NCBI GenBank assembly: GCA_016218825.1
Contig: JACRCV010000015.1
Coordinates: 1 to 64,000, forward strand
Source of the DNA: Deltaproteobacteria bacterium
Lineage (GTDB): Bacteria > Myxococcota > XYA12-FULL-58-9
Reading direction: 5' to 3'
DNA: 64,000 bases
Position 1 is the stretch's first letter. Every line of letters starts with the position of its first letter. The translations under genes and the position numbers were made by a program. Below are positions 1 through 64,000 of this stretch, one piece after another. The notes below the pieces were generated by a model that saw only the letters and a list, made by a program, of their open reading frames with translations, was not told the origin of the DNA and ran no database searches.

Positions 1-191
1 ACCGTGGTGCAGACCGCGCCCATCACCAACACGCCGTCGACGACGCTGAACAGCAGGCCGCGCCGGGCCTCGCCGGCATAGTAGTATCCGCTCCCGAAGC
101 CGACGAGCGCGCCCAGCAATAAAGCGCCGGCGCCGGAGCGCCGCCGCAGCACCGGTGGCCAGCGCAAGTCGGGCCGCGCCCCGCCCGCCAT
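1..191 (-). CDS. Small membrane protein, 3' end outside window
   Basis: An ATG at 191 opens a frame that runs off the left edge (63 codons visible). The N-terminus is basic (GARPDLRWPPVLRRR), followed by a hydrophobic stretch with the motif GFGSGYYYAGEARRGLLF and a second hydrophobic segment. This is like small polytopic proteins of the LVPGLGxxYxG type, but I cannot assign a family. It lies downstream of the 292-2433 lipoprotein gene on the same strand, separated by a GC-rich hairpin element. The call rests only on the coherent membrane-protein composition of this frame. Confidence 0.45.
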   Translation of the reverse strand, partial: MAGGARPDLRWPPVLRRRSGAGALLLGALVGFGSGYYYAGEARRGLLFSVVDGVLVMGAVCTT

Positions 192-192
192 C

Positions 193-285
193 GGCCCCCC
201 ACGCCCCCCCCGGGGGCGCGGGCCCGGGGGAGGGGGGGTGGGGAGCGCCGCAGCGGCTGCGGCGCGGGAATCAAAGCAGGTGTAG
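193..285 (-). repeat. Dispersed 3' element with GC-rich hairpins, copy 1
   Basis: Read on the minus strand, the element begins 6 nt after the stop codon of the 292-2433 gene. It carries the core TTGATTCCCGCGC, then a perfect 7-bp stem (GCCGCAG, loop CCG, CTGCGGC), then a long run of C answered by a long run of G that can form a very stable second stem. The core and the C/G hairpin recur after the response-regulator gene at 62996-63076. A 24-nt stretch (259-282) is exactly repeated at 42813-42836. It probably acts as a transcription end or mRNA 3' structure; there is no U-tract. Confidence 0.6.
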
Positions 286-291
286 AGCGCC

Positions 292-2433
292 CTAGTAGGC
301 GCGGATCCCGTACCACCAGGAGTTGGCGTCGAGCTCGCCGCCGAAGAAGGTGAAGCCGGTGGTGCCGACGAGGGCGCTCTCGCCGTTGTCGGCCGGATCG
401 AGCGGATCGCCGAAGATGTCGGCGGCACCGCCGAGCGGCACGTCGTGGATCAGCGCCCGCTGGTCGAACTCGACCTCGAAGATCTGGAACTCGATCTGAG
501 CCAACGCCTCGCCCAGGGCGTTGGCGGCCGCGGCCGCGGCGGCCTCGCAGATCGCCTCGATGCCGGGGACCGAGCAGACGTCACCGCCGGTGGCGTCGCA
601 CATCAGATCGTCGATCGCCTGTTGCAGGTCGTAGCAGGGGATGATGTCGGCGAGGAAGGTCTCGAAGTCGCTGTAGCTGCCGTTCGAGGCCATCAGGGTC
701 ACGGTGTCGAGCACGGCGTTGACGAGCTGCGCCATGCGAAAGCGGACGTTGCGGCCGTTCAGGCGCAGGGCGTTCCCCATGACCTCGCCCAAGAACGGAT
801 CGACGGCCACGCCCAGGCGCAACGGGTCGTCGGAGGTCGCGACGTCGACGGTCGGATCGACGACGACGTCGATCTCGCCGCAGCTCGGGTCGGCCGCGAA
901 CTCGGCCGGACCGCCGGCACAGAAGCTCGGGGCGAAGAAGCGCGCCGACACCCAGTCCTCGACCCCTTGGACGTCGCTGCCGAGCGGCGGGCCGGCGGGC
1001 GTCTGGGTGAGGAGCATGTCACCCTCGGCCTCCATGTTCTGGAACAGATGAATGAAGTCGGCGAGCACCGAGACCAGGGTGCGCACCCACGGCGGCACGT
1101 ACTGGGCGACGAGCTCGGCGATCACCGCCTCGAGGATGTCGCCCAACACCGGGATGTCGATCTGCAGCTGGCTCGCGAACACCAGGCTCAGGAAGTCGAC
1201 CACCGGGCCGAGGCCGTTGACGAAGAACGCCGGCAGGGTGCTGGAGATGTCGAAGTGGTAGGTGGTGTACCACAGGCCGCGCACGTCCATCGCCGCCGTT
1301 GACGACGGCGGCCGGCAGGCGCCTGATTGCGCGTCGCAGCTCCAGCCGCTCGGACAGTCATCGCTGCTCAAACAGCCGTCGGCGGGGATACAGCAGAGGC
1401 CGCTGCCGCAGATCTGGGTGGCGGTGTTGCACTCGCTGTTCTGGTGACACACCTGGGCGCAGGTGTTCAGGGTGCAGGTGCGGGAGGGCTCGGTGGCCGG
1501 CGGGCAGTGGTAGCCGGTGGGACAGTCGGTGTCGGTCTCGCAGTAATTGCTGGCCGGCTTGCAGGTGCCGTTGTCACAGACGTAGCCGGGCTCGCAGTCG
1601 GTGAAATACTGGCACTGTGAGCCGCCGACGCCGTTCGTCACCCGGACGCTGACGCTCGTGGCCTGGACGCCCTGACAGGCGCCGCCGCCGCAGAACTCGA
1701 TGGTGTAGCCGGTGGGCTGGGGCGTGCTGCCGGTCGAGAACCGGATGCTGCCGATCCCGGTGCCGTCGGTGGTGATGCTTACCAACGCGCCCGGGACCGC
1801 GACCGTGTCACTCGTCCCCGGCTCGAGCCGGGCGCCGCTCGCGGACACGCCGCCCTTCAACTCGACCTCGAGCTCGGCGCCGCTCACCGGCGGGCCGTCG
1901 GTGCCGTTCGGCATCACCCGGAGGAGGCGGACGCGGAGGCGCTCGGTGCGGTTCACTGCGGTCGACAGCACCGCCGGCACCATGAGCTCGAGGCGGCGTT
2001 GATCGGCGCGCACCTGGATCGTGAACGTGACCGGATCGGCGCCGGTGGCCGCGGCCTCCACCTGCACCGAGGCGTTCTCGCGGCTGCCGACGTCGACGGT
2101 GATGAACGACAGTCCTTGAGCGTCAGTGGCGGTGCTGTTCGCAGAGAGTGACGGACTGCCCGGCGGGCTGCCGAGCAGGCGCCAGGCGATGGCCTCGCCG
2201 ACCGCGGGGACCAGGCCGCTCGAATCTTGAATGTCGGCGCCGGCCGACTTGAGGGCCACGACCTGGACCGCGACCTCGTCGCCCGGATAGGCCTGTTGGC
2301 CGACGAGGCTCCAAGGCTTGAGGACGAGCTGCAGGTTCTGCGGCGCCTTGTCGCCGCCGCCGGGGTGGCGGGCGCCACAGGCGCAGACCAGGCAGGCCAG
2401 GGTGAGCGACGACGAAAAGCGGAGGGCGGACAT
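292..2433 (-). CDS. Secreted Cys-rich lipoprotein-like protein (713 aa)
   Basis: The N-terminus (MSALRFSSSLTLACLVCAC) is an export signal with several cysteines near its end, so a lipoprotein is likely although the lipobox is not canonical. Residues about 25-270 look like all-beta Ig/Big-type domains. Residues about 274-376 form a disulfide-rich block with repeated spacing of the form C-x5-C-x5-C-x4-C (for example CQYFTDCEPGYVCDNGTC), resembling small EGF/Dickkopf-like modules common in myxobacterial surface proteins. The remaining part has no recognised domain and few cysteines except near residues 590-640. It is probably anchored at the cell surface. No enzyme motif is visible and the function is unknown. 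A TACAAT box lies 7 nt upstream of the ATG. Confidence 0.8.
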   Translation of the reverse strand: MSALRFSSSLTLACLVCACGARHPGGGDKAPQNLQLVLKPWSLVGQQAYPGDEVAVQVVALKSAGADIQDSSGLVPAVGEAIAWRLLGSPPGSPSLSANSTATDAQGLSFITVDVGSRENASVQVEAAATGADPVTFTIQVRADQRRLELMVPAVLSTAVNRTERLRVRLLRVMPNGTDGPPVSGAELEVELKGGVSASGARLEPGTSDTVAVPGALVSITTDGTGIGSIRFSTGSTPQPTGYTIEFCGGGACQGVQATSVSVRVTNGVGGSQCQYFTDCEPGYVCDNGTCKPASNYCETDTDCPTGYHCPPATEPSRTCTLNTCAQVCHQNSECNTATQICGSGLCCIPADGCLSSDDCPSGWSCDAQSGACRPPSSTAAMDVRGLWYTTYHFDISSTLPAFFVNGLGPVVDFLSLVFASQLQIDIPVLGDILEAVIAELVAQYVPPWVRTLVSVLADFIHLFQNMEAEGDMLLTQTPAGPPLGSDVQGVEDWVSARFFAPSFCAGGPAEFAADPSCGEIDVVVDPTVDVATSDDPLRLGVAVDPFLGEVMGNALRLNGRNVRFRMAQLVNAVLDTVTLMASNGSYSDFETFLADIIPCYDLQQAIDDLMCDATGGDVCSVPGIEAICEAAAAAAANALGEALAQIEFQIFEVEFDQRALIHDVPLGGAADIFGDPLDPADNGESALVGTTGFTFFGGELDANSWWYGIRAY

Positions 2434-2446
2434 CGGGGGGATTGTA
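2434..2446 (-). promoter_or_regulatory. Possible -10 box of a (near-)leaderless promoter
   Basis: On the minus strand the sequence TACAAT (2441-2446) ends 7 nt before the ATG of the lipoprotein gene, and no Shine-Dalgarno-like sequence lies between them. A weak -35 candidate, CTGAAC, sits 17 nt further upstream. If the box is used, transcription would start at or next to the start codon. Confidence 0.35.
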
Positions 2447-2584
2447 CTGCAAGTGCCTCCGGAGTTCAGCCCCGCGGTCGAGATCTGCGCCGCCGCCTTG
2501 ACGCCGTCGCGGAGCCCGGGCGGTCACCGTGGCATCGGCGGCGCCGATTGGCTAAGCTTTGGCCGCAACCTTCGAGGAGCGGCT

Positions 2585-4183
2585 GTGACGCAGGCGGTGG
2601 CGCGACTGGTTCCCCTGCCGGACCCGAACAACCGGGCGACGCGCGAGATCCCGATCGGCAAGGCGGTGATCAGCATCGGTCGCAGCCCGAAGAACGACGT
2701 GGTCCTCGTGGATCCCGAGGTGAGCAAGGCGCACGCCGAGCTGTTGATGCGGGGCAACGCGTTTGCGATCAACGACCTCGGCAGCTCCAACGGCACCTAC
2801 GTCAACGGCAAGGCGGTCAGGGACCGGTTGCTCAACCAGGGCGACGTGGTGGAGATCGGCGGCTGCCGCTTCACCTTCGAGCTCGGGGAGGCGGTGCGCC
2901 GGCGCTCCAGCGTCTCGATCGTCGCTCCGAGCCCGATCGACCGAACGCAGGTGTTGCTCAGCAACGCCGTCGCGGCGCTGCGCCCGGCGGATGAGATCAG
3001 CGACGCCGCCCTGCTGCGGCAACGCTACGAGCGGGTCCGCACCGCGTTCACCGCGGTGGGCGAGCTCATCGAGATCACCGATATCGCCAAGCTCTGCCGC
3101 CGGATCCTCGACGCCGCCTTCGGCCTGGTGGGCGCCGAGACCGGGGCGGTGATGCTGTTCGAGGCCGACGAGAGCCTGGTGCCGTGGGCGAGCCGCGGGC
3201 CGGAGGGCGCCGACGGCGACGAGATCCTCATCAGCCGCACGATCGTCGAGCAGGTGATTCGCCAGAAGGAGGCGGTGCTCGCCAGCGACGCGCTGCTCGA
3301 CAGCCGCTTCAAGTCGTCGCAGTCGGTGATCCTGTCGAAGATGCGCTCGCTGATGTGCGTGCCGCTCATCAACGGCGACAACGTCTACGGCATCCTCCAC
3401 GTCGGCAACTCGTCGCGCGCCGCGGCGTTCGCCGAGGGCGACCTGGAGCTGTTGGGCGGCATCGGCGCCGGGGGGGGCGTGGCGCTCGCGAACGCGTTCA
3501 TGGCGCATCGGCTCGCCGAGGAGGCCCGGACTCGGGAGTCGTTGGGGCGCTTCTTGTCCCCGGTGCTCGTCGATCAGGTGATCGGCAACCGCCTGGATCT
3601 GAAGCGGGGCGGCGTCGAGCGCGAGGTCACGGTGATGTTCGCCGACATCCGCGGCTTCACCGCGCTCACCGAAGCCAGCAAGCCGGCCGACGTCGTGACG
3701 CTCTTGAACGAGTACTTCGACCAGATGGCGGAGGTGGTGTTCGCGCACGGGGGGCTCTTGGACAAGTTCATCGGCGATGCGTTGATGGCGGTGTGGGGCA
3801 CGCCGGTGGCGGGCGACGACGACGCCAAACGGGCGCTCGCGGCGGCGGCGGAGATGCAGGAAGGGGTGGCGTCGATGAACGAGATGCGACGGGATCGGGG
3901 GCAGGTGGCGATCGCGATCGGCATCGGGCTCGCGAGCGGCACCTGTGTCGCCGGGGCGATCGGCGCCCGCCGGCGCATGGAGTACACGGTCATCGGCGAC
4001 GCGGTGAACCTGGCGAGCCGCTTGGCGGGCTTGGCGCGGGGTGGCCAAGTGCTGTGCGACGAGGTGACGTTCGCCCGGGCCGGCTCTCCGGCCACGGCGA
4101 GCGTATTGCCGGCCACCCCGGTGAAGGGCAAGACGCACCCGGTGCCGGTCTACGAGCTCACGTCGACGGGGGCGCGAGGCTGA
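2585..4183 (+). CDS. FHA-GAF class III adenylate/guanylate cyclase
   Basis: A cytoplasmic signalling enzyme of 532 residues. The GTG start at 2585 follows GAGGAGC. The FHA domain (about 20-95) has GRSPKNDV, SKAHAEL and SSNGTYVNG, the residues that read phosphothreonine. A GAF sensor domain spans about 150-305. A class III nucleotidyl cyclase domain (about 345-528) has both metal-binding aspartates (FADIRGF and LLDKFIGDALMAVWG), the purine-selecting Lys (in LDKF) and the transition-state Asn/Arg (GDAVNLASRL), so it looks catalytically complete. cAMP is the likelier product, inferred from the Lys and the YTVIGD context. Its stop lies 2 nt before the next start, so it is probably co-transcribed with the MopE-like lipoprotein gene. 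The giant protein at 5736-9272 carries a degenerate version of the same kind of cyclase domain. Confidence 0.92.
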   Translation: MTQAVARLVPLPDPNNRATREIPIGKAVISIGRSPKNDVVLVDPEVSKAHAELLMRGNAFAINDLGSSNGTYVNGKAVRDRLLNQGDVVEIGGCRFTFELGEAVRRRSSVSIVAPSPIDRTQVLLSNAVAALRPADEISDAALLRQRYERVRTAFTAVGELIEITDIAKLCRRILDAAFGLVGAETGAVMLFEADESLVPWASRGPEGADGDEILISRTIVEQVIRQKEAVLASDALLDSRFKSSQSVILSKMRSLMCVPLINGDNVYGILHVGNSSRAAAFAEGDLELLGGIGAGGGVALANAFMAHRLAEEARTRESLGRFLSPVLVDQVIGNRLDLKRGGVEREVTVMFADIRGFTALTEASKPADVVTLLNEYFDQMAEVVFAHGGLLDKFIGDALMAVWGTPVAGDDDAKRALAAAAEMQEGVASMNEMRRDRGQVAIAIGIGLASGTCVAGAIGARRRMEYTVIGDAVNLASRLAGLARGGQVLCDEVTFARAGSPATASVLPATPVKGKTHPVPVYELTSTGARG

Positions 4184-4185
4184 AG

Positions 4186-5742
4186 ATGGACGGTCGCCTG
4201 CTCCTGTGTGTCGGGCTCGCGTGCGCCGGCGGCTGCGCCGGCGACGGCACCCAGTCGGGGAACACCGGCACCGGGTGGAAGCTGCCGCCGGGACGGGTCT
4301 GTGTCGCGAACGACGACTGTCAGAGCGGTTGGTGCATCGACTTCCCTTCCGGAAAGGCCTGCGCCGCGCTGTGCGCCGGCGAGTGCAGCGCCGGTCTCAC
4401 CTGCAAGCGCGTCGACGGGCGCGATCCCGGCTCGCCGTCGATCTGTGTGCCAACGACGTCGAACCTGTGCCTGCCGTGCGAGGTCGACGCCGATTGCGGC
4501 CGCTTCGGCGATCTGTGCCTGGCGACCGACGGTGATCAGCGCTTCTGCGCCTTGGACTGCAGCGCCACCGCGAGCTGTCCGCAGGGGTATCGCTGCGACG
4601 GCATCCGCGGCGACGACGGCCGGGAGTTGTCGCGCCAGTGCCTGCCGATCGTCGGCGGCTGCACCTGCTCGGGCGCCAACGCCGGACAACAGCGACGCTG
4701 CTACAACACCGTGTCCGGGATCGGGCGCTGCGGCGGCTCAGAGGTGTGCGACGCCAACGCCGGCTGGGTGTCGTGTGACGCGCGGACGCCGACCGACGAG
4801 AAGTGCGACCAACAGGACAACGACTGTGACGACGCGATCGACGAGGATCCGAACGGGGCGCCGCTCAACGAGGCGTGTGGCTACGGACCGGAGCCGCGGC
4901 GCGCCGAGTGTGCCGGGGTGACTACGTGCGCGAACGGTATCTATGGCGCCTGTTCGCGCCCGCTGCCGGCGGGCGCCGAGGTCCGTTGTGACGGCCTGGA
5001 CGACGACTGCGACGGCGAGGTCGACGAGGGGCTGCTGCACACCGCGGACCATTGCCGCTGGTGCGGCGACGTCTGCGCGCCGACCGCGGCCTACGACGTG
5101 AGCACGGTGCGCTCGTGCGCGCAAAGCGGCAGCGCCTACTACTGTGACGCGATCAAGTGTCGGGTGCCGCACTTCGACGTCAACGGGCTGGAGGCCGACG
5201 GCTGCGAGGTGGCGGACGATCACCTGCGGATCGGTGACACCGTGACCCTGAACAACACCTGGCGGGATGCCTGGGCATTCGGGGAGTTCGATTGCTGGGA
5301 CGGGAGCGAGACCCACGCCTGCGGCCTGCGGCTGCCGTCGGACGTCCGCCAGCACGCGCCGACGAATCCGCCCCAGCCCAACCTCGACTACCTCCGCTTC
5401 AACTCCACCGGCGGCAGCTGCTTCATGGACAACTGGATCTGCGTGCGCGCCGTCGGTCACCAGAGCACGGACCAGGCCGCGCACCTCGAGGTGTGTGCGT
5501 CCGATGTCGTGCCCGATCTCACGACGCCGCCGACGTTCCCCGCGGCGCGGTGCTCGACGCTGGCGCTCAATACGACGAGCACCGTGGACATCGCCCTCGA
5601 CAACACCAAGGGCGTTCACTACGTCCGGATCCGCTCGTTGGCCGATCTCGGCGGGCCGTTCGCGGGCGCTTACGGGCTCGCGGCCTTCGACAGCGAGGGC
5701 TCCTGTCCTCTCGGTGGTGGCGCCGATCCCTGTGGTTATTGA
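4186..5742 (+). CDS. MopE-type Cys-rich lipoprotein
   Basis: A 518-residue exported protein. The ATG follows the cyclase stop codon by 2 nt. The signal sequence MDGRLLLCVGLACAGGC ends in a plausible lipobox (AGGC). The body is rich in cysteine pairs. Two calcium/metal-binding motifs of the MopE family are present, KCDQQDNDCDDAIDEDPNG and RCDGLDDDCDGEVDEG, at about residues 205-290. A beta-rich C-terminal domain (about 340-518) could be a pre-peptidase-like or lectin-like fold. No catalytic residues were recognised. It probably sits on the outer membrane surface. The gene converges with the next one and overlaps its 3' end by 7 bp. Confidence 0.85.
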   Translation: MDGRLLLCVGLACAGGCAGDGTQSGNTGTGWKLPPGRVCVANDDCQSGWCIDFPSGKACAALCAGECSAGLTCKRVDGRDPGSPSICVPTTSNLCLPCEVDADCGRFGDLCLATDGDQRFCALDCSATASCPQGYRCDGIRGDDGRELSRQCLPIVGGCTCSGANAGQQRRCYNTVSGIGRCGGSEVCDANAGWVSCDARTPTDEKCDQQDNDCDDAIDEDPNGAPLNEACGYGPEPRRAECAGVTTCANGIYGACSRPLPAGAEVRCDGLDDDCDGEVDEGLLHTADHCRWCGDVCAPTAAYDVSTVRSCAQSGSAYYCDAIKCRVPHFDVNGLEADGCEVADDHLRIGDTVTLNNTWRDAWAFGEFDCWDGSETHACGLRLPSDVRQHAPTNPPQPNLDYLRFNSTGGSCFMDNWICVRAVGHQSTDQAAHLEVCASDVVPDLTTPPTFPAARCSTLALNTTSTVDIALDNTKGVHYVRIRSLADLGGPFAGAYGLAAFDSEGSCPLGGGADPCGY

Positions 5743-8700
5743 GACGGCCGGAGCGCGCTGAGGACCTCGCGGCAGCGACTCTCGATGCGAGCCCGGTCGA
5801 TGCCGGGGGCGCCGCGCGCTTTGAGGAGCTGCAACGCCTCGCTCGCCTCGGTGGCCGCGTCGGCGTCGGCGAGGCGGTGGTGCGCGGTGGCGAGCAAGGA
5901 CAAGGCCTCGATGCGCCAGCGGACCGCGCCGAGGCGCAAGGCGGCATGGGCGGCGTCGGTGGCGAGCACCATGGCGCGCTCCGCCGCTCTCTGGCCCTGG
6001 TGGCCGAGCTCGACCTCGGCCCGCACCCAACGGACCCGCAGGCGCAGCAGCTCCGAGCTGGTCTTGTCGGCCAGGCGAGCAGCGGCGGCGGCGGCGCGCG
6101 CGGCCTCCTGGCCCTTGCCGACTTGAGCGAGGAGCGCGGCCAGCGCCAGGTAGGCCTCGATCTTGGTGGTGCGCTGGCGGCGGCTGCGGCAGCCGAGAAC
6201 CGCGAGGCGCAAGATCTCCTCCGCCCTGTCGGGCCGCTCGCCGGCCAGGGCCTGTGCCAGGTTGACGCGGCTCTGGCCGACGCCGCCGACGTCGGCGGCC
6301 TTCTCGCGCAAGCTCAAGGCCTGCTCGAAGCAGGGGATCGCGAGGTCCTCTCGGCCCTCGAGATGCGAGACCTGGCCGAGGGCGTCGAGGACCACCGCGG
6401 TGCCCAGAGGATCCTCGACCTGTTGTTTGAGCGGCAGCGCCCTCTCGAGGTAGCGGCGGGCTTGGATCAGGGCGCCGGTGTCGAGCGCGAACATGCCGAG
6501 GTTCTGCAGCACCAGCCCCATGCCACGGACGTGGCCGAGCCGGTCGTAGATCGCCAGAGCCTGCTTGAGGGCCGAGGCGGCGCCCGGGAGGTCGCGCTCC
6601 CGCCAACGAACCAGCGCCACGGTGCGCAGCGCGTTGGAGAGATCGAGCGGGTCGCCGTGCTGCAGGCGCGTCAGGGCTTTGGTCGCGAGAGCGGCGGCGC
6701 GCGCCAGGTCGCCGGTGAGGAGGTTCAAACGTGCGGCGCGATGCAGCGCCAGGCCGACGCGACGGTCGTCGCCGAGGCCTTCGGCCAGGCCCACCATTTG
6801 CTTGATCAGGGTCCGCTGGGTGTCGCGCTCGGCGCGGGCGTCACGGATCTGCTCACACGCCGCCAACAGATCGAAGCGGACCGCGTCGGTGCCGCCGCCG
6901 GGCGGCTCTTTGAGCTCCAGGGCCTCGGCGGCGAGCTGCAGCCCACGCTTGGCGTCGTGCAGCAAGTGGGCGCGGCGCACCGCGGCCACCGCCGCCGCCA
7001 GGGCACCGGCGACGTCGCCGGACTCGACCCGGTGGCGAAACAGGACCGCGGGGATTTGGCGCAGCGCGTCGGGGTAGCGCTCGCCGTGGGCGGTGAGCGC
7101 GAGCCGATGGGTCTCGCGGCGCTCCTCCGGGGTTTGCAGGCCGTAGGCCACCTTGCGGACCAGGGGATGCGAGAAGCGCACCGTGCCGTTCGGCTCGCGG
7201 CGCATGAAGCCCATCTCTTCGAGGACGCCGACCGAGCGCTTGATCTCCTCGTGCTTGAAGCCGCGGCTGACCCAGATGAGCTCGAGGGTGCGCCAGGACA
7301 ACGGCTCGCCGACCGTGGCCGCCGCTTTGAGGAGAGACGCGAGCTTGAGCGGCAAGTGCTGGATGCGGCGCGCGAGGATGTCATTCGGGCGGCGCGGCAA
7401 ATCGCTGGCAGCGAGCGGCGTCGCAGCCCGCCAGGCGCCGCCGCGGTGCACCATCGCGCCGAGCTCCACCAGGTAGCGGATGATCAACGCCGCCATCAGC
7501 GGCGAATGGCCGCCGCGCTCCTTCAGGAGATGCCGGGCGACCGGAGGCAGCTCTTCTTGATCGAGCATCGAGCTGGCGAGCTCGACGGCCTCGGTGGCGC
7601 GCAGCGGCGCGGCCTCGATCTCGACCAGGCCGGCGGCGGCGAGCGAGGTTGGCAGCCGGGTCTGGCGCGAGACACACAGCAGGACGATCAGCTGCGCGGC
7701 GCCCCGGTAGCTGCCGCCGAGCTGGGCGACGGCTTGCAGGGTCGGCAAGTCGATGCCGTCCGTCTCGCGCAGGATGACGGCGAAGGGGCGGTCGGGCTCT
7801 TGATCGGCCGCGGCCTCGAGGACGACGCGGATCGCGTTGGTGATCTCGAGCCGCAAGGCGACCGACTCACCGCTGTCGGCGAGCGAGTCATCGAGGTCCT
7901 CGGCGCCGAGGAGCGCGGCGAGCGGCTTGAGGACGGAGCGCAGGTGCATGCCGCTCGCGGAGCGGGCCGCCAGGGCCTGGAGGCTCTCAGCGAGGTCGGT
8001 CTGTTTGAGCGGCCCGTCCTCGAAGCCGAGGATCTGGCGGACGACGCTCAACACCGGCCAATAGGGCTCCGGCGCCAGCGGGTGCGGCTCGCCGAGGATG
8101 ATGCGCGACGGCAGCACCCCGAGGTCCAAGAGCGCGTGGCTGGCGAGGCGGCAGCGCCCGGATCCGGGCCGGCCGCGCACCGCGACCAGCGTGACCTTGC
8201 GTCCGGGGGAGCGCAGCGCGGTCTGGAGGCGGCGCAGCGACTGGTCGAGGCCGACGAACGCCGGCTCGCTGACGAGCGCGGCTTGCTCCAGGCGATCGAC
8301 CCACTGCGGTTGGTCCGGGTCGAGACGGAATACCGGCAGCGTCGCGGTGACCGGGCGGAGCGCGAAGGTGGCGGCGGTCGTGATCTGGATCGCGGCGTCG
8401 GCGAGGATGACGCCGGGGTGGGCGGCGGTGGCGATGGTGAGGAGACGCGCGAAGGCGTCGCCGTGGGCCTCGGGGGTCTCACCGGCCGGCGCGTCGGCCA
8501 GGCAGATGGTGCCGCGGGCGATGCCGAAGCCGCAGCGGCTCAAGGGCGCCTGGCGTTGCAGGGTCAGCGCCAGGCTCACCGCTTCGGGGGCGTCGCTGTC
8601 GTTGACCCGGGCGAAGATCAGCGCCGCCGACAGGGTCGGGGTGTCGAGGATCAGTCGGGCCCCGGTCTCGGTGACGATCTGGCGAAAGAGGGCGCGCCCC

Positions 8701-9272
8701 TGGCGGAGAGCGGCGGCCGGCGCGGGCAGGTCGGGCGGCGGCACCTCCGGGGTCGGCGGATCGCGCCAGCGGATGCCGACGAGCGACGCCAGGACCTGCT
8801 CGTCCTTGGCCTCGGCCAAGAGCTCGCGGATGTTGCGGACCATCGTCGGATCCCGCGGCTCGACGACGGTCGGGGTCGAGACCGGGTGCAGGGTCTCGGG
8901 GCCCGGCAAACCCTCGATCAGCTCGGCGACGATCCGATCGAGCGCGGCGCTGGCGATGTGGGTGGCGCGGCGATTGTCGAGCTCGAGCAGCAGCACGCCG
9001 CGCGCCGCCGAGGCCAGGCGGAGGAGGGCACCGGCGAGGAGAGCCGAGGAGAGGGCCTGCGCCGAGAGGATCTCAGCGGCGACGGTGTGCAGCCGGGGGT
9101 GGCGGGGCAGCCGCACCCGATCCACGAGCGCCTGCAGCAGGTCGCCGACCAGGCCGTCCAGGTTGGCGCGCCCGAGACCGCGCAGCTCGGGGTGGTCGTG
9201 CCACAGGACGCTCGCCACCTCGGCGACGATGCGCTCGCGGTGTGCGGCGATGACCTGGTCGAAGGTTGGCAT
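5736..9272 (-). CDS. Giant cyclase-like / STAND-ATPase-like / TPR protein, both enzymatic domains degenerate
   Basis: 1178 residues with the layout of cyclase-ATPase-TPR regulators, but with catalytic residues missing. An uncharacterised N-terminal helical region (1-190) is followed by a cyclase-like domain (about 194-314). There the metal-site motif reads ALIFARVND instead of xxxFADIxGFT, although the later GIARGTICLAD and LRPVTATLPVFRL still match the fold. At about residue 366 the P-loop reads GRPGSGRC, with Arg for the essential Lys and Cys for Ser/Thr. The Walker B position reads FAVILRETDG, lacking the Asp pair. Residues about 790-1170 are TPR-like helices. I infer a scaffold or signal-sensing pseudo-enzyme, probably cytoplasmic. 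The start (ATG at 9272) is the first in the frame. Confidence 0.8.
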   Translation of the reverse strand: MPTFDQVIAAHRERIVAEVASVLWHDHPELRGLGRANLDGLVGDLLQALVDRVRLPRHPRLHTVAAEILSAQALSSALLAGALLRLASAARGVLLLELDNRRATHIASAALDRIVAELIEGLPGPETLHPVSTPTVVEPRDPTMVRNIRELLAEAKDEQVLASLVGIRWRDPPTPEVPPPDLPAPAAALRQGRALFRQIVTETGARLILDTPTLSAALIFARVNDSDAPEAVSLALTLQRQAPLSRCGFGIARGTICLADAPAGETPEAHGDAFARLLTIATAAHPGVILADAAIQITTAATFALRPVTATLPVFRLDPDQPQWVDRLEQAALVSEPAFVGLDQSLRRLQTALRSPGRKVTLVAVRGRPGSGRCRLASHALLDLGVLPSRIILGEPHPLAPEPYWPVLSVVRQILGFEDGPLKQTDLAESLQALAARSASGMHLRSVLKPLAALLGAEDLDDSLADSGESVALRLEITNAIRVVLEAAADQEPDRPFAVILRETDGIDLPTLQAVAQLGGSYRGAAQLIVLLCVSRQTRLPTSLAAAGLVEIEAAPLRATEAVELASSMLDQEELPPVARHLLKERGGHSPLMAALIIRYLVELGAMVHRGGAWRAATPLAASDLPRRPNDILARRIQHLPLKLASLLKAAATVGEPLSWRTLELIWVSRGFKHEEIKRSVGVLEEMGFMRREPNGTVRFSHPLVRKVAYGLQTPEERRETHRLALTAHGERYPDALRQIPAVLFRHRVESGDVAGALAAAVAAVRRAHLLHDAKRGLQLAAEALELKEPPGGGTDAVRFDLLAACEQIRDARAERDTQRTLIKQMVGLAEGLGDDRRVGLALHRAARLNLLTGDLARAAALATKALTRLQHGDPLDLSNALRTVALVRWRERDLPGAASALKQALAIYDRLGHVRGMGLVLQNLGMFALDTGALIQARRYLERALPLKQQVEDPLGTAVVLDALGQVSHLEGREDLAIPCFEQALSLREKAADVGGVGQSRVNLAQALAGERPDRAEEILRLAVLGCRSRRQRTTKIEAYLALAALLAQVGKGQEAARAAAAAARLADKTSSELLRLRVRWVRAEVELGHQGQRAAERAMVLATDAAHAALRLGAVRWRIEALSLLATAHHRLADADAATEASEALQLLKARGAPGIDRARIESRCREVLSALRPSQ

Positions 9273-9299
9273 TCGGCGGCGGACCTGGGGCCGGCCGCG

Positions 9300-10043
9300 C
9301 TACTCCGTGAGCTCGGCGCAAATGAAGTCGCGATTCATCTCGGCGATGAAGCGGCGGTTGATCTGCTTGGGGCAGGCGCCCTCGCAGTCATAGGTGTTGG
9401 TGCAGTTGCCGAAGCCCTCTTTGTCCATCTGGCCGGTCATGCGGCGCACCCGCTCCTTGCGCTCCGCCTGGCCCTGCGGCAAGTGGGCGAACTGGCCGAC
9501 CTTGGCGGCGACGAACAACATCGCCGAGGCGTTCTTGCAGGCCGCGACGCACGCGCCGCAGCCGATGCAGGCCGCGGCGTCCATGCTCAAGTCGGCCTCC
9601 TTCTTGCGGATCGGCAGGGCGTTGGCGTCCGGGGTGCCGCCGGTGCGCACCGACACGAAGCCGCCGGCCTGCATGATGCGATCCAGCGCGCTGCGGTCGG
9701 TGACACAGTCCTTGAGCACCGGGAACGCCCGGGCGCGCCAGGGCTCGACGGTGATGACGTCGCCGTCCTTGAAGTGCCGCATGTGCAGCTGGCAGGTGGT
9801 CGTCGCCGGCAGCGGCCCGTGCGGGTAGCCGTTGATCATCAACGAGCAGGCGCCGCAGATCCCCTCGCGACAGTCGTGGTCGAAGGCCACCGGCTCCTGA
9901 CCCTTGTCGATGAGCGACTCGTTGAGCACGTCCAACATCTCCAGGAAGGACATGTGCTCGCTGACGTCGGCGAGCGGAAAGGTCACGAAGGCGCCGCGCT
10001 CGCGAGGGTTCTTCTGGCGCCAGATGCGCAGGGTGAGCTTCAT
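9300..10043 (-). CDS. sdhB: Succinate dehydrogenase/fumarate reductase iron-sulfur subunit
   Basis: A 247-residue electron-transfer subunit that passes electrons from the SdhA flavin to quinone through SdhC. The [2Fe-2S] site is visible as CREGICGAC plus a later Cys (TTTCQLHM). The [4Fe-4S] and [3Fe-4S] sites appear as [11 protein letters not shown] and [13 protein letters not shown]. Its ATG overlaps the sdhA stop by 4 bp, so translation is probably coupled. The gene ends the sdhCAB operon. Direction in vivo (succinate oxidation or fumarate reduction) cannot be told from sequence. Confidence 0.95.
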
Positions 10044-11953
10044 TTGTAGCTCCTCACCGCCAGCTTGACGGTCTCGAAGGTCAGCGGCTCCTTGTTCAAG
10101 AGCGGCGCCTTGTCGGCGCCGGCGTACTCCCAGACGGTCGCGTGGCTGAAGCCGGCGTCGTCGCGCTTCGCTTCGCCGTCCGCCATCTGGCTCTCCTCGC
10201 GGAAGTGGCCGCCGCAGGACTCGGTGCGCATCAGGGCGTCGAGGCACAACAGCTCGGCGAACTCGAGGAAGTCCGCGACCCTGCCGGCGTGCTCCAGGAC
10301 CGCGTTGTAGTCGTCGCTGTGGCCGGTGAGCTTGAGGTTCTTCCAGAACTCCTCGCGCAGCGCCGGGATCTGCTGCAGCGCCTCCTTGAGCCCCTTCTCG
10401 TTGCGGGCCATGCCGCACTTCTCCCACACGATCTTGCCGAGCTCGCGGTGGAACGAGTCCGGGGTGCGCTTGCCGTTTGCCGTGGTCAGGCGCTTGATGC
10501 GCTCGCGGACCTCGGCCTCGACGCGCTTGAACTCGGCGTGGTCGGTCTTGACCTTGCCGAGCTTGTTCGACGCGAAGTAGTGGCCGATGGTGTAGGGGAT
10601 GATGAAGTAGCCGTCGGCGAGCCCCTGCATCAGCGCGCTGGCGCCGAGGCGGTTGGCGCCGTGATCGGAGAAGTTGGCCTCGCCGAGCACGTGCAGACCC
10701 TCGATGGTGCTCATCAGGTTGTAGTCCACCCACAGGCCGCCCATCGCATAGTGCGGCGCCGGGTAGATGCGCATCGGCACCTGGTAGGGGTTCTCGCCGG
10801 TGATGCGCTCGTACATCTCGAAGAGGTTGCCGTAGCGCTCGGCGATGACGTTCTGCCCCAGCCGGCCGATGGCGTCGGCGAAGTCGAGGTAGACGCCGTA
10901 GCCGCCCGGACCGACGCCGCGGCCGTCGTCGCAGGCCTCCTTGGCGGCGCGCGACGAGATGTCCCGCGGCGCGAGGTTGCCGTAGCTCGGGTATTTCCGT
11001 TCCAGGTAGTAGTCGCGCTCGCTCTCGGGGATCTGCGCCGGAGAGCGCCGGTCGCCGCGGATCTTCGGCACCCACCCCCGGCCGTCGTTGCGCAACGACT
11101 CCGACATCAGGGTCAGCTTCGATTGGTAGTCCCCGGAGCGCGGGATGCAGGTCGGGTGGATCGGCGTGAAGCAGGGGTTGGCGAACGCCGCGCCGCGCTT
11201 GTAGGCTCGCTCGCCCGCCGTGACGTTGCAGGCCTTGGCGTTCGTCGACAGGTAGAAGACGTTGGCGTAGCCGCCGGTCGCGAGGACCACGGCGTCGGCG
11301 GCGTGCGAGCGGATCTCGCCGGTCGTCAGGTCGCGTACCACGATGCCGCGGGCCCGGCCGTCGACCACGACCACGTCGAGCATCTCGGTGCGGACGTGCA
11401 TCTTGACGGTGCCGAGGCCCACCTGGCGCATCAACGCGCCGTAGGCCCCGAGGAGCAGCTGCTGCCCGGTCTGGCCGCGGGCGTAGAAGGTGCGCGACAC
11501 CTGGGCGCCGCCGAACGACCGGTTGTCGAGCAGGCCGCCGTACTCGCGGGCGAACGGCACCCCCTGGGCGACGCACTGGTCGATGATCGCGCTCGACACC
11601 TGCGCCAAGCGGTAGACGTTGGCCTCGCGGGCTCGGAAGTCGCCGCCCTTGACGGTGTCGTAGAACAGCCGCTCTATCGAGTCGCCGTCGTTCGGGTAGT
11701 TCTTCGCGGCGTTGATGCCGCCCTGCGCCGCGATCGAGTGGGCGCGGCGGGCGGAGTCGTTGAAGCAGAAGGCCTCGACGTTGTAGCCGAGCTCGGCCAA
11801 GGACGCGGCCGCCGAGGCGCCGGCGAGGCCGGTGCCGACGACGATGACGTCGAACTTGCGCTTGTTCGCCGGGTTGACGAGCTTCATCTCGAAGCGGTGT
11901 TTGTCCCACTTCTCTTGGATCGGACCGGACGGGATCTTGGCATCCAGGTTCAT
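10040..11953 (-). CDS. sdhA: Succinate dehydrogenase/fumarate reductase flavoprotein subunit
   Basis: A 637-residue catalytic subunit facing the cytoplasm. It has the FAD-binding fold ([14 protein letters not shown], residues about 36-49) and the covalent flavinylation motif around His72 ([14 protein letters not shown]). It resembles the type that pairs with a single five-helix cytochrome b (B-type complex), as in Bacillus and Wolinella enzymes. Start and stop each overlap the neighbouring sdh gene by 4 bp (ATGA). Confidence 0.95.
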
Positions 11954-12651
11954 GGCGCGATCACTCCCGCCGGCAGCTGCACCAATCCCATCAGGATGGC
12001 GACCGGCATCGAGACGTTGCCGACCACGAGGACGGCGCAGACCAACAGACTGACGGCGTCGATGAGGCGGCGATACTTCGGCGTCGTCAGGCCGAGTGAC
12101 TGAAAGGTGCTGCCGATGGCGTGCCAGAGGTGCAGGCCCAACAGCAGCAGGGCGACGACGTAGGCCCCGGCGATCAGGCGCTCGCTGAAGCTCAGCACCA
12201 CCATCGAGTAGACGTCGAGGCGTCCCTGGGCGTCATGCAGCTGGCTGAAGGCCGGGTTCGTCAGCCGCCAGGTGAACTGCAGCAGGTGGTAGACCAGGAA
12301 CGCGAACACCACGAGTCCGGTCACCAGCATGTTGCGCGACGCGAAGCTGGAGAGGATCGGCCGCTTCACCGCGTAGGCCACCGGCCGCGCGGCGTTGTTG
12401 AGCCAGGTCAGCCGCACCGACGACACGATGTGAAGCACCGCCGCCAAGATCAGGCCGCTGCGCACGACCCAAAGGAGCGCGGGCTTGCTGTGCAGGAACG
12501 CGGCGTAGGCGTTCAGCGGCTCCTGGCCGCCCAAGACCTGGAGGTTGCCGACCATGTGGCCGACCAAGAAGGCCACCAGGACGAGCCCGGTGAGCGCCAT
12601 CACCACCTTGGCGCCAATCGATGACAACGCCAGGTTGACGAGCCAACGCAT
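11950..12651 (-). CDS. sdhC: Succinate dehydrogenase cytochrome b subunit (B-type)
   Basis: A 233-residue membrane anchor with five hydrophobic segments and conserved histidines suited to two b haems (for example [28 protein letters not shown] and [10 protein letters not shown]). The start ATG at 12651 is chosen because AAAGGAGAAG precedes it at good distance; a longer frame begins at 12762 but lacks a comparable site. A single large subunit instead of an SdhC/SdhD pair marks a B-type complex. It is the first gene of sdhCAB. Malate dehydrogenase lies 154 bp upstream on the same strand. Confidence 0.93.
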
Positions 12652-12805
12652 GAGATCTTCTCCTTTCGACCGACCAGAACCGCTCTTTGCTGTGGAGGTC
12701 GCTGCAGTCACCGCGGGGCACGATGCCATCACCCCAAGTGCGGCGACCGCGGTGCCGCTCAATCGCCGACCGGCGGCAAAGCGGCACGTTTCGCGGCAGG
12801 TGACA

Positions 12806-13759
12806 CTAGAGACGCTTGTCGACTTCGACGCACAGCTCTTTGACGCGGCTGGCGCTCTTCATCAGCGCGTCGCGGTCGTCCTTCGAGAGCTCGGCGTCGA
12901 TCACCTTCTCGACGCCGCCGGCGCCGATGACCACCGGGACGCCGACGAACATGTCCTTGAGGCCGTACTCGCCGCGCAGCCACGCCGCCGCCGGGAGCAC
13001 CCGCTTCTTGTCGCGCAGGTAGCTCTCGACCATCGTGATGCTGGCCGCCGCCGGCGAGTAGTAGGCGCTGCCGGTCTTGTAGAGGGCGACGATCTCGCCG
13101 CCGGCCTTGCGGGTCCGGTCGACGATCTTGTCGATCTCTTCCTTCTTCATCATCTGGTTGAGCGGGATGCCGCCGACCGCGCAGTACTGGACCACCGGCA
13201 CCATGTCGTCGCCGTGGCCACCGAGCACGAACGCGGTGACGTCCTCGATCGAGACCCCGAGCTTCTCGGCCACGAAGTAGCGGAAGCGGCCGGAGTCCAA
13301 GACCCCCGCCATGCCCACCACCTGCTGGTGGTTGAAGCCGGTGATCTTGTAGAGGGCGTAGACCATCGCGTCGAGGGGGTTCGAGACCACGACCACGAAG
13401 GCCTCGGGGCAGAACTTCTTCACGTTGACCGCGACGTCCTTCATGATCTTGACGTTGACGTCCAACAGCTCGTCGCGGCTCATGCCCGGCTTGCGCGGCT
13501 TGCCGGCGGTGACGATGACGACGTCGGCGCCTTTGATGTCGTCCCAGTTGGTCGTGCCCTTGAAGCCGGCGTCGAAGCCCTGGATCGGCGACATCTGCGC
13601 GATGTCCAACGCCTTGCCCTTGGCGATCCCCTCCAGGTCGGGGATGTCGAGCAGCGTGACGTCACCGAGCTCTTTCTGGGCCGCCATCAGGGCGAGGTTG
13701 CCGCCGATCTGGCCTGCGCCGACGAGGGCGATCTTCGGACGATGCATGTGATGAGTCAT
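12806..13759 (-). CDS. mdh: Malate dehydrogenase (LDH-like type)
   Basis: A 317-residue NAD-dependent enzyme interconverting malate and oxaloacetate. Motifs: dinucleotide-binding [10 protein letters not shown] (15-24), the substrate-binding Arg region [22 protein letters not shown], and the catalytic His in [10 protein letters not shown]. The start is set by GGAGGAGAAC directly upstream of the ATG. Its location before sdhCAB on the same strand makes a TCA-cycle gene group. A perfect 22-bp palindrome lies 18 nt upstream of the start codon, in the probable leader or promoter. Confidence 0.95.
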
Positions 13760-13776
13760 GTTCTCCTCCGGGGTTA

Positions 13777-13798
13777 GCCCGCGCGCGTGCGCGCGGGC
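13777..13798. promoter_or_regulatory. Perfect 22-bp GC palindrome upstream of mdh
   Basis: Two 10-nt arms (GCCCGCGCGC and GCGCGCGGGC) flank a 2-nt centre, in the divergent region between mdh and the receiver-GGDEF gene. It could be an operator or a stem in the mdh leader. No regulator can be named. Confidence 0.4.
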
Positions 13799-13906
13799 GC
13801 CGAATTGGGGCGAGCCCGGTCCACGCGGGCAAGCCTAGTTACCGCTAAGTGTCGAGGGGGGCAAGGGCGTCGGCCGGGGTCGGGTCGCGCCTCACGGCGC
13901 CGATGC

Positions 13907-13936
13907 GTGACCGGGGGCGCAAGACCACTATATAAT
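13907..13936 (+). promoter_or_regulatory. Sigma-70-like promoter for the receiver-GGDEF gene
   Basis: A consensus -10 box TATAAT (13931-13936) is preceded, after 18 bp, by GTGACC (13907-13912; 4 of 6 match to TTGACA). The GTG start lies 33 nt downstream, giving a short leader. This is among the clearest promoter-like sequences in a very GC-rich window. Confidence 0.6.
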
Positions 13937-13969
13937 GATGGCTCGATCTTCAGGGAAACGGAGTCTCGG

Positions 13970-15007
13970 GTGAGTGCTTCGCCGCGGATCCTCGTCGTCG
14001 ATGACGACCAGATCGTACGCTCGGTTTTTGCGTCGCTGTTGCCGCGCGAGGGCTACCAGGCGGACGTCGCCGAAGGCGCCGAGGCGGCCCTCGAGCTGTT
14101 GGCGCAGAACCCCTACGACCTGGTGATCTCCGACATCGTGTTGCCGGGGATGGACGGCGTCCAGCTGTTGCGGCGCATCAAGGTGCTGTTCCCGAAGATT
14201 GAGGTCATCCTGATGACCGCATACGCCAACATGGACACCCTGCTGCAGGCGCTGCACGCCGGGGTCTACGACTACTTGATCAAGCCCTTCGACAACCTCG
14301 AGGACGTGCTGCACAAGGTGGCGCGGGCGCTGGAGAAACGCTCGATCCTCGACGAGAACCAGCGGCTCATCGAATACCTGAGGCAGGCGAACGCGCAGAT
14401 CGAGATCATGAACCGCGACCTGGAGCGCCAGGTGGCCGAGCGCACCAGGCAACTGGAGGCGGCGAACGCGCGCTTGGAGCAGCTGAGCCTGACCGACGAC
14501 GTCACCGGCCTGTACAACCAGCGGTTCCTGCACCAGCGCCTCGAGGAAGAGTTCCGCCGCGCGCAGCGCTACAAACACCCGCTGTCGGTGATCATGATCG
14601 ACATCGACGAGTTCAAGCGGGTCAACGACACCCACGACCACCTGTTCGGGTCCCGGGTGCTGGCGCGGCTCGGCAAGCTCTTCAAGGACGGGCTGCGCAA
14701 CCTCGATCTGGTCATTCGTTACGGCGGCGACGAGTTCGTCGTCATCCTGCCGCACACCGGCCTCGACCAGGCGGTGCCGGTGGCAGAGCGGCTGCGGGCC
14801 AAGGTCGAGGAGGCCGACGTCGGCGAGGCCGGCGAGGTCTACAAGGTGACGATCTCGCTCGGGACCGCCGCGCTCGGCCAGTGTGACGCCGACAACGCCC
14901 AGGCGCTGTTGCGCGCCGCCGACCAGGCGCTCTACCTCGCCAAGCACAGCGGCCGGAATCGGGTCGCGGTGATGCACGGTCACGAACCCGTGGCCGTCGT
15001 CGCCTGA
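13970..15007 (+). CDS. Receiver-GGDEF diguanylate cyclase
   Basis: A 345-residue response regulator that should make cyclic di-GMP when activated. The receiver domain (about 5-125) has the acidic pair DDD at 11-13, phospho-acceptor Asp55 (ISDIVLPGMDG) and Lys in LIKPF. A coiled coil (about 130-170) links it to the GGDEF domain. The signature GGDEF is intact (about 252-256), and an inhibitory-site motif RNLD lies five residues before it, so product inhibition is expected. The GTG start is chosen because the receiver begins there and GGAG lies 8 nt upstream. It stands alone, 21 bp before fabI. Confidence 0.93.
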   Translation: MSASPRILVVDDDQIVRSVFASLLPREGYQADVAEGAEAALELLAQNPYDLVISDIVLPGMDGVQLLRRIKVLFPKIEVILMTAYANMDTLLQALHAGVYDYLIKPFDNLEDVLHKVARALEKRSILDENQRLIEYLRQANAQIEIMNRDLERQVAERTRQLEAANARLEQLSLTDDVTGLYNQRFLHQRLEEEFRRAQRYKHPLSVIMIDIDEFKRVNDTHDHLFGSRVLARLGKLFKDGLRNLDLVIRYGGDEFVVILPHTGLDQAVPVAERLRAKVEEADVGEAGEVYKVTISLGTAALGQCDADNAQALLRAADQALYLAKHSGRNRVAVMHGHEPVAVVA

Positions 15008-15028
15008 ATCGGCTACAAGACCGGACCC

Positions 15029-15835
15029 ATGGGCTTGATGGATGGTCGGCGCGGCCTGGTCGTCGGCACCGCCAACGAGCGAAGTCTGGCGTACGGGATC
15101 GCGCGCGCCGCCCGCCGTGAGGGCGCTCGCTTGGCGCTCACCTTCCAGAATGACCGCTTGCGGCGGCGGGTCGAGCCGCTCTCGACCGAGCTCGGCGCCG
15201 AGCTGCTCTTGCCCTGTGACGTGACCCGGCCGGACGAGGTGGTCGCGGTTCGGGACGCCGTCTTGCGCCAATGGGGCGGGCTGGATTTCCTGGTGCACGC
15301 GGTCGCGCACGCACGCCGCGAAGAGCTTTGCGGCCGCTTCGTCGACACCAGCCGCGACGGCTTCGTCGAGGCCATGGAGGTGTCGGTGTTCAGCCTGGTG
15401 TCGCTGGTGCGCGCCTTCGAGCCGCTGCTCCTCGCGGGGACGGCGGCGAGCGTGCTGACGCTGACGTACTACGGCAGCGACAAGGCGTTCCCGCACTACA
15501 ACGTGATGGGTGTGGCAAAGGCGGCGCTCGAGGCCGCGGTGCGCTACCTCGCCGCCGAGCTCGGGCCGGCCGGCATCCGCGTCAACGCGATCTCGGCGGG
15601 GCCCATCAAGACGCTGTCGGCGGCCGGAGTCCGCGGGCTGCGATCGGCGCTCTGCCTGGTCGAGCGCGTCGCGCCCCTGCGGCGGAACGTCGACATCGAC
15701 GACGTCGGCCGTGCAGCGCTGCCGTTCTTGTCCGAGCTCTGTGGCGCCACCACCGGCGCGGTGTTGTTCGTCGACAGCGGCTACCACGTGATCGGCGCGG
15801 TGGCCGCGGACCCGACCGGGGGGGAGTCGTCGTGA
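15029..15835 (+). CDS. fabI: Enoyl-[acyl-carrier-protein] reductase (NADH)
   Basis: A 268-residue short-chain dehydrogenase of the FabI type, catalysing the last step of each fatty-acid elongation cycle. Visible are the nucleotide-binding start [17 protein letters not shown] and the FabI-typical catalytic pair Tyr-x6-Lys in [26 protein letters not shown] is the usual substrate-loop motif. It is longer at the C-terminus than some FabI proteins. The stop overlaps the dut start by 4 bp (GTGA). Confidence 0.92.
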
Positions 15836-16287
15836 GCGTCGTTCGGATCGAGGTCGCCGCCATCGACGCGCGGCTGGGGCGGGAGATCCCGTGGCCGGCG
15901 CGGATGAGCGAGCACGCCGCCGGCTACGACGTCGCCGCCGCGGTGGCCGAGCCGGTGACCCTCGAGCCCGGCGAGCGCGTCCTGGTGCCGTGCGGCTTCG
16001 CGATGGCGGTGCCGGTGGGCTACGAGGTGCAGGTGCGGCCGCGCAGCGGCCTGGCGATCAAGCACGGCATCGGGTTGTTGAACGCCCCCGGGACCATCGA
16101 CGCCGACTATCGCGGCGAGGTCCGGGTCATCCTCATCAACCATGGCAACGCTCCGTTCGTGATCGAGCCCGGCATGCGGGTGGCACAGCTCGTCGTCGCG
16201 AGCGTGGTGCCGGCGACGTTCGTGACGGTGGCGGCGCTGCCGGCAACGGCGCGTGGTCCAGGTGGGTTCGGGTCGACCGGGACGTAA
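15832..16287 (+). CDS. dut: dUTP diphosphatase
   Basis: A 151-residue trimeric-type dUTPase that hydrolyses dUTP to dUMP and keeps uracil out of DNA. All five motifs are present in order: [38 protein letters not shown] and GPGGFGSTG. The GTG start is supported by overlap with the fabI stop and an upstream GGGGGGAG. Confidence 0.95.
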
Positions 16288-16421
16288 GGTCTTGGCCTTT
16301 CAGTGAATCCTGGGTAGGAATGGGGCGCGGGCGAGCCCGCCCGTGTGTTTGGCTGTGGCGGGTGTTCGGTCGCGGCCATGGCCTCGTGTGGGGCGCAGTC
16401 GCGCCCGTGTGGGAGCTTGCT

Positions 16422-19022
16422 CTGAGCCTGTTGGGGAACCTCGCTGATCTGGGTCTCGGGGACATCTTCCAGATCGTGTCCCTGAGCCGGCGCTCGGGGA
16501 CGCTGCAGCTGACAACCCCCGCGGAGTCCGGCGAGATCGTGTTCGACGCCGGGCGGGTGGTGGCGGTGTACTGCACCGGGTCGAGCCGGGCGGTGGGCGA
16601 AGGGCTCATGGGCAAAGGGCTGCTGAACGCCACCACCTATCAGGAGATCTTGGCGCTGCAGTCGAGCGGCGTCGCCGGGGCGGCGCTGTTCGAGAACGTC
16701 GGCCTGAGCCTCGCCGCGGTCGAAGACGCGATGGAGGGTCTCCTGAAGGAGACCATCTACGACATGTTCACCTGGGAGGAGGGCACGTTCTCCTTCGTGC
16801 TCGAGGCCAAGCCCGATCCGTGGCGCGGCTTCGGCTTGAACGCGACGCGCGTCGTGGTGCAGCGCGGCGTCAACCCGCAGTATCTGGCGATCGAGGGCGC
16901 GCGGCTTCGCGACGAGCGCGCCAAGGATGACGTCCTCGGTACCTTCCTCGGGCGTGACAAGCCGCGGCCCGAGGTCGTTCGGCCGCCGCGGACCGTGGAG
17001 GCGGAGACCTTCGCGGCGCGCTTGGTCGCCGCGAGTGAGCCCGAGGCGGCGGCGCCGATCACCGCCGCCGCTCTGCCCGACACCTTGCGAGCGCCGCTGC
17101 CGGCGCGCGAGCCGGTGCCGGAGCGCCGGGAGTCCGACGACGCCGACAAGGTGATTCCGTTCCCGGCGGCGCGGGCCCGACGCGAGGCTCCGGCCGTGAC
17201 CACGGCGGCGCCGGTGCCGGCGGCGCCGACGCCGCTCGCCGCGGCAGAGCGCTCGGTGACGCTCGCACCGGCGCGGAAGTCGGCGTGGAAGCTGTTGGTG
17301 GTCGATGATGACCCGCAGATCACGACGTGCGTAGCGGACGAGTATCTGGGCCGTTTTGCCGCGGTCAGCGTCGCCAACACCGTCAAGGACGCGCTGCAGC
17401 AGATCGACGCCGCCGGCTCGGGGTTGGTGGTCGCCTGCGACCTGACCGTGGCGCGCTCCGACGGCGCCGGCATCCTCGGCGGCTTGGAGGTCGCGGAGTA
17501 CCTGCGGCAGCGCACCCACGACGTGCCGCTGTTGTTGTTCTCGGACTACGAGAACAACGAGGCCGAGGTCCGCGCCCAGCACCTCGGGGTCACCGCGTTT
17601 CTGATGAAGCCGCGCAAGGCGCAAATCCAAGGAGGCAAGGACAAGGGGCCGTACTCCGCGCCGCTGCAGGCGTTCCTGCACAAGCTCAACGCCGCGCTCG
17701 AGGAGTTCTCGCGTCGGGATCCGCCGGGCCATCCGGGCCGTGAGGCGCCCACGACCCTGCCGGCGCCTGCGCCGCTCTCGGTCCCACCCCGGCCGGAGAC
17801 CATCTTGACCGAGGTCCCGGAGCCAACGCCGGATCGCGAGGCTGGGAGCGAGGCTGCACCGGTGCCGACCGTGGCCGAGCGGCAAACGCCGTTGGCCGAG
17901 CCGGCGGCGGAGCCGACCCCGGAGGTGGTGGCGGAGCCGATGCCGGAGCCGATCCCGGAAGCGGAGGCGGAGGCGACCCCGGAGGCGCTGGCGGAGCCGA
18001 TCCCGGAGGCGGAGGCGGAGGCGGAGCCGATCCCGGAGATGGACGCGGAGGCGCAGGCGACCCCAGAGGCGCTGGCGGAGCCGATGCCGGAGCCGGTGCC
18101 GGAGCCGGTGCCGGAGCCGATCCCAGAGGCGGAGGCGGAGGCGGAGGCGACCCCGGAGGCGATCCCGGAGCCGGCACCAGAGCCGATCCCGGAGTCGGTG
18201 GCGGAGCCGACGCCGGACTCGGTTCCGGAGGCGACCGCGGCGCCGACGCCGCAGCTGGTGTCTCAGTCGCTCGAGTCGAGCCCCGCGGCGCCTCCGGACG
18301 TCGGCGCCGCACCGGCGAGCGCGCCCGAGCCGGTGGCCGGTGCGGGTGTGGAGGGCGCGGCGTCGCCGCCGAGCCACGCCGCACCCCAGGACTACGATCT
18401 CCGCCGCGAGGTCGCGGGCATGCTCGACGAGGTCGACGTGCCCGGCAGCGACGAGCTGCCGCAGGTCGGAAGGTTGGAAGGTCCGGTGGGGTTCCTGCGC
18501 TCGATGCTCGGGGAGCTCGTCGATCCCGCGAGCCGCGACACCGTGACGCTGTTGGTGCTGCGCTTCGCGAGCCACATGTTCGAGCGCGCCGCGATCTGGC
18601 TCGTGACCCGGCGGGCCTACGTCGGCCTCGGCGGCTTCTCGGTCAACGAGGACTCCGACAGCTTCGTCGGCAAAGTGCGGCGGATCCACATCGGCCTCGA
18701 CAACGACTCGCTGTTCGACAAGGTCGTCCGCTTTCGGGCCGCGATGCGGACCCGCCTCGAGCACACGCCGGGGAACGAGCGCTTGATCAAGGGGATGGGC
18801 GGCGCGTGGCCGGTGACCGACGTTGTGGCGCTGCCGCTCATCTCCAGCGACCGCGTCGCCGCGATCTTGTACGGCGACAACCCGTCGGGGGTGGAGCTCC
18901 CCCCCATCGAGACGCTGGAGATCTTCCTGCAGCAGGCCGGCGTGGCGATGGACCGGGCGCTGTTGGAACGCAAGTTGGAAGAAAGCCGACGCTCGAAGAA
19001 GAGCGAGCCGGAACCGGGGTAA
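16422..19022 (+). CDS. DUF4388-receiver-linker-GAF-like regulator, probable CTG start
   Basis: First gene of the chemosensory cluster, about 866 residues. A DUF4388/PATAN-type domain occupies 1-110 (LGNLADLGLGDIFQIVSLS). A receiver with an insertion lies at about 287-426; its acceptor Asp is in VVACDLTVAR and its Lys in FLMKPRK. A long Pro/Glu/Ala linker (about 480-610) follows, then a GAF-like domain (about 660-860). Homologous domains usually begin MSLxGNLxDL, which fits a start at CTG 16422 (CTG AGC CTG TTG) with GGGAG 6 nt upstream. In-frame GTG 16407 and ATG 16320 are alternatives but would add atypical residues. It may link the chemosensory kinase to a cellular output. Confidence 0.82.
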   Translation: MSLLGNLADLGLGDIFQIVSLSRRSGTLQLTTPAESGEIVFDAGRVVAVYCTGSSRAVGEGLMGKGLLNATTYQEILALQSSGVAGAALFENVGLSLAAVEDAMEGLLKETIYDMFTWEEGTFSFVLEAKPDPWRGFGLNATRVVVQRGVNPQYLAIEGARLRDERAKDDVLGTFLGRDKPRPEVVRPPRTVEAETFAARLVAASEPEAAAPITAAALPDTLRAPLPAREPVPERRESDDADKVIPFPAARARREAPAVTTAAPVPAAPTPLAAAERSVTLAPARKSAWKLLVVDDDPQITTCVADEYLGRFAAVSVANTVKDALQQIDAAGSGLVVACDLTVARSDGAGILGGLEVAEYLRQRTHDVPLLLFSDYENNEAEVRAQHLGVTAFLMKPRKAQIQGGKDKGPYSAPLQAFLHKLNAALEEFSRRDPPGHPGREAPTTLPAPAPLSVPPRPETILTEVPEPTPDREAGSEAAPVPTVAERQTPLAEPAAEPTPEVVAEPMPEPIPEAEAEATPEALAEPIPEAEAEAEPIPEMDAEAQATPEALAEPMPEPVPEPVPEPIPEAEAEAEATPEAIPEPAPEPIPESVAEPTPDSVPEATAAPTPQLVSQSLESSPAAPPDVGAAPASAPEPVAGAGVEGAASPPSHAAPQDYDLRREVAGMLDEVDVPGSDELPQVGRLEGPVGFLRSMLGELVDPASRDTVTLLVLRFASHMFERAAIWLVTRRAYVGLGGFSVNEDSDSFVGKVRRIHIGLDNDSLFDKVVRFRAAMRTRLEHTPGNERLIKGMGGAWPVTDVVALPLISSDRVAAILYGDNPSGVELPPIETLEIFLQQAGVAMDRALLERKLEESRRSKKSEPEPG
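17880..18250 (+). repeat. Imperfect tandem repeat coding a Pro/Glu/Ala linker
   Basis: Short units built on GCGGAGCCGATCCCGGAG-like blocks repeat many times and encode peptides such as EPIPEAEAEA and EPMPEPVPEP. The stretch is a flexible or rigid acidic-proline linker between the receiver and the C-terminal domain. Such arrays tend to vary in length between strains. Confidence 0.75.
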
Positions 19023-19034
19023 ACGGGAAAAGCG

Positions 19035-19409
19035 ATGCAAAAGCTCATGGTCGTAGATGATTCGGGGGCGATGCGCAGCCTGATCGCCTCCATCCTCGGT
19101 GACTTCCCGGACCTGGAGGTCGTGGAGGCCGCGAACGGCTTCGAGGCGCTGAAGTTGTTGCCGCGGGCCGCGATCGATCTGTTGGTCTTGGACCTGAACA
19201 TGCCCGGGCTCTCCGGGCTCGAGGTGCTGTCGTTCGTGAAGAAGAGCCCCGACCTCGCCAAGACCCGGGTGCTGATCGTGACCACCGCGGGCCGGGAAGA
19301 AGATCGGCGCCGTGCGATCTCCCTCGGCGCCGATGACTACGTGACCACGCCCTTCGAGCCGGACGCCCTGGTGGCCGCGGTCCGGCGGCTGCTCGGCGTG
19401 GGGGGCTGA
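19035..19409 (+). CDS. Single-domain receiver (CheY-like) lacking the conserved Lys
   Basis: A 124-residue stand-alone receiver. The acidic pair (VVDDSG), acceptor Asp53 (VLDLNMPG) and switch Thr (IVTTAG) are all present. The position of the invariant Lys (52 residues after the Asp, normally xTKPF) is Thr105 (YVTTPF). In CheY-type receivers this Lys contacts the phosphoryl group and helps activation, so this protein may be a phosphate sink or respond unusually; that is inference. The gene sits 12 bp after the DUF4388 gene and 1 bp before cheA. Confidence 0.93.
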   Translation: MQKLMVVDDSGAMRSLIASILGDFPDLEVVEAANGFEALKLLPRAAIDLLVLDLNMPGLSGLEVLSFVKKSPDLAKTRVLIVTTAGREEDRRRAISLGADDYVTTPFEPDALVAAVRRLLGVGG

Positions 19410-19410
19410 G

Positions 19411-21483
19411 ATGGCAAGACCGACCGTGGCAACCCCGGAGTTCGTCGCCGAGGCGCAAGAGATCGTCGACGCGCTCAACCGCGACCTGATCGCCGCCGAA
19501 GTCGAGGGCCGCGCCGGCGAGGTGCCGCCGCAACGGATCAACAGCCTGTTCCGCAGCGCCCACTCGTTGAAAGGGATCTCGGGGATGTTCGGCCTGGATC
19601 TGGTGTCCGGGCTGGCGCACGAAATGGAGAGCGTGCTGGACGGCATGCGGCTCGGCAAGGTCCGCCTCGACGCCAAGGCGCTGGACGTGCTGTTCGCCTG
19701 CGTCGAGCGCTTCGGGGTGCTGATCGCCGCCGCCGGGGGGAACGGCGGCGAGGCGGCGCAACCGACCGAGCAGGACATCGCCGGGCTGGTGACGCAGCTG
19801 AAGCAGGTGACCGCCGGCGGCACACCGTCGGGCGCCGACGAGCTGTCGAGCCTGGTGCAGTTGAAGGACGAGGTGTTGGGGGTCCTGACCGAATACGAAG
19901 AGCATCGGCTGCGTGACAATCTGGCGCACGGCCGCAAGCTCTACATGCTGCAGACGACCTTCGAGCTGTCGAGCTTCGACGTTGGCTTGGCCGAGATCGA
20001 CGCCGCGGTGAGCAAGATCGGTGAGGTGATCACCAAGCTGCCGAGCTCCAAGACCGGGGAGCCGGGGACGCTGGCGTTCGATATCATGATCGGCACCGAC
20101 GCCTCGGAGAAGGCGGTGGTCGCGGCGCTCGGCGACGAGAAGATCACGGTGGTCCCGATCGCGCGCTCGGGTGGCGGCAAGGCGCCCGAGGCGGCGGCGG
20201 AGCCGGTTGGGGCGGCGGCGGCTGGTGACGGGGGCGAGGCCGCGGCGCACGACGAGACCGCCGCTCTGAAGAGCGTGTCGCGCACCGTGCGGGTGGATAT
20301 CCGCCGCCTCGACCGTCTGATGAACCTGGTCGGCGAGCTCGGCCTGACCAAGATGGCGCTCGAACGCATCGGGGTCGAGATCCGGCGCAAGCAGGGGTTC
20401 ACCGAGCTCGCAGCGGATCTGCACAAGGAGAACCGCAACTTCGAGCGTCGCCTGGCGGAGCTCCAGGCCGGGATCATGGAAGTCCGCATGGTGCCGATGG
20501 CGGGCTTGTTCGAGCGCATGGTGCGCATCGGACGCAAGATGGGCCGCGAGCTCGGGCGCGAGATCCGCATCGAGGTCACGGGCGAGGCCACCGAGCTCGA
20601 CAAGCTGATCGTCGAGGATCTGGCGGACCCGTTGATGCATCTGATCCGCAACGCCATCGATCACGGCATCGAATCACCCGACGAGCGCAAGAGCGCCGGC
20701 AAGGATCCCGAGGGCACCGTGCGCCTGACCGCCGCGGCGCGTGGCAACCACGTCGTCGTCGAGGTCTCCGATGACGGTCGGGGGATCGACATCGCGAAGA
20801 CCCTGGAGGCCGCGGTCGCCAGGGGTCTGGTCGCCGCGGAGCGCGCCCCGGAGCTCAGCCGGCGCGAGATCTTCGGGCTGTTGTTCTTGCCGGGCTTCTC
20901 GACCCGGACCGAGGTCTCGGAGTACAGCGGCCGCGGCGTCGGGCTGGACGTGGTCAAGACCAAGATCGCGGATCTCTACGGGGTCATCGACGTCGAGTCC
21001 AAGCCGCGCGAGGGCACGCGGGTGACGGTGACCCTGCCGATCACTCTCGCCATCATCCCGGCCCTGGTCGTCAACGTCGCCGGGCGGACCTACGCCGTGC
21101 CGCTCAACAACGTCCAAGAGACCCTGGCGGTGGATAGAGCGGCGGTGCGGACCATCGAGCGCCGTGAGGTCATCTCGGTGCGCGGCGCGACGGTGCCGAT
21201 CACCGATCTGCGCAGCGTGTTCCAGCTGGCGGGCAAGGGCCGGCCGGAGGTGTCGTTCGCGGTGATCGTCGGCGTCGGCCACAGCCGCCTGGCGCTGGTG
21301 GTCGACGAGCTCGTCGGTCAACAGGATATCGTGATCAAGTCGTTGGGCCGGCGGCTGCGCGGCGTCCCCGGTATCGCCGGCGCCGCGGAGCTCGGCAACC
21401 AGCAGACTATTCTGGTGATCGACGTGGTGCAGATCTTCAACGAGCTCTCGGTCGGTCGCGATGAAATCGAGGGGGGCGCATGA
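19411..21483 (+). CDS. cheA: Chemosensory histidine kinase CheA
   Basis: A 690-residue kinase at the core of the cluster. The Hpt domain carries the phosphorylatable His51 in FRSAHSLKGISGMFG. The dimerisation region starts near 290 (LDRLMNLVGELGLTK). The ATPase domain has the N box HLIRNAIDHGIE (about 410-421), DDGRGID, GFSTRT and GRGVGLDVV. The C-terminal CheW-like domain starts near 550 (YAVPLNNVQE). A separate CheY-binding P2 domain is not obvious. It phosphorylates the receivers encoded nearby. Its stop overlaps the first cheW by 4 bp. Confidence 0.95.
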   Translation: MARPTVATPEFVAEAQEIVDALNRDLIAAEVEGRAGEVPPQRINSLFRSAHSLKGISGMFGLDLVSGLAHEMESVLDGMRLGKVRLDAKALDVLFACVERFGVLIAAAGGNGGEAAQPTEQDIAGLVTQLKQVTAGGTPSGADELSSLVQLKDEVLGVLTEYEEHRLRDNLAHGRKLYMLQTTFELSSFDVGLAEIDAAVSKIGEVITKLPSSKTGEPGTLAFDIMIGTDASEKAVVAALGDEKITVVPIARSGGGKAPEAAAEPVGAAAAGDGGEAAAHDETAALKSVSRTVRVDIRRLDRLMNLVGELGLTKMALERIGVEIRRKQGFTELAADLHKENRNFERRLAELQAGIMEVRMVPMAGLFERMVRIGRKMGRELGREIRIEVTGEATELDKLIVEDLADPLMHLIRNAIDHGIESPDERKSAGKDPEGTVRLTAAARGNHVVVEVSDDGRGIDIAKTLEAAVARGLVAAERAPELSRREIFGLLFLPGFSTRTEVSEYSGRGVGLDVVKTKIADLYGVIDVESKPREGTRVTVTLPITLAIIPALVVNVAGRTYAVPLNNVQETLAVDRAAVRTIERREVISVRGATVPITDLRSVFQLAGKGRPEVSFAVIVGVGHSRLALVVDELVGQQDIVIKSLGRRLRGVPGIAGAAELGNQQTILVIDVVQIFNELSVGRDEIEGGA

Positions 21484-22121
21484 AGGGCAGGCAAGCGAAG
21501 GGCGGCGCCACCTCGCCGGAGACGGCGCGTGTCGACGTTGGCGGCGGCGGCGAGGCGGCAACCCTCACCGGCGAGCCGCAGACCGCGGCGCTCGACCCGC
21601 TCAGCGAGTTCTTCGTCGGCGCCGAGGAAGGCGTCGAGGCGGCTCTGGAAGGCATGGAGGGACCGGCGCCGCAGCGGTCGGCGGGCGGCACCGCGGTCGA
21701 GCTGTTGGCGTTCTGGGTCGGTGACGAGGAGTACGCCATCGAGATCACCCAGATCCAGGAGATCATCAAAGTGCCGACGATCGCCGAGGTGCCGCGCGCT
21801 CCGGCCGGGGTGTTGGGCATCATCTCGCTTAGGGGCACGATCGTGCCGGTCGTCGATCTGCGGGTGATCCTGCGGCTCGACCCGCGTCCGGTGACCGGCC
21901 AGAACCGGGTCCTGGTGTTGCGCGGCGACGGTGATCCGCTCGGGGTGCAAGTGGACCGGGTCAGCAACGTGGTGCGCATGGACAAAGAGAACATCGAGCC
22001 GGTGCCGCGCACGATGCGTGGCGAGGTGACGGAGCTGTTGGCCGGGGTCGGGCGCCTCGGTGAGCGTTTGCTGATCGTCTTGGAGCTCAGCTCGTTGCTC
22101 GCGATCACGGAGGGGCGCTGA
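21480..22121 (+). CDS. cheW: CheW coupling protein with N-terminal extension
   Basis: 213 residues. The CheW fold spans about 70-210 (FWVGDEEYAIEITQIQEII, GIISLRGTIVPVVDLR, VQVDRVSNVVRM). An extension of about 65 low-complexity residues precedes it, unlike the compact second CheW. It should couple CheA to a receptor encoded elsewhere. Overlaps on both sides (ATGA with cheA, TGATG with the next gene) show one operon. Confidence 0.9.
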   Translation: MKGRQAKGGATSPETARVDVGGGGEAATLTGEPQTAALDPLSEFFVGAEEGVEAALEGMEGPAPQRSAGGTAVELLAFWVGDEEYAIEITQIQEIIKVPTIAEVPRAPAGVLGIISLRGTIVPVVDLRVILRLDPRPVTGQNRVLVLRGDGDPLGVQVDRVSNVVRMDKENIEPVPRTMRGEVTELLAGVGRLGERLLIVLELSSLLAITEGR

Positions 22122-22624
22122 TGGCGGCAGAGGAGCAGAGCCACGACGACATCGTTCAGCTCGCGGCGTTCGTGGTCGGCGACGAGGAATACGTGGTGGA
22201 CATCCGGCGGGTGCGCGAGATCATCCGCGTCGTGCCCATCACCCCGGTGCGCAAGGGACCGCGCTACGTCGAAGGGGTGATCAACCTCCGCGGCTCGGTG
22301 ATCCCGATCGTCGACCTGCGGCGGCGCTTCGACCTGCCGCACCTGGAGTCGGCGAACCGCAAGATCATGATCACGGTGATCGAGGGACGGGTCCTGGGCC
22401 TGATGGTGGACGGAGTCACCGAGGTCGTGCGCCTGCCGAGGAGCGCGATCCGACCGGCGCCCGGGCTGTTGGACGCGGCGCACGCGCCCTTCTTCCTCGG
22501 GGTCTGCCACTATCGGGGTCGAACGCTGGTGCTGTTGAACGTGAAGAACGTCGTTGGCTCGGAGCAGCCGATCGGGCCCCCGGACGTCGAGGGCCTGGCG
22601 CCGGACGCCGGATCCAAAGAGTAG
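22121..22624 (+). CDS. cheW: Second CheW coupling protein
   Basis: 167 residues, nearly all CheW fold (FVVGDEEYVVDIRRVREII, GVINLRGSVIPIVDLR, LMVDGVTEVV). It differs clearly from the first CheW in sequence and has no long extension. Two CheW proteins for one CheA suggest either two receptor classes or a mixed array. Confidence 0.92.
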   Translation: MAAEEQSHDDIVQLAAFVVGDEEYVVDIRRVREIIRVVPITPVRKGPRYVEGVINLRGSVIPIVDLRRRFDLPHLESANRKIMITVIEGRVLGLMVDGVTEVVRLPRSAIRPAPGLLDAAHAPFFLGVCHYRGRTLVLLNVKNVVGSEQPIGPPDVEGLAPDAGSKE

Positions 22625-22635
22625 CAGGGAGCACC

Positions 22636-23430
22636 GTGAGCACAGTTCGTTGTCCGTTGTGTCAAAGTGCGTGCGCCACCTCACCGCCGGCCGCCGGGTG
22701 GGCGCGGTGCGGCCAATGCCGTGCGATGGTGTTTGCCGAGGCCGCGGGGCCGCAGGTGCTCATGGCGCACGAGTCCGAAGAGGTGTCCGGGGAGATGGGC
22801 TCGGTGCTGCTGCACGCCGGCTTCTCGCCGCTTCGGGCTGCGAACGGCTGCGACGCGATCAAGATCATCGACGCGCGACGACCGGTGGCGGCGGTGCTGG
22901 ACGTCGGTCTCGGTGACGTCATGTCATTTCAGGTGATTGAGCACGTGCGCGGCAACGAGGCGCTGCGGGGCACCAAGGTCGTGCTGGTGGCCTCGGTGTT
23001 CAACTCCGCGGCCTACAAGCGGCGGCCGAAGAGCCTGTACGGCGCCGACGACTACGTCGAGCAGCACCACATCCCCGATCTGCTGCCCGGCAAGCTCGGC
23101 GCCCTGCTGCACGTCAGCGCCGGCCGGGACGACGCGGACATCGACACCCGGCGGGCGAAGATCCATGACGGCGAGACCCGTAGAGACTTGAGCGGCGAAG
23201 AACGGGTCGTGGCGCTGGCGCGCAGCATCGTCGCCGACATCGCCCTCTACAATGAGGCCGAGGTCAAGGCGTATCGGCGCACCCGGCAGAGCGAGCCGCT
23301 GCAACGCGCCCTCGACGAGGGCCGGCGTCTGCTGCTCGAGGCCGGGGTCGGCTCGGTCCCGGCGGGCAGCGATCCGATCCGCGAGGCGTTCGCGCAGCTG
23401 GTGGCGGAGATGGAGACGCGCCGTCGATGA
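22636..23430 (+). CDS. Zinc-ribbon plus degenerate receiver protein
   Basis: 264 residues from a GTG start (GGGAG 5 nt upstream). The N-terminus has two Cys pairs, CPLC (6-9) and CGQC (25-28), a probable zinc ribbon. A receiver-like domain follows (about 40-155). It keeps an Asp at the acceptor position (AVLDVGLGD), but the acidic pair is replaced by LMAHESEE and the Lys region reads DDYVEQHHI. Phosphorylation in the normal way is therefore doubtful. A helical C-terminal region (160-264) is uncharacterised. It overlaps the HEAT gene by 4 bp and is part of the chemosensory operon. Confidence 0.8.
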   Translation: MSTVRCPLCQSACATSPPAAGWARCGQCRAMVFAEAAGPQVLMAHESEEVSGEMGSVLLHAGFSPLRAANGCDAIKIIDARRPVAAVLDVGLGDVMSFQVIEHVRGNEALRGTKVVLVASVFNSAAYKRRPKSLYGADDYVEQHHIPDLLPGKLGALLHVSAGRDDADIDTRRAKIHDGETRRDLSGEERVVALARSIVADIALYNEAEVKAYRRTRQSEPLQRALDEGRRLLLEAGVGSVPAGSDPIREAFAQLVAEMETRRR

Positions 23431-25445
23431 CTGACACCGTGCGGAGGAGGCCGGCGCCGGGGGCGGGCGACCGGCGGCAGGACGAGATCCGCTACCAGAC
23501 GGTGCTGGAGCTGTCGCGCCAGGGCGCCGACGCGGTCCCGCAGCTGTTGGTGGCGCTCGGTGACGGCAGCTGGCGGGTGCGGCGCGCCGCGGCGACCGCG
23601 CTCGCGGCACAGCCGGCGTCGACGTCCTTGCTCGCGGCGTTGACCGCGCGGCTGGCGGTGGCCGACAACCCCGGGATGCGCAGCGCCGCGGCCGAGGTCC
23701 TGCTGGGGATCGGCGACGTCGCGGTGGCGGCCCTGGCGGCCGGCTTGGCGTCCGCCGACGTCGACTTCCGCAAGGTCGTCGTCGAGGTGCTGGGTGGCAT
23801 CGGCACAAAGGCGGCGGTGGCGGCGCTGCTGCGCGACATCGACGATCAGGACGACAACGTGCGGTCGGCGGTGGTCGAGGCCTTGGGACGGGCGGGGGGC
23901 GGCGAGACCATCGAGCTGTTGCGGGCCCGGCTCCGGGTCGGCGGCGTGGATCTGTTGCAGCGCGTCTACCTCCTCGACGCCCTCGGCAGGCTCGGCGCGC
24001 GTCTCCCATGGGCGGAGCTGTCGCCGTGGGTCGAGCAAGCGCCGCTGGCCCGGGCGCTGTTGCCGTTGCTCGGCGCGTCCGGTGACCGGCGCGCGGCGGC
24101 GGTGCTCATCGAGTACCTGGAGCGCGGCGCGACCGTGAGCCGGCAAATCGCCGTGGTGTCGTTTGCGGCGCTCATCGACAGCCTGGGCGCCGCGGAGCGC
24201 GCCGCGGTGGTGGCCGAGATGGTGGCGCGACCCGGCCGGCTACCGGCGGTGTTGAAGCTGCTCCAGAGCAATGACGACAAGGTCGTCGCCGCGGCGGCGC
24301 GTATCGCGGCGCTGTTTGACGATCCGGGCGCGGCGCCGAAGATCCTGGAGGCGTGTGCGCAAGGGACCACGGCGGACGCCGGGCTCCGGGCGGTCCTCAG
24401 CCTCGGCCCCAAGGTGGTGGCGCCGCTGCTCGCCGCGATCGACGCGGTCGACATCGAGGCGCGGGTGTTGTTCCTCGAGGCCGTCGAGATCTTGGGCGAC
24501 GCCGGCGTCGTCCCGACCCTCTTGGAGCTCGCCGCCGGCCCCGAGACCCGCGCCACCGAGACCGCGGTGCGGGTGGTGGGCAGCCTCGGGGGCGTCGAGA
24601 GCATCGAGGCGTTGTTGGGATTGGCGAAGAGCGGCGACAAGGAGATCCGCCAGGCCGCGGTGATGGCGCTGGTCGCGATCGGCGGCCGCCACCTGGAGAT
24701 CGTCGCCGAGCGCCTGCGTCGCCTGGTGGCGGGCGGTGAGGTGCTGCCCGGCTGGATCACGGCGCTCGGGGCGCTGGGGCGGGATCGGGATCGGGAGCTC
24801 GTCATCGGCGCGGTGCATCACGGCGACCCCGACGTCCGGCAGGCGGCGATCGAGGCCGCGCTCGCCTACGGGCGGGACTTCCCCGAGGAGATCCTGGCGT
24901 TCTCATTGAGCGACGAGCAACCGCGGGTGCGAAGCAGCGCGGCGCGGGCGCTCGCGGCCTTTCCGACCTCGAGCGCGGCGCGGGCGCTGTTCGCGGCCAC
25001 GAAAGACCCGGACGACTTCGTGGTCGCCGAGGCTTTGCGCGGGCTCGGCCGGTCATCGACGCCGGAGGCGGTGGGCGCGCTGCGCGAGGGCGCCTTGAGC
25101 TCGTCGTCGCCGATCGCCATCGCCGCGATCCACAGCCTGGTGCGGTTGAACCCGCCGGGGTTGGCGAGCGTCGCGGCGCGCGCGGTGCAACACGCCGACC
25201 CGGAGGTCGCGCACGAGGCGGTCGAGCTCGCGCTCCGAATGTCGGCGAGCGAGGCGTCCGAGTTCCTGACTGGGTGTCTCAGTCATCGCTTCTGGGTGGT
25301 TCGGAGCGCCGCCGCCGAGGCGCTGTTGACCCGGCGGATCCGGGTGCCGGCCGCGCGCCTGGAGGAGTGTCTGCAGCGGGAGCCGGAGGCGATGATCCGC
25401 ACGGCGCTGCAGCGCCTGCTGTTGGTGTCGGAGGCCGGCGCATGA
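23427..25445 (+). CDS. HEAT-repeat protein of the chemosensory cluster
   Basis: 672 residues made almost entirely of HEAT/PBS-lyase-like helical repeats (for example VRRAAATALAAQP, VRSAVVEALGRAG, IRQAAVMALVAIGG, VRQAAIEAALAYG). Such a superhelix is a protein-binding platform. Its place between the receiver proteins and cheR, with 4-bp overlaps on both sides, suggests that it binds a cluster component or a downstream target. I recall a HEAT-like protein being reported as an accessory of a Myxococcus chemosensory system, but I cannot verify orthology. No catalytic motif. Confidence 0.88.
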   Translation: MTDTVRRRPAPGAGDRRQDEIRYQTVLELSRQGADAVPQLLVALGDGSWRVRRAAATALAAQPASTSLLAALTARLAVADNPGMRSAAAEVLLGIGDVAVAALAAGLASADVDFRKVVVEVLGGIGTKAAVAALLRDIDDQDDNVRSAVVEALGRAGGGETIELLRARLRVGGVDLLQRVYLLDALGRLGARLPWAELSPWVEQAPLARALLPLLGASGDRRAAAVLIEYLERGATVSRQIAVVSFAALIDSLGAAERAAVVAEMVARPGRLPAVLKLLQSNDDKVVAAAARIAALFDDPGAAPKILEACAQGTTADAGLRAVLSLGPKVVAPLLAAIDAVDIEARVLFLEAVEILGDAGVVPTLLELAAGPETRATETAVRVVGSLGGVESIEALLGLAKSGDKEIRQAAVMALVAIGGRHLEIVAERLRRLVAGGEVLPGWITALGALGRDRDRELVIGAVHHGDPDVRQAAIEAALAYGRDFPEEILAFSLSDEQPRVRSSAARALAAFPTSSAARALFAATKDPDDFVVAEALRGLGRSSTPEAVGALREGALSSSSPIAIAAIHSLVRLNPPGLASVAARAVQHADPEVAHEAVELALRMSASEASEFLTGCLSHRFWVVRSAAAEALLTRRIRVPAARLEECLQREPEAMIRTALQRLLLVSEAGA

Positions 25446-26314
25446 CGTTGGGCACCGGCAGAGCGGTCAGCATGACGGACGAGGAGTTTCGTCTGATCCG
25501 CGATCTGATCTGCGACTACTGCGGCATCTACTTCACCGAGTCGTTCAAGTTCCTGATCGAGAGGCGGCTGCAGCCCCGGCTGCCGGTGTTCGGTTTCGTC
25601 GGCTTTCGTGACTATTACCGTCTGATCAAGTACGGGCGCGATCGCGAGCTCGAGTTCGACGAGATCGTCGAACGGGTCACGACCAACGAGACCTACTTCT
25701 TCCGCGAGGCTTATCAGCTGAACGCGCTGATGGACGAGGTCCTGCCGCTCGTCAAGGAGGGCGGTCGCAGCGGCCGGCGTCTCCGGATCTGGTCGGCGGG
25801 TTGCTCGACGGGCGAAGAGCCGTACAGCGTCGCGATGATGCTCGAAGACGCGTCGGCGGCGCGTGGCCTGGCGTTCGACATCTTCGGCAACGACATCTCG
25901 CGCAAGGTGCTGCGGACCGCGCGCGCCGGGGTTTACACCCAGGCGTCGTTCCGGGCGACGTCGAAGGAGATGTTGGCGCGGCACTTCGTCGCCGACGGCC
26001 GGACCTATCGGCTCGCCGATCGGATCCGCAACCAAGTGAGCTTCGGCCACCTGAACCTGGTGGACGGCTCGGCGCTGGCGCTCTTGGCGCCGGTCGACGT
26101 CATCCTCTGCCGCAACGTGATGATCTACTTCGACCCGGCGAGTCGGCAGCGACTGATCGAGACCTTCCATCGCAAGCTCCGACCCGGCGGCTTCCTGTTG
26201 CTCGGGCACGCCGAGTCGCTGATCAACGAGTCCACCGCGTTCGAGCTCTGGCCGCTGAAGAACGACATGGTGTACCGCAAGCCGGAGGGCTCCGCCCCAG
26301 GACCGACGCCATGA
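25442..26314 (+). CDS. cheR: Chemoreceptor methyltransferase CheR
   Basis: 290 residues. It has the N-terminal helical domain (FRLIRDLICDYCGIYF), TTNETYFFREAYQ, the SAM-binding motif RIWSAGCSTGEEPYSVAM and the CRNVMIYF motif, all typical of CheR. It methylates receptor glutamates using S-adenosylmethionine. Presence of cheR and cheB implies that a methylated receptor exists elsewhere in the genome. An alternative start (ATG 25472) would remove 10 residues. Confidence 0.95.
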   Translation: MTLGTGRAVSMTDEEFRLIRDLICDYCGIYFTESFKFLIERRLQPRLPVFGFVGFRDYYRLIKYGRDRELEFDEIVERVTTNETYFFREAYQLNALMDEVLPLVKEGGRSGRRLRIWSAGCSTGEEPYSVAMMLEDASAARGLAFDIFGNDISRKVLRTARAGVYTQASFRATSKEMLARHFVADGRTYRLADRIRNQVSFGHLNLVDGSALALLAPVDVILCRNVMIYFDPASRQRLIETFHRKLRPGGFLLLGHAESLINESTAFELWPLKNDMVYRKPEGSAPGPTP

Positions 26315-27366
26315 AGAAGCTCCGAGTGCTGGTGATCGACGACTCGGCCTACAATCGGCGCACCCTCACCGAGATCCTCGAGAGTCATCCCGAGGTCGAG
26401 GTGGTCGGCAAGGCCTCGGACGGGGAGGAGGGGCTGAAGCTCGCCAACCAGCTCCGGCCCGACCTGGTCACCCTCGATCTCGAGATGCCGCGGATGGACG
26501 GCTTCACCTTTCTGCGCATCTTGATGGCGCAGATGCCGACGCCGGTGATCGTCATCAGCTCGCACAGCCGCAAGGAGGAGGTCTTCCAGGCCCTGGACTT
26601 GGGCGCCCTCGACTTCGTCGCCAAGCCCACGCACCACATCTCCCCGGACTTGGCCGGGGTCCGCGACGAGCTGCTCGGGAAGGTCATGGTGGTGCGGGCC
26701 TTGCGCGCGCTGCCGGCGCCCCGGACACCGCAAGCGACGCCACCGACGGCGGTGCGCGCGGTGCCGCGTGGTCGACCGAGCGGCATCGGCCGGGTCGTGT
26801 GCATCGGCGCGTCCACCGGGGGGCCGCCGGCGCTCGAGGGGATCTTCCGGGCCCTCGCCGACGTCGGTGACACGGCGTTCTTGGTCGCGCAGCACATGCC
26901 GGAGAAGTTCACCCGCGCCTTCGCGGAGCGGATGAACCGTATCGCCAGCCTCGAGATCCGTGAGGCCGAAGAGGGCATGGTGCTCGCGGCCGGGACCGCC
27001 CTGGTGGCGCCGGGCGGCCAACACCTCGAGGTCGCAGGCAGCGCCGACAGCGGCTGGCGGGCGACCATGCGGCTCGGCACCGCGGCGGACCGCTACGTCC
27101 CCTCGGTCGACGCGCTGTTCATCTCGGCGGCGCGGGCGTTCGGCAAGGCGACGCTCGGCGTCGTCCTGACCGGCATGGGCTCCGACGGGCGGGTCGGGGT
27201 CGAGAAGATCAAGGCGGCGGGGGGGCGCGTCGTGGCTGAGTCCGCCGAGACCGCGGTGATCTACGGAATGCCGAAGGAGGCCGCGGAGAGCGGCTGCGTC
27301 GACGAGGTGTTGCCGCTGCCGCGGATCGCCGATGCGATCGCGAGCTTCGCGCGCTGCCGCGGCTAG
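26311..27366 (+). CDS. cheB: Chemotaxis protein-glutamate methylesterase CheB
   Basis: 351 residues, receiver plus methylesterase. The receiver has acceptor Asp56 (TLDLEMPRMDG) and Lys in VAKPT. The esterase triad is complete: Ser168 (IGASTGGP), His195 (AQHMPEKF) and Asp292 (GMGSDG). A short Pro-rich linker joins the domains. It removes methyl groups from, or deamidates, receptors and is expected to be activated by CheA. Start overlaps the cheR stop by 4 bp. Confidence 0.95.
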   Translation: MKKLRVLVIDDSAYNRRTLTEILESHPEVEVVGKASDGEEGLKLANQLRPDLVTLDLEMPRMDGFTFLRILMAQMPTPVIVISSHSRKEEVFQALDLGALDFVAKPTHHISPDLAGVRDELLGKVMVVRALRALPAPRTPQATPPTAVRAVPRGRPSGIGRVVCIGASTGGPPALEGIFRALADVGDTAFLVAQHMPEKFTRAFAERMNRIASLEIREAEEGMVLAAGTALVAPGGQHLEVAGSADSGWRATMRLGTAADRYVPSVDALFISAARAFGKATLGVVLTGMGSDGRVGVEKIKAAGGRVVAESAETAVIYGMPKEAAESGCVDEVLPLPRIADAIASFARCRG

Positions 27367-27456
27367 GCGTGATCGTGTGCTCTGGGCGCTTGAGGCGAAG
27401 GATTGTTGCGTGCTAAGGACAGGGGACCGCGGGTCGGCATACCCCTCGTGGTGACG

Positions 27457-28296
27457 ATGAAAGACGAGAAACCCAAGAGCTCTCCGGAGGGCGGCGAGGC
27501 GGTGCAGGCGCGCCGTCGGGAGTTTCTCCAGATCATCAAGCGCAGCGCCGAGTTCACCGAAGAGGTCTTGAAGGAGAACGAGCGCCTCCGCTTTCGGTTC
27601 GCCGAGCTCGACTCGCGCACCCACACCAGCGGTGACGACGGCGGCTTGGTGCGCGAGCTGATGGAGAAGGTGCGGCGGCTCGAAGAAGAGCGCGAGGCGC
27701 TGACGCGGCGGTTCAAAGAGGTCGAGGCCGAGAACAAGGACTTCGCCAGTCGCTACCTGCAGATCGAGAACGAGAACAACAACCTCCTGAACATCTACGT
27801 CGCCAGCTATCAGCTGCACTCGACCTTGGACTTTCAGGAGGTGCTGCAGATCATCACCGAGATCATCCTCAACTTCGTCGGCGCCGAGTGTTTTGCCGTC
27901 GGCCTGGTGCAGGAGGCCGGCCAGGGCCTGCGGATCCTGGCGCTCGAGGGTCTGGAGCGCGAGCAGATCGGGGTGATCAAGGCCGAGGACGGCGTGGTCG
28001 GCAAGGTGTTGAAGAGCGGCGAGCCGCACTTCGAGAGCACCGTGGACGCCGGCAAGGAGATCGACGCCGCGAAGCCGCCGATCTGCGTGCCGCTGCGCAT
28101 CAAAGATCAGACCATCGGCGTGATCCTGATCTACCGTTTTCTGCAGCAGAAGAAGCAGCTGGCGCCCGTGGACCACGAGCTGTTCACGCTCCTCGCCGGG
28201 CACGCCGCGACCGCGATCTTCGCGTCGAAGCTGTACACCGATTCGAAGCGGAAGTTGAACACCATTCAGGGGTTTCTCGATCTCATGACCTCCTGA
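27457..28296 (+). CDS. Coiled-coil GAF protein
   Basis: About 279 residues. A charged N-terminus leads into a predicted coiled coil (about 20-115, with repeats such as VRRLEEEREALTRRFKEVEAE), then a GAF domain (about 120-265; ECFAVGLVQEAG, CVPLRIKDQTIGVILIY). It has no output enzyme, so it probably senses a ligand or acts as an adaptor within the chemosensory system. The start is uncertain: ATG 27457 is preferred, but in-frame TTG codons at 27403-27406 extend the frame and no strong ribosome site is visible. Confidence 0.78.
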   Translation: MKDEKPKSSPEGGEAVQARRREFLQIIKRSAEFTEEVLKENERLRFRFAELDSRTHTSGDDGGLVRELMEKVRRLEEEREALTRRFKEVEAENKDFASRYLQIENENNNLLNIYVASYQLHSTLDFQEVLQIITEIILNFVGAECFAVGLVQEAGQGLRILALEGLEREQIGVIKAEDGVVGKVLKSGEPHFESTVDAGKEIDAAKPPICVPLRIKDQTIGVILIYRFLQQKKQLAPVDHELFTLLAGHAATAIFASKLYTDSKRKLNTIQGFLDLMTS

Positions 28297-28311
28297 GCGA
28301 GTGGATGGGGC

Positions 28312-28686
28312 ATGGCTGAGCACGCGGCATTGGTCGTAGAGGATTCGCCCACGATGAGGCAGCTCATCGTTTTTGCTCTGCGCCGTCTGCAAACCCTGAA
28401 GGTCACCGAGGCCGACGACGGCGTCGACGCGTTGCGCAAGCTGCAGGCGACCAAGTTCGACATCCTGATCACCGACATCAACATGCCGATCATGGACGGC
28501 TTGAAGCTGGTGTCGCTGGTGCGCAAGGACGCGATCCACAAGGACATCCCGATCGTCATCATCACCACCGAGGGCGCGCAAGAAGACCGGCAACGGGCGA
28601 TGGCGCTGGGCGCCAACGCCTACATCACCAAGCCGATCCAGGCGCCGCAGGTCATCAACACCGTCAAAGAGCTCTTGCACCTCTAG
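28312..28686 (+). CDS. Single-domain CheY-like response regulator
   Basis: 124 residues with all canonical features: acidic pair (VVEDSP), acceptor Asp55 (LITDINMP), Thr in IITTEG and Lys107 (YITKPI). It is the last gene of the chemosensory cluster. In contrast to the receiver at 19035 it looks fully competent, so it is the better candidate for output regulator. Confidence 0.95.
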   Translation: MAEHAALVVEDSPTMRQLIVFALRRLQTLKVTEADDGVDALRKLQATKFDILITDINMPIMDGLKLVSLVRKDAIHKDIPIVIITTEGAQEDRQRAMALGANAYITKPIQAPQVINTVKELLHL

Positions 28687-28694
28687 CCCCGCGC

Positions 28695-29819
28695 ATGCGG
28701 ATCCTCTACGGCGTCGTCGGCGAAGGCATGGGCCACGCGACCCGGAGCCGCGTCGTCCTCGAGCTGCTGCTCGCCGCCGGCCACACGGTGCGGGTCGTGG
28801 TCTCGGGCCGGGCGCACGCCTACCTGCGCCAGAGCTTCGCGGCGCACAGCGGCATCGCGGTGACCGAGATCCACGGGCTGCACCTGGACTACAGCGGCAA
28901 TGCCTTGGCGCTCGGCTCGAGCCTGGCGACGAACCTCGAGCAGGCGCCCGCCGGCGTGCTCCGCAACATCGCCGCCTACCAGAGGGTCGCCGAGGACGGC
29001 TTCGCGCCCGAGGTCGTGGTGAGCGACTTCGAGTCGTGGGCCTACCTCTACGCGCGCAACCACCGGCTGCCGGTGATCTCGATCGACAACATGCAGGTGA
29101 TCAACCGCTGCACGCACGTCCAAGCGGTCACCGGTGAGGCGAGCCTCGACGCCTTCGTCGCCAAGATGGCGGTGAAGGTGAAGCTCCCCGGCGCCTATCA
29201 CTATCTGATCACCAGCTTCTTCTTCCCGAAGGTGAGGAAGCCGCGCACGACCTTGTTGCCGCCGATCTTGCGGCCCGAGATCCTCGCGGCGCGCCGGGAG
29301 CCGGGTGGTCACGTGCTCGTCTACCAGACCTCGGCCGCGAACACCGACCTGGTGCCGACGCTGAAGACCTTGCCCCACGAGTTTCGGGTCTACGGCATGG
29401 GGGGCGCGGCGCGAGACGAGAACGTCACGCTCTGTCCGTTCTCGGCGACCGGGTTCGTCGACGATCTGCGCACCGCACGGGCGGTGATCGCCGGCGGCGG
29501 CTTCTCGTTGATGGGCGAGGCGGTGCACCTGCGGGTGCCGATGCTGTCGGTGCCGATCGGCGGTCAGTACGAGCAGGAGCTGAACGCCCGCTACCTGAGG
29601 CACTTGGGCTACGGCGACCATGCGGCCCGGCTCGACGCCGCCACGGTCGAACGGTTCCTGGCGCGCACCGATGCCTTCGCCGACAGCCTGCAGCGCTACG
29701 AGCCCGGCGACAACGGCATGCTCGCGGCATGTCTTGGCGAGCTCTTGGATCGCGTCGGCCTCGGCGCGCCGCCGCCGGCACGGCTCGAGGCTCGCAGCCG
29801 CGGCACGTGGGAAGCCTAG
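28695..29819 (+). CDS. Glycosyltransferase of the MJ1255/VC2487 type
   Basis: 374 residues with a GT-B-like layout. The N-terminal motif RILYGVVGEGMGHATRS and the C-terminal nucleotide-sugar region (AVIAGGGFSLMGEAVHL, VPIGGQYEQELNARYL) match proteins annotated as MJ1255/VC2487-family glycosyltransferases. The acceptor is unknown. It follows the cheY gene by 8 bp and may be read with it. It converges with the haem-binding gene with 1 bp between stop codons. Confidence 0.8.
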   Translation: MRILYGVVGEGMGHATRSRVVLELLLAAGHTVRVVVSGRAHAYLRQSFAAHSGIAVTEIHGLHLDYSGNALALGSSLATNLEQAPAGVLRNIAAYQRVAEDGFAPEVVVSDFESWAYLYARNHRLPVISIDNMQVINRCTHVQAVTGEASLDAFVAKMAVKVKLPGAYHYLITSFFFPKVRKPRTTLLPPILRPEILAARREPGGHVLVYQTSAANTDLVPTLKTLPHEFRVYGMGGAARDENVTLCPFSATGFVDDLRTARAVIAGGGFSLMGEAVHLRVPMLSVPIGGQYEQELNARYLRHLGYGDHAARLDAATVERFLARTDAFADSLQRYEPGDNGMLAACLGELLDRVGLGAPPPARLEARSRGTWEA

Positions 29820-29820
29820 A

Positions 29821-30264
29821 CTAGCGGCGCAGCGCCTCGAGGATCAGCGCGCGCTCGGCGGCGTTGACGCCGCTGTCCCAGTGCAGCAAACGGTACGCGG
29901 CCGGGGGCATCGTGCCTCGAACGATTGCGGCCTCGAGCTTGGCGGGCGCTGCCGGCGAGGGCTGCGTGAGCACCGGGGTCGCGAAGGCTTTGCCGAGGTC
30001 GAAGGCACGGCGCGCGACGTCGCGATCGCCACCCTCCACTTGGCGGAGCACCGGCAGCCGGAGGTCCAGCGCCGGATCGTCGGCGGTGCTGTGGCAGGCG
30101 CCGCACTTGCGATACAGGAGGGCCGCGGTTTGGCGCTCGGTCGGGTCCTGGTTGTCGACGGGGCGCGTCGCCGGCGGCCGGATCGGGCCGCGCGCGAGGT
30201 TGGCGACCGGCAGCCCGATCCCGACCACCACCAACAACGACAACAGCACCACCAGCGCTCTCAT
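29821..30264 (-). CDS. Small membrane-anchored haem-binding protein
   Basis: 147 residues. An N-terminal hydrophobic segment (ALVVLLSLLVVVGIGLPV) serves as anchor or signal. One c-type haem motif CGACHS lies at about 54-58, and the C-terminal pattern TMPPAAYRLLHWDS followed by AAERALILEAL matches the Haem_bd family, where a Met near the end can be the second ligand. It therefore probably carries electrons in the periplasm. The start overlaps the hutI stop by 4 bp, although no link with histidine use is evident. Confidence 0.82.
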   Translation of the reverse strand: MRALVVLLSLLVVVGIGLPVANLARGPIRPPATRPVDNQDPTERQTAALLYRKCGACHSTADDPALDLRLPVLRQVEGGDRDVARRAFDLGKAFATPVLTQPSPAAPAKLEAAIVRGTMPPAAYRLLHWDSGVNAAERALILEALRR

Positions 30265-31526
30265 GCGTCGTCCTCGTCTGTTCGGCGGTCGCCGGAGAAG
30301 ATGCGGTCGCCACGCTTGAACACCCCCCAGATCCGGCTGTCGCCCGGCCAGTAGAGCAGCGCCCGCCAGTCGGCGGCGTCGACGACGACGAAGTCCGCGA
30401 TCTCGCCCGGCACCAGCCGACCCCGGTCGAGAAGACCGAGGGCCCGGGCACCGCCGCAGGTGACGGCCCAGAGCGCCTCCTCGAGGGAGAGGCCGCAGCG
30501 GGTGGCGGCGACGCTGGCGCACAGCGTCAGATCGGTCAGCATCGACGAGCCCGGGTTGCAGTCGGTGGCGACCGCGACCTCGCAGCCCGCGGCGCGCAGC
30601 GCTCTGCCGTCGGGCCACAAGGCGTCGGCCTGGAACAACGCGCAGCCGGGCAACAGGGTCGCGATGACCCGGCTCTCGGCCAGGCGCGTCCGACCGGCGG
30701 CGCCGGTGTGCTCCAGGTGGTCGGCGGCCAGCGCCCCGAGCTCAGCGGCGAGCGCCGCGCCGCCGTCGTCGGCGAGCTGGTCGACGTGCAGGCGCAAGCC
30801 CAAGCCCAGCGCCCGCGCCGCGGCGGCGATGGTGCGGGCTTCATCCGGGGTGAAGGCGATCGAGGCCACGAAGACGTCGCAGTAGCGGGCGAGCGCCTCG
30901 CGCGCCGCCACCTCCAAGACCTCGGTGCAGAACAGCGACACGTAGCGTTGCCGCTCGGTCTCGAACTCGGGTGGGATCGCGTGCGCGAGCGCGGTGGCGA
31001 TTACGTCCACCGGCCGCAGGGCGGCGAGGGCGCTGATTGCCCGCAGCTGCTTGAGCTCGGCCTCCGGTGACAGGCCGTAGCCGCTCTTGGCCTCGACGGT
31101 GGTCGTGCCGCGGCTGATCATGCTGTCGATGCGCGGCAGCGTCGCGTCGACGAGCGCCTCGACGCTGGCGTCTCTGACCGCCGCGGCCGAGCGGGCGATG
31201 CCGCCGCCGGCCCTGGCGATGCTCTCGTAGGTCTCGCCCCGCGTCCGGCGGGCGAGCTCGTCGATGCGATCGCCGGCGAAGAGCACGTGGGTGTGGGAGT
31301 CGACGAGCCCGGGGACGACGGCGCGACCGCCGACGTCGAGCGCCGCGGCCCGGTGCGCCCGTGGGTGCGCCGCGACCGTCGCCCGCGGTCCCGCGGCGAT
31401 GATGATGCCGCCGGCAAACAGCAGCGCGGCGTCTCGGGTCACCTCGATCGGCGAGCGGCCGTCGCCCTCCTTGGCCGCGGGCTGCACCAGCTCGGCGATG
31501 CCGACGACGAGGGTGGCGGTGTTCAC
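30261..31526 (-). CDS. hutI: Imidazolonepropionase
   Basis: 421 residues, amidohydrolase superfamily. It opens imidazolone propionate to formimino-glutamate, the third step of histidine breakdown. Motifs: metal site [34 protein letters not shown] and ATDCNPGSS. The GTG start overlaps the hutU stop (ATGTGA), indicating coupling. The position usually occupied by Leu in TDLNPGSS is Cys here. Confidence 0.94.
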
Positions 31527-33175
31527 ATCGTCACCCCGGGGATCTTGACGCCTCGTTCGTTCGCGACCTCGAGAGCGCGAGGGTAGCCGGCGTCGGCGTG
31601 CCGCATCACCCCGAGCCCGGGGTCGCCGTCCAACACCCGCGCCAGCCGGAGGTCGGCCTCGTTCGTGCCGTCGCAGACGATGACTTGGCCGGCGTGCAGC
31701 GAGTAGCCGATGCCGACCCCGCCGCCGTGGTGGAAGCTGACCCAGGAGGCGCCGTTCGCCGCGTTCAACATCGCGTTCAAGATCGGCCAGTCGGCGACGG
31801 CGTCGGAGCCGTCCAGCATCCCCTCGGTCTCGCGGTTCGGGCTCGCGACCGAGCCGCAGTCCAGGTGGTCGCGGCCGATGACGATCGGGGCCTTGACCTC
31901 GCCGCGGCGGACCAGGTCGTTGAAGCGCAAGCCGACCTTGCTGCGCTCGCCGTAGCCCAGCCAGCAGATCCGCGCCGGCAGGCCCTGGAACTGCACGCGC
32001 TCCTCGGCGAGGGTGAGCCAGCGGCGGATCTCGGGCCGGGGAATGGTGTCCATGACCACGCGATCGGTCATGCGGATGTCCTCGGGATCGCCGGAGAGCG
32101 CCACCCAGCGGAACGGGCCTTGGCCCTCGCAGAACAGCGGCCGGATGTAGAGCGGCACGAAGCCCTGAAAGGCGAAGGCGTCGGCGAGGCCGCCTTTTTG
32201 GGCATGGGCCCGGAGGTTGTTGCCGTAGTCGAACACGTGCAGGCCGCGGCGGTGCATGTCGACCATCGCGCCGCAGTGGCGCGCCATCGACGCCAGCGCC
32301 CGGGCGGTGTACTCGGCCGGCTGGTCGCGGCGCAACGCCGCGGCCGCGGTGAGCGACAGCCCGTGGGGGATGTAGCCGTTCAGCGGGTCGTGGGCGGAGG
32401 TCTGGTCGGTGATCAGGTCGAAGGCGACGCCGCGGCGGACGATCTCGGGGAAGACGTCGGCGGCGTTGCCGCACAGACCGATCGACACCGCCTCGCGCTT
32501 CTTCTTCGCGGCGTCGATGCGCGACAGCGCCTGGTCGAGATCGACCGCGACCTCGTCGAGGTAGCGGCCGGCGAGGCGGCGCTCGATCCGGCTCGGATCG
32601 ACCTCGACCGCGAGGACCGTCGCCCCGGCCAGGGTGCCGGCGAGCGGCTGTGCGCCGCCCATGCCGCCCAGGCCGGCGGTGAGGATCGAGCGGCCGGCGA
32701 GATCCCCGGAGCCGAAGTGGGTGCGACCGGCGGCGACGAAGGTCTCGTGGGTGCCCTGCAAGATCCCCTGCGAGCCGATGTAGATCCAGCTGCCGGCGGT
32801 CATCTGGCCGTACATCATCAGGCCCTGGTTCTCGAGGGCGCGGAAGTGATCCCAGGTGGCCCAGGCCGGGACCAGGTTGGAGTTGGCGATCAGCACCCGC
32901 GGCGCGTCTTTGTGGGTGCGCGCCACGCCGACCGGCTTGCCGCTCTGCACCAGCAGGGTCTGGTCGTCCTCGAGGATCTTGAGGGTCGCGACGATCCGGT
33001 CGAAGGCCTCCCAGGAGCGCGCCGCCTTGCCGGTGCCGCCGTAGACCACGAGGTCGGCGGGGCGCTCGGCGACCGCCGGATCGAGGTTGTTCATCAGCAT
33101 CCGCATCGCGGCTTCCTGGACCCAACCGCGACACGACCGGGCGTTGCCTCTCGGTGCGACCACGTGGCGTGTCAT
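31523..33175 (-). CDS. hutU: Urocanate hydratase
   Basis: 550 residues. It converts urocanate to imidazolone propionate using NAD+ as electrophile. Typical motifs: [42 protein letters not shown], and [16 protein letters not shown] with the active-site Cys. The ATG at 33175 is preceded by AGGAGC, and residues upstream of it in the frame look non-coding. hutH (histidine ammonia-lyase) is not in this window, so the pathway is split. Confidence 0.95.
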
Positions 33176-33310
33176 CGTTTCGTGCTCCTGCCGGCGGCAA
33201 AGCGGTGCGACCCTTGCCAAAGCGCCGATCGGGATTAGCTTGCCCGCGAGACACCTAGAACCGCGAGAGCCCGGAAGTCAACGAGCTCTCACTGCAACAG
33301 GAGAGCCCCC

Positions 33311-33913
33311 ATGAAGAAGAGTGCTGTCAGCGTCGCTGCCGTCGTTCTCGTCGCGCCCGCCCTGGCCTTCGCCGCCACCTATGATCTCGATCCGGTGCAC
33401 ACCACCGTGAGCTTCTCGGTGAGGCACATGATGGTGACCAACGTCAGAGGCGAGTTCCAGAAGGTCTCCGGCACCATCGAGTATGACGCCAAGAACCCGC
33501 AGAAGAGCGTCATCAAGGTCGCGATCGATCCGGCGACCATCTCCACCCGCGACGAGAAGCGTGACGCGCACCTGAAGAGCCCGGACTTCTTCGACGTCGC
33601 CAAGTTCCCGACGATGACCTTCGAGTCGACCAAGGTAGAGGCGGCCGCGAAGGGCAAGCTCAAGGTGACCGGCAAGTTGACGATGCGCGGCATCACCAAA
33701 GAGATCGTCCTCGACGTCGACGGCCCGTCCGCCGAGCTCAAGGATCCGTGGGGCAACATCAAGATCGGCGCGTCGGCGACCGCGACCGTGAACCGCAAGG
33801 ACTGGGGCGTGTCATGGAACGCGACCCTGGACGCCGGCGGTGTCGTCGTCGGCGATGAGGTCAAGATCCAGCTCGACATCGAGGCCGCGAAGCACACCGA
33901 CAAGAAGACCTGA
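33311..33913 (+). CDS. YceI-family periplasmic lipid-binding-like protein
   Basis: 200 residues with a clear signal peptide (cleavage expected after AFA at about 21). The mature part has the YceI pattern: YDLDPVHTTVSFSVRHMM, GTIEYDAKNP, DAHLKSPDFFDVAKFPTMTF and LTMRGITKEI. The fold is a lipocalin-like barrel that binds polyisoprenoid-type lipids. The natural role here is unknown. CAGGAG lies 8 nt before the ATG. The gene diverges from hutU. Confidence 0.92.
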   Translation: MKKSAVSVAAVVLVAPALAFAATYDLDPVHTTVSFSVRHMMVTNVRGEFQKVSGTIEYDAKNPQKSVIKVAIDPATISTRDEKRDAHLKSPDFFDVAKFPTMTFESTKVEAAAKGKLKVTGKLTMRGITKEIVLDVDGPSAELKDPWGNIKIGASATATVNRKDWGVSWNATLDAGGVVVGDEVKIQLDIEAAKHTDKKT

Positions 33914-33924
33914 TCGGCGCCGCC

Positions 33925-34791
33925 TCAACTGCCAACGACCGCCCGCCAGTCGCGGCTCTGCGCGAACACCGCGAGTCGCCCCATGCCCGGCCCTTCGACG
34001 ACCCGCGCCGCCGCCTGCGATGCCAGCCTCCCGGCGTCGAACACCGGCACTCCGTGGTGCAGCGCCAGGCCCAACACCAGCCCGAAGATGTCGCCGGCAC
34101 CGGTCGGGTCGCTCTCGATCGCCGGGCTCGCGGGCACCTCGTAGGTGGTCCCTTCAGCGAACAAGGTGGCGCCGCGGGCGCCCCGGGTGACGGCGACCAC
34201 CGGGATGCTCTCGGCGAAGCTCTTCGCCAGGCTCTCGACGTCCGGGTGATCGAGCTCCGAGAGCGTCAGCGCGAAGATCCCGTGCGGCGGCGCGACGGCG
34301 TCCAAGGTGAGGGCCGGGACGACGGTGCCGTCTTGAGCGGCGCCCCGCAGCCAGCCCTGCGCGCCGACGATCACGTGCTGGGCCTCGAGGCTCGAGATCA
34401 GCTCGGCGTCGCACTCGCCGGCGACCGGGCCGACGTAGGCGACCGGCGTCTGCCGCAGGTGGACGGGGATGTCGGCCGGGGTCAGGGAGGGGGCGCGGGC
34501 GACGAGGCCGATCTTGCGCGTCTTGCCGCTGTAGTCGAGGGTGAAGGTCGTCGGCAGCGGTGCCGGCTTCAGGTAGATGTCGATCAGCGGCTCGTCGTAG
34601 AGGGGCTTCAAGAGCGGCATCCCCTCCGGCGCCGCGGTCACCAGCGCCGAGCGCATGCCGAAGATGACGGCGGCCCGCGCCGCAAACGCCGCGGCCCCAC
34701 CCAGGCGCTCTTCGCCGCGCACCAGATCTCGGGTCACGTGGCCGACGATCAGGATGTCGGGGGCAGGGCGGGGGTCGGAGGTGGCGATCAC
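33925..34791 (-). CDS. PfkB-family sugar or nucleoside kinase
   Basis: 288 residues. The ribokinase-like fold is shown by ILIVGHVTRDLV, LGGAAAFAARAAVIFG and the C-terminal catalytic signature DPTGAGDIFGLVLGLAL with the base Asp in GAGD. The substrate cannot be predicted. The GTG start at 34791 is chosen because AAAGGAG precedes it and because the upstream extension to 34911 has no kinase-like sequence. The stop is only 11 bp from the YceI stop (convergent). Confidence 0.85.
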   Translation of the reverse strand: MIATSDPRPAPDILIVGHVTRDLVRGEERLGGAAAFAARAAVIFGMRSALVTAAPEGMPLLKPLYDEPLIDIYLKPAPLPTTFTLDYSGKTRKIGLVARAPSLTPADIPVHLRQTPVAYVGPVAGECDAELISSLEAQHVIVGAQGWLRGAAQDGTVVPALTLDAVAPPHGIFALTLSELDHPDVESLAKSFAESIPVVAVTRGARGATLFAEGTTYEVPASPAIESDPTGAGDIFGLVLGLALHHGVPVFDAGRLASQAAARVVEGPGMGRLAVFAQSRDWRAVVGS

Positions 34792-34878
34792 GGCGGCTCC
34801 TTTGCCTGACGGCGCTTTCTTATTGCCACAGATCCGGGGTTTGCGATAGCGAGTCAGCACCGCGAGGTCGAGAGCCAC

Positions 34879-36126
34879 ATGCATGACATCCTCGAAATGG
34901 TGCAGGGGCACCTATCGGCCACCGCCCGCGTCTGGACCGCGATGGCGCCGGCCCTGCTGCTCTCCCTCTACTGTCTGGTCGGGCTGGCGATCTACATGGT
35001 GCGCTACGCGATCAAGGGTCCGTACCGGGATCCGGAGTTCGAGGCCCGCGGCTCCAGTGTTCTCGCCAACATGTGGGTGCGGCTGTACTTTGCGTGGCTG
35101 ATGCAGCCGCTGTGGCGGGTGGTGCTGCGCTCCGGGGTGCCGCCGACCGCGATCACCACGTTGTCGGCGCTGGTAGCCATCGCCGCCGGGTTGTCGCTCG
35201 CCGCCGGCCGGTTTGCGCTCGGCGGCTGGCTCTACATCTTCTCCGGGATCCTCGACATCCTGGACGGCCGGCTGGCGCGCAAGGCCAACAAGGTGACCAA
35301 GTCCGGCGGCGCGCTCGACTCGATCTTGGATCGCTACGCCGACTCCGCGGTCTTGGCCGGCCTCGCCTGGTACTACCGCGACTCCTGGGTGCTCGGCGCG
35401 GCGCTGGTGGCGCTCATCGGCTCGAACCTCGTGCCCTACATCCGGGCGCGCGGCGAGGCCGCCGGGGTCTCGGTCAAAGAGGTGGGGGTGATGCAGCGGG
35501 CCGAGCGCATCATCTACATCGGCGTCGGTTGTGCGGTGAGCCCGGTCGTCGAGGTGCTGTTGCGCGATCCGGCCGATCCGCGGCCGCTGCACTTGGCCGC
35601 GGTCCTGGGCGTGATCCTGCTCGCGGTCGGCACCCAGGTGACCGCGCTGCACCGCCTGGTCTATGTCCTCGCGGCGCTCGACGGGCGGACCGGCATCGGC
35701 GCCTCGCCGGACACGCGGGATCGCGACCGCCACAGCCTGGTCGCGGCCACCGTCGCCACCGTGACCGACTTCGGGCTGATGGTGGGGCTGGTCGCGATCT
35801 ACGAGCTGACGCCCGCGGCCGCGACCGCGATCGGCTGCGTGTTGGGCGGGATCACCAATCTGTCGATCCATCTGCTGTGGAGCGCCTCGGGCCGGGAGTC
35901 GCGTCTGCCGGAGGTTCGACGTTACGCCTTCGTGAGCTTCACCAGCGCGCTGTTGAACGCCGGCGGCGTCTGGGTGCTGTTGGCGCTGCCCGGGGTCGAC
36001 TACCGCATCGCCTGGGTGTTGGTGCGTACCGCAGTGGCGTTGGCGTGGAACTTCCCGTTGCACCGCGACTACGTCTTCGTCGCCCGCGCCAAGGTCGAGG
36101 CCGGCGCCGAGGCCGTGCGCGGCTGA
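34879..36126 (+). CDS. CDP-alcohol phosphatidyltransferase fused to a GtrA-like domain
   Basis: 415 residues, polytopic membrane protein. The N-terminal half has the complete catalytic motif of the family, DGRLARKANKVTKSGGAL continuing to the last two Asp (D-x2-D-G-x2-A-R-x8-G-x3-D-x3-D, about 131-154). It should therefore transfer a phosphoalcohol head group such as inositol or glycerol phosphate. The C-terminal part (about 285-405) has four hydrophobic segments ending in AWNFPLHRDYVF, the hallmark of GtrA-like polyprenyl-linked sugar proteins. The combination suggests a role in a lipid-linked glycan or an unusual phospholipid. Confidence 0.85.
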   Translation: MHDILEMVQGHLSATARVWTAMAPALLLSLYCLVGLAIYMVRYAIKGPYRDPEFEARGSSVLANMWVRLYFAWLMQPLWRVVLRSGVPPTAITTLSALVAIAAGLSLAAGRFALGGWLYIFSGILDILDGRLARKANKVTKSGGALDSILDRYADSAVLAGLAWYYRDSWVLGAALVALIGSNLVPYIRARGEAAGVSVKEVGVMQRAERIIYIGVGCAVSPVVEVLLRDPADPRPLHLAAVLGVILLAVGTQVTALHRLVYVLAALDGRTGIGASPDTRDRDRHSLVAATVATVTDFGLMVGLVAIYELTPAAATAIGCVLGGITNLSIHLLWSASGRESRLPEVRRYAFVSFTSALLNAGGVWVLLALPGVDYRIAWVLVRTAVALAWNFPLHRDYVFVARAKVEAGAEAVRG

Positions 36127-36213
36127 GGGCCGCGTGGCGGGGCGCAAAGGGGCCGGAGGCCGTTGACAGGGGTGCCTGCCATTCGTACAACGACGCGAAC
36201 GGAGCGGGAAGCC

Positions 36214-36683
36214 ATGGCGCGAGTATTGACCGCGGATACGGTCGCCGAAATCGAGAAGCTCTTTCCGAGGTATCCCACCCGCCTGGCGGTGTTGGGGCCG
36301 GCGATTCACCTGACGCAGCGGCAGCTGGGGCACGTCAGCGACGACGCGGCGTTGGAGCTCGCCGCTTTGCTCGGCACGCCGGTCACCCGGGTCAAGGAGA
36401 TGGTGAGCTTCTACACCATGTACTATGACCGTCCGGTCGGCCGCCACGTCGTGCGGATTTGCCGCAACCTCGCCTGTCAGAGTCGGGGCGCGGATCAGGT
36501 GATCGCGAAGGCCGAGAGCGTCCTCGGCGTCCACTGCGGCCAGACCACCGCCGACGGGCGGGTGACCTTGGAGCACGAGGAGTGTCTGGCCGCCTGCGGC
36601 ACCGGGCCGGCGCTGTGGTGCGACGACAACCTGGTCGAGAACCTCAACGAGGACAAGCTCGAGAAGCTCCTCGCGGGGCTCCA

Positions 36684-36687
<4 letters not shown>
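36214..36687 (+). CDS. nuoE: NADH-quinone oxidoreductase subunit E
   Basis: 157 residues with the four ligands of the [2Fe-2S] cluster N1a in the usual pattern: CRNLAC (C-x4-C) and CLAAC (C-x3-C). YTMYYDRPVGRHVVRICRN is typical. It is part of the NADH-oxidising module of complex I. The ATG at 36214 is preferred because ACGGAGCGGGA precedes it; the frame remains open back to 36163. Its stop overlaps nuoF by 4 bp. Confidence 0.93.
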
Positions 36688-38068
<1,381 letters not shown>

Positions 38069-38072
<4 letters not shown>

Positions 38073-38554
38073 TCGAGATCGTCTTGTTCTACGTCGGGGC
38101 CGTGGCGGCCATTCTCGGGGCCGCCGGCGTGGTTCTGGCGCGCACGCCGCTGCGTGGGGCGCTGTGGTTGATCTTCACCCTGTGCGCGGTGGCGGTGCTC
38201 TACCTGTTGCTCGAGGCGCCGTTCGTCGCCGCGATGCAGGTCCTGGTCTACGCCGGCGCGATCATGGTGCTCTTCGTCTTCGTCATCATGCTCTTGAACC
38301 TCGGGCCGGAAGCCGGGGCGCGTCCGGCCTACGTGTCGGTGGCCAAAGCCTCGGGGCTCCTGGCCTGCGTCTATCTCGGCTGGCGGCTGGTGGCGGCGCT
38401 CTCCGGCAGCGGCCAGAAGGCCGTCGACGGCAGCGTCAAGAACATCGGTGTGTTGTTGGTGACCGACTACCTGTTCGCGTTTGAAGCGGTGTCGGTGCTG
38501 CTCTTGGTCGCGGTGGTCGGTGCGGTGGTCCTCGGGCTGCGGAGGCTGTCATGA
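38069..38554 (+). CDS. nuoJ: NADH-quinone oxidoreductase subunit J
   Basis: 161 residues, five hydrophobic segments. The typical third helix region reads APFVAAMQVLVYAGAIMVLF, containing the small-residue and Tyr-Ala-Gly-Ala pattern of NuoJ. It belongs to the proton-pumping membrane arm. Coupled by 4-bp overlaps to nuoF and nuoK. Confidence 0.92.
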
Positions 38555-38871
38555 GCTTCACGGTGCTCTCGCCGGCGCACTTCCTCGTGGTCGCGGCGGT
38601 GATCTTCGCCATCGGCACCGCGGGCGCGATCCTGCGCCGCAACGCCTTGACGCTGTTGATGAGCGTCGAGCTGATGCTGAACGCCGCGAACCTCCTGTTT
38701 CTGGGCTACGCCCGCGAGTACGGCCACGCCGGTGGCCACGCGATCGCGTTCTTCGTCATGGCGATCGCGGCGGCCGAGGCCGCGATCGGCCTCGCGATCT
38801 TGATCGGCGTGTTCCGCACCCGGCAGACCGTCGAGGTCGACGAGCTCGATCTCCTGCGTGACGAGACCTGA
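38551..38871 (+). CDS. nuoK: NADH-quinone oxidoreductase subunit K
   Basis: 106 residues, three transmembrane helices. The two membrane glutamates required for proton transfer are present in MSVELMLNAANL and AAAEAAIGLAI. It is the last gene of the nuoEFJK set; hldE starts 11 bp later. Confidence 0.94.
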   Translation: MSFTVLSPAHFLVVAAVIFAIGTAGAILRRNALTLLMSVELMLNAANLLFLGYAREYGHAGGHAIAFFVMAIAAAEAAIGLAILIGVFRTRQTVEVDELDLLRDET

Positions 38872-38882
38872 GCCGGCGCCCG

Positions 38883-40358
38883 ATGCTTCCGAGTCTCGGC
38901 CGCATACTGCCGCTCGAACAGCGGCAACGGGTGTTGGTGGTCGGGGATCTGATCCTCGACGAGTACCTGCGGGGCACGGTGCAGCGGATCTCGCCCGAGG
39001 CCCCGGTGCCGGTCCTCGAGGCCGCCGAGACCCACTGCGCCCCCGGCGGCGCCGCCAACGTCGCCGCCAACCTCGCGAGCCTGGGCGCGGCGGTCGTGCT
39101 CTGCGGCGCGGTCGGCGCCGACGGCAACGGCCGGCGCCTGGTGGAGCTCTTGGCCGCCCGTGGCATCGACACCCGCGGCGTGGTGACCGACGAGCTGCGG
39201 CCCACCACCCACAAGCTGCGGGTGGTCGCGCACAGCCAGCACGTGCTGCGGATCGACCAGGAGGAGCGCCAGACCTTGGGCGGCGACGTCGAGACCCGCC
39301 TGCTGAAGGTGGTGCAGGAGCAGATCGGCTCGGTCGCCGGCGTGGTGCTGTCGGACTACGCCAAGGGCGTCCTCAACCCGACCTTCGTCGCCGACGTCAT
39401 CAAGACCGCGGCCGCGGCCGGGGTCGCGGTGACCGTCGATCCGAAGGGGACCGACTACGTCCGTTATCGCGGCGCGCGGGTGTTGACCCCGAACTTGAGC
39501 GAGCTGCAACACGGCACCGGCCTGCCGGTCGGCACCGAGGCCGAGCGGCGGCGCGCCGCCGCGGCCCTCCTCGAGTCGACCCAGGTGCCGGCGGTGCTGG
39601 TCACCTGCGGCAAGGACGGCATGGTGCTCTACGAGGCCGGGCGGGAGCCGGTGCGGATCGCGGCGCAGGCGCGCGAGGTCTTCGACGTCACCGGCGCCGG
39701 GGACACGGTGATCGCGGTGTTGTCGTTGGCGCTGTTCGCCGGCCTGTCGCTCGAGGACGCGGCGCGGGTCGCGAACGTCGGCGCCGGCATCGTCGTCGGC
39801 AAGCTCGGCACCGCGTCGGTCAGCCGCGAAGAGCTGCAGGCGGCGCTCGGCGCGGCGAGCGTCGGCAGCGCCACGAAGGTCGTCGAGCTCGCCACGGCGG
39901 CACGGGCCGCGAACGACGCGCGCGCCGCGTCGCGCCGGGTGGTGTTCACCAACGGCTGCTTCGACCTGCTGCACGCCGGCCACGTGACCTATCTCGAGGC
40001 GGCGCGGGCGCACGGCGACCTGCTGATCGTGGCGGTCAACAGCGATGCCTCGGTGCGGCGGCTCAAGGGGCCGGGGCGGCCGCTCGTCGCTGCCGAGCAC
40101 CGCGCCAAGGTCGTGGCCGGAATGGCGTCGGTGGACCTGGTGGTGGTGTTCGACGCCGACACCCCGGACGCGGTGATCCGCGCCATCCGCCCGGACGTGC
40201 TGGTGAAGGGCGCCGACTACCGTCTCGAGGACGTGGTCGGGCGCGACGTGGTCGAGGCTCACGGGGGCAGGGTCGAGCTAGTGCCGCTCGTCGACGGTTG
40301 CTCGACCTCGAAGCTCATCGCCGCCATCAACAGGTCGGCGCGCCACGGCCCCTCATGA
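38883..40358 (+). CDS. hldE: Bifunctional heptose 7-phosphate kinase / heptose 1-phosphate adenylyltransferase
   Basis: 491 residues; two steps in making ADP-heptose for the LPS core. The N-terminal ribokinase-like domain (about 1-330) has VLVVGDLILDEYLRG, PGGAANVAANLA and FDVTGAGDTVIA. The C-terminal nucleotidyltransferase (about 350-491) has FTNGCFDLLHAGHVTYLE with the HxGH motif. Its presence supports a Gram-negative outer membrane with heptose-containing LPS. The stop overlaps the next gene by 4 bp. Confidence 0.94.
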   Translation: MLPSLGRILPLEQRQRVLVVGDLILDEYLRGTVQRISPEAPVPVLEAAETHCAPGGAANVAANLASLGAAVVLCGAVGADGNGRRLVELLAARGIDTRGVVTDELRPTTHKLRVVAHSQHVLRIDQEERQTLGGDVETRLLKVVQEQIGSVAGVVLSDYAKGVLNPTFVADVIKTAAAAGVAVTVDPKGTDYVRYRGARVLTPNLSELQHGTGLPVGTEAERRRAAAALLESTQVPAVLVTCGKDGMVLYEAGREPVRIAAQAREVFDVTGAGDTVIAVLSLALFAGLSLEDAARVANVGAGIVVGKLGTASVSREELQAALGAASVGSATKVVELATAARAANDARAASRRVVFTNGCFDLLHAGHVTYLEAARAHGDLLIVAVNSDASVRRLKGPGRPLVAAEHRAKVVAGMASVDLVVVFDADTPDAVIRAIRPDVLVKGADYRLEDVVGRDVVEAHGGRVELVPLVDGCSTSKLIAAINRSARHGPS

Positions 40359-41374
40359 GTCAGCTGCGGCGGGATCCGGTCCGCGGTCATTGGTCGATCA
40401 TCGCCCCGAACCGGCGGCGACGTCCGGACGACCACGGCGAGCACGGTCCGATCGAGCGCCGCGGCGGCGGGCCCTGTCCCTTCTGTCCCGGCAACGAGGA
40501 GCACACCCCTCCCGAGGTCGACGCGGTGCGGCCGAACCTGACCACCGCGAACGCGCCCGGGTGGTTGGTGCGCATCGTCCCCAACCGCTACCCGGCGCTC
40601 TTGGCGGGCGCGCCGGGCGTCGCGGTGGTCGGTGCTCGTGCCGGGCTGCAAGAGACCCTGCCGGGGGTGGGCTCGCACGAGATCGTCATCGCGACCCCGG
40701 ACCACGGGCGCAGAGCCTCGCACTTCTCGGTGGACCAGTGGGACACCTTGCTCGCCGCCTGTCAGTTCCGCATGGGACAGCTGTTGCAGGATCCGCGGGT
40801 GAAGTACGTGGTGTTGTTTCACAACCACGGCGAGCGCGCCGGGGCGTCGCGGGAGCACGAGCACTTGCAGCTCATGGGGATCCCGATGACGCCCGAGCTC
40901 ATCCGCCAGGAGGCGGGGCGCGCTCGCGCCTACCGCGAACGCCGACACCGTTGTCTGTACTGCGACGTCCTCGAGAGCGAGCTCGCCGAGCGTTCGCGGC
41001 TGGTGCTGTGCGACGAGGCCTTCGTCAGCTACGCGCCGTTCGCGTCGCGGATGCCCTACGAGCTGTGCGTGCTGCCGCGCGCCCACCGGGCCTCGTTTCT
41101 GCACCTCTCGCACCGGGATCGGTGTCTCTTGGCCGCGCACATGCGCGAGCTGTTGCAGCGCCTCGAGCGGCTGTTCGGCGACCTGCCGTACAACTGGGTG
41201 CTGCACTCGTTGCCGGACACCGACGCCGACGCCGACGTGTTTCACTGGCACCTCGAGCTGTTGCCGCGGCTGTCGAAGCAGGCGGGCTTCGAATGGGGCA
41301 CGGGTGGCTTCATCAACGGCACCCCGCCGGAAGAGGCGGCCGCGAGCCTGCGGGCGGCGATCACGTCCACCTGA
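40355..41374 (+). CDS. GalT-like nucleotidylyltransferase (HIT superfamily)
   Basis: 339 residues. Two-domain GalT layout: start RRDPVRGHWSIIAPNR, zinc-type Cys pair CPFC (about 41-44), a second pair CLYC, the active-site motif EHEHLQLMG (HxHxQ), and FHWHLELLP in the second half. It would move UMP or a similar nucleotide between sugar phosphates. The first residues of the active motif differ from the HPHGQ of classic GalT, so a related activity on another sugar is possible. Pairing with hldE suggests a role in envelope polysaccharide. Confidence 0.85.
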   Translation: MSQLRRDPVRGHWSIIAPNRRRRPDDHGEHGPIERRGGGPCPFCPGNEEHTPPEVDAVRPNLTTANAPGWLVRIVPNRYPALLAGAPGVAVVGARAGLQETLPGVGSHEIVIATPDHGRRASHFSVDQWDTLLAACQFRMGQLLQDPRVKYVVLFHNHGERAGASREHEHLQLMGIPMTPELIRQEAGRARAYRERRHRCLYCDVLESELAERSRLVLCDEAFVSYAPFASRMPYELCVLPRAHRASFLHLSHRDRCLLAAHMRELLQRLERLFGDLPYNWVLHSLPDTDADADVFHWHLELLPRLSKQAGFEWGTGGFINGTPPEEAAASLRAAITST

Positions 41375-41443
41375 AGACGGTCTAGAGGCGGCGGCCGGTC
41401 GTCGCGCCGCGGTGGCGGGCTCGGCCGCGCGCCGGTCCAGGCC

Positions 41444-42865
41444 TCAGCTCCGATAGCGGTACGCGAGGCGCGCCAAGACGATGTGGGTGCTCATGATCGG
41501 CTCGTAGAAGCCCTGGTACTGGGCGATGAGCTCCAGCTCCGCGAGGGCCGGGTGCAGGGCCCCGAGGCCGCTGTAGATCAGCGCCGACGCCTCGTAGAGC
41601 ATGGCCTTGTCCCCCTGCCGCGGCGTGCTCTGCATCGCCGTGCCCTCGACCTCGAAGCCGATGGTCTTCGCGAGGTCGGCGCCGAAGTCGGCGCTGACGC
41701 GGTGGTTCATCGCGTCTTTGTAGTATTGCCGGGCGCTGTACGAAACGCTCGCGTGCGTGCCCGGGGCCAGGAACAGCTTCACGCCCGGGTGGACCTCGTA
41801 GCCGTCCCGGCGGTCGGCGAGGCGGCGGTCGAAGCGCAGCGTCAGGTAGGGCACCACGGTGGTCGAGAGCCGCAAGTTGGCGATGCTCTGCAGGCTGGCG
41901 CGACGGGTGCCGACGGTGTCGATCTCGTCGGACGAGAAGCCGCGCTTGATTCGCTCCGCCGCGATCCAGTCCCACCACCACTTCGCCGGTACGATGGCGT
42001 GCAGGTAGAACGCCGAGAAGCTGACGTCGCCGAGCTCGGCCTTCTGGTAGCGGGCGCGCAGGAGCGCCTGGGTCAAATCGAAGCCGTCGGTCGCCTCCGC
42101 CTTGCCGCTCTGGGTGACGTGGGTGTCGTCGAGGATCCCCTGGGGGGACAGGAAGTCGGCGATCAGCTGCCCGTGGAGCACCCAGGCCTCCGAGACCCGG
42201 GCGTAGGCGCGCTCGGTGAGGTAGACGCGGTCGAGGGCGCCGCCGAACCAGTCGACCGCGAAGCCGCCGGCGAGGTTCTTGTCCTTGTCGCGGGCGTCGT
42301 AGCCGACGCCGACGGTGCGAAAGCGGCCGTCGACGCCCCCGGTGAGCGGGTGGGGTCGCAGGCCGCCGAAGACGATGCCCTCGAGGCCGTCGTTGAGGCG
42401 GAGGCCGGCGCAGGCGCCGTCGACCTGAGCGCCCAAGAGCGGCAGCAGCGGCTGCCGTCCGAGGCCCAGAGACCAGCGGCCGCCGGGGTTGCCGTAGCGG
42501 AGGTACAAGCGGTCGACGTCGCGGCGCGCGCGGCTCACCTCGGTCCAGCCGTGGCGAAAGCGGCCGTCGGCGTGCAGCTCGAGCCCCGGGACGGCCGGGA
42601 TCGCGGTGCTGTCGACCACCACGCGGCCCTCGGAGAACGACAGCGGCCCCCGGCCCGCGGCGGCGACGCCCAACAGCTCGGTCAAGACGACGCGCACGTC
42701 GGTCGCGCCCGCCGGCACCGGCGCTGTGGCCTCGGCCGTGACCTTGATGGCCTCGTCGGCGGCGCCCGCAACGATCGGTGCGAGCAACAGGCAAGCGCCG
42801 ATCGCGGCGGCCGCGGCGCGGGAATCAAAGCAGGTGCGGCGTGTCTTAGGCTCAGTTCGGCGCAT
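41444..42865 (-). CDS. Probable outer-membrane beta-barrel protein of the cytochrome operon
   Basis: 473 residues with a signal peptide ending near AGA|ADE (about 35). The mature part has the look of a barrel: alternating short amphipathic strands rich in aromatic and Arg/Asp residues (RHGWTEVSRARRDVDRLYLR, LRLSTTVVPYLTLRFDRR) and an aromatic-rich end (IVLARLAYRYRS). I recognise no exact family. Its ATG lies inside the 3' end of the 33-haem cytochrome gene (14-bp overlap), so the two are co-translated. I infer a porin-like sheath or partner that lets electrons pass the outer membrane. A 24-nt dispersed repeat forms part of its signal-peptide coding sequence. Confidence 0.78.
   Translation of the reverse strand: MRRTEPKTRRTCFDSRAAAAAIGACLLLAPIVAGAADEAIKVTAEATAPVPAGATDVRVVLTELLGVAAAGRGPLSFSEGRVVVDSTAIPAVPGLELHADGRFRHGWTEVSRARRDVDRLYLRYGNPGGRWSLGLGRQPLLPLLGAQVDGACAGLRLNDGLEGIVFGGLRPHPLTGGVDGRFRTVGVGYDARDKDKNLAGGFAVDWFGGALDRVYLTERAYARVSEAWVLHGQLIADFLSPQGILDDTHVTQSGKAEATDGFDLTQALLRARYQKAELGDVSFSAFYLHAIVPAKWWWDWIAAERIKRGFSSDEIDTVGTRRASLQSIANLRLSTTVVPYLTLRFDRRLADRRDGYEVHPGVKLFLAPGTHASVSYSARQYYKDAMNHRVSADFGADLAKTIGFEVEGTAMQSTPRQGDKAMLYEASALIYSGLGALHPALAELELIAQYQGFYEPIMSTHIVLARLAYRYRS
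42813..42836 (-). repeat. 24-nt dispersed repeat inside the barrel gene
   Basis: This stretch is identical over 24 nt to 259-282 and shares a 13-nt core with 63002-63014. Here it lies in coding sequence for the n-region of the signal peptide, whereas the other copies follow genes. Confidence 0.7.
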
Positions 42866-45383
42866 GGGCGGGGATCCACGAGACCTGGGTGTGGCAGCTG
42901 CCGCAGTCGAGCGAGAACCCGAGGGCGCTGTGGTTCGGCACGGTGGACGGGCTCAGGTAGGCCTGCAGGTGACAGCCGGCGCACTCGCGCGGCGTCCCGG
43001 CGTAGCTGCCGGCGCCGTGGCAGTCGCGGCAGCGCAGGGTCACGTGGATGCCGGCGAGCGGGTAGGTCGGATGATGGGCGCGCGCCGGCAGGAAGGTCGC
43101 CTGCGAGTGGCAGTCCTCGCAGCGCGACAGCTCCGCGGTGTGGATCGGGTCTCTGACCGTGAGCGCCTGGCGCGCGTGGCAGGGCCCGCACTCGGTCGGC
43201 ACGCCGGCGTAGGTGCCGAGGCCGTGGCAGGCGCTGCAGGGCGCGAGGCGATGTGCGCCGCTCAACGCGAAGCCGGTCTCGGTGTGGCTGAAGGTCGCCG
43301 GCAACCAGTCGTGCTGCGTGTGGCAATCGCCGCAGGTCGGCCCCAAGGCAGCATGGTGCGCGTCGTCGTCGTAGTGACACTCCTGGCACAGATCGCCCAA
43401 CCCCGTGAGCAGCCGGCCGTCGCCGTGGCACCGGCTGCAGGCGGTGCGGTCGTGGGCGCCGTAGAGGCGCATCGATCCGGTGTCGTGCACCGCGCGCGAG
43501 ACGTCCTTGAAGCTCGTCGGCTTGTGACAGCTGTCGCAGGCGGCGCCGTAGCGACCTTCGTGGTGATCCCGGTGGCAGTCGGCGCAGCGGTGCCCCATCA
43601 GCGGGAACTGGCGGTCGACCTTCTCCGGGAGCACGACGTTCTTGGCCCAACCGACCGGCGGCGGCGGCGTGCCGGGCTCGACCTTCCGGTGACAGAGCGG
43701 GCAGGGGGTGTCCTTGTGCTTGCCGGCGCGGGGGAACTTCGTCATCCGGTCGTGGTCGAACTTCGTCGCCCCCGGATCCGGGGTGTGGCAGCGGTCGCAG
43801 GCGTCGCCGAGCTTCTGCGTGTGCGGCTCGGTCTTGGCGTGACACGCGATGCAGCGGATGTCCTTGAGCTTGTATGCCTTCTGCGGGTGGCACTTCTCGC
43901 ACTTCACCTTCAGGTGCTTGCCGAGGAGGGGAAAGCGCGAGCTCGCGGTGTGGTCGAAGACGATCTTGGCGAACTTCACCTCGTTGTTGTGGCACTTGTC
44001 GCACTTGTCGCCGAGCGTCCCCTTGTGCGAGTCCTTGTGGCACTCGACGCAGCGCAGCTTGTTGGTGCGGTAGCGCTTGTCGGGGTGGCACTTCTTGCAC
44101 TGCTCGGCGACCGAAAGCTTCAGGTGCAGGCCGACGAGCTTGAAGCGGGCGTCCTTCTGGTGGTCGAAGACCAAGGTCAGGCTGCCGCCCTTCTCGTGGC
44201 AGGCGGCGCATTTCTTGTCCTTGAACTGCCCTTTGTGGGCGTTCTGATGCCGGTGGCAGCTCTGACACTCGGTGCTCTCGAGCTTCTCCCACTCGAAGGG
44301 CTTGGTGCCACGGTGGCACTCGCGGCACTTCTGCTGCGCGTGCAGGCCGGTGAGCGGAAACTTCGTCAGCTTGTTGTGGTCGAAGTGCATCCGCGTCAGG
44401 TCGCCCGGGGCGTGACAGTCCTCGCAGATCCGTTTCTCGAAGCGGCCTTTGTGGTTGTCGGTGTGGCACGGCATGCAGGTCTTCTGCGGCTTCACCTTGG
44501 GGTTCTTGTGGCAGTGCTCGCAAGGCTCCTTGGCGTGCTGGCCGCGCAGCGGGAACTGGGTGCTGTCGTGATCGAACGACGGGCGCTTGAAGGAGCGCTC
44601 CGGCGAGTGACAGCGACCGCAGGGCTTGTTCTCCGCGAAGTTGGGGCCGTGCGGTGACTTGTGGCAGTCCTTGCAGGTCCGCGGCTCGCCGACGTTGGCC
44701 ATCTTGCCGCCCTTGTGACAGGCGACGCACAGCGCCTTGGCGTGCGGGCCGACGAGCAGGACGCCGGTCGCCTTGCCATGATCGAAGGGCACGTCGCTGC
44801 CGCGGATCTTGTCGATCGCGCCGCCCTTGTGACACTCCTCGCACTTGTGCGCCGCGATCTCGGCGGTGGTGAAGGCGTGTGGGTTCTTGTGGCAGTCGAT
44901 GCAGGCGGTCTTCAAGCCGACGTAGGAGGTGCGCCCCGAGCTCAGGGTGCGCTTGTGGCACGCGGTGCACGGCACCTTGGCGTGCTTGAAGGTCAGCGCG
45001 AAGCCGGTCTTGGCGTGGTCGAAGCTCGACCGTCCGCCCAACAGGTCCCACTTGTCGATCGCGGCGCTGCGCCCCTTGTGCTCCGGGTGACAGCGGATGC
45101 AGGGGTCCTTGAAGCGGGCGTGCAGCCCTTCGTTGCGGAATATCGCGGCCTTCAGCGGCTCGTGGTCGTGGCAGTCCAGACACAGGAGGTTCGTGACCCC
45201 CTCGCCGAGCTTGTGGCACTTGCTGCAGCCGTCGGAGTTGTCCCAGCGCTCGTGGGCCGCGGACAGCGGCCCCGGGGCGACCCGGAAGAAATCCGCCTGC
45301 GCCGAGGCGTCGGCGGCGCCGAGCGCCACGAGCGCCCCCAGGGCGAGCGCCTCGAGTCGGTGTTGGCGATCCCCCGTGCGCAC
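42852..45383 (-). CDS. Exported 33-haem c-type cytochrome
   Basis: 843 residues from a GTG start (AGGA 6 nt upstream). The signal peptide is cleaved around ASA|QA (28). I count 33 CXXCH motifs, from CSKCH near the N-terminus to CGSCH before the C-terminus: one haem per about 25 residues. Many are spaced as pairs within a repeating unit of the form FDHxxTxFxLxGxHxxxxCxxCH, in which extra His residues can be second ligands. Such chains act as molecular wires for long-range electron transfer. It has no lipobox and no obvious C-terminal anchor, so periplasmic or barrel-embedded placement is inferred. It starts 8 bp after the TPR gene. Confidence 0.95.
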   Translation of the reverse strand: MRTGDRQHRLEALALGALVALGAADASAQADFFRVAPGPLSAAHERWDNSDGCSKCHKLGEGVTNLLCLDCHDHEPLKAAIFRNEGLHARFKDPCIRCHPEHKGRSAAIDKWDLLGGRSSFDHAKTGFALTFKHAKVPCTACHKRTLSSGRTSYVGLKTACIDCHKNPHAFTTAEIAAHKCEECHKGGAIDKIRGSDVPFDHGKATGVLLVGPHAKALCVACHKGGKMANVGEPRTCKDCHKSPHGPNFAENKPCGRCHSPERSFKRPSFDHDSTQFPLRGQHAKEPCEHCHKNPKVKPQKTCMPCHTDNHKGRFEKRICEDCHAPGDLTRMHFDHNKLTKFPLTGLHAQQKCRECHRGTKPFEWEKLESTECQSCHRHQNAHKGQFKDKKCAACHEKGGSLTLVFDHQKDARFKLVGLHLKLSVAEQCKKCHPDKRYRTNKLRCVECHKDSHKGTLGDKCDKCHNNEVKFAKIVFDHTASSRFPLLGKHLKVKCEKCHPQKAYKLKDIRCIACHAKTEPHTQKLGDACDRCHTPDPGATKFDHDRMTKFPRAGKHKDTPCPLCHRKVEPGTPPPPVGWAKNVVLPEKVDRQFPLMGHRCADCHRDHHEGRYGAACDSCHKPTSFKDVSRAVHDTGSMRLYGAHDRTACSRCHGDGRLLTGLGDLCQECHYDDDAHHAALGPTCGDCHTQHDWLPATFSHTETGFALSGAHRLAPCSACHGLGTYAGVPTECGPCHARQALTVRDPIHTAELSRCEDCHSQATFLPARAHHPTYPLAGIHVTLRCRDCHGAGSYAGTPRECAGCHLQAYLSPSTVPNHSALGFSLDCGSCHTQVSWIPAHAPN

Positions 45384-45391
45384 AGGTCGTC

Positions 45392-47560
45392 CTAGCGCCG
45401 GGTGCCGCGGCGCTTGCTTCGGGAGAGTGCGTTCGCCTTGCGCTCCGCCTCTTTGAGGTCCCTGAGGAGGGTGGCGGCCGCGTTCAGCGCCGGCGCGACG
45501 TGGACCGCGCGCCGGGCCCAGCGCATCGCCTCGCCGCGGTTGGCGCCGGCGTTCTCCGCTTGCGCCAACATCAGGTAGGCGCGCGCCGCGAGCGGCCGGT
45601 TGGCGGCGGCGCCCGGCTGCAACATCCTGGCACGCAGGCGCTCGATCACCGCCGCGGCTTTGCCGTCTGCGAGCAGCATCTCGGCCAATCGAACCTCCAG
45701 GTCGAGGCGATTGGGCCACGCATCGAGCGTCTCGGTCAACACGCTTCTTGCGTCGAGGCCGAGGCGCGGATCGACGGCCACGAGGTCGACGAGCGCCCGC
45801 GCGACCCGGGGGTCACGGACGCCGGTTTTCCAGACGGCGGCGAGCTTCGGTAGGGCGTCGTCTTTGCGGTCGCGCGCCGCCAGCAGCCGTCCCTCGACGC
45901 TCGCCGCGGCCACCGACTCTCTCGGCCAGGTGGGAACGGCGAGCAGCTGCTCCACGAGGCCAAGGGCCCCGGCCTCGAGCAGCAGATCCGCGTGGTCGAC
46001 GAGGAAGACCGGTTGCCCGGAGATCGCCGCCACCGCCGTCTTGAGCCCGGCCGCGGCGGCGTCGGCGTCGTGCCGCCTATGGGCGGCGAGGGCCGAGAGC
46101 AACGCGCGCTCGCTCACCTTCACCGGGCTCGGCGCGGCGTCCTTCTTCGCCGCCGGAGTGGCGTCGGCGGCGGCGCCGTAGAGCACGGTAAGGCGCTGGC
46201 CCAAGACCGAGGGCCACAGCGACCAGGGGCTGATGTCGCGCATCTCCGCGAGGCGGGCGACGGCGCGCGGCAGCTGGCCGCGGCGAGCGTCGATCTCGGC
46301 CGCGGCCTCGATCGCCATCAGGTTCGAGGGCTCGAGCGCCAGCGCCCGGGCGACGGCGTTGGCGGCGGTGTCGAGGTCATCGGCGCGCAGCGCCGCGGTG
46401 GCGGCGAGGTAGGCCGCTTGCCCGTCCTTGGTCTGCGAGCGGTCGGCGCGGCGCAGCTCGCCGATCTTGGCGGTGCGCTCGCACAACGGCAGCAGCATCG
46501 CCGCGGTGACGACGGCGTCGTAGCCGGCCTCGTCTTTGGGCGGGCTGCCTTGGACCAGCGCCAGGCGGCGCAAGTCGGCGTCCTGGAGCCGGTAGACGGT
46601 GGCCTGGGCTCTGGCGCTCAGGCGACCGAGCTCGCTCGTGGAGTCGGGGGTCGCGACCTCGGACTCGTCCAGGAACGCCGCCAGCTGCTCGACGGTCCCG
46701 GCGTGCAACAGGACGTTGATGCGCTCGACGGCGTGCTCGGCGAGGCGCTTCTTCTGGCGGTCGAGGGCCAGCTGGCCGACGCTGACGATCCCGACGGCGG
46801 CGAGCGCCGCGAGCACCACCAGCGCGCCGACCCTCGCGGTAACCCCCGGCCGCATGTAGCGCGTCCAGCCGGGGACCGGCGACGGCGCCACCAGCGCCTC
46901 CCAGCGCCCGAACAGCGTCGAGCCGTAGAGCGCCTCGAGCTGGGCGTCGGGGAGGTGGACGGCGCCGGGGGTCGAGAGCCGCAGCCGCGTCGACGGCGCG
47001 GCCCGGGCCGCCGCCAACGTCGAGGGTGAGAACGCCGGCGCCGAGGTGGTGGCGGGGGTCCTTGCGGGGACGTGGACCGACACCGGGTGCGTTCGATCCA
47101 GCGCTACCGCCGGTTGCGGCGGCGACACGACCTTCATCTGCACGGTCTGGTCGGGGAACAGGGCGCGCGGTGCGGCGCGGCGCTCGGCCTCCTGGACCGC
47201 GACCAACAGTCGGTGCGAGGCGTCGTCGTCGTCGAGGTGGTAGGCGTACTCGGCCGCCTCGCGGGCTTCCTCGAGCCGCCCGAGCCGCAAGTAGAGGGTC
47301 GCCAGGGTGCGCGACGCCAGGGCCTCGTCGACGCCGGCCAGGGCCGCGTCTTGAGCGGCGGCGAGGGCCTGGTCCAGGTGGCCCTGTCCCATCAGCACCC
47401 ACGCCTTGCCGAGGCGCCAGGCGCCTTCGTCGTCGCCCGCGTCGAGCGCCTGGTCCGCCATCTTGGCGGCGGCGTCGAAGTTGCCGTTCTCCAGCAGGTC
47501 GACGAAGCCGTCCCAGGTGGCGAGGGCGGCGGCAGGGTGGGATCCGGAGAGGGGCGGCAT
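45392..47560 (-). CDS. Membrane TPR protein of the cytochrome operon
   Basis: 722 residues. TPR-like helical pairs fill about 10-120 (WRLGKAWVLMGQGHLDQALAAAQ, LASRTLATLYLRLGRLEEAREA). A Pro/Ala/Thr-rich linker follows, then one membrane segment (about 245-265: VGALVVLAALAAVGIVSVG), then a second long TPR-like region (about 380-700). TPRs on both sides of the membrane would suit a scaffold linking the cytoplasmic redox protein to periplasmic partners, or an assembly factor for the multihaem protein. This is inferred from operon position only: 15 bp after the upstream gene and 8 bp before the cytochrome gene. Confidence 0.82.
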   Translation of the reverse strand: MPPLSGSHPAAALATWDGFVDLLENGNFDAAAKMADQALDAGDDEGAWRLGKAWVLMGQGHLDQALAAAQDAALAGVDEALASRTLATLYLRLGRLEEAREAAEYAYHLDDDDASHRLLVAVQEAERRAAPRALFPDQTVQMKVVSPPQPAVALDRTHPVSVHVPARTPATTSAPAFSPSTLAAARAAPSTRLRLSTPGAVHLPDAQLEALYGSTLFGRWEALVAPSPVPGWTRYMRPGVTARVGALVVLAALAAVGIVSVGQLALDRQKKRLAEHAVERINVLLHAGTVEQLAAFLDESEVATPDSTSELGRLSARAQATVYRLQDADLRRLALVQGSPPKDEAGYDAVVTAAMLLPLCERTAKIGELRRADRSQTKDGQAAYLAATAALRADDLDTAANAVARALALEPSNLMAIEAAAEIDARRGQLPRAVARLAEMRDISPWSLWPSVLGQRLTVLYGAAADATPAAKKDAAPSPVKVSERALLSALAAHRRHDADAAAAGLKTAVAAISGQPVFLVDHADLLLEAGALGLVEQLLAVPTWPRESVAAASVEGRLLAARDRKDDALPKLAAVWKTGVRDPRVARALVDLVAVDPRLGLDARSVLTETLDAWPNRLDLEVRLAEMLLADGKAAAVIERLRARMLQPGAAANRPLAARAYLMLAQAENAGANRGEAMRWARRAVHVAPALNAAATLLRDLKEAERKANALSRSKRRGTRR

Positions 47561-47575
47561 GAAGGGCGTGCGGTC

Positions 47576-50494
47576 CTAGTGGGCCATGTACAAAAGGCCG
47601 AGGATGATGTGGGTGGTCGCGATCGACGCCATCAGGATCGAGACCCCGAGGTGGAAGCGACGCCACCAGACGACGGTGCGGGTCGCGGCGTCGGCGAGCA
47701 TGCGGCGGCGGGTGGCGCGGGCGTGCTCGATCAGGCTCTGCAGCGTCTGGGTCTTCAACGACGGCGCCGGCACGTGCCGCAGGCCGAACGCCTGCAGCCA
47801 CACCGCCTGCGCGGTCGTCTTCAGCATGTGGCCGACGTAGATCCACGGCGCCAACAGGAGCGGCGGGTGCACCAGCCAGTCGTGGGTCCGGATCGGCTGC
47901 AACAGCCGCGTGCCGCCGCGGAGGTTGCCCCAGCGCTGCCGTAGGCGGGCGCGCGCCTGGGTGAGCGTCTGGAGCTCGAGCTCGGCGAGCCCGGCGCCGC
48001 GCCGCATCCACGACCGCAGGTAACGACCGACGATGCCGGTCAAGACCACGAGCCACGCGGCAAAGAACGCGATCGACGGCCAGCGGTCGAGCTTCAACGA
48101 GGTGTGGTAGGTGACGAGCACCGGCCCCAACAGCCCGGCCCAGACGTGCAGGGTCATGAACCAGGTCTTCTTCGCCAGGTCCTTGAACATCCCGAGGCGG
48201 GAGTGCACCGGGTAGAGACCGGCGATGAGCATCAGGACGCTGCCGGCGATGCCCAGCCCGAGGCCGAGGCCGCGCCCCGGCTCGTACGCCGACAGGTGCA
48301 AGACGCCGGCGGGCGCCAACCAGCCTCGGGTGACGCTGAGCTCGGGCGCGGTCTGGCGCAGGAAGACCTCGAGCCCCATCAGCACCGTGAGGATGGTCGC
48401 GCTGATGACGGCCGCCGGCACCAAGAAGCGGGCGCTGCCGGTCTCGGGCTTGTCGATGCCGAGCAAGAACGGCCGTTCGTGCGCCACCCCGCTCGGGGCG
48501 TCCTTGCGCCGGGCGAAGAACACCTGCTGCGGGTCGACTTCGAGCATCGCCGCGGTCGGGCAGGCGGCGATGCAGGCGGCGTCCGCAAACCCGTGGCAGC
48601 GGTCGCACTTGCTCGCGAACTGGCGGTTGCCGCGGCTCGCCGCCAGCGCGTCCATCTCCGGGGTGCCGGGCTTGATGATGCGGATGCCGATCTCCTCGAA
48701 GAACTTGGTCGGCGGCTCGGCGCCGAGCATCGCGAAGATGACGTCGTTGCCGAGGGTCTCGGTCTTGCCGGGGACCCCCAAGGTGACCTTGTCCGCGGTG
48801 ATGCTCTTCACCTGCGAGCTCAAGAGGACGCGTACCTTGCCCTTCTTTTCGAGCTCCGCGAGGCGACTCTTGTTCTTGGCCTTGATGCGGCCGAAGCTGT
48901 CCTTGCGGTAGGAGAGCGCGACCTTGGTGCCCGCGACCTCGGCGAGGCTCATCGCGGCCTCGACCGCCGAGTCGCCGCCGCCCACCACCAGGAGCTTCTT
49001 GTGGGCGTACAGCGACGGATCGCTCAAGACGTACTTGACGCGCGCCTCGGTCTCGCCGCTGACGCCGAGCTTGCGCGGCGTGCCGCGGGTGCCGACCGCG
49101 ACGATCACCGCGCGGGCGCGGTAGCTGCCGCGGCTGGTCTTCACCGCGAACCGGTCGCCCTCCGGGCTCACCCCGGTCACCGCCTCGTTGCGGTGGATCT
49201 CGAGGTGGGTGGTGGCGATGATCTCTTCCCACTTGGCGATCAGCTCCTCGCGCGTGGTGTCCTTGAGCCAGAGCTTGCCGTACAGCGGGATGTGGGCCGG
49301 CTCCGCCATCACCATCTTGTGGCGCGGGTAGTTCTGGATCGTGGTCGCGAAGTCGCCTTTGTCGAAGAGGTGAAACGACAAGCCCTTCTCGCGCGCCGCG
49401 AGCGCCGCCGCCAGCCCCGCCGGTCCGGCGCCGACCACCGCCAGGTCGACGACCCCGGGCGGCGAGCTGTTGCGCGGCTCTTTGGCGAGGTCCTCGACCG
49501 CGCGCACGCCGCTGTTGATCGCCATCTTGATGAGCGCGTCGCCGGCGGCCTCGCCGACCAGGTACAACGACGGGACGTTGGTCTTGCCGGCGGCGTCGGT
49601 GTCCGGCATCGGGTTCGGGAAGTCGGCGGCGGTGTACGGCACCTGCACCATCTGGATGGCGCCGTTCGGGCACGAGGCGGCGCAGGCCGAGCAGCCGACG
49701 CACTTCATCCGATCGGTGAGCACGGTGCCGTCTTCGGCGATCGAGATCGCGTCGAAGCCGCAGGCGTGCAGGCAGCGGTGATCGACGCAGGCGCGGCAGG
49801 CGATCGGGAAGGCGAGGACCCCGAGGCTCGGGCCGACGCGGCTCAAGCGCGAGGCGCCGTGCCGCGCGGCGCAGGCCGCCTCGCAGGCGTCGCAGCCGAT
49901 GCAACGGTCCAGCTGCACGACCTTGGTGGTGCGCGCGAAGCCCAGCCCGTGGCGCAGGAAGAAGTCCTGGATCATGCGGCGCGCCGACGAGCGGTTGTGC
50001 TGGTAGAGGGAGCGCAGCTCGGCGTTCTTGCGCCCGAGCGCCTGGGCCAGCGCCCGATCCCGGGTCAACGCGTCGCCGAGGCTCTTCTTGGGGATCTTGC
50101 ACAGGACGCTGTGGACGTCGGCGACGCAATCGATCGCCGGCTCCGGGGAGTCGGCGCGGCGGCGGAGGTACTCGTCGGAGAAGAAGTCGCCCTTGCCGAA
50201 GGCGGCGAGGTGCTGCCACTCCTTGCGCGCCTTCTTCGGGTCGGGGCTCGGGGGCGCTTCGCCGTTGCCGGCCTGCGGATCGAGGATCGCCGAGATCTGG
50301 CCGTCGTAGACGAAGAAGTAGTGCTCGGGCTCCTGCGGCGACGCGAGGCTCGAGACCCGCCCGCCGGGGGCGAGGGGCAACCACCGGACCACCTTGCCGA
50401 GGTCGAGGAGCGACGCCGGCAGCGCGCGGGAGAAGAGGCTGAGATGGGTGAGCTCGGCGGTCGACAGCAGAGCTTCGTTCGGCGCGGCGCCCAT
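47576..50494 (-). CDS. cNMP-fold / multi Fe-S / FAD-NAD(P) oxidoreductase / cytochrome-b-like fusion
   Basis: About 972 residues. Domains in order: a CRP-like beta-roll (about 10-150; EHYFFVYDGQISAILD, AAFGKGDFFSDEYL) without a DNA-binding helix; a ferredoxin region (about 190-290) with CIGCDACEAAC, CRACVDHRCLHAC and CVGCSACAASCP; a YpdA/thioredoxin-reductase-like domain (about 340-650) with FAD motif VVGAGPAGLAAA and NAD(P) motif VVGGGDSAVEAA but no redox CxxC; a further Cys group CDRCHGFADAACIAACP; and a membrane part (about 700-972) with several helices and His pairs (LHVWAGLLGPVLVTYH, HPPLLLAPWIYVGHM, THIILGLLYMAH) suited to b haems. I infer transfer of electrons from NAD(P)H through Fe-S clusters to a membrane cytochrome b. 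Start ATG 50494 is preferred over GTG 50533; neither has a strong ribosome site. Confidence 0.87.
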   Translation of the reverse strand: MGAAPNEALLSTAELTHLSLFSRALPASLLDLGKVVRWLPLAPGGRVSSLASPQEPEHYFFVYDGQISAILDPQAGNGEAPPSPDPKKARKEWQHLAAFGKGDFFSDEYLRRRADSPEPAIDCVADVHSVLCKIPKKSLGDALTRDRALAQALGRKNAELRSLYQHNRSSARRMIQDFFLRHGLGFARTTKVVQLDRCIGCDACEAACAARHGASRLSRVGPSLGVLAFPIACRACVDHRCLHACGFDAISIAEDGTVLTDRMKCVGCSACAASCPNGAIQMVQVPYTAADFPNPMPDTDAAGKTNVPSLYLVGEAAGDALIKMAINSGVRAVEDLAKEPRNSSPPGVVDLAVVGAGPAGLAAALAAREKGLSFHLFDKGDFATTIQNYPRHKMVMAEPAHIPLYGKLWLKDTTREELIAKWEEIIATTHLEIHRNEAVTGVSPEGDRFAVKTSRGSYRARAVIVAVGTRGTPRKLGVSGETEARVKYVLSDPSLYAHKKLLVVGGGDSAVEAAMSLAEVAGTKVALSYRKDSFGRIKAKNKSRLAELEKKGKVRVLLSSQVKSITADKVTLGVPGKTETLGNDVIFAMLGAEPPTKFFEEIGIRIIKPGTPEMDALAASRGNRQFASKCDRCHGFADAACIAACPTAAMLEVDPQQVFFARRKDAPSGVAHERPFLLGIDKPETGSARFLVPAAVISATILTVLMGLEVFLRQTAPELSVTRGWLAPAGVLHLSAYEPGRGLGLGLGIAGSVLMLIAGLYPVHSRLGMFKDLAKKTWFMTLHVWAGLLGPVLVTYHTSLKLDRWPSIAFFAAWLVVLTGIVGRYLRSWMRRGAGLAELELQTLTQARARLRQRWGNLRGGTRLLQPIRTHDWLVHPPLLLAPWIYVGHMLKTTAQAVWLQAFGLRHVPAPSLKTQTLQSLIEHARATRRRMLADAATRTVVWWRRFHLGVSILMASIATTHIILGLLYMAH

Positions 50495-50594
50495 GGCGGC
50501 ACCTACTCTAGCAGCTCGCGGCGAGAATGCCACCGCCGGTCACGAGCGGGACTTGGCGCGGTATCCGGCCGATTGTGCGCAGGATTTTCCCGCC

Positions 50595-50622
50595 GGCTAA
50601 CGCTTTGCCTTGTCATCTGTCT
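50595..50622 (+). promoter_or_regulatory. Possible ECF-type promoter upstream of the sigma gene
   Basis: GGCTAAC (50595-50601 region) resembles the GGxAAC -35 box of ECF sigma factors and is followed after 17 nt by GTC, a common -10 core. The predicted transcript would start about 10 nt before the sigma-factor ATG. Such autoregulation is usual for ECF cassettes, but the match is weak. Confidence 0.3.
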
Positions 50623-50636
50623 TTGCTTCGGGGTTT

Positions 50637-51215
50637 ATGGCGGTGATGGACGCGACCACAGAGGAGCTGGTCAGCCGCGCCCGGCAGGGCGACGCCGATG
50701 CCTGCGAGCTCTTGGTTCGCCGGCACCTGCGCGCGGCGTACGCGGTGGCGCTGGCGGTCGTCGGCTCGACCGCGGACGCCGAGGACGTCGCCCAGGAGGC
50801 CTTCCTCGTGGCGTTCGAGCGCTTGGATTCCTGCCGGGAGCCGGCTCGTTTCTCCGGTTGGCTGCTGCAGATCGTCCGGCGCCGGGCGTACAACGCCCTG
50901 GACCACCGCCGGGTGCGGACCACCCATGCCGGGGCGTTGATGACCGAGAACGCCGAGCGCTCCCGGGTCGACGCCTTGCGGCAGCAGACGCCGGCGGTCG
51001 GCCGCAAGGAGCGCTTGCTCGAGGCCCTCGGGCATTTGAGCCCGATCGAGCGCGAGGTCCTGTTGCTCCACGATCTCGAGGGCCGCACCCATGGAGAGAT
51101 CGCGGCGGCGCTCGCGATCTCCGAGGTCGGCTCGCGTCAACATCTGTTCAAGGGGCGGCACGTGCTGCGCCGCCTGCTCACGGGCGAATCGGACACCGAG
51201 GTGGGTCATGGATGA
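50637..51215 (+). CDS. ECF-family RNA polymerase sigma factor
   Basis: About 192 residues. Region 2 (ELLVRRHLRAAYAVALAVVGSTADAEDVAQEAFL) and region 4 (LLEALGHLSPIEREVLLLHD, THGEIAAALAISEVGSRQHL) are clear; regions 1 and 3 are absent, as in ECF factors. Starts at 50637 or 50646 are both possible. It is first in a cassette with a membrane anti-sigma-like protein and a Spy-like periplasmic protein, and is divergent from the multihaem operon 142 bp away. Confidence 0.93.
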   Translation: MAVMDATTEELVSRARQGDADACELLVRRHLRAAYAVALAVVGSTADAEDVAQEAFLVAFERLDSCREPARFSGWLLQIVRRRAYNALDHRRVRTTHAGALMTENAERSRVDALRQQTPAVGRKERLLEALGHLSPIEREVLLLHDLEGRTHGEIAAALAISEVGSRQHLFKGRHVLRRLLTGESDTEVGHG

Positions 51216-51546
51216 CGAGAAGATCGACCTGTCGCCGTTGGATCTGGCGCAGGATCCGGCGCGCTTCGAGCGCCTGGTGGCGCGCATCACCGGCGACGCC
51301 GTGGCCCGCAGGCAGCGCCCACCGTTGTTCGCCGCGCTCGTGGCCTTGATGCGGCCGGCGTTGGCGATGGCGGCGCTCTCGGTGGCGGTGATCTGGGGCG
51401 GCGCCTGGTTCGTCCCGGCCCGCCGCCCCTCGAGCGCGGCCGCGGATCCAACGCAGACGTTGCTCGCCTGGGCGGCCTCGGGACGTGTCCCGGAGCCCGG
51501 CGAGATCCTCAGCACCTTTGGAGGCAGTCATGACCCCGGTCGCTGA
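51208..51546 (+). CDS. Small single-pass membrane protein, probable anti-sigma factor
   Basis: 112 residues. The cytoplasmic N-terminal part is short (about 50 residues, acidic). One membrane segment (PALAMAALSVAVIWGGAWFV, about 50-70) is followed by a short periplasmic tail. There is no zinc-binding HxxxCxxC motif. The assignment rests on position: it overlaps the sigma gene by 8 bp (ATG preceded by GAGGTGGG) and precedes a Spy-like gene, the usual order sigma / anti-sigma / sensor. Confidence 0.75.
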   Translation: MDDEKIDLSPLDLAQDPARFERLVARITGDAVARRQRPPLFAALVALMRPALAMAALSVAVIWGGAWFVPARRPSSAAADPTQTLLAWAASGRVPEPGEILSTFGGSHDPGR

Positions 51547-51973
51547 TCGCACGTCCAGGACCAAGCTCGCCGCAGGGTTGTTGCTGGCCGGCACCTTCGT
51601 CGCCGGCGCCATCGCCGGCGCCGGGCTGCTCGTCGCGTTCGGGCCGCGGCCGCCCGGCCCGCCGGGAGGTCTCGGGTCCCTCGAAGAGCTCGACTTGAGC
51701 GCCGCGCAAGAGGCGAAGGCCCGCGCGCTGCACGAGCGCTTTCGGCCGCGGCTCGAGGCCATCTTCCGCGAGACGATGCCGAAGGTGCAGGCGGTGCAGG
51801 TCGAGATCGAGAGCGAGCTGCGTTCGTTGTTGACGCCCGAGCAGCAACGGAAGCTCGATGCGATGCGCGCCGCCCGGCCGTTTCTTCCGCCGGGGATGGC
51901 GCCGGGCGGGTTGCCGCCACCGCCGCCGCCGGGCTTCGGGCCGCCGGGGATGGCGCCGCCCGGGCCGCCGTGA
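51530..51973 (+). CDS. Spy/CpxP-like periplasmic sensor protein
   Basis: 147 residues. N-terminal membrane anchor (LAAGLLLAGTFVAGAIAGAGLL), then a long-helix region (about 55-120) with ELDLSAAQEAKARALHERFRP and LLTPEQQRKLDAM. These are the two LTxxQ-type motifs of Spy/CpxP and periplasmic metal-sensor proteins. A Gly/Pro/Met-rich tail (PPGMAPGGLPPPPPPGFG) ends the protein. It probably senses envelope stress or metal and controls release of the sigma factor. GGAGGC lies 6 nt before the ATG; the gene overlaps the previous one by 17 bp. Confidence 0.85.
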   Translation: MTPVADRTSRTKLAAGLLLAGTFVAGAIAGAGLLVAFGPRPPGPPGGLGSLEELDLSAAQEAKARALHERFRPRLEAIFRETMPKVQAVQVEIESELRSLLTPEQQRKLDAMRAARPFLPPGMAPGGLPPPPPPGFGPPGMAPPGPP

Positions 51974-51999
51974 AGGAAGGAAACGAAGACGGTCCGGCG

Positions 52000-53184
52000 T
52001 CAGAAGTTGGGGGCGGCGAAGGTCCGGCCGGGCTTGCCGATCAGATAGCCCTGCAGCCAGTCGCAGCCGACGCTCAGGAGCGCGTCGCGCTCCGCGGCGG
52101 TCTCGACGCCTTCGGTGACCACGTGGCTCTTGAGCTTGGTGCACAGCTCCAGAATCGCCTGGATCACGATCAGCCGGGCCGGGTTCTGGTCGACGCCGCG
52201 CACCAGCGACATGTCGATCTTGGCGACGTTCGGCAACAGCTGCGCGAACACCGACAGCGACGCGTAGCCGGCGCCCAGATCGTCGACCGCGATCCGGTAG
52301 CCGAGGCGGCGCAGCGTCGCCAGGCGCTCTTGCAGGCCCTTGATGGTCTCGAAGGGCGCGCACTCGGTGAGCTCCAACACCACCCGCGGCGCGAAGGCCG
52401 ACAGCGGCGCCTCGGGATCGTAGAGGTCGTCGTCCTCGAGATCGAGGGCGTGCAGGTTCACGAAGACGTCGGTGCCGTTCGGGACCGTCGGGATCGCCGC
52501 CGCCACGTTGCGGCGCACCGCCCGGCCGACATCCGGCAAGCGCGCCAGGCGCTCGGCGGCGCCGACGATCTGCCCGGGAGAAGGCAGCACCGGATCGTCG
52601 GAGCGCATCAAGGCCTCGTAGGCCACGACCCGCCGCTCCCGATAGCTGACGATCGGCTGGAACGCCATCCACAAGGCGGCGAGCGCCCGATCGAGGTCCT
52701 CGCCGAGGCGCTGGCGAAGGTCGAGCTCGCGCGCCGCGACCTTCAGCGAGTCGACGACGTTGCGTTTCACCTCGACCCGGCGGGTGAGGACCGCGTGACC
52801 GACCGCGCTGCGCAGATCGTTCAGGCTCACCGGCTTGATGAGGTAGCGCACCGCCCCGAGCTCGACGGCACGGGCCGCGGTCTCGACGGTCGCGCCGCCG
52901 GTGACCAACACCACCGGCACCGACAGCTCGCGCTCTTTCATGGCGTTCAGCAGATCCAGCCCGTCCATCTCCGGCATCGCCACGTCGCTGACCACCGCGT
53001 CGAAGCCGTCGCCGTTCAAGAGCGCGAGCGCCGCGGTCGCGTTGTCGCTGGTCTCGACGTCGTAGCCGGCGCGGCTCAGGATCTTGTGGAACGCCCGCAG
53101 CTGCATCGGGTCGTCGTCGACGACCAGGACCCGGGCGGCCGGGCCCGGCGCCGGACTCTCGCCGGTCTGAGGGGGAGTATTCAT
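52000..53184 (-). CDS. Receiver-EAL cyclic di-GMP phosphodiesterase
   Basis: 394 residues. The receiver (about 17-135) has DDD, acceptor Asp67 (VVSDVAMPEMDG) and Lys in LIKPV. The EAL domain (about 160-390) keeps the catalytic residues: YEALMR (EAL), NLHALDL, ELTEC, VDDLGAGYASL, KIDMSLV and VTEGVET. It should hydrolyse cyclic di-GMP, opposing the receiver-GGDEF protein at 13970. The ATG is set by GGAGG 4 nt upstream. It is transcribed divergently from the large Fn3-type lipoprotein gene. Confidence 0.93.
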   Translation of the reverse strand: MNTPPQTGESPAPGPAARVLVVDDDPMQLRAFHKILSRAGYDVETSDNATAALALLNGDGFDAVVSDVAMPEMDGLDLLNAMKERELSVPVVLVTGGATVETAARAVELGAVRYLIKPVSLNDLRSAVGHAVLTRRVEVKRNVVDSLKVAARELDLRQRLGEDLDRALAALWMAFQPIVSYRERRVVAYEALMRSDDPVLPSPGQIVGAAERLARLPDVGRAVRRNVAAAIPTVPNGTDVFVNLHALDLEDDDLYDPEAPLSAFAPRVVLELTECAPFETIKGLQERLATLRRLGYRIAVDDLGAGYASLSVFAQLLPNVAKIDMSLVRGVDQNPARLIVIQAILELCTKLKSHVVTEGVETAAERDALLSVGCDWLQGYLIGKPGRTFAAPNF

Positions 53185-53247
53185 GTTGCCTCCGTGCTTC
53201 GTCCGCCAAGGGCACGATGCAAGCCGCACGCCACCGGGCGTGGTTTG

Positions 53248-53277
53248 ATTGTCTCGCCTTTCTGTGTTGTCGTGCAA
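53248..53277 (-). promoter_or_regulatory. Possible sigma-70-type promoter of the receiver-EAL gene
   Basis: Read on the minus strand, TTGCAC (53272-53277) and GACAAT (53248-53253) are separated by 18 bp, about 64 nt upstream of the start codon. Confidence 0.35.
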
Positions 53278-53364
53278 CCGCTTGACGTTTCCGGCCCAGG
53301 GTTGTTCTTGCCCAGGGTGGACGCCACCCGGCGGCGAATCGGCCGGCGGAACACGGAGTGGACC

Positions 53365-56300
53365 TTGCAGCTGCGGGCCTTGGCGCTCTCGTTGGTGGTC
53401 ATCGCCGGCTGCGGTCGGACCGACCCGGTCGAGGCCAATCTCCTGAACGCCGAGCATTTCCTACCCGAGGCGCCGGTCTTGGCCTTCGATCCGACCACCC
53501 TCATCGAGAAGGTCGAGCTCAGGTTCCGCTCGGTGTCGGCGGCGGGTGCGAGCCTCACCTACACCGTGTGGCGCGGCCGCGGCGCCGGTGGTCCGTACGA
53601 CGAGCTGGTCTGCGAGACGACGGCCTCGGCGTGTCGCGACCTGGCGGTGGTCCCCGGCAGCCGCTACGCCTACGTCGCGTATGCCCGGAATCGCGCCGGC
53701 ACCTCGCCGGGCTCGAACGAGGTCAGCGCCATCCCGATGGGGCGCTTCGCGATCGCGACCGCCTTGGCGGCGAGCGAGAGCGTCACCCTCACCTGGGGAT
53801 CGTCGGTCGGCGCCGACGCGTACGTCGTCGCCTACGGGCGGGCGAGCGGTCTCACCCCGGTCCATTGGAGCGCGGTCGCGACGAGCCCGGCCACGGTCAC
53901 CGATCTGGACAACGCCGCCCGGTACTACTTCCGGGTGTTGGCGAGGAACGCCACCGGCACCGGGCCGTCCGACAACGAAGTCGCGGCGACGCCGGTCGGG
54001 CCGGGACGCTTCCAGATCGTGGACGCCGTGCCGCAGCAGACCGCGGTGCTCCTCCGCTGGACCCCGTCGACCGGCGCGCAGGCGTACGCGGTGCGCTACG
54101 GCACGACCTCGCAGAGCTACCCCACGGTCGCGAGCGTCGTCGCCGCCTCTCCGTGGGTGGTCGGCGGCCTGACGCCGGGGACGCTGTACTGCTTCATGGT
54201 CACCGCGACCGCGGCGGGCTCGGCAGTGGACGCGGCGCGCGAGGCCTGTGTCGCGCCGGGATCGGCGTGGGCGCTGGTCGGCCAGCCGGGAGGCGCCGGC
54301 AGCGGCGGCAGGAGCTTCGCGTTCGCGCTCTCGTCCACGACTGCTGGTCGACCGGTGGTCGTGTCGGGGGCGCAGGCCAGCGCCGGCGTGGCGATGGCGT
54401 ACAGCGGCGGCGCCTGGGGCCCCTTCGCGGGCCCGGCGTTCAGCGACGGCAACGCCGACCACCTGTCGATGGCGGTGGCGCCGCAGGGCGCGGCGAACGC
54501 CGGGGTGGCGTACGTCAGCTTCGAGGATCGGGCGCACGGCGACATGCTGACGGTCGTGGCGCTCGGGGCCGGCGGCGCGACGCCGCTCGGGGCCCCGGGG
54601 CAAAACGGCGCCGCGGTCAACGCCACGAGCATCGCCGTCGACGCCGACGGCAACCCCTGGGTCGCGTGGCGCAAAGCGGCCGACGGCCACGTGCTCCTCT
54701 CCCACTGGAACGGTGGTGGCTGGGACACGACCCCCGAGGTGGCGGCGAGCGGCATGCGCAACGCGCCGGGCCTGGCGCTCGACAGGACGGTGACGCCCAA
54801 CGTGCCGTACGTATCGGGCACCGACACCAGCACCCAGAAGCTCAGCGTCCGCAAGCTCGACGGCGGCGCCTGGGCTCAGGTGGGTCAGGCGCAGGTGGTC
54901 TACGACTGCGACTACGGGCCGCAGAGCATCGTCGTCGACGGCGCGGGCGTCGCCTGGGTGGCCTACGCCGACTCCACGAACGGCTGCAAGGCGACGGTCG
55001 CGAGCAACGCCGGCGGCGACTTCGCGCCGGTCGGCGGGGCGGCGTCGCCGGGTCGGGCCTGGAACGCGCGGCTCGCCGTCGCCCCCGGGTCGGGCGCGCT
55101 CTATCTCGCCTACCTCGACGTCGAGGCCTTTCAGAAGGTCACGGTGCTGAAGCTCGCGTCGGGCGCCTGGCAGCTCGTCGGCGCGCCCGGGTTCACCGAG
55201 CTGTTGTCGCAGACCCTGCAGACCTGTCGCAGCAACGTGATGCACTTCGCGGTCGACGCCGACGGCACGCCGATGGTGGCGGTGGCTTTGGCGTCGGGCT
55301 TGTCGGTGTACGCGCACCGGGGTACGCCGCAGCTCGCCGCCACCGCGCTGCGTTTCGCCGCCGACTATCCGGCGAGCGCGGTCGATCTGCCTGCGATCTG
55401 GGCGCCGTCCGCGGTCGCGACCGCGACGGAGCAGGAGCTGCAGCTATACGCCGACGAGGTCTGTGCGACCCCCTCGGGCGAGGCGATCGATCTGGCGGCG
55501 CCGACAGTCGCGCTCTTCGGCAAGAGCGGCGCCGCGGGGCAGTCCTACACCTATCGGATCCTGACGTCGTTCTCCGATCGGGACCCGGTGTGGTCGGCGT
55601 GCTCCGAGCCGGCGTCGCTCCGGCCGACGTTGGCGTTGGCCCAGGCCGGCGTGGCGCCGCTCGGCGTCGGCGGCTGCGGCAGCGGCTCGTTGACCCAGGT
55701 GGTTTTCGATCACCTCGGCCGGCCGTACGTGATCCACGAGACCCCGTCGAAGACCCTCGGGCCGACGACCGTCGTCGAGCTCGCGAACGGGCTCTGGCGC
55801 ACCTTGGGTCAGAACGCCGCGGTGCCGACCGGCTCGACCGGGATCCCGAAGCTGGCCTTCGATAAGAACGGCGTGCCCTACGCGCTCAACAAGAACGGCG
55901 GCAGCGCCGCGGCGAAGCTGACGCGCTACGATCGCTCGACCGGCGTCTGGAGCCTGTTGCCGGCGAGCGACGGCTTCACGCCGATCGAGGAGTCGCACCA
56001 CCTCGCGATCCACCCGCTCTCGAACCTGCCGGTGGTGGGCTTCGTCGACGTCACCCTGGGCGTGAACAAGCCGAGCGTGATGATCTACGACGGCGTCGGC
56101 GCCTGGAGCTACCTCGGCGCGCCGCAGTTCTCCGCGAACCCGGTCGGCGCCTTCGACGGCTCGGCGGCGATGATCCTCGACGCGCAGGGCGTGCCGTACT
56201 TCGGGTTCATGGACGCGGTGCTCGGGCAGGTGTTCGTGATGCGCTTCGACGGCGGGGGCTGGGACTACGTCGGCACCTCGGCCGCGGCCGGGATCTCGAC

Positions 56301-56697
56301 CGGCTCGACCCGCCCCGGCACCATCTCGATGGCGCTCGATCCGACGCTCAACCTGCCGGTCGTGGCGTACAGCGACGGCGCCTGCGGCGGCAAGCTCACC
56401 GTGCAGCGCCTCGCGAACGACGCGTGGAGCGTCGTCGGCTCGGCCTGCTTCACCGGGAGCGGCAGCCTCACGTCCAGTCAGCTCGGCCTGGCGGTGGACA
56501 CCGCCGGTACCATCTGGGTCAGCGGCGACTACGTCTATCGCACGGTGGACGGCACCTTCGTGAAGGTCAACGACAAAAAGCTTAGCCTTTCCGGTGGAGC
56601 CGGCGGCGGCAACCTGGCTGTCGGCGCGAACGGCGACGTCTGGCTTTCGTGGCAGGACCTCGGCGCCACGGTCTTTGCGAAGCGCTGGCGTCCGTAG
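53365..56697 (+). CDS. Very large lipoprotein with Fn3-like and propeller-like repeats
   Basis: About 1110 residues from a TTG start (GGAG 8 nt upstream). The N-terminus LQLRALALSLVVIAGC gives a compact lipoprotein signal ending in IAGC, which is the reason for this start. Residues about 45-300 hold three or so fibronectin-type-III-like domains (LTWGSSVGADAYVVAYGR, LLRWTPSTGAQAYAVRYG). The remaining 800 residues carry repeated blades with WVAW, VAYVSFED and PVVAYSDGACGG-like strands, consistent with a beta-propeller or sialidase-like repeat architecture without catalytic Asp-box certainty. It is probably surface-exposed and binds something; the ligand is unknown. Confidence 0.85.
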   Translation: MQLRALALSLVVIAGCGRTDPVEANLLNAEHFLPEAPVLAFDPTTLIEKVELRFRSVSAAGASLTYTVWRGRGAGGPYDELVCETTASACRDLAVVPGSRYAYVAYARNRAGTSPGSNEVSAIPMGRFAIATALAASESVTLTWGSSVGADAYVVAYGRASGLTPVHWSAVATSPATVTDLDNAARYYFRVLARNATGTGPSDNEVAATPVGPGRFQIVDAVPQQTAVLLRWTPSTGAQAYAVRYGTTSQSYPTVASVVAASPWVVGGLTPGTLYCFMVTATAAGSAVDAAREACVAPGSAWALVGQPGGAGSGGRSFAFALSSTTAGRPVVVSGAQASAGVAMAYSGGAWGPFAGPAFSDGNADHLSMAVAPQGAANAGVAYVSFEDRAHGDMLTVVALGAGGATPLGAPGQNGAAVNATSIAVDADGNPWVAWRKAADGHVLLSHWNGGGWDTTPEVAASGMRNAPGLALDRTVTPNVPYVSGTDTSTQKLSVRKLDGGAWAQVGQAQVVYDCDYGPQSIVVDGAGVAWVAYADSTNGCKATVASNAGGDFAPVGGAASPGRAWNARLAVAPGSGALYLAYLDVEAFQKVTVLKLASGAWQLVGAPGFTELLSQTLQTCRSNVMHFAVDADGTPMVAVALASGLSVYAHRGTPQLAATALRFAADYPASAVDLPAIWAPSAVATATEQELQLYADEVCATPSGEAIDLAAPTVALFGKSGAAGQSYTYRILTSFSDRDPVWSACSEPASLRPTLALAQAGVAPLGVGGCGSGSLTQVVFDHLGRPYVIHETPSKTLGPTTVVELANGLWRTLGQNAAVPTGSTGIPKLAFDKNGVPYALNKNGGSAAAKLTRYDRSTGVWSLLPASDGFTPIEESHHLAIHPLSNLPVVGFVDVTLGVNKPSVMIYDGVGAWSYLGAPQFSANPVGAFDGSAAMILDAQGVPYFGFMDAVLGQVFVMRFDGGGWDYVGTSAAAGISTGSTRPGTISMALDPTLNLPVVAYSDGACGGKLTVQRLANDAWSVVGSACFTGSGSLTSSQLGLAVDTAGTIWVSGDYVYRTVDGTFVKVNDKKLSLSGGAGGGNLAVGANGDVWLSWQDLGATVFAKRWRP

Positions 56698-56892
56698 AGG
56701 CGCGGAATGACGGGGACCTTTTGTCTCCACCTCCCGGGACCGCTCGGCTCCAGAATCGGGCGTTCGGGCTCGCGCCGCGTGGCACCGCTTGTCGTATCTA
56801 TTGAGAAAATATGAAGTTCGTTGCGGGCGGTCCGGGCCTCACCCCCGGCATGGTCGATGCACGCCTCTCCGATCGAGTCGGAGGAGACCGGG

Positions 56893-57183
56893 ATGCTATG
56901 GCGCGCGCTACTCTCGGGGTGTCTGGCCGCGATGGTCGGGTGTGGCGGGAGCATGCAGGAGGGCAGGGGCGAGGAGCCGATGCTGAGGGCTTATGCGCCG
57001 CTGCCCCCGGGCCCGTCGGGTCGCGCCACGGGCTTGCGGGCGCCGATGCCGGAGCCTTCATTGGACAACACCGACGAGGTTCAGGTCGCGCAAGCCTCCG
57101 CGGCCACGATGAGCGCCGCGCCGGCCTCGAAACGTCGGGTCGACAAGCAGCGTCCGAAGCGCAAGGGCAGGCCGCGGCGGTAG
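56893..57183 (+). CDS. Small lipoprotein
   Basis: 96 residues. The ATG is preceded by GGAGGAGACCGGG, a strong ribosome site, so this start is preferred over the in-frame upstream codon at 56821. The signal LWRALLSGCLAAMVGCGGS ends in a good lipobox (MVGC). The mature chain is Pro/Gly/Ala-rich and ends in a strongly basic tail (KRRVDKQRPKRKGRPRR). Function unknown. It converges with the radical SAM gene with 13 bp between. Confidence 0.7.
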   Translation: MLWRALLSGCLAAMVGCGGSMQEGRGEEPMLRAYAPLPPGPSGRATGLRAPMPEPSLDNTDEVQVAQASAATMSAAPASKRRVDKQRPKRKGRPRR

Positions 57184-57196
57184 GTGTCGCCGGCTG

Positions 57197-58756
57197 TCAC
57201 GCGGCGGCGGCCGGGGTGGCAGGCGCGCGGGTCACGCGTGGGGTGTTGAGCTCCTGGATGGCTTCGTCCAGGCGCGGCAGCAGGTGGCGGTAGGTGTAGC
57301 GGATCATGTGCTCGCCTTTGATCGCCTGCGAGATGGCCCACGCGGCGTTCTTGCCGGCCGAGACCATCGACAAGAACAGCAGCGACCAGAAGTGCCGCCG
57401 GTAGCGCGACGACAGGCCGATCGACACGATGGCGCGCAGCAGGATGACGACGTCGGCGAAGTGGATCGCGCGGCGGCCCGGGGTGGGCGGTGACTGGCGG
57501 ATCACCGCGGCGCAGCGCTGGTAGTAGGCGGCCGGGGCGTAGAGGTCGGCGAGGAGCTTGGCGTAGCCTTTGAGCAGGGTCTTCTCGTCCATCGTCGGCT
57601 CGAAGTTCGGGCGCTCGAACTGATCGCCGTTGCCGCTCCCGCGCAGCCGGCCCGAGGTCGCCAGGCGCCGCCAGAGCGCGGTGCCCGGCAGCGCGGTGAG
57701 CAGGCCGACCATCGCCATCGGGATCGGCGTCTTGGCGATGAAGTCGTGTTGCAGCGCGAACACCGTGGCGTCGTCCTCGTCGAAGCCGACGATGAAGCCG
57801 CCCATCACCTCGAGCCCGAGCGCCGTCAAGCGCTCGACGCTCAGGGTCAGGTCGAGGCGCAGGTTCTGCTTCTTCTTGGCGCCGGCGAGCGCCGCCGCCG
57901 ACGGGGTCTCGATGCCGACGAACACCGCGGTGAAGCCGGCCGTGACCATGGCGCGGGCGAGCTCCTCGTCGGCGGCGAGGTTGATGCTGGCCTCGGTGAA
58001 CAGCTCGAAGGGATAGTGGCGCGCTGCTTGCCAGCGCTCGATCTCCGGCAACAGCGCCCGGACCGCGTTCCGGTGGCCGATGAAGTTGTCGTCGACGACG
58101 AACACCGAGCCGTGGAAGCCGAGGGCGTGCAGGTGGTCGAGCTCCGCGAGGATCTGGGCGTTGTCCTTGACGCGCGGTTTGTGGCCGAAGATCTCGACGA
58201 TGTCGCAGAACTCGCAGGAGAACGGACAGCCGCGCGAGAACTGCACCCCGGCGACCGCGTAGCTCTGCAGCTTCAAGAGCTCGAAGCGCGGCCGCGGCGA
58301 CTCCCGCAGGTCGGGGCGGCTCCCGGCCGGCGGACTCGAGACGTGGGTGTCGGCGGCGCCGGTCACCGCGTCGACGAGAGCGTCCACCCGCCCCTCGGCT
58401 TCGCCGCAGAACACCACGTCCGCGTCCAGGTACTCGGAGGGCGAGGTGGTCGGCGCCGGGCCGCCGACGACGGTGCGGCGCCCGAGGGCGCGGGCGCGGC
58501 GGATGATCTCGTGCATCGACTCGGCCTGGATGCGCATGCCGCCCGTCAGCACCGCGTCGGCCCACGTCAGGTCTTCGTCTTCGAGCGGCTCGATGTTCAG
58601 GTCGACGAGGCGCAGCTCCCAGTCCTTCGGCAACAGCGCGGCGACGGTCACCAGGCCGAGCGGCGGGATGTTGGCGCGCTTGCCGGCGAGCGGCATCGTG
58701 TATTGGAAGCCCCAGTAGGTGACCGGGAACTCCGGATTGACCAGTAGAATTTTCAC
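57197..58756 (-). CDS. B12-binding radical SAM protein (DUF4070 / HpnP-like)
   Basis: 519 residues from a GTG start. N-terminal cobalamin-binding-like domain (about 1-140; ILLVNPEFPVTYW, PPLGLVTVAALLP), then a radical SAM domain with the cluster motif CPFSCEFC (about 183-190), and a C-terminal DUF4070-type region. This layout is shared by the hopanoid C-2 methylase HpnP and related enzymes. A methylation or rearrangement of a lipid is thus possible, but I cannot assign HpnP from motifs alone and no hopanoid gene is adjacent. Two hydrophobic stretches near 420-455 suggest membrane contact. Confidence 0.85.
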   Translation of the reverse strand: MKILLVNPEFPVTYWGFQYTMPLAGKRANIPPLGLVTVAALLPKDWELRLVDLNIEPLEDEDLTWADAVLTGGMRIQAESMHEIIRRARALGRRTVVGGPAPTTSPSEYLDADVVFCGEAEGRVDALVDAVTGAADTHVSSPPAGSRPDLRESPRPRFELLKLQSYAVAGVQFSRGCPFSCEFCDIVEIFGHKPRVKDNAQILAELDHLHALGFHGSVFVVDDNFIGHRNAVRALLPEIERWQAARHYPFELFTEASINLAADEELARAMVTAGFTAVFVGIETPSAAALAGAKKKQNLRLDLTLSVERLTALGLEVMGGFIVGFDEDDATVFALQHDFIAKTPIPMAMVGLLTALPGTALWRRLATSGRLRGSGNGDQFERPNFEPTMDEKTLLKGYAKLLADLYAPAAYYQRCAAVIRQSPPTPGRRAIHFADVVILLRAIVSIGLSSRYRRHFWSLLFLSMVSAGKNAAWAISQAIKGEHMIRYTYRHLLPRLDEAIQELNTPRVTRAPATPAAAA

Positions 58757-59186
58757 CTGGTCAGGGTACTCTCGCCTCTAGATCCGGGCGGTAATACCTC
58801 GGTCAATTCTCTGTCACGGAATTGTCACCGGGGCATCGGGAGGTTTCGGTCCAAGGCGGGTGCGTCGAGGAGAGCGTCTGAAGAATACGGATCTTCTGGG
58901 GGTGCCCCCCGCGCTGCGCGGGGGTCGCCCTCCCTCCGGGCTCGGCCGTTCGGCCTCGGCCGCGCCACTCCTGTGGCGCGTCTTCGCGGCGCTCGCGCGC
59001 CGCTCACCCTCCGGTCCGGCTCACCCAACACCTCGCAGAGTGGGCTCACGCGGCGTCCCCACTCGGCTCGGCAACCGCGGATCCAGGCGACGGCGGGCAG
59101 ACCTGGACTGCCGGTCTGCGCCCGTGGCAGAATCTTCGCGATGAGATAGGTCGACGGGGCCGAGCTGGCCTCGAAAGGAAGAGCCG
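58757..59186. other. Non-coding region with a tandem hairpin block
   Basis: No convincing gene is present between the radical SAM gene and the 59187 gene. The left part (58757-58900) is relatively A/T-rich and may hold the promoter of the radical SAM gene. From 58906 to 59003 four consecutive inverted repeats occur (described separately). The rest is GC-rich with no recognised signal. Confidence 0.6.
58906..59003. repeat. Four consecutive hairpins
   Basis: In under 100 bp: CCCCCGCGC/GCGCGGGGG (58906-58924), GGCCG-TT-CGGCC (58944-58955), CGCGCCAC-TCCT-GTGGCGCG (58961-58980) and GCGGCGC-TCGC-GCGCCGC (58986-59003). The last two are perfect. This resembles palindromic intergenic repeat modules (REP or BIME type) or a structured RNA leader. 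Confidence 0.65.
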
Positions 59187-59690
59187 ATGGCCGTCACATT
59201 CTCCGACAAGATGAAGGATTGGTCGCTCGATCGCAGCGCCGTTTTCGGCGGCTGGAACAAGGATCCGAGCCCCGGCGAGATCGACGCCCACGAGCTGCGC
59301 CAGAAGGGAATCGGCACCTTCGACAAAGACATGCTCGAGCTCAAAGAAAACGATCAGATGGCGTTCTTCGGCGCCTTGTCGCCCGATGCGAGGTCCACCT
59401 ACCTCAACACCTCGCCCTCGCCGTTCGCCGCCGCGTACCGCGCGTGGACCCCGCTGGGCAACCTCCAATCCGCCGAACAGCACGGCGGGGCGAAGATCGT
59501 CGCCGCGGAGCTGGTCAAGCTTTCCGGATGGCAGCGAGAGTTCATTCTGTCCGACGCCGCGGCGCGCCTGACCCATCGATACGAACCCGAGAAGGTTGCG
59601 GGCATGCGTTGCCTGAACGACGTCCGGACCGCGATCCGCGAGCTGCAGCAGGCGACTCCCTACTGCCCGCCCGGCAGTATGCCCAGGTAG
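59187..59690 (+). CDS. Hypothetical protein, 167 aa
   Basis: The ATG follows AAAGGAAGAG, a good ribosome site. The product is soluble, without signal peptide or membrane segment. Repeated helix-like stretches (MKDWSLDRSAVFGGWNK, KIVAAELVKLSGWQREFIL, LNDVRTAIRELQQA) suggest an all-alpha fold. I do not recognise the family. It stands between the hairpin block and a repeat-rich, partly decayed region. Confidence 0.65.
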   Translation: MAVTFSDKMKDWSLDRSAVFGGWNKDPSPGEIDAHELRQKGIGTFDKDMLELKENDQMAFFGALSPDARSTYLNTSPSPFAAAYRAWTPLGNLQSAEQHGGAKIVAAELVKLSGWQREFILSDAAARLTHRYEPEKVAGMRCLNDVRTAIRELQQATPYCPPGSMPR

Positions 59691-59754
59691 AGTCAGCCGG
59701 CAGTTTTTCGGGCGGCGTCCCGATGGCGTCCGCTGCGGCTCGGCGGGATGCGTC

Positions 59755-59788
59755 GAGGAGCGCGCCCGCCGCGCCCCCGCGGTTGCCG
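59755..59788 (+). repeat. 34-bp direct repeat, left copy
   Basis: Starts GAGGAGCGCGCCCGCC and ends CGCGGTTGCCG. The right copy at 60947-60980 differs at one base. The two copies bracket 1.16 kb containing a gene fragment, short repeats and the toxin-antitoxin pair. Confidence 0.75.
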
Positions 59789-59800
59789 ACCGAGCCCCTC

Positions 59801-60154
59801 CGAGAAGTGGCTGGCACCTGGCCCGGGCGACCCTGCCGGAAGGCTTCGACTTAGGCGACGATGAGGCGGGCAAGCGCTTCTTCGCGGAGAAGGGAAAGAC
59901 CATCGTTGGGTTGGTCAACGCGCTTCTGCCCGCCATCGACTCGGTGGTGCGCTACCAGGTCTATCGCATGAAGGCGTGGGAGTGAGACCTGCCGCGTGCG
60001 CCTGAACGACAGGGCTTCCCCCAAGAAGTGGCTGGCACCTGCCCCCGGCACCTGCCCCCGGGCGCGGCGGTACTGCTCGCTCTGACCAGGGCGGGTGGGG
60101 TGGCTCCGAGAGGGGGCTGCGAGAAGTGGCCCCCCGAGAAGTGGCTGGAACCTG
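59801..60154 (+). repeat. Three short repeats with core AAGTGGCTGGCACCTG
   Basis: Copies at 59801-59820, 60023-60042 and 60133-60154 (the last with GGAACC for GGCACC); a half copy GAGAAGTGG lies at 60121-60129. They flank the gene fragment and lead up to the toxin gene. Similar short GTGGCTGGCACC-type words are known to me as dispersed intergenic repeats in other genomes; whether they are REP-like here needs whole-genome counts. Confidence 0.6.
59818..59985 (+). pseudogene. C-terminal gene fragment without start
   Basis: A protein-like frame of 55 codons (LPEGFDLGDDEAGKRFF ... YQVYRMKAWE) ends in TGA at 59983-59985. It has no start codon or ribosome site, and its left edge is one of the AAGTGGCTGGCACC repeats. 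It looks like the tail of a larger gene whose front part has been lost. The family was not recognised. Confidence 0.45.
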
Positions 60155-60214
60155 CGCAGCGGCGCCAGTCGCCACCGGGAGTTGTGCACATATGCTAGAA
60201 GTGGGATAGTGGCG

Positions 60215-60589
60215 ATGGAGAGCAAGATGCGCCCCGTTCACTGGGTTGGCACCGCGCGAAAGGACTTGAAGGAGTTCCCCGCGGAGGTCCAGCACATGGT
60301 CGGGTATGCACTGTATCTGGCACAGACTGGCGGCAAGCACCCGGCGGCCAAGGTGCTGAAGGGCTTTGGTGGGGCAGGGGTGTTGGAGGTTGTGGAGCAT
60401 TTCGACGGCAATGCATGCCGAACTGTCTACACCGTACGATTTGCGGAGGCCGTCTACGTGCTGCATGCCTTCCAGAAGAAGTCCCGCCGCGGCATCAAGA
60501 CGCCAGCGGGGGATCTCGAAGTCGTTCGATCGAGGCTGGCTCGTGCTCGAGAGGCACATCTGGCCCTGGTAGCGACGCGAGAGGAGTGA
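60215..60589 (+). CDS. RelE/HigB-type toxin (Gp49-like)
   Basis: 124 residues. The fold is indicated by VHWVGTARKDLKEFP, GVLEVVEHFDGNACRTVYTVRF, VYVLHAFQKKSRRGIKTP and a C-terminal helix with ArgAla repeats. This is the pattern of phage-derived Gp49-like/HigB toxins, ribosome-dependent mRNA interferases. The toxin gene precedes the antitoxin gene, as in HigBA. An AT-richer stretch lies just upstream. Start could also be GTG 60209. Confidence 0.88.
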   Translation: MESKMRPVHWVGTARKDLKEFPAEVQHMVGYALYLAQTGGKHPAAKVLKGFGGAGVLEVVEHFDGNACRTVYTVRFAEAVYVLHAFQKKSRRGIKTPAGDLEVVRSRLARAREAHLALVATREE

Positions 60590-60592
60590 GTC

Positions 60593-60916
60593 ATGGTAGA
60601 GAGAATCAAGATCGAAAAGGGCTCCGGCAACGTCTTTCGGGATCTCAACCTCCCGGACGCGGAAGGGCTCTTGGCCAAGGCGGAGCTTGCGGCCCAGATT
60701 GGTGCCATCGTTGCCCGCAAGGGTCTGACGCAGGTTCAGGCCGCGCGGCTGCTCGGCATCGATCAGCCGAAGGTGTCGGCGCTCATGCATGGGCGGCTGA
60801 GCGGCTTCTCGACCGACCGCCTGTTGCGGTTCCTGAACGCTCTGGGTCGAGAGGTTCGGATTGTTGTGGGCGCTAGGGCGGCGAAGCATCCCCGAATACG
60901 AGTCATGTGCGCCTAA
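60593..60916 (+). CDS. XRE-family antitoxin (HigA-like)
   Basis: 107 residues, 3 bp after the toxin gene. A helix-turn-helix is visible at about 40-70 (GLTQVQAARLLGIDQPKVSAL, shown in part as LTQVQAARLLGIDQP) followed by LMHGRLSGFSTDRLLRFLNAL, typical of the HTH_37 group. It should neutralise the toxin and repress the pair. Confidence 0.9.
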   Translation: MVERIKIEKGSGNVFRDLNLPDAEGLLAKAELAAQIGAIVARKGLTQVQAARLLGIDQPKVSALMHGRLSGFSTDRLLRFLNALGREVRIVVGARAAKHPRIRVMCA

Positions 60917-60946
60917 CGTTGCGGGGCGAAGTGCAGGTGCCCCGGG

Positions 60947-60980
60947 GAGGAGCGCGCCCGCCGCGCCGCCGCGGTTGCCG
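60947..60980 (+). repeat. 34-bp direct repeat, right copy
   Basis: Identical to 59755-59788 except for one base (CGCCGCCGC for CGCCCCCGC). It lies 30 bp after the antitoxin stop. Confidence 0.75.
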
Positions 60981-61200
60981 GTAGTGGGCCGATCGGTTCC
61001 GCGGTGAGCCGAACGTTCTGCGCCCTTCTTCCGCTCCTCGCGCTCGCGGCTTCGCCTCCGCGTTGCGGTGCCGGCGGGCGCGACGGTGGCGTCGAGTCAC
61101 GGCGAAACGGTCCCAGCGCCAAGCCACCTACGGCCGCCGCTCCCCGCGGATTGAAACGAGGCCGCGACGGCCCGATACAAAAACGCAGGCGGTCTTTTGC

Positions 61201-61237
<37 letters not shown>

Positions 61238-61304
61238 CGTTGCCGTTCTCGATGTTGACGCCGCAACGCCGCGGGTGTGTGCTCTTGTAGGGTAGAGGAG
61301 GGTC

Positions 61305-62261
61305 ATGCACCGGCGTTTGGTCTCCATCTCGGTTCCGATCGTGCTGACGGCGGTCGCGGTCGGGCTGTCGATCGCGCTCCTCGTCGGCTGGACGCTGGTG
61401 ATGGTGACGCAGCTCGGGATCGGCGGCCGCGCCTGGTTGTTGGTCATTGGTGTCATGTCGCTGGCGGTGATCATCGGCGTGCTCGTGGTGTCGGCGGTGC
61501 TCTTGGTGCGCGAGGTCCTGGAGGGCCGGCGGCAGACGGGCTTCATCGACTCGGTCACCCACGAGCTGAAGAGCCCGCTGGCGTCGTTGAAGCTCTGTCT
61601 CGAGACCTTGGCGCGGCCCGAGCTGTCTATCGAGCAGCGGCTGACGCTGCACGACATGATGGCGCAAGACGTCGACCGGTTGACGGTGTTCATCGACGAC
61701 GTGTTGACCGCGAGCCAGATCACCAGCAGCCGCGGCCACTTCGAGATGGTCGAGGTGTCGCTCGCCCTGTCGATCGAGCGCTGCGTGCACCGCCTCTGCG
61801 AGCGCCGCCGGGTGCCGGTCGCGCAGGTGAGCGTCAAGGTGGACGGCGGCCTCGGGCTGGTGACCGACAAGACCGCGCTCGAGATCATCTTGACCAACCT
61901 GCTCGACAACGCCATCAAATACTCGAGCCCCGGGCAGCCGGTCACGGTGACCGGCTACCGCGGCAAGAGCGGCGCGATCGTGATCGAGGTCAAGGACCAG
62001 GGCATCGGCATCGCGGCGCGGCACCTGAAGGAGGTCTTCAAGCGCTTCTTCAGGGTCGACCGCGAGGAGGTGCACCAGCGCCACGGGACCGGCCTGGGGC
62101 TGTTCGTGGCCTTCGGGCTCGCGCGCCGCCTCGGCGGCCGCATCAAGGCGGAGTCGGCTGGCCCGGGGATGGGCACGGTGATGCGGGTGACGCTGCCGGT
62201 CGCGAGCCGGCCCCGGGCGCCGAAGGCTGCGGCCAAGGGCGGCGAGGCGGAGGCCAAATGA
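61305..62261 (+). CDS. Membrane sensor histidine kinase
   Basis: 318 residues. Two N-terminal membrane helices with only a very short loop (about 12-33 and 43-68), so it probably senses within or at the membrane. HisKA with phosphorylated His86 (DSVTHELKSPLASLK), then HATPase with NLLDNAIKYS, DQGIGI, FKRFFRV and GTGLGLFV. GAGGAGG lies just before the ATG. Coupled to its response regulator by a 4-bp overlap. Confidence 0.94.
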   Translation: MHRRLVSISVPIVLTAVAVGLSIALLVGWTLVMVTQLGIGGRAWLLVIGVMSLAVIIGVLVVSAVLLVREVLEGRRQTGFIDSVTHELKSPLASLKLCLETLARPELSIEQRLTLHDMMAQDVDRLTVFIDDVLTASQITSSRGHFEMVEVSLALSIERCVHRLCERRRVPVAQVSVKVDGGLGLVTDKTALEIILTNLLDNAIKYSSPGQPVTVTGYRGKSGAIVIEVKDQGIGIAARHLKEVFKRFFRVDREEVHQRHGTGLGLFVAFGLARRLGGRIKAESAGPGMGTVMRVTLPVASRPRAPKAAAKGGEAEAK

Positions 62262-62983
62262 CCGCGCCCAAGGTGCTGGTGGTCGAGGACGAGGCGCATC
62301 TCGCCGCCGGGCTGAAGCTCAACTTCGAGCTCGAGGGCTTCGAGGTGCTCGTCGCCGGCACGGTGCGCGACGCCAGCCGCCTGCTCCTGCAGCCCGGCGG
62401 CTTCGCGGTGATCGTCTTGGACGTGATGCTGCCGGACGCGGATGGCGTGAGCTTCTGCCGCAAGATCCGCGAGGCCGGCGACTTCACGCCGGTCATCATG
62501 CTGACGGTGAAGAGCTCGGCCGAAGACCGGGTGCTCGGCCTCGAGTCCGGCGCCGACGACTACGTCGGCAAGCCGTTCGAGTTCGGCGAGCTGTTGGCGC
62601 GGGTGCAGTCGGTGCGCCGGCGGCAGCGCTGGGACCAGGACCATCAGGGCAACGGCGTCGCATCGCACCGCCTGGAGCTCGGCCACAGCGTCGTCGACTT
62701 CGACACCCACGAGGTCTGGGTCGACGGCGAGCTGACGTCCTTGACGCGCCTCGAGATCGACTTGCTGCGCTACTTCGCCGCCAACCCCGCCCGGGTGATC
62801 TCGCGCGCCGAGCTCTTGGAGCAGGTCTGGCGCTTCGAGAACGCCCCCGACAGCCGCTCGGTCGACAACTTCATCGGCCGGCTGCGCAAGCACTTCGAGG
62901 ACGATCCGGCGAAGCCGGCGTACTTCGTCTCGGTGCGCGGCGTCGGCTATCAGTTCTTCCCGGATCCGGAGCGCCGGCGGTAG
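62258..62983 (+). CDS. OmpR-family response regulator
   Basis: 241 residues. Receiver with VVEDEA, acceptor Asp55 (VLDVMLPDADG) and Lys in VGKPF. A winged-helix output domain follows (about 130-238) with LTRLEIDLLRYFAANP, ISRAELLEQVW and VDNFIGRLRKHFE and the wing VRGVGYQF. It is the partner of the kinase just upstream. No target genes are evident. Confidence 0.95.
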   Translation: MTAPKVLVVEDEAHLAAGLKLNFELEGFEVLVAGTVRDASRLLLQPGGFAVIVLDVMLPDADGVSFCRKIREAGDFTPVIMLTVKSSAEDRVLGLESGADDYVGKPFEFGELLARVQSVRRRQRWDQDHQGNGVASHRLELGHSVVDFDTHEVWVDGELTSLTRLEIDLLRYFAANPARVISRAELLEQVWRFENAPDSRSVDNFIGRLRKHFEDDPAKPAYFVSVRGVGYQFFPDPERRR

Positions 62984-62995
62984 AGCGCACTGCGT

Positions 62996-63076
62996 CTGCT
63001 CTTGATTCCCGCGCGGCCGCGGCGTCCGCGCTCCCCACCCCCACCCCTGAATCCCCGCCCCCGGGGTGGGGCGGGG
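62996..63076 (+). repeat. Dispersed 3' element with GC hairpin, copy 3
   Basis: It begins 12 nt after the response-regulator stop. Core TTGATTCCCGCGC (63002-63014), CGCTCCCCACCCCC, then a perfect 9-bp stem CCCCGCCCC/GGGGCGGGG (63053-63061 with 63068-63076). It matches the layout of copy 1 at 193-285. Standing between convergent genes, it may end transcription in one or both directions. Confidence 0.6.
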
Positions 63077-63079
63077 ACG

Positions 63080-64000
63080 TCAGTCCTTCCGGCAGGCCCG
63101 CAGCTGGATGTACGGCATCGTGACGTCGACGCTGGCGGCGCCGGCCGCGGCGCTCGTGAACGCTCCTACGTCCACGTCGTGGGCGTGGCCACCGTTGTCC
63201 GTGGAGTTGAACGCGGCGACGTCGACGCCGTGCGTATGGCCGGCGGCCGCAATCAGCGGGGTTTCGTTGAGGCTGCCGCTGCCGGAGCTCACATCGTGGG
63301 AGTCACCGGCCCACACTTGGCCGGGCGACAGGACGCTGGTGTTGGTGGGGGCGACGATGCTGCTGCCGCCTTGCTTGCGGATCTCGTGGTTGTGCCCGCC
63401 GCCGGAGACGGAGGTCGTGCTCGGCGGATCGACGCCGTGGTTGTGGGCACCGACGGCGGTGCTGGTGGTGTTCGGCGGATCGATGCCGTGGGTGTGCTGC
63501 GGCACCGCGGTGATCTCGCGCAGACCCTGATTGCCCACGCCCACGCCGACCATGCCTTCGACGCTGCCACCCGCCGGCAGGCCGACGACGGTGCGGCCGC
63601 GCGCCGCCTGGTACTCCGACCAACCGGGCGGACAGGCGCCGGCGAAGAAGCCGATCAAGCCGGGCGGGGTCTGGCGGCGGACCGTCATGCCGACGACGGA
63701 GCGGTCGATGGCCATGGTGGCGAGCGTCGCGACGCCGTTCGACGACGGGTTGCTGACGGCCTCGAGGCCGTTGCTGTCGCCGACGCTCTTCTTGCCCACG
63801 AGCACGTAGCCGTCGCCGGCGCCGAGCGCGTCGAAGGTCGACGAGGCGCCGAGCAGGTGCAGCGCGAGGACGAGCTGCCCGTCCGCCGCCAAGCCCTGGA
63901 TATTGCCGGCCGAGGCGAGGACGACGACGTAGTCGTTCGGGATGTTGCCGGGGTTTGCGGCCCACAGCAGCACGTCGCGGAGCTTCTGGGCCTCGGTGGT
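63080..64000 (-). CDS. Tail-collar-like His-rich protein, 5' end outside window
   Basis: 306 C-terminal residues are visible; the frame stays open to the right edge. The motif GLIGFFAGACPPGWSEYQ followed by GRTVVGLPAGGS is the phage tail-collar/tail-fibre signature, and the end MPYIQLRACRKD is typical of such proteins. Between them are repeated HxH words (HTHGID, HNHGVD, HNHE, HTHGVD, HAHDVD), which in phage fibres can bind metal ions along a trimer axis. There are no phage genes nearby in the window, so this may be a domesticated surface or fibre protein. The number of domains upstream is unknown. Confidence 0.85.
   Translation of the reverse strand, partial: TTEAQKLRDVLLWAANPGNIPNDYVVVLASAGNIQGLAADGQLVLALHLLGASSTFDALGAGDGYVLVGKKSVGDSNGLEAVSNPSSNGVATLATMAIDRSVVGMTVRRQTPPGLIGFFAGACPPGWSEYQAARGRTVVGLPAGGSVEGMVGVGVGNQGLREITAVPQHTHGIDPPNTTSTAVGAHNHGVDPPSTTSVSGGGHNHEIRKQGGSSIVAPTNTSVLSPGQVWAGDSHDVSSGSGSLNETPLIAAAGHTHGVDVAAFNSTDNGGHAHDVDVGAFTSAAAGAASVDVTMPYIQLRACRKD

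Follow-up and report, generated by a model that had tools for sequence, protein, structure and literature searches.

STAND proteins are thought to switch through ADP/ATP exchange. Those with a TPR sensor have been described as resting closed around ADP, from which state the binding of an inducer opens them and leads to nucleotide exchange and multimerisation (PMC6468293). The window analysed here, a stretch of 64,000 nucleotides from a bacterium assigned to the Deltaproteobacteria (Myxococcota in GTDB; assembly GCA_016218825.1, contig JACRCV010000015.1, positions 1 to 64,000), encodes a large TPR protein in which both a cyclase-like and a STAND-like part depart from the expected catalytic residues. 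This raises the question of whether the protein is maintained by selection and acts without nucleotide handling, or is encoded by a gene that is being lost. The reading favoured here, with a probability of about 0.55, is that of a conserved inactive STAND, composed of an N-terminal domain, a dead cyclase remnant, a motif-less STAND module and a TPR tail, which would work by TPR-mediated binding. No prior work on this protein was found in the open-licence literature.

Gene and domain layout

The inactive-STAND gene occupies positions 5736..9272 of the minus strand, where an ATG at 9272 opens a frame of 1178 residues (protein P0001) that continues to 5736, exactly as the initial annotation had placed it. 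The gene call is supported by the frame itself, by alignment with a congener and by codon-position constraint. The initial annotation also took the intact frame as an argument for selection, which is weak evidence here because the gene has a GC3 of 92% and an antisense frame of 1585 codons lies at 5292-10049.

Pfam recognised TPR models alone in P0001, in three stretches (TPR_12, E=6.4e-15), and these define the repeat-sensor-like region typical of a STAND protein at about residues 820-1178 (5739..6815, minus strand). Neither AAA_16 nor Guanylate_cyc matched P0001 at E<=1, and three separately searched pieces, which included the N-terminal domain and the cyclase part, matched 0 Pfam families at E<=10. 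Searches of solved structures by sequence returned four weak matches, every one over the TPR part. The N-terminal domain (residues 1-125; 8898..9272, minus strand) has no known family and is 44% identical in the congener.

The central part of the protein was placed by NCBIfam model TIGR03903 (TOMM system kinase/cyclase fusion protein), positions 455-902 of which match residues 310-769 at E=1.3e-14. This match indicates a genuine though divergent ATPase part, placed as in a cyclase-STAND-TPR protein. P0001 thus resembles TIGR03903 and related kinase-cyclase-AAA-TPR proteins in that its STAND part is immediately preceded by a cyclase-like part; it differs from them in its score of 53.1 bits, far under the curated cut-off of 705.75, in the loss of the ATPase motifs and in that Pfam detected no kinase family, the TIGR03903 match beginning only at model position 455.

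A STAND module without its nucleotide motifs

The degenerate STAND-type nucleotide-binding domain, assigned from the TIGR03903 match and the tree described below, covers approximately residues 320-560 (7593..8315, minus strand; borders approximate). In the alignments and tree rows, the place of the P-loop consensus GxxxxGK(S/T) is taken by GRPGSGRC at residues 367-374 (8151..8174, minus strand), with Lys changed to Arg and Ser/Thr to Cys. The Walker B site, AVILRETDGID at residues 498-508 (7749..7781, minus strand), has Arg502-Glu503 where 23/23 outgroup STANDs have E/D-D. Both departures had been reported in the initial annotation and are borne out, with the addition that the Walker B Asp is gone yet one acidic residue, Glu503, stays; together with the retained P-loop glycines, it may permit residual nucleotide binding. 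The corresponding congener motifs are GRAGCGRY and REVEAVD, and the ATPase piece of the congener matches STAS_2 below the cut-off (E=5.1e-4) more strongly than AAA_16 (E=0.055). Elsewhere in the genome of the window, both GK(S/T) and the Walker B acids are intact in all five other frames that exceed 1000 aa and score above the AAA_16 cut-off.

The helical domain, winged helix and arm that follow extend over about residues 561-800 (6873..7592, minus strand; borders approximate). AlphaFold modelling of the ATPase-winged-helix fragment from the two-row alignment (window and congener) gave a mean pLDDT of 50.9; values below 50 over fragment residues 1-158, the nucleotide-binding part, made the model too poor there, and only its C-terminal half was used. 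Model residues 244-416 (protein 561-733) aligned with the STAND protein PH0952 (6mfv) over 141 residues at Z 12.1 and rmsd 4.3, where a Z near 12 may reflect an arrangement common among helical proteins. The next PDB neighbours were entries of CED-4, Apaf-1 and MalT (Z 10.3-10.7). The best Foldseek hit for the same model, at 2.0e-3, did not reach E<=0.001. The helical and winged-helix domains of a STAND are thus recognised from the 6mfv alignment, with caution on its helical matches, and from TIGR03903, and the agreement of the top structural neighbours with the TIGR03903 match supports membership of the STAND class for the modelled protein. The order of nucleotide-binding domain, helical domain, winged helix, arm and TPR is that of the TPR-sensor STAND ATPases PH0952 (architecture from PMC6468293) and MalT, from which the present protein differs in lacking the P-loop Lys and the Walker B Asp, as well as in its extra N-terminal domain and cyclase remnant.

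A remnant of a class III cyclase

Between the N-terminal domain and the STAND module, hhalign profile comparison detected a class III cyclase remnant at about residues 197-313 (8334..8684, minus strand). A two-row profile combining the window protein with its congener (approximately residues 197-311) scored 38.6, with a probability of 78% over 89 columns, against a cyclase profile built from the regions of 13 relatives and 15 cyclase domains of the same genome; the best of 100 column shuffles reached 21.2. The score of 38.6 is somewhat favoured, as the 13 relatives were found by a search with P0001 and excised via alignment to it. Against these relatives alone the score was 34.1 over 114 columns (best of 100 shuffles, 20.8); the 15 own-genome domains on their own gave 26.4-27.2 with a probability of 14-16% (best of 60 shuffles, 19.9). 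No signal was obtained against eight mostly canonical own-genome cyclase domains (14.5). The own-genome set was derived from 18 Guanylate_cyc matches, P0001 not being one of them, by leaving out the two weakest and dropping one of the 16 remaining pieces for a stop. An AlphaFold model of residues 130-335 alone, made from the single sequence, had a pLDDT of 36.9 and was not used.

Class III cyclases carry two metal-binding Asp residues, the second of which belongs to the 'GD' motif. At this metal column both the window protein and its congener have Pro212. No alignment was obtained for the strand bearing the first metal Asp, and the cyclase homology therefore covers the C-terminal two thirds only; loss of the first Asp is likely. 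The earlier statement that no cyclase metal Asp is present accordingly stands for the second position and is left as a likelihood for the first. Similarly, the claim that both domains keep their fold signatures applies, as regards the cyclase, to its C-terminal two thirds.

Outside the clade of close STAND relatives described below, 7/13 relatives have no Asp at the 'GD' metal column even though their ATPase motifs are intact, which suggests that dead cyclases are frequent among proteins of this type and are uncoupled from loss of the ATPase motifs. In the five distant members of the clade itself (f30 and f31), the segment before the ATPase scored 9.2-12.1 against cyclases, within the range of shuffles, and the remnant is therefore claimed for the genus of the window only. 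One alignment places an Asp at the metal column in 5/5 of the f30/f31 rows; the profiles do not back that alignment.

Relatives and the order of motif loss

A search of the phylum yielded a match at E<=1e-8 in 25/195 genomes, with up to 3 candidates scored per genome, so that absences are soft. A STAND-core profile of seven rows recovered its own seven members at E values of 5.5e-124 to 9.2e-224, followed by a next match at 2.6e-33 (up to 8 candidates per genome); the strength of these matches arises by construction from the members that built the profile, the gap less so. In a tree of 30 rows the seven relatives are set apart by a single branch, supported at 100/99 and recovered in all 200 bootstrap trees (100%); the tree is midpoint-rooted, and the clade stem and inner branches are long (0.66-0.86). 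L097, L098, L099 and L116 were dropped from the tree as duplicates and L105-L108 as near copies; L071 and L075, although part of the input, passed no threshold.

The Walker B acids are present in 0/7 clade members, as against 23/23 STAND rows of the same-phylum outgroup. One outgroup row (L101) lacks the P-loop region, and GK(S/T) is present in 22/22 of those that have it. Within the clade the P-loop is more varied: GK(S/T) is kept in G190, G193 and G194, i.e. in three of the five distant members, and G191 and G192 read GKA, so that loss of the Lys is confined to the genus of the window, with GRC in the window protein and GRY in the congener (G001). The simplest order, as judged from these sequences, would be loss of Walker B first and weakening of the P-loop afterwards, furthest in this genus. 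The initial annotation had reasoned from a loss in two domains at once, which does not agree with this staged pattern or with the seven ATPase-intact relatives that have no cyclase Asp. Its proposed search for homologues with the same substitutions, in which a finding of this copy alone being degenerate would have spoken for decay, turned up a congener that shares them and the clade without Walker B acids.

A profile of residues 1-318 matched in 3/189 genomes (up to 11 candidates per genome), two of them of the same genus and the third a marginal match containing a stop. P0001 alone revealed no related locus among the genome contigs, the two-row alignment recovered the contig of the congener alone, and no match to this alignment was found among viral contigs; among plasmids, 6 records contained short matches to TPR sequence.

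A non-canonical site, with Arg for Lys and Glu503 for the Walker B acid, could continue to bind nucleotide and form a slow or locked switch, which would fit the GxxGxGR glycines and Glu503 kept in both congeners as well as the GK(S/T) of the three distant members. We regard this as unlikely, given that 2/2 own-genus copies retain neither the Lys nor the Ser/Thr of the P-loop, that the Ser/Thr position holds Cys in one and Tyr in the other, and that Arg replaces the first Walker B acid.

Gene neighbourhood

The gene lies downstream of sdhB, sdhA, sdhC and mdh (9300..13759, minus strand), which were identified by Pfam and by an order shared with the congener. Pfam assigned Fer2_3 to sdhB, FAD_binding_2 and Succ_DH_flav_C to sdhA, and Ldh_1_N/C to mdh. 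The sdhC frame of the window has no Pfam match and that of the congener matches Sdh_cyt below the cut-off (E=6.2e-5), so that the sdhC call rests on its place and on that match. The ATG of the inactive-STAND gene follows the sdhB stop after 27 bases, and neither a sigma-70-like promoter nor a terminator-like site was found in 9100-9600. In the congener the gap after the sdhB stop is 1 base or 19 bases, depending on the ATG, the latter being the counterpart of the start in the window. The order mdh-sdhC-sdhA-sdhB-inactive STAND is found in 2/2 own-genus genomes, and a convergent Cys-rich gene beyond the inactive-STAND gene also recurs in the congener. This arrangement makes cotranscription with succinate dehydrogenase likely in this genus.

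Beyond the genus the linkage was not seen. sdhB is present in 7/8 genomes of the class, and in the 4/4 other class genomes in which the stretch behind it is visible (G002, G003, G004 and G005) the inactive-STAND gene is not there, one of the searches behind this result having scored every candidate; in G006 the contig ends 143 bases past sdhB and hides this position. Neither sdh nor mdh was found in the few kb around the genes of the five distant clade members, the neighbours of which differ, by eye, in 4/5 loci. The operon link with sdh is therefore specific to the genus and no more than suggestive.

Neighbours of this kind are also relevant to a comparison with inactive STANDs of conflict systems. 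BrxB of BREX and its counterparts are without Walker motifs and have been proposed as sensors (PMC12839542). MoxR-vWA systems, reported from multicellular bacteria, contain iSTAND and iSTAND2, which have been proposed as receptors of nucleic acid; the cyclase domains of these systems are in some cases inactive as well (PMC7159879 and PMC8195603). All three sources together describe iSTAND, iSTAND2 and BrxB as fast-evolving, in myxobacteria among others. The present protein resembles the iSTAND modules (BrxB/PglW/PglZ of BREX; MoxR-vWA ternary systems) in a STAND fold with degenerate Walker A and B motifs, its fast evolution, a predicted sensor role and the company of an inactive cyclase domain. 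It could accordingly be a sensor of nucleic acid or another invader signal that triggers an effector, a reading we consider improbable. BREX iSTANDs do not have the helical bundle at the C-terminus, and the present protein carries a winged helix and ends in a TPR tail; its neighbours are TCA-cycle and signalling genes; Pfam found no MoxR, vWA or AAA_16 match in 9 neighbouring frames (292-2433 and 9300-19937); and PADLOC reported a TPR model alone. The iSTANDs were compared by description.

A further possibility is that the dead STAND pairs, as a subunit of a mixed complex, with an intact one encoded elsewhere, as immune receptors with a degenerate P-loop have been proposed to do with sensor receptors. 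Precedents are provided by NLRs (PMC3478704) and by two paired bacterial STANDs of which one is eroded (PMC8195603), and the genome of the window contains at least five long STAND frames whose motifs are intact. The absence of an AAA_16 match from the scanned neighbouring frames and the differing neighbours in four of the five distant loci speak against such a partnership, which appears about as improbable as a role in conflict.

Conservation versus decay

The congener holds the gene as two pieces, each of which reaches a contig end, and both frames are open. Identity is 43% over residues 1-427 and 54% over 464-1168, and the change of P-loop Lys to Arg, the lost Walker B Asp and the Pro at the cyclase metal position are shared. 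Over 1133 aligned codons the differences at codon positions 1/2/3 are 0.40/0.30/0.58, compared with the 0.69/0.75/0.66 that saturation would give, and this conservation indicates that the frame is real. In every one of seven gene parts, including the cyclase part (0.42/0.30/0.51) and the ATPase halves (0.39/0.25/0.64 and 0.37/0.31/0.54), differences are most frequent at the third position. NG86 dN/dS was 0.13-0.55 across parts, values that are rough as dS, at 0.9-2.9, is near-saturated. The gene evolves fast, with 50% identity to the congener compared with 89% for sdhB, 84% for sdhA, 81% for mdh and 67% for sdhC.

That this is a former STAND regulator being lost from the lineage, as this lower identity and the small number of clade members might indicate, is highly improbable in view of the open frames, third-position excess, shared substitutions and same neighbours in both congeners. 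With 7/7 clade members devoid of Walker B acids, the gene looks selected rather than decaying, in line with the initial annotation.

A possible role without nucleotide switching

For a conserved inactive STAND, an ADP/ATP switch cycle is unlikely because the P-loop Lys and the Walker B Asp are gone, and we infer a role as a binding switch or scaffold. The TPR tail would bind a partner, and this binding, rather than ADP/ATP exchange, would rearrange the STAND core or hold it in place. The N-terminal part (44% conserved) might then serve as a docking surface that is exposed or concealed. In this genus the protein would be made with succinate dehydrogenase and may regulate that enzyme or the mdh-sdhCAB genes.

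NLRs, too, include STAND-fold proteins for which activity without nucleotide handling is described or proposed: Pb1 is naturally without a P-loop, and the helpers ADR1-L2 and NLRC4 need no functional nucleotide-binding domain (PMC3478704). These plant and animal NLRs are eukaryotic immune receptors with LRR sensors, unlike the present protein, to which they are likened by description. What sets the protein apart from known inactive STANDs is its TPR tail, its cyclase remnant, the staged loss of motifs and its metabolic neighbours. A broader proposal, which we hold only tentatively and consider rather doubtful, is that within this phylum a clade of TPR-sensor STANDs gave up Walker B and, at a later stage, the P-loop, and turned into scaffolds that are independent of nucleotide, driven by ligands and at work outside defence, in parallel to iSTANDs and P-loop-less NLRs, one of them having been recruited behind mdh-sdhCAB here, where it would couple the TCA cycle to signalling.

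Inactive bacterial STANDs have so far been described mainly from defence systems, as judged from PMC12839542, PMC7159879 and PMC8195603. The clade, in which Walker B is lost in 7/7 members and the P-loop only in some, offers a natural series in which nucleotide binding, hydrolysis and switching may be separated. It also suggests that inactive STANDs may serve metabolism.

Other long frames with cyclase-like domains in the same genome

Two long frames elsewhere in the genome carry a cyclase-like domain, one of 1498 aa on contig C68 (L074:217-4710, minus strand) and the other of 1261 aa on contig C21 (L075:659-4441, minus strand). In both frames GHR stands in place of the metal-binding GD motif of this domain, and the P-loop and the Walker B acids are intact. 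Two adjoining very long frames (1502 and 1914 aa; locus L071, about 44000-50000 on contig C79) were also observed, each of which contains a cyclase-like domain.

Neighbourhood of the STAND gene

The STAND gene forms a convergent pair with a Cys-rich gene (about 4200-5742, plus strand) that encodes putative metal-binding motifs of the MopE type, and a similar-looking frame occupies the equivalent place in the congener (L010 2-1168). On the far side, mdh adjoins a gene for a response regulator with a GGDEF domain (13787-15007, plus strand). The gene at 2318-4183 (plus strand) encodes an FHA-GAF-cyclase protein whose cyclase match is intact. Since the third gene past sdhB in G005, a class genome lacking the STAND gene behind sdhB, is a frame that shares this protein's Pfam domains (L067 5883-7490), the neighbourhood seen in the window is partly conserved in the order.
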